DNA of 21,870 nucleotides from positions 1 to 21,870 of the IMG/VR virus record IMGVR_UViG_3300008113_002489; one strand, 5' to 3'. This DNA comes from a virus. The notes beneath the pieces were generated by a model that was given only the letters and a program-made list of their open reading frames with translations, did not search any database and had not been told where the DNA came from. The position numbers were made by a program, and so were the translations under genes. Of the stretch, positions 1 through 21,870 are shown piece after piece. The first letter of the stretch is position 1. Each line of letters opens with the position of its first letter.

Positions 1-3000
1 AGTTATGACCGCATCATCTGGGTTGTAAAGATATGCTGGAAGTCTGATGGTAGCAATGTCCATCGCACTTTCAACATTTGTTGGTTCTTTAGGATCTAAA
101 GAAGAAACACCTTTGATTAGAGAGAAATTGCCTAGAGTGTCTAAAACAATCTTATCAATTCTTGGCAAGTAATAACTATATCCAACAAGAGAACTTTCAT
201 TTGGGGTTACAACTAGAGATGGATTATTTCCAGAAGTACCAAATGTTCTACTTGAAAATGCAAATGGTGATGAAGTTGTAGATGTAAATGCTGAAACTCT
301 TGGTCTAAAATCTAGAGTATCGGAAGATCTCAAATTATTTCTTAAGATAGGTATATCTTTAGTGAATCTTTCCTGATCATATGACTCTACTGTATATAAG
401 TCACCCAAATCGTTCGCAGGAACAGTATAGTAATTATATACTACTAATAATTTTCTAGTTGGTTCTGGGAAATTGATTTTTCTGACAATCTTTGAATAAT
501 CATAATATTGTTCTTTTTGTCCTTTATCTAACTCAAATCTATTGGTTATATTTAAATAATTTCCTACAGTTATTGATTGGATATTTGATACAATATTTGA
601 TTCTTCAAAAGTAACTGTTTCACCTACGGAAAATGTCTGTGGGGTTAAGTAGCAAATTTCAACTTCAGTAGATGATGATCTTGTTGCAAGTTGTGCTATA
701 GCACCGCTTGTAGATCCTACAATTCTTTCACCCAATATTGAGTTAGTGTCTAATGAAAGACCAGAAACAAAGGTTAGTTTGTCTAGTGTTGGGTTTGAAG
801 TATCTAGAGATTCAAAGATCCCAACAACATTGACTACATCAGGAACATTTAAAGATATTTCTTTATCTTGAACTCTTAATCCATAGAATTGACTTGTGCT
901 TAATCCACTTAAAGCAGTTGAAATGCCAGAAACACTCTTATCAATAATAACTTTTTGACTTCTGATAAAATCTTTTTGCTTATTTCTAATAAGATTTTTT
1001 CTTACTGTCGTGTTGACAGTAACATTTGAAGATTGACTAGTTCTTAATCCAGAAAGAACAACTTGAGATCCATTTGAATTTAGAACAAATTGATCACTGG
1101 TTAAATCTTCAATATCACCATTGGAATAGTGTACAGAATATCTTTCTGCATCAAAAGTTTCAAAGAAAGCACTTGAAATTCCAGTAGAAGTTATATCCAG
1201 ACTCAATGACCCGATAGAATCCGTTGATAACTCACGAAGTTGACTTGTAACTAATAGATTTGAATTTGCTAAACTTACATCAGAAATATTTGACGCATCT
1301 AATGGAGCATAAAGTCCAGAACTTTCATTATCACTAATATTTGGTACACCTATTGAAAATGTAACAGATTGGTTGGTGGATGGTAACCCACCATTACATA
1401 CACCAAAAACACTGGAAACACCAGCAACTGTCATTGTCAATCCATCACTAGAAACGGAAACAACTCTATTATATGTTTCGGTTGTTAAACCAGATACTTG
1501 ATATCTGATAATGCTGTCACTTCTAATTCCTAAAAAGTTCTTTCCTGGGCAGGTAACTGTACCAGCACCTGTTCCTCCAGTAATAGTTAATCTGTCAGTA
1601 ATATTAAAACCATATGGAACTGATCTTTGTAAAACAGCATCCGCTACAAAAGATGTCTTAATTCCTGATGATACAGAAGTTGAGTTTTGGAAGATCGACT
1701 TAACATCTTGTGTTCCATAAACTTTTACAGAATTAATACTTCTAGTATATTCTGAAGTCTCATTAATAAGAATTTGTTCTCCAGCAATGAAAGAACCAGA
1801 AGTTTGAGTTAGAGTAAGTTCAGTTCCAGAAGCATCAGTAACAACATATCCAGAAGCTCCGCTACTAACACCTCTAATAAATGAAGATGCTGGGCACTGA
1901 CTAGAATTTAAACTCTGATTTAAAGTTAATTTAGTGTATGTTTGTACATCAAAAAGATATAATTCCCATTCTGTACCATCATTTGAATATGGAGCATCAC
2001 TTAAACTGAATGAATATACTCTTGCTTGACCAATTTCAGTGCCAGTTCCAGAAGCTTCTGATGCCTTTCTTTGGTTATAGAATGATACTGTATTATTATT
2101 TGTATTAATGCCAACAAATGGGGTGCCAGTAACATTATTTACTCTTAACAAATTACCCATTTCAAATGGAACCAAAGATGTTTCAACAGATGCTTTATCT
2201 CTTGGTTTCTCAACATCCAAAATGGTGGTTGCTTGTTTTTCAATGTCAAATCCCCTAACATACGCTCTACCTGGGGAAACTTTAACAGACATTAAATTGT
2301 CACTTGGAGTATTTCCAGAATCTGTCGTTTGATTTGACAAATAAATTCCTTCATTTGAAATACCATCATTTAATGAATTTGCTACTTGAATATTAAATTT
2401 ATCTACAGCATAATCACCAGATTCTTCATAAGTTCTTTTAGCAAAATAATCTTTGATAATTGAATACTCTGATTTATTTTGTAATTTCTTAATTTCTCCA
2501 CCATCAAGACGAATTAGTTCAACAAAACTTTTATCATTAAAATCTGTTAATGGTTTTTTTGATAAAACTGTTGAGATTTTTAGTCTATCTGCTCCAGGAG
2601 CAGCAAAGTTTGAAAATCCTCTTGCGTTGTCATATAGACTTGAATCATCTTTTGCCGTAACGATTTCTTCTAAAATATTCAATCCAACTCTATATGATGG
2701 AGTATTTGAATATGGATCAAGTACAATTTTATCAGTTGCTACATCTACAAAAGTTCCTCTAATAAAATAAACACCTTGTGATATTCCAACTGCACATCCA
2801 ATCGCAGATGCGTTCAGTGATACTAGAGTTGCTACAGTATCTCCAGCATTAATAGATGTATTGCCATATACAAAAGAATCTTCAGTTATTAATATTTCAC
2901 CATCATTTAGGGTTTTTACAACATTATCAGATCCAGAATTTAAATACTTAATAAAGAGAGTCAAGTCAGTAATTTCTGTTGATTCAGCAGCAAGAGCGTA

Positions 3001-3339
3001 ATTATCAACAACTACAGTAATTCCAGAATCTTGTCCTGTAAGTCTCTTCCCTACTAAATTTTCAACATACAGTGATACTGGAATTCCTAAATGATCACTA
3101 TTTAATCTGATAGAATAATATTCGGAATCATAATTAATATTTCCAGGGATCACCATAGATCCCTCTTTGAATATATGACTTCCGAACGACTCTATTTGAT
3201 TCTGTAATATTGACTGTAAAGTCGTTAATTCTCTAGCCTGTACTGGATATCCTGGTTTAAATAAAACCTTATAAAAATTATTATCCTTATCAAAATCGTC
3301 GTAATAAGGATTTATATTTAAATTAGTTTTCTGTGGCAT
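1..3339 (-). CDS. DUF4815-type virion structural protein, partial (3' end outside window)
   Basis: An uninterrupted minus-strand frame runs from an ATG at 3339 to the window edge (1113 codons, no stop when checked triplet by triplet). It starts MPQKTNLNINPYYDDFDKD and continues with RELTTLQSILQNQIESFG, the N-terminal signature I associate with DUF4815 structural proteins of T4-like cyanophages. Its place after gp8 is where such phages carry gp10-like baseplate or tail-fibre-network proteins. The visible part is rich in Ser, Thr, Val and Gly with many short beta-type segments, as expected of a virion protein. It begins 3 nt after the gp8-like stop, so it is probably cotranscribed with the wedge genes. 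The C-terminus cannot be judged. The family assignment is from recalled sequence similarity; the exact baseplate role is inferred. Confidence 0.85.
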   Translation of the reverse strand, partial: MPQKTNLNINPYYDDFDKDNNFYKVLFKPGYPVQARELTTLQSILQNQIESFGSHIFKEGSMVIPGNINYDSEYYSIRLNSDHLGIPVSLYVENLVGKRLTGQDSGITVVVDNYALAAESTEITDLTLFIKYLNSGSDNVVKTLNDGEILITEDSFVYGNTSINAGDTVATLVSLNASAIGCAVGISQGVYFIRGTFVDVATDKIVLDPYSNTPSYRVGLNILEEIVTAKDDSSLYDNARGFSNFAAPGADRLKISTVLSKKPLTDFNDKSFVELIRLDGGEIKKLQNKSEYSIIKDYFAKRTYEESGDYAVDKFNIQVANSLNDGISNEGIYLSNQTTDSGNTPSDNLMSVKVSPGRAYVRGFDIEKQATTILDVEKPRDKASVETSLVPFEMGNLLRVNNVTGTPFVGINTNNNTVSFYNQRKASEASGTGTEIGQARVYSFSLSDAPYSNDGTEWELYLFDVQTYTKLTLNQSLNSSQCPASSFIRGVSSGASGYVVTDASGTELTLTQTSGSFIAGEQILINETSEYTRSINSVKVYGTQDVKSIFQNSTSVSSGIKTSFVADAVLQRSVPYGFNITDRLTITGGTGAGTVTCPGKNFLGIRSDSIIRYQVSGLTTETYNRVVSVSSDGLTMTVAGVSSVFGVCNGGLPSTNQSVTFSIGVPNISDNESSGLYAPLDASNISDVSLANSNLLVTSQLRELSTDSIGSLSLDITSTGISSAFFETFDAERYSVHYSNGDIEDLTSDQFVLNSNGSQVVLSGLRTSQSSNVTVNTTVRKNLIRNKQKDFIRSQKVIIDKSVSGISTALSGLSTSQFYGLRVQDKEISLNVPDVVNVVGIFESLDTSNPTLDKLTFVSGLSLDTNSILGERIVGSTSGAIAQLATRSSSTEVEICYLTPQTFSVGETVTFEESNIVSNIQSITVGNYLNITNRFELDKGQKEQYYDYSKIVRKINFPEPTRKLLVVYNYYTVPANDLGDLYTVESYDQERFTKDIPILRNNLRSSDTLDFRPRVSAFTSTTSSPFAFSSRTFGTSGNNPSLVVTPNESSLVGYSYYLPRIDKIVLDTLGNFSLIKGVSSLDPKEPTNVESAMDIATIRLPAYLYNPDDAVIT

Positions 3340-3342
3340 TTT

Positions 3343-4476
3343 TTAGAATTCCAGGATAATTTTAACGTCTTCTTTTTGTCTAGAATTTCTCGTAATCAGT
3401 GAGACTCCAACATAATCTTTTTGATCTAATGTTGTCTGATTAAAGTATAAAGATCTATCTCTATAATATTTAAGTACTTTAGTCTCCGAATCATATGATG
3501 CGACATATCCGTGAGCAGATCCTCCAGTTACAGACTGACTGATCTTATCACCAATACTAACTGTTCCAGAAACTGAAGAAAACTTGATTGAATATAGCGA
3601 AGAAAACTGGTTTTCTGTAAATACAGAAGTTGATCCAATTGAAGTTGGATTTTTTAGAATACCAATTTGAGAGAATTTTGTATCAGTTGGAAAATCTTTG
3701 GTAGAATCATCAAATCTCGCATAAATTAAAATTTTGTCCGTTCCCAATTCTTTATATAAATCATATCCATGACCTTTTGAAGGTGGGATAATTGGGATTA
3801 ATTTGGCAAAATCACTAGTGGCGTTTGCGTTTATTGATCCAAGATCAACTATTCCATAGGTGTAATTTTTTCCACCAGAAGAAACAACGGCATTAGTAAT
3901 CTTTCCACTTACAACATCCAAAGATACCTTTCCACCAGTACCATCACCCAATATACTTACTTCCTGCCCAAGACCTCCAGAATAACCACTTCCTCTATTT
4001 TCAATATAAACTTTTTTAATTTGGTTATTATTTACCGTTGAATCCCCATTTTCTCTAACAGACTGAATTTGAGAATCGGTTGATGTTGACCAATTATTTG
4101 GAACAGAAATATACTCTGTTGAATCAAATTTAATTATATCGCTTGGAGACACGGTGAATAAGTATTTCCAGATATACCCATCACCACTTTCTCCAGCTCT
4201 AGATGGTTCTAAATCTGTAAATGTTGGTTCATCTTGGGAAGCGTTTCCAGTAGTGCTAATTCCAGATGAACCATTATCAATACAGATATAAACATTATAA
4301 TTACTATTCATTACATAGTAATTTGCGTCATAAAGTCTGGAAGACTGTGTGATTGGTGATGGGGATGTAACACTATAATCGTGGCGATACATCTCATATC
4401 TAGTTCCTTGAGCCCAATCAATTCTTCTTACCAATCTCCTAACATTGACGCTAGTGACCCTTTTTCCAAAGATCAT
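3343..4476 (-). CDS. 8: gp8-like baseplate wedge subunit, probably N-terminally truncated
   Basis: 377 aa. T4 gp8 is a baseplate wedge protein of similar length (about 334 aa). Matching features are an RRIDW motif near residue 20, a YDANYYV segment near 50, a GDGYIWKYLF motif near 100 (compare GDGYVWEYLF in T4 gp8) and a C-terminus ending in DVKIILEF (T4 ends EEINILFTF). Residues about 149-212 hold two copies of the GSGY/GKNY beta module also found in the gp7-like protein. The N-terminal segment that normally precedes the FGKRV motif (with an FIGR..PW-type sequence in homologues) is missing. The frame extends only a few codons above the ATG (SHVSDTM) before running out of phase into the gp7-like end. 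The ATGA overlap with the upstream stop therefore looks like a product of a deletion rather than natural coupling. Confidence 0.82.
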   Translation of the reverse strand: MIFGKRVTSVNVRRLVRRIDWAQGTRYEMYRHDYSVTSPSPITQSSRLYDANYYVMNSNYNVYICIDNGSSGISTTGNASQDEPTFTDLEPSRAGESGDGYIWKYLFTVSPSDIIKFDSTEYISVPNNWSTSTDSQIQSVRENGDSTVNNNQIKKVYIENRGSGYSGGLGQEVSILGDGTGGKVSLDVVSGKITNAVVSSGGKNYTYGIVDLGSINANATSDFAKLIPIIPPSKGHGYDLYKELGTDKILIYARFDDSTKDFPTDTKFSQIGILKNPTSIGSTSVFTENQFSSLYSIKFSSVSGTVSIGDKISQSVTGGSAHGYVASYDSETKVLKYYRDRSLYFNQTTLDQKDYVGVSLITRNSRQKEDVKIILEF

Positions 4477-7400
4477 AGTGTCAGAAACATGACTAAGTCA
4501 ATTGTAAACCCTGTAACACCAATAGAAATTGGTGAAGTTGATCTTGTAAATCCAGATAATCTTCCCCAAGAAAACTTACCAATTGGTTGAGAAGTGCTTC
4601 CAGAAGTATTGATGCCAATAATATTTGATCCAGAATTTACATTAGTTACAATTTCAGAATTAGATCCACTTGATGTAATTGAGTGAATATAGTACACATT
4701 ATCCAGGAATGTTGTTCCGATTCCAACGGTGTCTGAATTGCTACTATCAATAGAAGTAACTCCAGTTCCGACAGAAGTGTCAAAAATGTACAGTGGATAT
4801 CCAGTCTCTAATCCAACAAAAGAAGATGAATTTAAATAGAATTTGAGTGCTAGAGGATTACCTAAAGTACCGGTTGTAGTTGTAATTCCAGTAACGATAC
4901 CAGAGAAACCTTCAACAGATGTGATTGAATTTATATCTTCTTTAATTGGAGATGGTAGTGGAGCAAGAACTTGTGGTGGGGCACTTTGAGTATATCCAAA
5001 TCCAGGATTTACGATTGTGGTTGAAGTAACCTGACCATTTGTCAACGTAGCTGTTGCAGTAGCAGTTGTTCCAACACCAACACCAATAGACTGTGGAGAA
5101 GATATTGAAATGGTTATTGATGATCCAGAATATCCACTACCCGAGTTTGTAATACTTAAGGATTGAATTGTTCCAGCGGAAGAAACCACTGCGGTAAATC
5201 CAGCAGCAACTGGAGATGATCCAGAAACTATTAGTCCACCAACGCTAGAAATAACCAAGGCAGAATTATTCTCTTCATAATTAAAGAATTGGGCATCATC
5301 TACAAATAATTGAGTATCTGATGTTGATAGATTTTTAATTATTCTACTAGTTGGATAAACTAAAGACTCAATTGAATCTCTAGACTTATAGACAAGTTCC
5401 CCATTAATTACTTTATCAATTTTTTGTTTTGTCCAACTTAATGGTTTGAAGTTTACTTCATCAATGCCTTGATCAATATATAAATTTGTTTCTACTTTAT
5501 CTGATGTTGTAATATTATAAATTGTTCTAACATTTTGATCTATTGTTCCAGAATAATTGTTATTTTTAAGAACCTGAACCAAATCACCAGTTTTAATAGT
5601 CTCATTTACTGATACTGTCAAACTATCAGTTCCAGATGTTCCTTTATAGAAAAATACAGAGATATTATCCTCTGGTTCTGGTGCTACGGCAAATGTAAAT
5701 GATGTACCACCTTCAAACTGATAAGACTCTCCAGGTGTTTGAAGAACTCCATTTACAAATATCAATAATAGAGAATTAAGATCTATTAGAGAAGAATCTG
5801 GATTGTTTGGATCTGTCTCAAAACTCAATAACTGACCATTATAACTTAATGGGAATCTAGTTCTAATGCCATTTTGTAAGTCTGTAATTGGATCTATAAA
5901 ATCAAATTCTCCAAATTCCCATGATGTCAACTTATCAGTAAATACATCTAGTACTGTTAATTCAAAATTACTTAATGGAGATGCTAAATTTCTATCGGTA
6001 ACAAGTCCAACAGGTGTAAATACATCTCCAACCTTAAATTGATATCCAGGTCTATTAATACTAAATGATGTTACTTCAAACAAAGTTGATCCTATTCCTG
6101 TTGTAGTGCTGGATCCAACATCAACAGAAAGTAGTAGACCAGATCCTGTTTCAGTAGTAGATCCAATACCAAGTCTTGACACACCAGTTACCTCAAGATT
6201 TTGGTATGATGGTGCAGAAACAAATATACTTGGATTTGTATATCCAGTTCCAGCAGATCCAACAGTAAATGCTAGTGTTCCACCAGCACCAACAATTGCT
6301 GTTATAGAGGCAACATCACCAATATGACCACTTTCATGAACAGAAACGCCTATTGATACAAGTCCATTGTATCCAGATCCAATTATATCAGTAGTTCCTA
6401 GACCAACAGACACAATAGAACCACCAGCACCCACTACAGCAGTCACAGCAGCACCTACAAGAGGAGCGATACCTAGTCCACCAGTAGATCCCAGAGAAAC
6501 AATTACACCACCTCTTGGAAGTTGGTTTTGATTAATATCAGAAGTGCTCTTAACAAGTGATCCATTGGATGAAGTAATGCCAGTGAAAACAACACTAGAA
6601 ATACCAATATTTTCAATGAATGAATAGTTATTTCCTGTATTATTTGATGATGATGGTTTTTGGAATATTCCATTCAATACTAGAATTCCACTTCCAGTTT
6701 GTATTCCAGTTGTATTGATACCCTGAACAGTAACTGTATATGTTTGGCCAATTCCAGTAAATCTGTCGGATATGTCATCAAAAATTCTATTATTGGTATA
6801 GTCATTTCTTAAATAGACTCTTCCATCAAAGCTTGATCTAATAAAGTCTAGATTGGAAGAATCTTTTAATGATGTATTTGTTCCTTTAGGAGCATCTGTA
6901 AAGTAAATGTTGCTACCAACAATATTAAAAGATCCAGAGTAAATTCTTACTTCGGTTCCATCGGTATGAGTTGTTGAAGATGATCCGACAAATCCTCTAG
7001 ATACTTCTAATAGTGGTACAGATCCAGATCCAGTTATAGGTCCAACGGAGGTTGTTCCTACACCAACAGATACAACCTTCATATATTCATCATCTACTTT
7101 TAAGATATCAGTTGGAGTGATTGAAGATATTCCAGAAACACCAAAGATAGTAGAAGATGCTGTTATTTGTCCACCATTATTATTCAAAGTTGTGTTTATT
7201 GGTGTGTATGATAGTGGTGATTGGATAATACCGTCAATGTCAATTAAACTCTTTTCAAGTTTTTTGTACATCTCAAGTTCATGAGAATTTCCAGACCCTA
7301 AAGTGGTAAATGTTACATAAATTCCTGCGGAAGCAAAATCACTCCTAGTAGAAAGTCTAAATTTATCTTTGTTAATTCTTATTGCATAAACATCTTCTGG

Positions 7401-8750
7401 TAAAATATTGGTAACAATTCCCACAGAATTTTGTGTTGATCCAATACCAACAGAAGAAGCGGCAACACCGACAAAGGTTGAATTTGCGGTATAAATTAGT
7501 CTTTCTCCAGTATTAAAGAAATGATCCTTAATCGTAAATATTCCAGTTGATGGATCTAAAACAGAAGTATTTGATGGGTTGAATTTCTTTTCAAAGATAG
7601 GAACTCCACCATGCTTAAGTTCAAAAACTGTTTTATTAGATCTATTTCCATTAATTGCGTTATATTGTACAAAAGATAGAGATTCTGTTACAGAACCATA
7701 CAATAGATCTGGTGCTGGATTTACTGTGCTTCCGATTGATACAAATGGATATTGTGTGCTATATGTGTTTTCACCATTATGCATCATCAAGACTTGATGT
7801 ATAGCACTTGTTGCCCCATATGATACTCTTATCAAGTTTTTGACAGAGGTAACTTCGGATGTACTAAATCCAACTATGGTTGAAGCAGAGGAAACATTTA
7901 CATAATTTGACTCTAATTTCAAAGATCTTTCTGTGCCATCAATTTGTGATGCCTCTTTAAATCTGTATGTTCCAATTCCAGATGCAGTTGTCCCAAAACC
8001 AACAATTTTTGATCTTAATAAAATTTCATCAGATGTATTATTTTCATAATTTAAATACAAAATTCCACTATTAATTAAAGATGTAAAAGTTCCTATAAAG
8101 TTTGAAGAATATCCAGACTCTGATTCAGTATCAATATAATAATCAGAGAAGTATGAATTTGTCCCATCATGAGAAATATACAATTCAACAAAATTCTTTT
8201 CTAAAGTAGAATTATTGACAACTTCAACAGAAGCAAAATATGAATCAGTATTTGAAATATTATCTGATATCAATTCAGAAGTTTGACCAGAACTTACAAC
8301 TCTATTAACACCAGTTAGATCTACAAATCCAATGCTTTGTGTAGAAATTCCGGCAAGATCTGTATTAAAAGTATTTTTGAATACTTTTATGTCATAATCA
8401 TCTTCATATGGATCTGCTGGACTAAATCTCAATGAGGTATTGCCAAATTCATCAATATTTGATGCGACTTCAACTAATTGTTGTGATGTATTGTATAATT
8501 TAGATTTTTCAAAAGTAAATGCATTATTAGAATCTTTAAGAAGAACTAGTTCAGAAACTTGTAAGTCATTATTATTTGGATTTTTTATTTGAACAATAAA
8601 TCTAGAGTATTGCTCATCAATGAACAAGTCAGAATACTCATTTAGTGATGATAGTGAATTTGAAAACTGTGAACTTATATCATCTATTTTTAGAACTCTA
8701 TTTGTTTTACACTGAATATAATCAGATAACTTTTTATTCTTTAACTTCAA
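4473..8750 (-). CDS. 7: gp7-like baseplate wedge protein, C-terminal fragment (frame-disrupted)
   Basis: 1425 aa counted from a TTG at 8750. This is not a credible start: the frame opens further upstream (DVDTITNSSTKSKF, from about 8792), directly where the middle fragment loses phase. The KNKKLSDYIQCKTNRVL segment is, from recall, an internal region of cyanophage gp7-like megaproteins. The body is Ser/Thr/Gly/Val-rich with recurrent GIGTT and GSGYT motifs, a Gly-rich stretch at about 770-880 and a pair of GSGY modules near 1190-1265. The end has a family-typical FSWGRLSGFTRS segment near 1390, but then stops at VMFLTL; the usual C-terminal tail appears lost in the junction with gp8. With the two preceding fragments it would form one baseplate wedge protein of well over 3700 residues. 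Confidence 0.75.
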   Translation of the reverse strand: MKLKNKKLSDYIQCKTNRVLKIDDISSQFSNSLSSLNEYSDLFIDEQYSRFIVQIKNPNNNDLQVSELVLLKDSNNAFTFEKSKLYNTSQQLVEVASNIDEFGNTSLRFSPADPYEDDYDIKVFKNTFNTDLAGISTQSIGFVDLTGVNRVVSSGQTSELISDNISNTDSYFASVEVVNNSTLEKNFVELYISHDGTNSYFSDYYIDTESESGYSSNFIGTFTSLINSGILYLNYENNTSDEILLRSKIVGFGTTASGIGTYRFKEASQIDGTERSLKLESNYVNVSSASTIVGFSTSEVTSVKNLIRVSYGATSAIHQVLMMHNGENTYSTQYPFVSIGSTVNPAPDLLYGSVTESLSFVQYNAINGNRSNKTVFELKHGGVPIFEKKFNPSNTSVLDPSTGIFTIKDHFFNTGERLIYTANSTFVGVAASSVGIGSTQNSVGIVTNILPEDVYAIRINKDKFRLSTRSDFASAGIYVTFTTLGSGNSHELEMYKKLEKSLIDIDGIIQSPLSYTPINTTLNNNGGQITASSTIFGVSGISSITPTDILKVDDEYMKVVSVGVGTTSVGPITGSGSVPLLEVSRGFVGSSSTTHTDGTEVRIYSGSFNIVGSNIYFTDAPKGTNTSLKDSSNLDFIRSSFDGRVYLRNDYTNNRIFDDISDRFTGIGQTYTVTVQGINTTGIQTGSGILVLNGIFQKPSSSNNTGNNYSFIENIGISSVVFTGITSSNGSLVKSTSDINQNQLPRGGVIVSLGSTGGLGIAPLVGAAVTAVVGAGGSIVSVGLGTTDIIGSGYNGLVSIGVSVHESGHIGDVASITAIVGAGGTLAFTVGSAGTGYTNPSIFVSAPSYQNLEVTGVSRLGIGSTTETGSGLLLSVDVGSSTTTGIGSTLFEVTSFSINRPGYQFKVGDVFTPVGLVTDRNLASPLSNFELTVLDVFTDKLTSWEFGEFDFIDPITDLQNGIRTRFPLSYNGQLLSFETDPNNPDSSLIDLNSLLLIFVNGVLQTPGESYQFEGGTSFTFAVAPEPEDNISVFFYKGTSGTDSLTVSVNETIKTGDLVQVLKNNNYSGTIDQNVRTIYNITTSDKVETNLYIDQGIDEVNFKPLSWTKQKIDKVINGELVYKSRDSIESLVYPTSRIIKNLSTSDTQLFVDDAQFFNYEENNSALVISSVGGLIVSGSSPVAAGFTAVVSSAGTIQSLSITNSGSGYSGSSITISISSPQSIGVGVGTTATATATLTNGQVTSTTIVNPGFGYTQSAPPQVLAPLPSPIKEDINSITSVEGFSGIVTGITTTTGTLGNPLALKFYLNSSSFVGLETGYPLYIFDTSVGTGVTSIDSSNSDTVGIGTTFLDNVYYIHSITSSGSNSEIVTNVNSGSNIIGINTSGSTSQPIGKFSWGRLSGFTRSTSPISIGVTGFTIDLVMFLTL

Positions 8751-8776
8751 AAACTTGGATTTGGTTGAACTATTTG

Positions 8777-10858
8777 TTATAGTGTCAACATCAATAAACG
8801 ATTGACTGGATTAATAAGAGTTTCAAACTCAATAGGACTTTTTATTGTGTACGATAATGATTGGTAATAATCATTGTCTGGTAAAAGTTGATAATCCTCA
8901 TCTAGTTTTCCAGTATTATCTGACCATCCATAGTCTTGTCTTACAGAATAATTTACATTAAATCTTCCGAAATTATCTACAACATCATTAATAGTTGCTG
9001 TCGATCCACTGATGGATCCCTTTATAATTTCATTTAAAGTTAATTGATAATTACCACTAATCTTGATATAATCATCACTACTTTCCGTAATAAACAAATC
9101 AATAACTACATACTGACCATTTGTTAAAGAAAGAAGTTGTTCACCAACTTGGAACAGTGAAGATCTTTGTATTGTTTTAAACCTTGGATAATCATCATAT
9201 TTTACAATGGAAGCATATGAGTTTTGAGACGTTTTGGCTATTCCAGCATTGGTTGTAATTCCAGATAAGTTAAACTCAACTTCTGCTGGATTGGTATTTC
9301 TATAGGCAGAAACGGTGAAGAATTGGTATTCGTGATCTGGTGAATTAAATCCTTCTCCAGTAGATCCATATTTCTGAATACCCTCAACAAATATTTTTTC
9401 ACCAACAGAAAATACTGATGTGCTAAATCCGGAAATTGGAGTTACAAGCACACATGTGACAATACCAGTAGATGATGATTGTACAGTGTTAATTGTTGTA
9501 CCATTGCTATTATTGATAGCAATAATTGACTGCTCTACAGAAGTTAATCCCTTTGGCGATTGTACTATGTCAACCGATGATATTGAAGTTCCATTTAGAT
9601 TGGAATTAACTATTCCAGTAATAACTTGTTGACCAGTTTGTGGATTGACAATAATCAAATCTGGTGCTGTTGTGTAGTTTCTACCTCCAGATAATACTTC
9701 AATATTAACAATCTCATTAGAATCTACAAGAGAAACAACTGGAGAAATAAATGCTTCTGGTCTCAAGGTCTTATCAGAAGAATATTCAAATCCAGGATCA
9801 ATTATTCTAACATCATCAATTCTATTAATATTTGCTGATTTTGGTAAAATTTTAGCATTAATACCCTGAGTAGATGCTATACTTACAAAAGTTGGTAATT
9901 TTTTATATCCAAAACCGCCAAAAGTTATTTGAAGAGAATCAACACCACCTCTAGCAGTTAAGGAATTTGTAGAATATTTTAGAACTTCAGTATTTGATGT
10001 ATTATATTCTAAAGATTCTGGAATCTCTTTTAGAGATATATTAAATGTTGTTGTTCCAACTCCAAAAACATTATATTTGTTTTTATAAACACTATCAATA
10101 TATGATATTTGAGAGTGATTAACCACATCAGTATCAGATGTACTAATATAACCCGCCTTTTCTAAAGTGTAGAATAGATTTGTTGGATTATTTGAAGAAT
10201 AATTTAATGTTAATGTCGCATTCGTTGAAACTCCTACTGTTCCTACTCCAGAAACTAGGAATGTTTCTGTAGATCCTGTAGATACAAATTCATTATTGAA
10301 TTTTGAGTCATAGAATAATTTGAATTTATATCCAGACAGAGAAGAATCTGAAAGATCAAAAACAAGATTATTGTTTCTTACAACTGATATTTCTGGATTT
10401 ATCAATGATAGTTGGTGGTTAGATCCACCAGTTGATCCAAGACTGACAATAGTTGGTGGATACTTAACTGCATCCGAATAAGTTTCTGTCAGTTTAATAT
10501 TATTAGAGTCTATTCTATAAACAAAATACTCACCCGTACTTAATCCACTAGAAACTAAATTAGAGTCATAAAAGACTTTATCGCCAGTTTTTAACCTGTG
10601 TGCATTTATTGTAATTTCATTGTTCGTTAAATCTACAGATGAAGATGAAAACCCTACAGGATCTATTAAAATTTGATTTCTTAATTGATTATATACTACT
10701 TTTACGGAACCAGAAGTTCCAATTCCAACTGATTGGTCTGGATTTACTTGGAGATTTATTTCATCACCATTTACCAAAGAGTGAGCGGTTGAAACAGATA
10801 CTGTAGTAGTAATTTTTTGTGCTGTTCCAGTTACCTGTGTGAAATTAGATTCAAACAA
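8777..10858 (-). CDS. 7: gp7-like baseplate wedge protein, middle fragment (frame-disrupted)
   Basis: The frame translates to 693 aa from a TTG at 10858, but that codon has no ribosome binding site. The same frame reads back through NGSDLFDYL to about 10882, where it meets the out-of-phase end of the N-terminal fragment. ESNFTQVTGTAQKITTTVS is, from recall, an internal segment of cyanophage gp7-like proteins. It contains an AHRLKTGDKVFYDS module (about 80-155) and several GFGY/GFEY/GRNY modules (about 300-430), like its flanking fragments. The homologous part ends at INPVNRLL, after which MLTL and a stop follow. The next expected segment (an HTSGLKNF-type sequence in homologues) is absent. 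I interpret this as the central third of one broken gene and not as an independent protein. Confidence 0.72.
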   Translation of the reverse strand: MFESNFTQVTGTAQKITTTVSVSTAHSLVNGDEINLQVNPDQSVGIGTSGSVKVVYNQLRNQILIDPVGFSSSSVDLTNNEITINAHRLKTGDKVFYDSNLVSSGLSTGEYFVYRIDSNNIKLTETYSDAVKYPPTIVSLGSTGGSNHQLSLINPEISVVRNNNLVFDLSDSSLSGYKFKLFYDSKFNNEFVSTGSTETFLVSGVGTVGVSTNATLTLNYSSNNPTNLFYTLEKAGYISTSDTDVVNHSQISYIDSVYKNKYNVFGVGTTTFNISLKEIPESLEYNTSNTEVLKYSTNSLTARGGVDSLQITFGGFGYKKLPTFVSIASTQGINAKILPKSANINRIDDVRIIDPGFEYSSDKTLRPEAFISPVVSLVDSNEIVNIEVLSGGRNYTTAPDLIIVNPQTGQQVITGIVNSNLNGTSISSVDIVQSPKGLTSVEQSIIAINNSNGTTINTVQSSSTGIVTCVLVTPISGFSTSVFSVGEKIFVEGIQKYGSTGEGFNSPDHEYQFFTVSAYRNTNPAEVEFNLSGITTNAGIAKTSQNSYASIVKYDDYPRFKTIQRSSLFQVGEQLLSLTNGQYVVIDLFITESSDDYIKISGNYQLTLNEIIKGSISGSTATINDVVDNFGRFNVNYSVRQDYGWSDNTGKLDEDYQLLPDNDYYQSLSYTIKSPIEFETLINPVNRLLMLTL

Positions 10859-13800
10859 ATAATCAAATAAATCTGATCCGTTTTGAATGGGTGGTTTGGT
10901 AGATATATGCTTTGAGAAGGTATTGAAATTACCTCTAAAATTTCACCTTTAGTGTAATTAACTGAAGTTCCTACACCAACAACTGTGCCAACACCAACAG
11001 ATTCATTTGGATTAAAGTAAAACTTATCATTAACTTTAGAATCAAAATAGTCTGATTCTACTGGTAGTGTTATGTAACTTGGAATTAAATCAACAAAAGT
11101 TGATGCTGTGTGTGCCGATCCAGTTACACCCCTCTTTACTCTTAAAATACTTCTATCACTAAATCTGTTTAAAACCAAAAGTCTTTCAGTTCCAATACCA
11201 ATACTACTTCCAATTGAAATAGAATTTGGAATAGATGAAACATAAATGTCAGTTACAACTCCAGCGGTTGCATTCGCAGATATTTCTTTATAGACAACAG
11301 TTCTTACAGTGTTAACCCCAACAACATGAGATCCAGTTAATGCTCTTATCTCTGTCGATAATCCAGATACAACAACACTATCTGCGTTATTAAAAGTATG
11401 TGATGTTGAAATATAGGCTGAAATCTGCTTTGAGTTGTCCCAAACAAAAACTACACCATTGTATTCTTTAATTGATGTTTGAAGATTTGTTATAGATTTT
11501 CCAGTGATGGTTTTAACATAAGCACTTAATCCACCACCACTAGTTCCATCATTGTCAAATTCAACAGAATCTCCGATTTTGTAATCACTTCCTGGTTCTA
11601 CAATTTGGAACGAATCAACAGATCCTTTGGTTACTGAATCAACAACGGCTGTCTGATCAACATATTCATTTGACTCAATAATAAAATCATTATCAGCATA
11701 CAAGTCTGCTACTTTATATGGAAAAGTATTTCTAATTAAGTTTGAATTATTAAAGTCAAAAGAGGATTGGTTTATTTCAAAATTTTCTTGAATTGGATTT
11801 GATCTGTAGGTATTTCCAATAAAATATGGATATTTTGGATCTAACTTTCCAGAAGATGGGTTTGTATTTACACCGACAAAGTATGCATATGTTCCCTCTG
11901 GATAATCTGGAGTTTTACAATATCTACCGTTATTTTCATCCAAGTCCCCAGAATTTGTAAATTTATAGTCGTCTACAAAAAATCCTATACTAAATCCAGA
12001 AGGTCTATTCTCTATATTTGATGAACTAGAAGTATATCCAGTTTGTAGTAAAGTAATTCCAGAATTTTCGTCAGATGGATTACTATATCCATATGGTCCA
12101 TATATTGGATTACCGTCATATGCCCATCCAATTATTGGAGAGTGATTTAAACCACTGTCACCAAAATAATTTTTACCTATGTTAGTTGAGTATCCAACAA
12201 CAGAATATTCTAAATTATTTTCAGTATCTACAAAAAGATCTGATCCATATCTTTCAAAATTGTTTATTGATAATCCTCTGATTTTTGGTTCAATAATTGC
12301 TCCAGATCCTGGAGGTGTAATTTGAATAGTTGTTTTATCAGTAGTGTAGTTTACACCAGAATTTAATACTATAACTTCGGAAATATACCCATTTGACACG
12401 ATTGCTCTTAATTTTGCTCCAACACCATCACCATTTACTTTTAAATCTGGAGCAGCATTATATTCAGAACCTTTACTCTGTATCTCTACAGATGATATTC
12501 TACCATTGACGATAATGGGTTTTAATTGAGCATTTTTACCATTTTTTATGGTAAGTGTTGGTGTTTTTTCAAGATTTAATATATCAGACCCATACCCACT
12601 ACCACCTTCATATACATAAGCATCTATTATTGATCCACGAACGATAGGTGTTGCTGTAATAACTCCTGTTGTTCCCGAATATTCTACATTGATGTTTACT
12701 TGTATCTGTGGGTACTCAAAATTATGATATCCAGATCCAACAGAACTGAAGTGAACATAATTTTTTCTAATATAATTTGAAGTTATAGTTCCACCTATGC
12801 CAGCATCAGCAAGTCTAAATGAATTGTTATCAACTTTAATAACATAGTATTGTCTAGTTGTTGTTAAACCACTGATAGTAGATCCAGTGGAAGAGTATTT
12901 TAGTAGTTCACCATCACTAAAGTTATGATTTACAAAATTGACAGATGATGTATATGTGGATATTCCTGCTGGTTTTACAATTAGTTTTCTGTTCTGATAA
13001 CCACTTCCAGGATTTAAAACTTTAATTGAACTTAATGTATTCTTTGTATCATAAACTCTAAACTTATGTACGCCAATATTACTTGCTGTAGTAAATCCTA
13101 CAGTGTTTATTCCAGCACTATAATCATAGGCAGTTTGATATAGTTTAATCGTAGTTGGATTAACAATTTGTGAATAATATACTGAACCACTCTGTAATGT
13201 TAAATTTTGATCAGTATTTAATCCACCAAAAGTTCCTATGCTTACAGGATTATTTCCATTTTTATTATAAACAATTGCCTGACCATTAGATAAGTTATGA
13301 TTATTTAAAAATGTTAATGTTTCATTATTAACATCAATACCACCAGATTCTGTAATTAGTCTAGCATCAAATGTCAATTCTCTGTATCTGTTTGAGATAA
13401 TTGGCTCTAATACTACCCCACTACCATTTCCACCAGTTACAGTAACAGAAACTATTTTTTCTATATCAAAATCTTGCGGATCAACATAAACGGCAGTTAC
13501 AACTCCACTAACAACTGGTTGAATAAAGCAAGTTGTTCCAGAACCAGAGGTGGATACTTGGATGGTTGGTGGATTTATAACATCATAGTTTGTTCCACCA
13601 TTTAAAACTTTTGCTGTTTCTATTGGACCATAGAAAATTTTATCATCAGATTTATAATTGCTAATCTCAACACCATTGATTAAAATGCCTACAGTTCCAG
13701 GATTAGTTTCTACATTATTACCAGATTTAATATTTGGCAATAATGGAAACTTTTTAAGTAACTTTTGTGGACCTAATTTCTTACCAAAATCTTTGAGAAG

Positions 13801-15816
13801 GGTAAATGTATGTGATCCAGTTCCGGACTGAAGTGGTTCAAATTCAACATAATCATCAATAGGTATAAATGACCTAGAAACATAAAGTCTTATTTGATTT
13901 TTATTTGTCAGTACCTTTACATAATAAATTCCTTCATTCAATCCAGTAATTGATGCTGTTTGTGGAGAATAGTAAACTGCATCTCCAGTTATAAAAGGAA
14001 CATCTGAAGCAAATGATAAAATTGAATATTTAAGAGTTGTAGTGCTATATCCCTGAATACTACTACCAGTAGCTTCGGTTAAAGTTGCTGATGAAACATT
14101 CTTTGTTATTTCATATGATGGTAGTGAATTTGATGCAACATAAAGATATTCATCAGAATCATTATAAACATTTTGTATGTCTGATGTTATTACATTATTT
14201 CCAAATTCTATTTCAGCCCCAACACTATGTGCCTTGTTTAAAGACCTTCTAATATCATATGAGAGTCCTACAACTGGAGTAAATCCAGATAAATTGTCTA
14301 AAATAATTTCTTTAGTGTTTGTGTTTATATTTTGTACGGTCGCACCACTTACACTGACATTTTGAGTTCCTCTAGCTAAAATGTCTACAGTATCTCCTTC
14401 TTTTAGACTTGATTTATCAATATTTGAATAAAGTACAAAAGTTGATCCAGAGATATTATTTACTTGATATCTTGATGATGTGTTGTAGATCCAAGAATTT
14501 GAAAAAATTTGTTTTCTAGTTTTTTCTAGTTCTGGATTAACAATATTTTCTCCAAGATTTTTGACAAATATTTTTTCACCTTCCGAAGTCAGTTTAATAT
14601 CTGAAATTGGTACAAAATTTGATAATACTCCAGTAATTCTTAATTCAACTTTTTTAGTAATATCACCATTTTCATATCCGTATATAACTTCATTTGATCT
14701 TAAGTCTGTTGTTGAATCAATAGCAGAAATAATTCCAGTACAGTTCAAAAACTGATTAACTGTTTTATCATTGTAAGTAACTGTATTGTCTCCACAAATA
14801 AAGGTTCCAGAAGTACTAAACCCTACTGTAGAATCAACAGTAATTACCGATGATTCTATTGAGACATCTCCGATTACTTTCGTTTTTCCGGGAATAGTAA
14901 AAGACCCTTCAATAAGATCTTGTTCATTAAATCCAACGAATAATCCGAGTTTATAGTAAGTCTTACCTTTTCTTGTAATTATTTCAACTTCAGATACTGA
15001 AGCTTGACTCTCTTCATCTGAAGAATTTTTAATTGTTTGTCCAACTAATTTATTTGGATCTCCAGAAATTCTTTCTGCAATTACAATTTCTCTTCTAATA
15101 AATTCTGCTGCCGAAGGTTTTAATAGGTATTCTTCAAGATCAATTACCTTTGGTGTAACACCATATAGAACATTAAAAAGAATTCTGAAAGATTCTTCAG
15201 TTCCTTTAGACTGATAAAATACTTTTGATTCTTTGATGAAATTACTTACATCTAAATTAGAAACAAAATCTGCGTTTTCTAATCCAGGAGTAAGACTATA
15301 CTTAATTTTCTTATAAAACTCCTTCAAAAAGAGAGCACTTAAATTAGATACAGGAGCACCAGAGGTATGTGATGCCGATAATGAAGTTGAAAAAACTAAT
15401 TCGCCGGGAGAATTGTCAGCATGATATGAAGTTATACCACTAAACCCACGAATACAACCCGTGAATGTGTTTGTGGTAATTCCAGTATATGTGATTATTT
15501 CATCATTAATTTTAAACAAACCATATTGGTTTGGAAATCCTTTAGTACTTGTTACTTGAATCGTTGAATCTGTACTGGTTACATTTGCGGATAAAGATGT
15601 TTCGCCAGTAATTACTTCTGGAGTAAGATTATCTAACTTTAGATATTGATCTAAATTATCTACAATATCAACAGTTCCACCAGTAAACTCTTGTGATATG
15701 TAATACTGTTTTAAAAATTCTGCTGCCTTTGGACTCTCTGATAAAATAAATTCTGGAAGTTGATTCTCAACAATTTGTTGAATTTGTACTTTTGATTCAA
15801 ACCCGGTTGCTATCAT
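10831..15816 (-). CDS. 7: gp7-like baseplate wedge protein, N-terminal fragment with YHYH-like domain
   Basis: 1661 aa with a genuine start: ATG at 15816, AGAGGAT as ribosome binding site, 1 nt after the gp6 stop. Its position after gp6 and its N-terminus (QIVENQLPEFILSESP, then FLKQYYISQEF, residues 13-44) match the gp7-like wedge proteins of T4-like cyanophages; it is larger than T4 gp7 (about 1032 aa). Residues 80-135 and about 315-365 carry GF...NDEIITYTG...CIRG modules. Residues about 1055-1175 hold serial GSGY/GSEY/GVNY beta modules. HSPIIGWAYDGNPIYGPYGY at 1225-1244, with LDENNGR further on, resembles the YHYH domain. The family-like sequence stops at IYLPNHPFKT; the last ~15 residues (DQIYLII to the end) are out-of-frame translation past a junction near 10880. 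Structural role in the wedge is inferred from family and synteny. Confidence 0.82.
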   Translation of the reverse strand: MIATGFESKVQIQQIVENQLPEFILSESPKAAEFLKQYYISQEFTGGTVDIVDNLDQYLKLDNLTPEVITGETSLSANVTSTDSTIQVTSTKGFPNQYGLFKINDEIITYTGITTNTFTGCIRGFSGITSYHADNSPGELVFSTSLSASHTSGAPVSNLSALFLKEFYKKIKYSLTPGLENADFVSNLDVSNFIKESKVFYQSKGTEESFRILFNVLYGVTPKVIDLEEYLLKPSAAEFIRREIVIAERISGDPNKLVGQTIKNSSDEESQASVSEVEIITRKGKTYYKLGLFVGFNEQDLIEGSFTIPGKTKVIGDVSIESSVITVDSTVGFSTSGTFICGDNTVTYNDKTVNQFLNCTGIISAIDSTTDLRSNEVIYGYENGDITKKVELRITGVLSNFVPISDIKLTSEGEKIFVKNLGENIVNPELEKTRKQIFSNSWIYNTSSRYQVNNISGSTFVLYSNIDKSSLKEGDTVDILARGTQNVSVSGATVQNINTNTKEIILDNLSGFTPVVGLSYDIRRSLNKAHSVGAEIEFGNNVITSDIQNVYNDSDEYLYVASNSLPSYEITKNVSSATLTEATGSSIQGYSTTTLKYSILSFASDVPFITGDAVYYSPQTASITGLNEGIYYVKVLTNKNQIRLYVSRSFIPIDDYVEFEPLQSGTGSHTFTLLKDFGKKLGPQKLLKKFPLLPNIKSGNNVETNPGTVGILINGVEISNYKSDDKIFYGPIETAKVLNGGTNYDVINPPTIQVSTSGSGTTCFIQPVVSGVVTAVYVDPQDFDIEKIVSVTVTGGNGSGVVLEPIISNRYRELTFDARLITESGGIDVNNETLTFLNNHNLSNGQAIVYNKNGNNPVSIGTFGGLNTDQNLTLQSGSVYYSQIVNPTTIKLYQTAYDYSAGINTVGFTTASNIGVHKFRVYDTKNTLSSIKVLNPGSGYQNRKLIVKPAGISTYTSSVNFVNHNFSDGELLKYSSTGSTISGLTTTRQYYVIKVDNNSFRLADAGIGGTITSNYIRKNYVHFSSVGSGYHNFEYPQIQVNINVEYSGTTGVITATPIVRGSIIDAYVYEGGSGYGSDILNLEKTPTLTIKNGKNAQLKPIIVNGRISSVEIQSKGSEYNAAPDLKVNGDGVGAKLRAIVSNGYISEVIVLNSGVNYTTDKTTIQITPPGSGAIIEPKIRGLSINNFERYGSDLFVDTENNLEYSVVGYSTNIGKNYFGDSGLNHSPIIGWAYDGNPIYGPYGYSNPSDENSGITLLQTGYTSSSSNIENRPSGFSIGFFVDDYKFTNSGDLDENNGRYCKTPDYPEGTYAYFVGVNTNPSSGKLDPKYPYFIGNTYRSNPIQENFEINQSSFDFNNSNLIRNTFPYKVADLYADNDFIIESNEYVDQTAVVDSVTKGSVDSFQIVEPGSDYKIGDSVEFDNDGTSGGGLSAYVKTITGKSITNLQTSIKEYNGVVFVWDNSKQISAYISTSHTFNNADSVVVSGLSTEIRALTGSHVVGVNTVRTVVYKEISANATAGVVTDIYVSSIPNSISIGSSIGIGTERLLVLNRFSDRSILRVKRGVTGSAHTASTFVDLIPSYITLPVESDYFDSKVNDKFYFNPNESVGVGTVVGVGTSVNYTKGEILEVISIPSQSIYLPNHPFKTDQIYLIICLNLISHR

Positions 15817-15817
15817 C

Positions 15818-17605
15818 TTATATCCTCTTTAGTTCTCCGTTTAGATAATTTGATGTTACTTTAAACCCGATACCAGATATTTGTTCACCAGAAGATATAG
15901 TATCTTTAACCATATTTATGGTACTATTGGCAACATCACCCTTTGTATAATCAATAGTTCCAGCAGACTTAATTACAACGATATTATCAACTCCATTTGG
16001 GTTTTGTTTTACAATAGACATTGTACCCATGCCACTTCCATCAAGATTTCCGTTTGAATCTTTATTTGGAACATCTGTCAAATAAACCGTATCCACTTCT
16101 CCAGAAATTCTAAATCCAGTACTCTTAATATTGAACCCCTTTGGATTGATATGGAATTGATTTCCAAAGCACAATTCATACTGTGCAAATTGATTTACCG
16201 CTGCCTTTAGATTTCTTCTAATAATGACTCTGGTGATGTTAGATGTGATTGCCGTATCCACATCATCAATGATCCTAACTAATTTACTATATTTGAATCT
16301 ACCACCAAATTTATTAACATCTGTTGAAGAAGCATAAGTTGTAAGAGCATTTGTTACTCTTGTTTTTAGATCATTAACATTTGAAACTTTAGGTGAGTCA
16401 TAATACACCGCAGAATCTACTTCCACATACAAAACTTTTAGATCTACGATTGATTGATTGATTCCTGTTAATGAGTAATTTTTTAACTTGCTTAAAATTT
16501 GTTGCTTATCAAAGTCAGAAACATAATCACCATTTTTTGGTTTAATACTGATAAGAACTGTACCAAATTGTGGTGGATCTAGTTCCTCGCCACCAACTAC
16601 TGATACTGATTCTGTATTTGGATATATTTGTTGAATAATGGACTCATAATCTCTTCCAGTGACTGCTCTATACTGTGAAGAATAAAGTCTTGGTGCAAAA
16701 TATTTGATTGAATCAATAGTTTCAATATCACCGCCATTTGATGATGATTGTATTGTAAGAACTGATACGGTTGATGATGGAGTTACAATTTCATCAGAAG
16801 AACCTCTTAATGATCCCGAGAAGGAAAATAATGATGCTCCATTGCCATCTTTACCATCAGTGACAATATAGGTTACTGTGATGACGGTTCCATTTTCTAG
16901 TTTTTTACCGAATATTCCGTCTCCAAATAGTAACTCATATTTTTCATCTTTAATTTCTTGAATCAAAAATGTTTCTGAAGTACCATTTAAATTCAGGATG
17001 TTGTCTACTAATGTATATTCTCTACCCAAACCAGTATCAGAAATACCCTTTACATAAACGACAATTGTTGATGTATCAATGAAAGAGTTGTCAAGAATAA
17101 ATCTTTGGTCTAAAGATCCATCAACAACAAATTGATTACGAAGAAGAGTTCCTTGATAGATGTTAATACCACTAAAGGATGCTACTCCATTAGTGACTGA
17201 TGTTGTAATAGTTTCTGGAATTGAGAAAGTATATGTCGTGTCTTCAACTCCACCAACACACACTAGACCCGCCTGTAAGGTTAGTGTTGGACTTGTTGTG
17301 GTAGTTGGTACATTAAACGATACAACCGCCTTTGACGCCGATCTGGAGCGGGGTACATAACCGATATTTCTTGCTAGAGAAACAACATTTTCTCGTAAAG
17401 TCGCAGAGTCTAGAAAAGACTCATTTACGACCATATTGGAATTAAATGCCGTAATATATGTGTTATACGCTAGAGTGTCAATTAAAACTGAAAAGTTTGA
17501 TCCTTCAAAATCAAAATCAGTAAAGTTTGAATTCGCACGAAGATAATCCTTTATTGAGGTTTTGATCTGATCAAAATCTAGATTGGTAAACTGTGTAAAA
17601 GGCAT
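15818..17605 (-). CDS. 6: Baseplate wedge protein gp6
   Basis: 595 aa, against about 660 aa for T4 gp6. In T4, gp6 is the dimeric core of each wedge and forms the continuous inner ring of the baseplate. The N-terminus has the conserved DFEGSNFSVLIDTLAYNTY block (31-49), followed by an NESFLDSATLRENVVSLARNIGY block (about 61-83) typical of the gp6/baseplate-J superfamily. A central segment (RAVTGRDYESIIQQIYPN, roughly residues 310-330) is the usual J-family motif. The ATG at 17605 follows the gp25 stop by 1 nt, and its own stop precedes the gp7-like ATG by 1 nt, so gp25, gp6 and gp7 form a tightly packed operon. I see no frame damage here. Confidence 0.93.
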   Translation of the reverse strand: MPFTQFTNLDFDQIKTSIKDYLRANSNFTDFDFEGSNFSVLIDTLAYNTYITAFNSNMVVNESFLDSATLRENVVSLARNIGYVPRSRSASKAVVSFNVPTTTTSPTLTLQAGLVCVGGVEDTTYTFSIPETITTSVTNGVASFSGINIYQGTLLRNQFVVDGSLDQRFILDNSFIDTSTIVVYVKGISDTGLGREYTLVDNILNLNGTSETFLIQEIKDEKYELLFGDGIFGKKLENGTVITVTYIVTDGKDGNGASLFSFSGSLRGSSDEIVTPSSTVSVLTIQSSSNGGDIETIDSIKYFAPRLYSSQYRAVTGRDYESIIQQIYPNTESVSVVGGEELDPPQFGTVLISIKPKNGDYVSDFDKQQILSKLKNYSLTGINQSIVDLKVLYVEVDSAVYYDSPKVSNVNDLKTRVTNALTTYASSTDVNKFGGRFKYSKLVRIIDDVDTAITSNITRVIIRRNLKAAVNQFAQYELCFGNQFHINPKGFNIKSTGFRISGEVDTVYLTDVPNKDSNGNLDGSGMGTMSIVKQNPNGVDNIVVIKSAGTIDYTKGDVANSTINMVKDTISSGEQISGIGFKVTSNYLNGELKRI

Positions 17606-17606
17606 T

Positions 17607-18008
17607 TTATCTTGTTGCCTCTAGGATAAATGTAAATTCTTGTGTTGGGAATTCTTGTCCAATAATATCAAAAAATATTGTTGCCTCAAACTCATTAGTA
17701 TCAGGTCTAGGATTTACTTCAACAACCACATTTTCAACTCTGCTTTCAAAGTTTTGTATTGCTAATTCAATTTGATTTTGAATAATTGACGCAGTACCAT
17801 AATCAACAAATTCAAAGAGACTACTACGCACATCAGATCCAAAAATTGGATTGAAAAATTTTTCTGTAGGAATAGTCTCTACGATGTTCCTGACAGATCT
17901 CTTTATTGCGTTTTCGTTTCTCAATATGGGTAAATCCTTTGTAACCGGATGAGGTTCAAAGGATAAACTAATATCTTTAAATGATCTAGATATCCTTTGT
18001 ATTGCCAT
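17607..18008 (-). CDS. 25: Baseplate wedge protein gp25
   Basis: 133 aa, almost exactly the length of T4 gp25 (132 aa). It is a gpW/gp25-family wedge component with a lysozyme-inhibitor-like fold that links the wedge to the sheath initiator. Visible family features are the NENAIKRSVRNIV helix, the FNPIFGSDVRSSLFE motif (about 52-66) and the C-terminal VEVNPRPDTNEFEATIFFDI beta segment. The ATG at 18008 lies 20 nt after a consensus T4-type late promoter (TATAAATA), giving a very short predicted leader with no obvious Shine-Dalgarno sequence. It is the first gene of the baseplate operon and its stop is 1 nt from the gp6 start. Confidence 0.93.
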   Translation of the reverse strand: MAIQRISRSFKDISLSFEPHPVTKDLPILRNENAIKRSVRNIVETIPTEKFFNPIFGSDVRSSLFEFVDYGTASIIQNQIELAIQNFESRVENVVVEVNPRPDTNEFEATIFFDIIGQEFPTQEFTFILEATR

Positions 18009-18028
18009 CGGACAAAAGTTTCTTGCTT

Positions 18029-18036
18029 TATTTATA
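18029..18036 (-). promoter_or_regulatory. T4-type late promoter of the baseplate operon
   Basis: On the minus strand this reads TATAAATA, an exact match to the T4 late promoter box recognised by the gp55 sigma factor with the gp33/gp45 activators. It lies between the stop of the 80-aa gene and gp25, with the gp25 ATG 20 nt downstream. It would drive gp25, gp6, gp7-like and gp8-like as late genes. Confidence 0.8.
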
Positions 18037-18038
18037 TC

Positions 18039-18281
18039 CTATTTCCAAGGTGAACCATATGTTGGTTCAGTACCATAACCCCAATCATCGTAATCCTCAT
18101 CATTACGAATTTTTTCATGAAGTTCTGTCTGTTTTTTCAAATCGTGTTTTGGTGCAGAATCGTGCATAACCTCTTGAATAATTCTTTGAGGTGGTGTTGA
18201 GTCATAATCCGTGATGAGTCTTGCGGTTCCCCACATTTCTCTCATGTAATTTTGATCTCTATCTACTGGCAAATTAGACAT
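18039..18281 (-). CDS. Conserved hypothetical cyanophage protein, 80 aa
   Basis: 80 aa, hydrophilic and rich in Asp, Glu and Lys, with no membrane segment. It begins MSNLPVDRDQNYMREMWGTA and ends DDWGYGTEPTYGSPWK. ATG at 18281 is preceded by a good ribosome binding site (AGGAGC), part of which belongs to a perfect 8-bp hairpin stem at 18290-18311. It sits between speD and gp25 and stops just before the gp25 late promoter. I do not recognise a domain. Its composition fits a small soluble phage protein and its function is unknown. Confidence 0.75.
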   Translation of the reverse strand: MSNLPVDRDQNYMREMWGTARLITDYDSTPPQRIIQEVMHDSAPKHDLKKQTELHEKIRNDEDYDDWGYGTEPTYGSPWK

Positions 18282-18289
18282 TTTAGCTC

Positions 18290-18311
18290 CTGTTTTAAAT
18301 GAATAAAACAG
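18290..18311 (-). promoter_or_regulatory. Perfect hairpin abutting the ribosome binding site of the 80-aa gene
   Basis: CTGTTTTA and TAAAACAG form a perfect 8-bp inverted repeat around a 6-nt loop. In the minus-strand mRNA the last base of the stem is the first G of the GGAG ribosome binding site, 4 nt before which the stem closes. It lacks a following U-run, so translational control or RNA processing is more likely than termination. Confidence 0.5.
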
Positions 18312-18321
18312 AACTTTTATA

Positions 18322-18341
18322 AAGGAGGTTGCTATCTCCTT
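18322..18341 (-). terminator. Terminator-like hairpin after speD
   Basis: AAGGAG(G) and (T)CTCCTT pair around TTGCTA, giving six Watson-Crick pairs plus a wobble pair, 8 nt after the speD stop. The minus-strand RNA continues with UUAUAAAAGUU, only moderately U-rich, so it may be a weak terminator or an intercistronic stability element. A second hairpin follows immediately. Confidence 0.45.
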
Positions 18342-18349
18342 ACTTCTAT

Positions 18350-18676
18350 TTAACGATCAACCTCACGCAGAGAATATGAGTCGGAATTGAGGTATTTTAA
18401 GATTTCTAGGGCAATAAGGCGAGGATTTCCTTCTCCACAAGTGTATACATCCACTGCCAAACAACCGTTTTCTGGCCAAGTATGACATGAAACATGACTT
18501 TCAGAGAGTGCAATGACAACTGTACACCCTTGTGGAATAAAACAATGGGCAAATGTGTTCAAAATTGTCATTTTAGCACGTTGAATACCTCTAATCATGA
18601 CGTTTTGTAGCGATTCTACGTCATTAATCAGGTCAAAATCCACATCGTACACCTCTAGGAGCAGGTGTTTGCCCAT
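18350..18676 (-). CDS. speD: S-adenosylmethionine decarboxylase proenzyme (SpeD)
   Basis: 108 aa from the ATG at 18676. The enzyme decarboxylates S-adenosylmethionine to supply aminopropyl groups for spermidine synthesis; the proenzyme self-cleaves to generate a pyruvoyl cofactor. The sequence has MGKHLLLEVYDVD at the N-terminus and LSESHVSCHTWPENG in the middle. The cleavage pair is E59-S60, with H65 and C80 in VYTCG as the processing and catalytic residues, close to the S63/H68/C83 layout of the Thermotoga enzyme. I prefer the ATG to an upstream TTG (18706), because the family begins at this point and the TTG lies at the expected transcription start of the late promoter. A recurrent host-derived metabolic gene in T4-like cyanophages, here intact and just upstream of the baseplate operon. 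Confidence 0.92.
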   Translation of the reverse strand: MGKHLLLEVYDVDFDLINDVESLQNVMIRGIQRAKMTILNTFAHCFIPQGCTVVIALSESHVSCHTWPENGCLAVDVYTCGEGNPRLIALEILKYLNSDSYSLREVDR

Positions 18677-18712
18677 TGAAAACTGTTCCAAGTCAATTTT
18701 TAGCAAAAAATG

Positions 18713-18720
18713 TATTTATT
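18713..18720 (-). promoter_or_regulatory. T4-type late promoter before speD (one mismatch)
   Basis: The minus strand reads AATAAATA, one base from the T4 late box TATAAATA. It overlaps the stop of the 211-aa gene and lies 36 nt upstream of the speD ATG, so speD and the 80-aa gene could be expressed late. Confidence 0.5.
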
Positions 18721-19351
18721 TTTGTTCTAGATCAGTAATTTCGTACATGTAGTGCTCTGAAGTTTCAATTTTTCGCTTATTTTCTACAGAGTAGACCGTC
18801 ATGTCAATCTCATAACCTGGATTTTTACTAATTCTGTTAAAAGTCCAGGCATTATCATACCAAATAATGCGATTATTTGGATAGGCATAGTAATTTCCAG
18901 TTTCTACCTTAAACAAATGGGCACATTTATGTTCTGGAGTCTCTGAAAAATTAAGATCTGGTATTCCTTTATTTTCCCAGGACCAGTCAAGAGTGAACAT
19001 ATAACTCCCAATTACCTTTTTTCCATCTGGACGAATAAGTTCTGCCTGTAAACCAGCAAGACGAGCACGCTTTTGTACATCAATATAAGGAGAAAAGCAG
19101 TCCCAGTAAATAATATCTTCTAATGGTTCAATGGGAGCATCTGGTTTCCAGCAAAAAGCGTGAAGAGGACGCCGAGTCCAATTCACGCCATTTTCAAGAA
19201 ATGCCTCAAACAGAGGAACTCTTTTTTCAATACTTGCCACCGAATGTACATCACATTTGGTCACTTCACCATGTCCTTTTTGGTGATTAAACAAAAACTC
19301 ATTACGAATGTAACAAGACCAATCTGGTAGACTATGGTTTAAGTATGCCAT
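18716..19351 (-). CDS. Conserved hypothetical cyanophage protein, 211 aa
   Basis: 211 aa, soluble, unusually rich in aromatic residues (for example LPDWSCYIRNEF near the start and IIWYDNAWTFNR near residues 162-173). No signal peptide or membrane helix is visible, and I cannot assign a catalytic motif. ATG at 19351 has a purine-rich ribosome binding site (GGGGAAAGG) inside the end of the 51-aa gene, 3 nt away. It shares the run of accessory genes with the glycosyltransferase-like protein and speD. I place it with uncharacterised proteins of T4-like cyanophages on context and general appearance; no function is proposed. Confidence 0.75.
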   Translation of the reverse strand: MAYLNHSLPDWSCYIRNEFLFNHQKGHGEVTKCDVHSVASIEKRVPLFEAFLENGVNWTRRPLHAFCWKPDAPIEPLEDIIYWDCFSPYIDVQKRARLAGLQAELIRPDGKKVIGSYMFTLDWSWENKGIPDLNFSETPEHKCAHLFKVETGNYYAYPNNRIIWYDNAWTFNRISKNPGYEIDMTVYSVENKRKIETSEHYMYEITDLEQK

Positions 19352-19354
19352 TGA

Positions 19355-19510
19355 TTAACCTTTCCCCTGACCTCTATATTTTTTACGAGCCGAGTTACGA
19401 GACGAAGCGGCATATTTGGTTCCCATACCATCTCCTTGACGAGACTTTTTAGGAGGTCCAGGAATATAAGAACTGTTCTTGTTCAGACCACCTTTTGCTT
19501 TTGCTGCCAT
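19355..19510 (-). CDS. Small basic conserved cyanophage protein, 51 aa
   Basis: 51 aa, found by reading the gap between two larger genes. It starts MAAKAKGGLNKNSSYIPGPP and ends with a basic RKKYRGQGKG tail. The ribosome binding site is GGAG, about 9 nt before the ATG. Its first 28 nt overlap the end of the 64-aa gene, and it stops 3 nt before the 211-aa gene. Very rich in Lys, Arg, Ser and Gly, and short, it suggests a nucleic-acid-binding or virion-associated peptide, but that is inference. From memory, similar KGGL-K-S-YIPGPP proteins recur in T4-like cyanophages; no function is established to my knowledge. Confidence 0.78.
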   Translation of the reverse strand: MAAKAKGGLNKNSSYIPGPPKKSRQGDGMGTKYAASSRNSARKKYRGQGKG

Positions 19511-19677
19511 ACATTTTTCTCCAATAAAATTTCAGTTTCAAGATCTTCAGGTCGTGGAGAACCTGTCTGATAGTACTCTATTGACAGATCCTCCATGACA
19601 TTGAAATATTCTTCCTCTGTAAGACTTGAATAGATTCTTCTCCCCTTACAGAGAATATTATAGTGTTGGTTAGACAT
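19483..19677 (-). CDS. Small conserved hypothetical protein, 64 aa
   Basis: 64 aa from the ATG at 19677, which overlaps the glycosyltransferase-like stop as TGATG; this implies translational coupling. An in-frame TTG one codon upstream is less likely. AAGAG lies about 8 nt before the ATG. The protein is acidic in the middle (LTEEEYFNVMEDLSIEYYQT, then PRPEDLETEILLEKN) with a short basic C-terminus, and is probably helical. There is no recognised domain. The following 51-aa gene starts inside its last codons. Confidence 0.72.
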   Translation of the reverse strand: MSNQHYNILCKGRRIYSSLTEEEYFNVMEDLSIEYYQTGSPRPEDLETEILLEKNVWQQKQKVV

Positions 19678-20429
19678 CAAATAACTCTTGTTTTTTCGTG
19701 ACCGACTCTGATACGAGGGTCACACCAAATTTCAAAGCCTGCTTCCTTTGCGTCCAAACAGAATGATACATCTTCTCCACACATGTCCTGAACTTCACCA
19801 GACTCAAAAACTTGCATCTTTGGAGCAAACCAAGGATACTTCATGTCCTTATTCTCAAAGACTCCGTTTTTAATCAGAAGCCATCCAAATCCAGTGTAAT
19901 CAACAGTGAATGGTTTACGACGCTTTTGAATACTATCAATGGTTTCATGGTTCATGACTCCACCATTATTACGGAAGTCATCTTCTTCTAACCAATGAGC
20001 AACAGAAGTTGTTCTACCATCTTCTGTACAATACCAACCAGCGGCAATATCCTTTTCCATCAGAACCAATTGCCAGAACTTTTCAGTATTGAATACAATA
20101 TCACTATCAATCCAAAGTTGCCAGTCATACTTCAGTTTTCCGTCCCAGGGAATCTGATCTGGTCCACGAAGTACATTTGCTCCAAGACACTTACAACGGG
20201 CAAAATTAACCATTGAAGAATAATCTTGCGAGATTTGGATACTTGCGCCAGCTTGTACCAAGTCAAAGCAAAGTTGTACAAAATTCTTTAGATAAGTATA
20301 TGAAACTCCTCTACCAGGCAAACAGAATACAATGGTCTTTCCTTTTACCATTTCGCGGGCTAGACTATAGTCCCATTCTTGTTCCTGTACAGTAGGTGCG
20401 TTTGCTTTTACAGTGAATCCTTTAGCCAT
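19677..20429 (-). CDS. GT-A-fold glycosyltransferase-like protein
   Basis: 250 aa. The arrangement fits a GT-A (GT2-like) nucleotide-sugar transferase: an N-terminal beta strand KTIVFCLPGRG (31-41), a helix and strand with an ASIQISQDYSSM region, then WQLWIDSDIVF (103-113), where DSD is the probable metal-binding DxD motif. Further on, TGFGWLLIKNGVF (179-191) and GEDVSFCLDAKEAGFEIWCDP (218-238) look like the acceptor-side and general-base segment, and RVGHEK near the end resembles the usual terminal His motif. Cyanophages carry such proteins; the acceptor (virion glycan, DNA modification or host surface) cannot be told from the sequence. The ATG at 20429 lacks a strong ribosome binding site. 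It is first in a coupled string with the 64-aa and 51-aa genes. Confidence 0.78.
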   Translation of the reverse strand: MAKGFTVKANAPTVQEQEWDYSLAREMVKGKTIVFCLPGRGVSYTYLKNFVQLCFDLVQAGASIQISQDYSSMVNFARCKCLGANVLRGPDQIPWDGKLKYDWQLWIDSDIVFNTEKFWQLVLMEKDIAAGWYCTEDGRTTSVAHWLEEDDFRNNGGVMNHETIDSIQKRRKPFTVDYTGFGWLLIKNGVFENKDMKYPWFAPKMQVFESGEVQDMCGEDVSFCLDAKEAGFEIWCDPRIRVGHEKTRVI

Positions 20430-20477
20430 AATAGAATGCGTTTACATCAACATCATACATCACTATGTAGTCCTTCG

Positions 20478-20657
20478 TCAAGTGTCCTCTTTTACCTCTG
20501 TGATTACAATACAGTCTCCATCTACTTCCATGTTTACTGTGGTGCCTTCGTACCATCCAAAATCATTTAGAATCCATTCTGGGATCGTTACATAATATTC
20601 ACCAGTTATTGGATCAACCTCTACAGTCGTAAAATTTTCTCCGGGATTTTTTTTCAT
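20478..20657 (-). CDS. AbrB/MazE-like swapped-hairpin small protein
   Basis: 59 aa from the ATG at 20657 (MKKNPGENFTTVEVDP). GEYYVTIPEWILNDFGWYEG followed by VNMEVDGDCIVITE has the pattern of a SpoVT/AbrB/MazE domain (compare GRVTIP...LGL..GD.VE.E...D.IVI). Such domains bind DNA as swapped dimers and act as regulators or antitoxins. No toxin partner lies next to it in the AT-rich part. A longer reading to 20723 would add 22 residues of unrelated sequence that extends into the composition switch, so I prefer the internal ATG. There is no strong Shine-Dalgarno sequence. It is the last clearly phage-like gene before the GC-rich stretch. Confidence 0.75.
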   Translation of the reverse strand: MKKNPGENFTTVEVDPITGEYYVTIPEWILNDFGWYEGTTVNMEVDGDCIVITEVKEDT

Positions 20658-20818
20658 TTTGAGACTATGAATTATGTTTTTTGTTTTATATATGACTTTA
20701 TAGTTCTCTCGCGTCCGTAACACTTTGTAGGTTACAGGGACCCAGTGGTTTTATATACGGGGGCGACCCCCGAACCGCATAAGAACGGGGGCACTGCTGG
20801 GTCACGAACGAACAGGGG
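20658..20818. other. Intergenic stretch with G/C hairpin, no gene
   Basis: This gap of about 160 bases contains the composition switch, a GTAAC-N9-GTTAC inverted repeat near 20716-20734, and a GGGGG-CGA-CCCCC hairpin at 20759-20771. An acgggggc direct repeat follows about 28 bases on. I see no convincing coding frame. The hairpin could end transcription from the 60-aa gene, although no U-run follows. Confidence 0.4.
20700..20760. other. Abrupt AT-rich to GC-rich composition boundary
   Basis: To the left is AT-rich phage coding DNA (runs such as ttttttttcattttgag), and to the right is GC-rich DNA with G/C tracts. A 10-bp direct repeat gttttatata occurs on both sides (20683-20692 and 20748-20757). 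There is no tRNA or integrase gene here. It could be a junction of two sources or the edge of an acquired segment. Confidence 0.65.
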
Positions 20819-21001
20819 TCACCAGGTAGGCAGTGCCTCCTGTGCCTCATCACGCCAGACATCAGCGAACTGACCAGCGATGGCATAGGCAGAGATGCCC
20901 AACTGGGGCTGAAGGCGCGACCCCATGGCGGAGTCATCATTGCCACGGGCAGTCCAAACGATCTGACGGGTACGGAGGTCGGAAGACTGGGAGAGGATCA
21001 T
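20819..21001 (-). CDS. Hypothetical protein, 60 aa, in GC-rich stretch
   Basis: 60 aa from the ATG at 21001, beginning MILSQSSDLRTRQIVWTARG and ending DVWRDEAQEALPTW. A longer frame reaches 21067, but the ATG at 21001 is favoured because a TACAAT promoter-like box lies 24 nt upstream of it, inside the longer version. There is no Shine-Dalgarno sequence, which is common for cyanobacterial genes. Predicted soluble and mainly helical; no domain recognised. It follows the HicA-like gene in the same direction but seems to have its own promoter. Confidence 0.55.
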   Translation of the reverse strand: MILSQSSDLRTRQIVWTARGNDDSAMGSRLQPQLGISAYAIAGQFADVWRDEAQEALPTW

Positions 21002-21009
21002 GGGGGTCC

Positions 21010-21040
21010 GTTGCGGATGAGAGTATTGTAGCAGATCAGG
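21010..21040 (-). promoter_or_regulatory. Promoter-like box of the 60-aa gene, copy 1 of a repeated element
   Basis: On the minus strand CCTGATCTGCTACAATAC precedes the 60-aa gene. TACAAT (21025-21030) is a good sigma70 -10 hexamer; no clear -35 is present. The upstream CTGATC carries the stop codon of the HicA-like gene. It is nearly identical to the element at 21728-21758, including the following CGCAAC. Confidence 0.55.
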
Positions 21041-21257
21041 ACGCTTTGGCGGCGAGCATGGCGGCATGAAATTTTAGAAATTCATGGGACATGCCAGGGG
21101 AGAGAGTGGGTCGTCCTTTGCTGCCATGGGTGGGAAGGTGGAAGGTCTGGGGTAGGTTCGGGTGGGTCACTTTGTCGTGACTGCCACCCGACCGAATGAC
21201 GCCGCCTGCCTTTTGAATCAAGCGGCGGGCGTCACGAACTTTGATCGGGGATGCCAT
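21036..21257 (-). CDS. HicA-like mRNA interferase toxin
   Basis: 73 aa. HicA toxins are small double-stranded-RNA-binding-fold ribonucleases that cut mRNA and are blocked by HicB. The order here fits: an N-terminal helix (IKVRDARRLIQKAGGV, residues 5-20), a first strand ending in the GSHDKVTHP motif (25-33) with the expected catalytic His in GSH, and a second strand TFHLPTHGS (38-46). The C-terminal part (PTLSPGMSHEFLKFHAAM) is longer than in typical HicA and only loosely matches the final helix. ATG at 21257, 9 nt after a 45-aa acidic ORF. No HicB homologue is visible in the window. The fold assignment is from motif reading only; a degenerate or non-toxic relative is possible. Confidence 0.62.
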   Translation of the reverse strand: MASPIKVRDARRLIQKAGGVIRSGGSHDKVTHPNLPQTFHLPTHGSKGRPTLSPGMSHEFLKFHAAMLAAKAS

Positions 21258-21261
21258 GGCG

Positions 21262-21267
21262 GTATCC
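21262..21267 (-). promoter_or_regulatory. Possible -10 box of the HicA-like gene
   Basis: ATCTGGTAGGATAC, ending about 6 nt before the HicA-like ATG, matches 11 of 14 bases of ATCTGCTACAATAC in the neighbouring promoter-like elements. The hexamer would be TAGGAT. If used, it would give an almost leaderless toxin transcript starting inside the gene. It overlaps the stop of the 45-aa ORF. Confidence 0.3.
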
Positions 21268-21404
21268 TACCAGATGATGGGGGTTCCGTCAAAGTCGGTG
21301 GCGGTGCCTTCCTGTTCATCGGTGGCGATGCTCTCCAGGATCTCCAGGAGTTGAGCACCGGTGTCGGCACGATTCAGGAGGGCGGTAGCGAGGTCGTGGG
21401 TCAT
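21267..21404 (-). CDS. Acidic 45-aa ORF upstream of the HicA-like gene
   Basis: 45 aa, read directly from the sequence: MTHDLATALLNRADTGAQLL at the start and DFDGTPIIW at the end, TAG stop at 21267-21269. Strongly acidic (nine Asp/Glu against one Arg). ATG at 21404 lies 22 nt after a TATACT -10 box. It precedes the HicA-like gene by 9 nt in the same direction. It is not HicB-like by any motif I can see. It resembles, from memory, small cyanobacterial proteins that begin with a LL..G..G..LL..L pattern and end in an aromatic residue. A role as partner of the toxin is inference from layout. Confidence 0.6.
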   Translation of the reverse strand: MTHDLATALLNRADTGAQLLEILESIATDEQEGTATDFDGTPIIW

Positions 21405-21426
21405 GGTGTTGTGTGTTGACTGAATC

Positions 21427-21432
21427 AGTATA
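21427..21432 (-). promoter_or_regulatory. -10 box before the 45-aa ORF
   Basis: On the minus strand CCTGACCCCTTATACTG contains TATACT as a sigma70-like -10 hexamer, again preceded by CCTGACC as in the two other promoter-like elements nearby. No -35 is evident. Confidence 0.45.
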
Positions 21433-21443
21433 AGGGGTCAGGT

Positions 21444-21461
21444 GGGGGGTTCTGTCCCCCC
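21444..21461 (-). terminator. G6/C6 hairpin after the 83-aa gene
   Basis: GGGGGG and CCCCCC pair perfectly around TTCTGT, 9 nt beyond the stop of the 83-aa gene and just before the promoter of the 45-aa ORF. No U-run follows, so it is a candidate terminator or insulating hairpin only. Confidence 0.4.
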
Positions 21462-21470
21462 TGTGCCAGT

Positions 21471-21722
21471 TCAGAAATCGGCCAGCATTTCATCCAGGGC
21501 GTCGGTGTCAATGGTAGGGTCCATCCAGCGAGCGCCGTCAGGGGTCATCTGCCCGAACTGAGATTCCAGGCGGGGGATCAGGCGATCGTAGGAGTCATAC
21601 TGACGGGCGACCTTGTAAAGGGTCTCATCGTTGCCCAACCACAGGGCGACATTCCAGGTTGCCCAGTTTGCCCATCCGTTGTAGGTTTCGGTTTCGGGGA
21701 TCATGGAGGTGAGAGCGTTCAT
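21471..21722 (-). CDS. NGWxNxxTW-type small protein (DUF7249-like)
   Basis: 83 aa. After a short leader, residues 14-33 read YNGWANWATWNVALWLGNDE, the hallmark of a small protein family found in phages, cyanobacteria and haloarchaea (DUF7249 by my recollection); its function is unknown. The rest (ETLYKVARQY, then an acidic DALDEMLADF end) is soluble and helical in appearance. ATG at 21722 lies 20 nt after a TACAAT box at 21743-21748. There is no Shine-Dalgarno sequence. The gene is GC-rich, unlike the phage genes to the left, and is followed by a G6/C6 hairpin. Confidence 0.68.
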   Translation of the reverse strand: MNALTSMIPETETYNGWANWATWNVALWLGNDETLYKVARQYDSYDRLIPRLESQFGQMTPDGARWMDPTIDTDALDEMLADF

Positions 21723-21727
21723 GGGTG

Positions 21728-21758
21728 GTTGCGTGTGAGTGTATTGTAGCAGGTCAGG
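21728..21758 (-). promoter_or_regulatory. Promoter-like box of the 83-aa gene, copy 2 of a repeated element
   Basis: CCTGACCTGCTACAATAC lies in the 39-base gap between the partial membrane protein and the 83-aa gene. TACAAT (21743-21748) is the -10. It differs from the copy before the 60-aa gene at only a few bases and shares the downstream CGCAAC. Confidence 0.55.
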
Positions 21759-21761
21759 GGG

Positions 21762-21870
21762 TCAGTCCCACCATCCGTTGCGGGTGTTGACCTTCATGCC
21801 CAAGGCGGCACACATCATGGGGAAACCGATGGCGACGATCATCAGGAGAGCGGCAGCAAGGTAGTGATTC
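21762..21870 (-). CDS. Small membrane protein, partial (5' end outside window)
   Basis: The last 36 codons of a minus-strand frame end with TGA at 21762. The visible part is a hydrophobic helix (YLAAALLMIVAIGFPMMCAA) followed by LGMKVNTRNGWWD, consistent with a single-pass or small membrane protein. The start is beyond the window. GC-rich like its neighbours. No family is assigned. Confidence 0.55.
   Translation of the reverse strand, partial: NHYLAAALLMIVAIGFPMMCAALGMKVNTRNGWWD

Follow-up and report, generated by a model that had tools for sequence, protein, structure and literature searches.

Organization of the baseplate module

The sequence analysed here, which we call the window, comprises bases 1-21,870 of the 22,625-base IMG/VR record IMGVR_UViG_3300008113_002489, whose source virus is an aquatic T4-like cyanophage. 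On its minus strand lies a baseplate module in the order gp25-gp6-gp7-gp8-DUF4815-like. The gp25-like baseplate wedge gene (17607-18008; PF04965, E=3e-12) shows no lesion, and it is followed by a gp6-like wedge gene of 595 codons (15818-17605; PF21379), by the gp7-like region, by a gp8-like wedge gene (3343-4476; PF09215, Phage-Gp8) and by a gene for a DUF4815 structural protein (1-3339; PF16075, E=6e-42), the frame of which is open at the contig start and runs for 1113 codons without a lesion. A gene for S-adenosylmethionine decarboxylase, an enzyme of polyamine synthesis, is found beside the baseplate genes at 18350-18706 (PF02675, E=1.7e-30).

The gp7-like region is divided among three open frames, as the original prediction had read it: a first fragment of 1661 codons (15816-10831), a second of 693 codons (10858-8777) and a third of 1425 codons (8750-4473). 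The first fragment carries a YHYH domain (PF14240, E=4.5e-25), which to our knowledge is unusual in a baseplate wedge protein. When the second fragment was compared by tblastn, it matched 94 phage records, 93 of them over at least 80% of its length, with 35-50% identity among the matches listed. The annotated matches are to gp7, or baseplate wedge initiator, of Synechococcus and Prochlorococcus phages, with up to 50% identity, and the fragment aligns near its full length with gp7 of cyanophages P-SSM2, S-SRM01 and S-SKS1 at 40-50% identity. The region thus has the similarity of a gp7 and its position between gp6 and gp8, but unlike the annotated cyanophage genes it is split in the record at sites that are continuous in relatives. 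We judge the gene of the virus to be a gp7, of which the copy in the record is incomplete.

Comparison with a near-identical contig

One other contig, IMGVR_UViG_3300008448_007360 (hereafter L002; 15,833 bases), proved to be the same sequence over window positions 1-14512. The alignment consists of six exact blocks that contain neither a substitution nor a small indel, and the only difference is that L002 carries five further segments between the blocks, of 213, 294, 132, 151 and 202 bases at window positions 3400, 4496, 7725, 8795 and 10880, respectively. In L002 the third gp7 fragment is contiguous with the rest of the gene, and gp7 forms a single open frame of more than 3,527 codons that is still open at the contig edge. 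Its gp8 is whole as well, with 521 codons from stop to stop, and outscores the window copy against PF09215, while its DUF4815 frame is identical to that of the window. The original prediction had looked to another assembly with a continuous gp7-like frame to overturn it, and L002 is such an assembly, although its 100% identity allows it to have come from the same sample as the window.

The comparison defines five junctions exactly. At junction 1 (3400/3401), 213 bp are absent in frame within gp8 and the ends share a 2-bp microhomology. Junction 2 (4496; 1-bp microhomology) lacks 294 bp, a stretch that runs from the last ~26 codons of gp7 through the spacer into the first ~61 codons of gp8. The window gp8 is therefore shortened at the N-terminus and, through junction 1, also internally near the C-terminus, by about 132 codons over the two gaps. 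Junction 3 (7725/7726) lacks 132 bp in frame within gp7, without microhomology. At junctions 4 (8795/8796; 151 bp, no microhomology) and 5 (10879-10882; 202 bp, 4-bp microhomology) the frame of gp7 is shifted by -1. A sixth junction, at 15929-15945 (about 15,936), lies beyond the end of L002, where the nearest relative is ~91% identical; here the window gp6 lacks 120 bp of its C-terminal part without a change of frame, as seen in the alignment with the contig IMGVR_UViG_3300011268_000687 (L058). About 40 codons are lost from gp6 in this way, whose length in relatives is 640 codons from stop to stop against 595 in the window.

These junctions change the picture drawn from the reading frames. 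The original prediction had described three -1 breaks in the same direction, each with loss of a segment, confined to gp7 and flanked by clean neighbours. Segments are indeed missing at all three breaks (202 bp at about 10880, 151 bp at 8795/8796 and 294 bp at 4496), but only the 151- and 202-bp losses, both of which leave a remainder of one when divided by three, shift the frame. Since 294 is divisible by three, the loss at 4496 keeps the frame; the -1 appearance there is the natural offset between the gp7 and gp8 frames. The in-frame loss at 7725/7726 had been missed, together with those in gp8 and gp6; the losses of 213, 132 and 120 bp all keep the frame and are therefore invisible when frames are read. 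As for the neighbours, gp25 and DUF4815 look clean, whereas gp6 lacks 120 bp and gp8 lacks 213 bp and its first ~61 codons. Homopolymer single-base errors as the cause of the breaks were ruled out, since whole segments are missing relative to L002.

Distribution of the segments among relatives and selection

A scan of viral contigs gave 55 relatives, and every locus was compared with every other. None of the six losses of the window recurs in a relative. At each site the relatives that can be aligned carry the segment: 23 at junction 1, 17 at junction 2, 21 at junction 3, 22 at junction 4 and 23 at each of junctions 5 and 6. The losses are thus not due to chance. No cluster of losses like that of the window was seen in any other contig of the relative set. 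The other large size differences found in gp7 among the relatives are of 216, 306 and 237 bp, all multiples of three, unlike 151 and 202, and in relatives with the whole gene gp7 is mostly one frame of about 3,900-5,500 codons. Two contigs of a strain ~91-95% identical to the window, L058 and IMGVR_UViG_3300011268_000533 (L003), jointly carry all six segments. L003 differs from the window in two frame breaks that are its own and lie in gp7 and gp8, at about 2570 and 7933; each consists of a single additional base and resembles an ordinary sequencing error. In four other relatives, too, the frame of gp7 or DUF4815 is broken (L009 at 6197-6248, L018 at about 12940-13542, L048 at 5398 and L050 at 9647-9675).

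Relative to another of these contigs, L004, pN/pS was 0.13-0.22 in three of the missing pieces and 0.18-0.23 in the pieces that were kept, and a fourth missing piece holds 26 gp7 codons without an amino-acid change. The missing segments are coding, are conserved like the kept ones and are under the same purifying selection. The extra substitutions or relaxed selection of a decaying pseudogene were not seen: the window has no substitution relative to L002, and pN/pS is about 0.2 throughout the lineage.

Repeats and junction sequences

The original prediction had held gp7 to be full of internal repeats and had suggested that direct repeats of about 6-8 bp might be found at the deletion ends. At the DNA level this is not the case. 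No 20-mer is repeated in the intact 15.8 kb of L002, repeated 16-mers cover 0.6% of it, and no deletion end in that contig has a repeated word of at least 13 bases within 20 bp. The longest shared words near the deletion ends are of 5-7 bp, against a null mean of 5.5 at random sites (P=0.43). The microhomologies at the five exactly known junctions amount to 2, 1, 0, 0 and 4 bp, a total that is reached in 17% of trials when segments of those sizes are cut at random from L002 (P=0.17). The words spanning junctions 2 (34-mer), 3 (40-mer) and 4 (40-mer) had no second carrier in 2.9 million viral contigs, a set that may not include the record itself.

Directly after the end of the window, at contig positions 21871-21887, the record contains a run of 17 N's. 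This run is an explicit scaffold gap and, because of it, the record must be regarded as a scaffold. The relatives diverge at this gap. The right end of the window (20700-21870, continuing to about 21.9 kb of the contig) is a block of ~53% G+C that adjoins the phage module of ~32% G+C and contains a DUF7249 frame and a HicA-like frame just below the Pfam cut-off. A chimeric join at about 20.7 kb was considered and rejected: L058, the 91% relative, continues through the block at ~90% identity, and parts of the block have matches in other contigs. On this ground it seems to reflect real mosaicism and not a chimera.

Origin of the missing segments

We consider that the split gp7 and the losses in gp6 and gp8 are an artefact of scaffold joining and not biology, with a probability of roughly 0.9. 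The record would be a scaffold built from about eight contigs of a single cyanophage, correctly ordered and oriented. Of its seven joins, six would each lack an unsequenced stretch of 120-294 bp, left out without N's, while the seventh keeps its 17 N's. Two of these omissions, not being multiples of three, would split gp7, one would span the gp7/gp8 boundary and three would keep the frame. The segments were probably dropped during scaffolding or when N's were removed, and not through a change in the DNA, as we infer from their being missing in this record only. Several observations agree with such an origin. The junctions are private and the record holds an N gap; for junctions 1-5 a contig of the same strain, L002, has the segments and is otherwise identical; the missing segments share the purifying selection of the kept ones; the 151- and 202-bp losses are unlike the size differences seen in gp7 of relatives; and chance-level microhomology and flanking repeats are what is expected of arbitrary contig ends. 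The record resembles the scaffold gap or misjoin artefacts of metagenome assemblies in its correct order, its lost inter-contig stretches, its random ends and its run of N's, but differs from them in having six joins without N's. That one gap kept its N's when six did not counts against this explanation, and we can name no software that behaves in this way; nor does junction 6 have an intact contig of the same strain. A search of the literature on scaffold gap errors yielded nothing useful.

The original prediction had offered, besides an artefact, the real decay of a defective phage. Deletions in gp7, gp8 and gp6 of a cyanophage that was carried by helper phages or had recently died would be consistent with their presence in the record, and the microhomology, which reaches 4 bp at one junction, would be normal for illegitimate recombination. 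However, such a phage would have acquired five deletions and not one substitution in the 14.5 kb shared with an intact contig (14,512 identical bases), the deletions would all fall within the narrow range of 120-294 bp, and they would have struck essential baseplate genes while the remainder stayed pristine. The missing segments are moreover conserved, and the junction words that were sought (2, 3 and 4) occur in no other contig. Decay is poorly supported and, in our opinion, very unlikely. Even less likely is a deletion-bearing variant that shares a water body with its intact counterpart, for example as defective particles that live off the intact phage, and that would have to combine six short deletions in adjacent baseplate wedge genes with no point mutation.

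Amplification chimeras, such as those of multiple displacement amplification, join nearby sites with little homology and might have become fixed in a low-input library. Yet six independent chimeras would each have had to outnumber the intact molecules, and none of the six is inverted, so we place this possibility lower still. Of the repeat-driven artefact that had originally been proposed, the artefact is supported but the mechanism is not. The gp7 protein does have repeat-like stretches rich in glycine and serine, which would favour assembly collapse or repeat-mediated recombination in a repetitive gene. With ends at chance level and no repeats, however, neither process fits: the direct repeats that repeat-mediated deletion leaves at its ends are missing, the junction overlaps of 0-4 bp are far below any assembly k-mer, and simple repeat-driven collapse is refuted by the repeat scan of L002. 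We regard such processes as less probable again than chimeras. Finally, the same direction of shift at two breaks might recall programmed -1 frameshifting, or an intron-like removal, by which several proteins are made from one gene. The missing segments are conserved coding sequence, and in L002 and all relatives that can be aligned gp7 is free of these breaks at the sites concerned, which refutes programmed frameshifting and leaves this class of explanation with a negligible chance of being right.

Implications

With omission at scaffold joins as the preferred explanation, the record indicates no new biology and is of little biological interest in itself. It does call for caution: half of the losses leave the frame intact, so that checks based on reading frames catch only part of the damage, while comparison with a contig of the same strain finds all of it within the shared stretch. 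Claims of domain loss made from this record would be wrong, and gp6, gp7 and gp8 are most likely intact in the phage itself.
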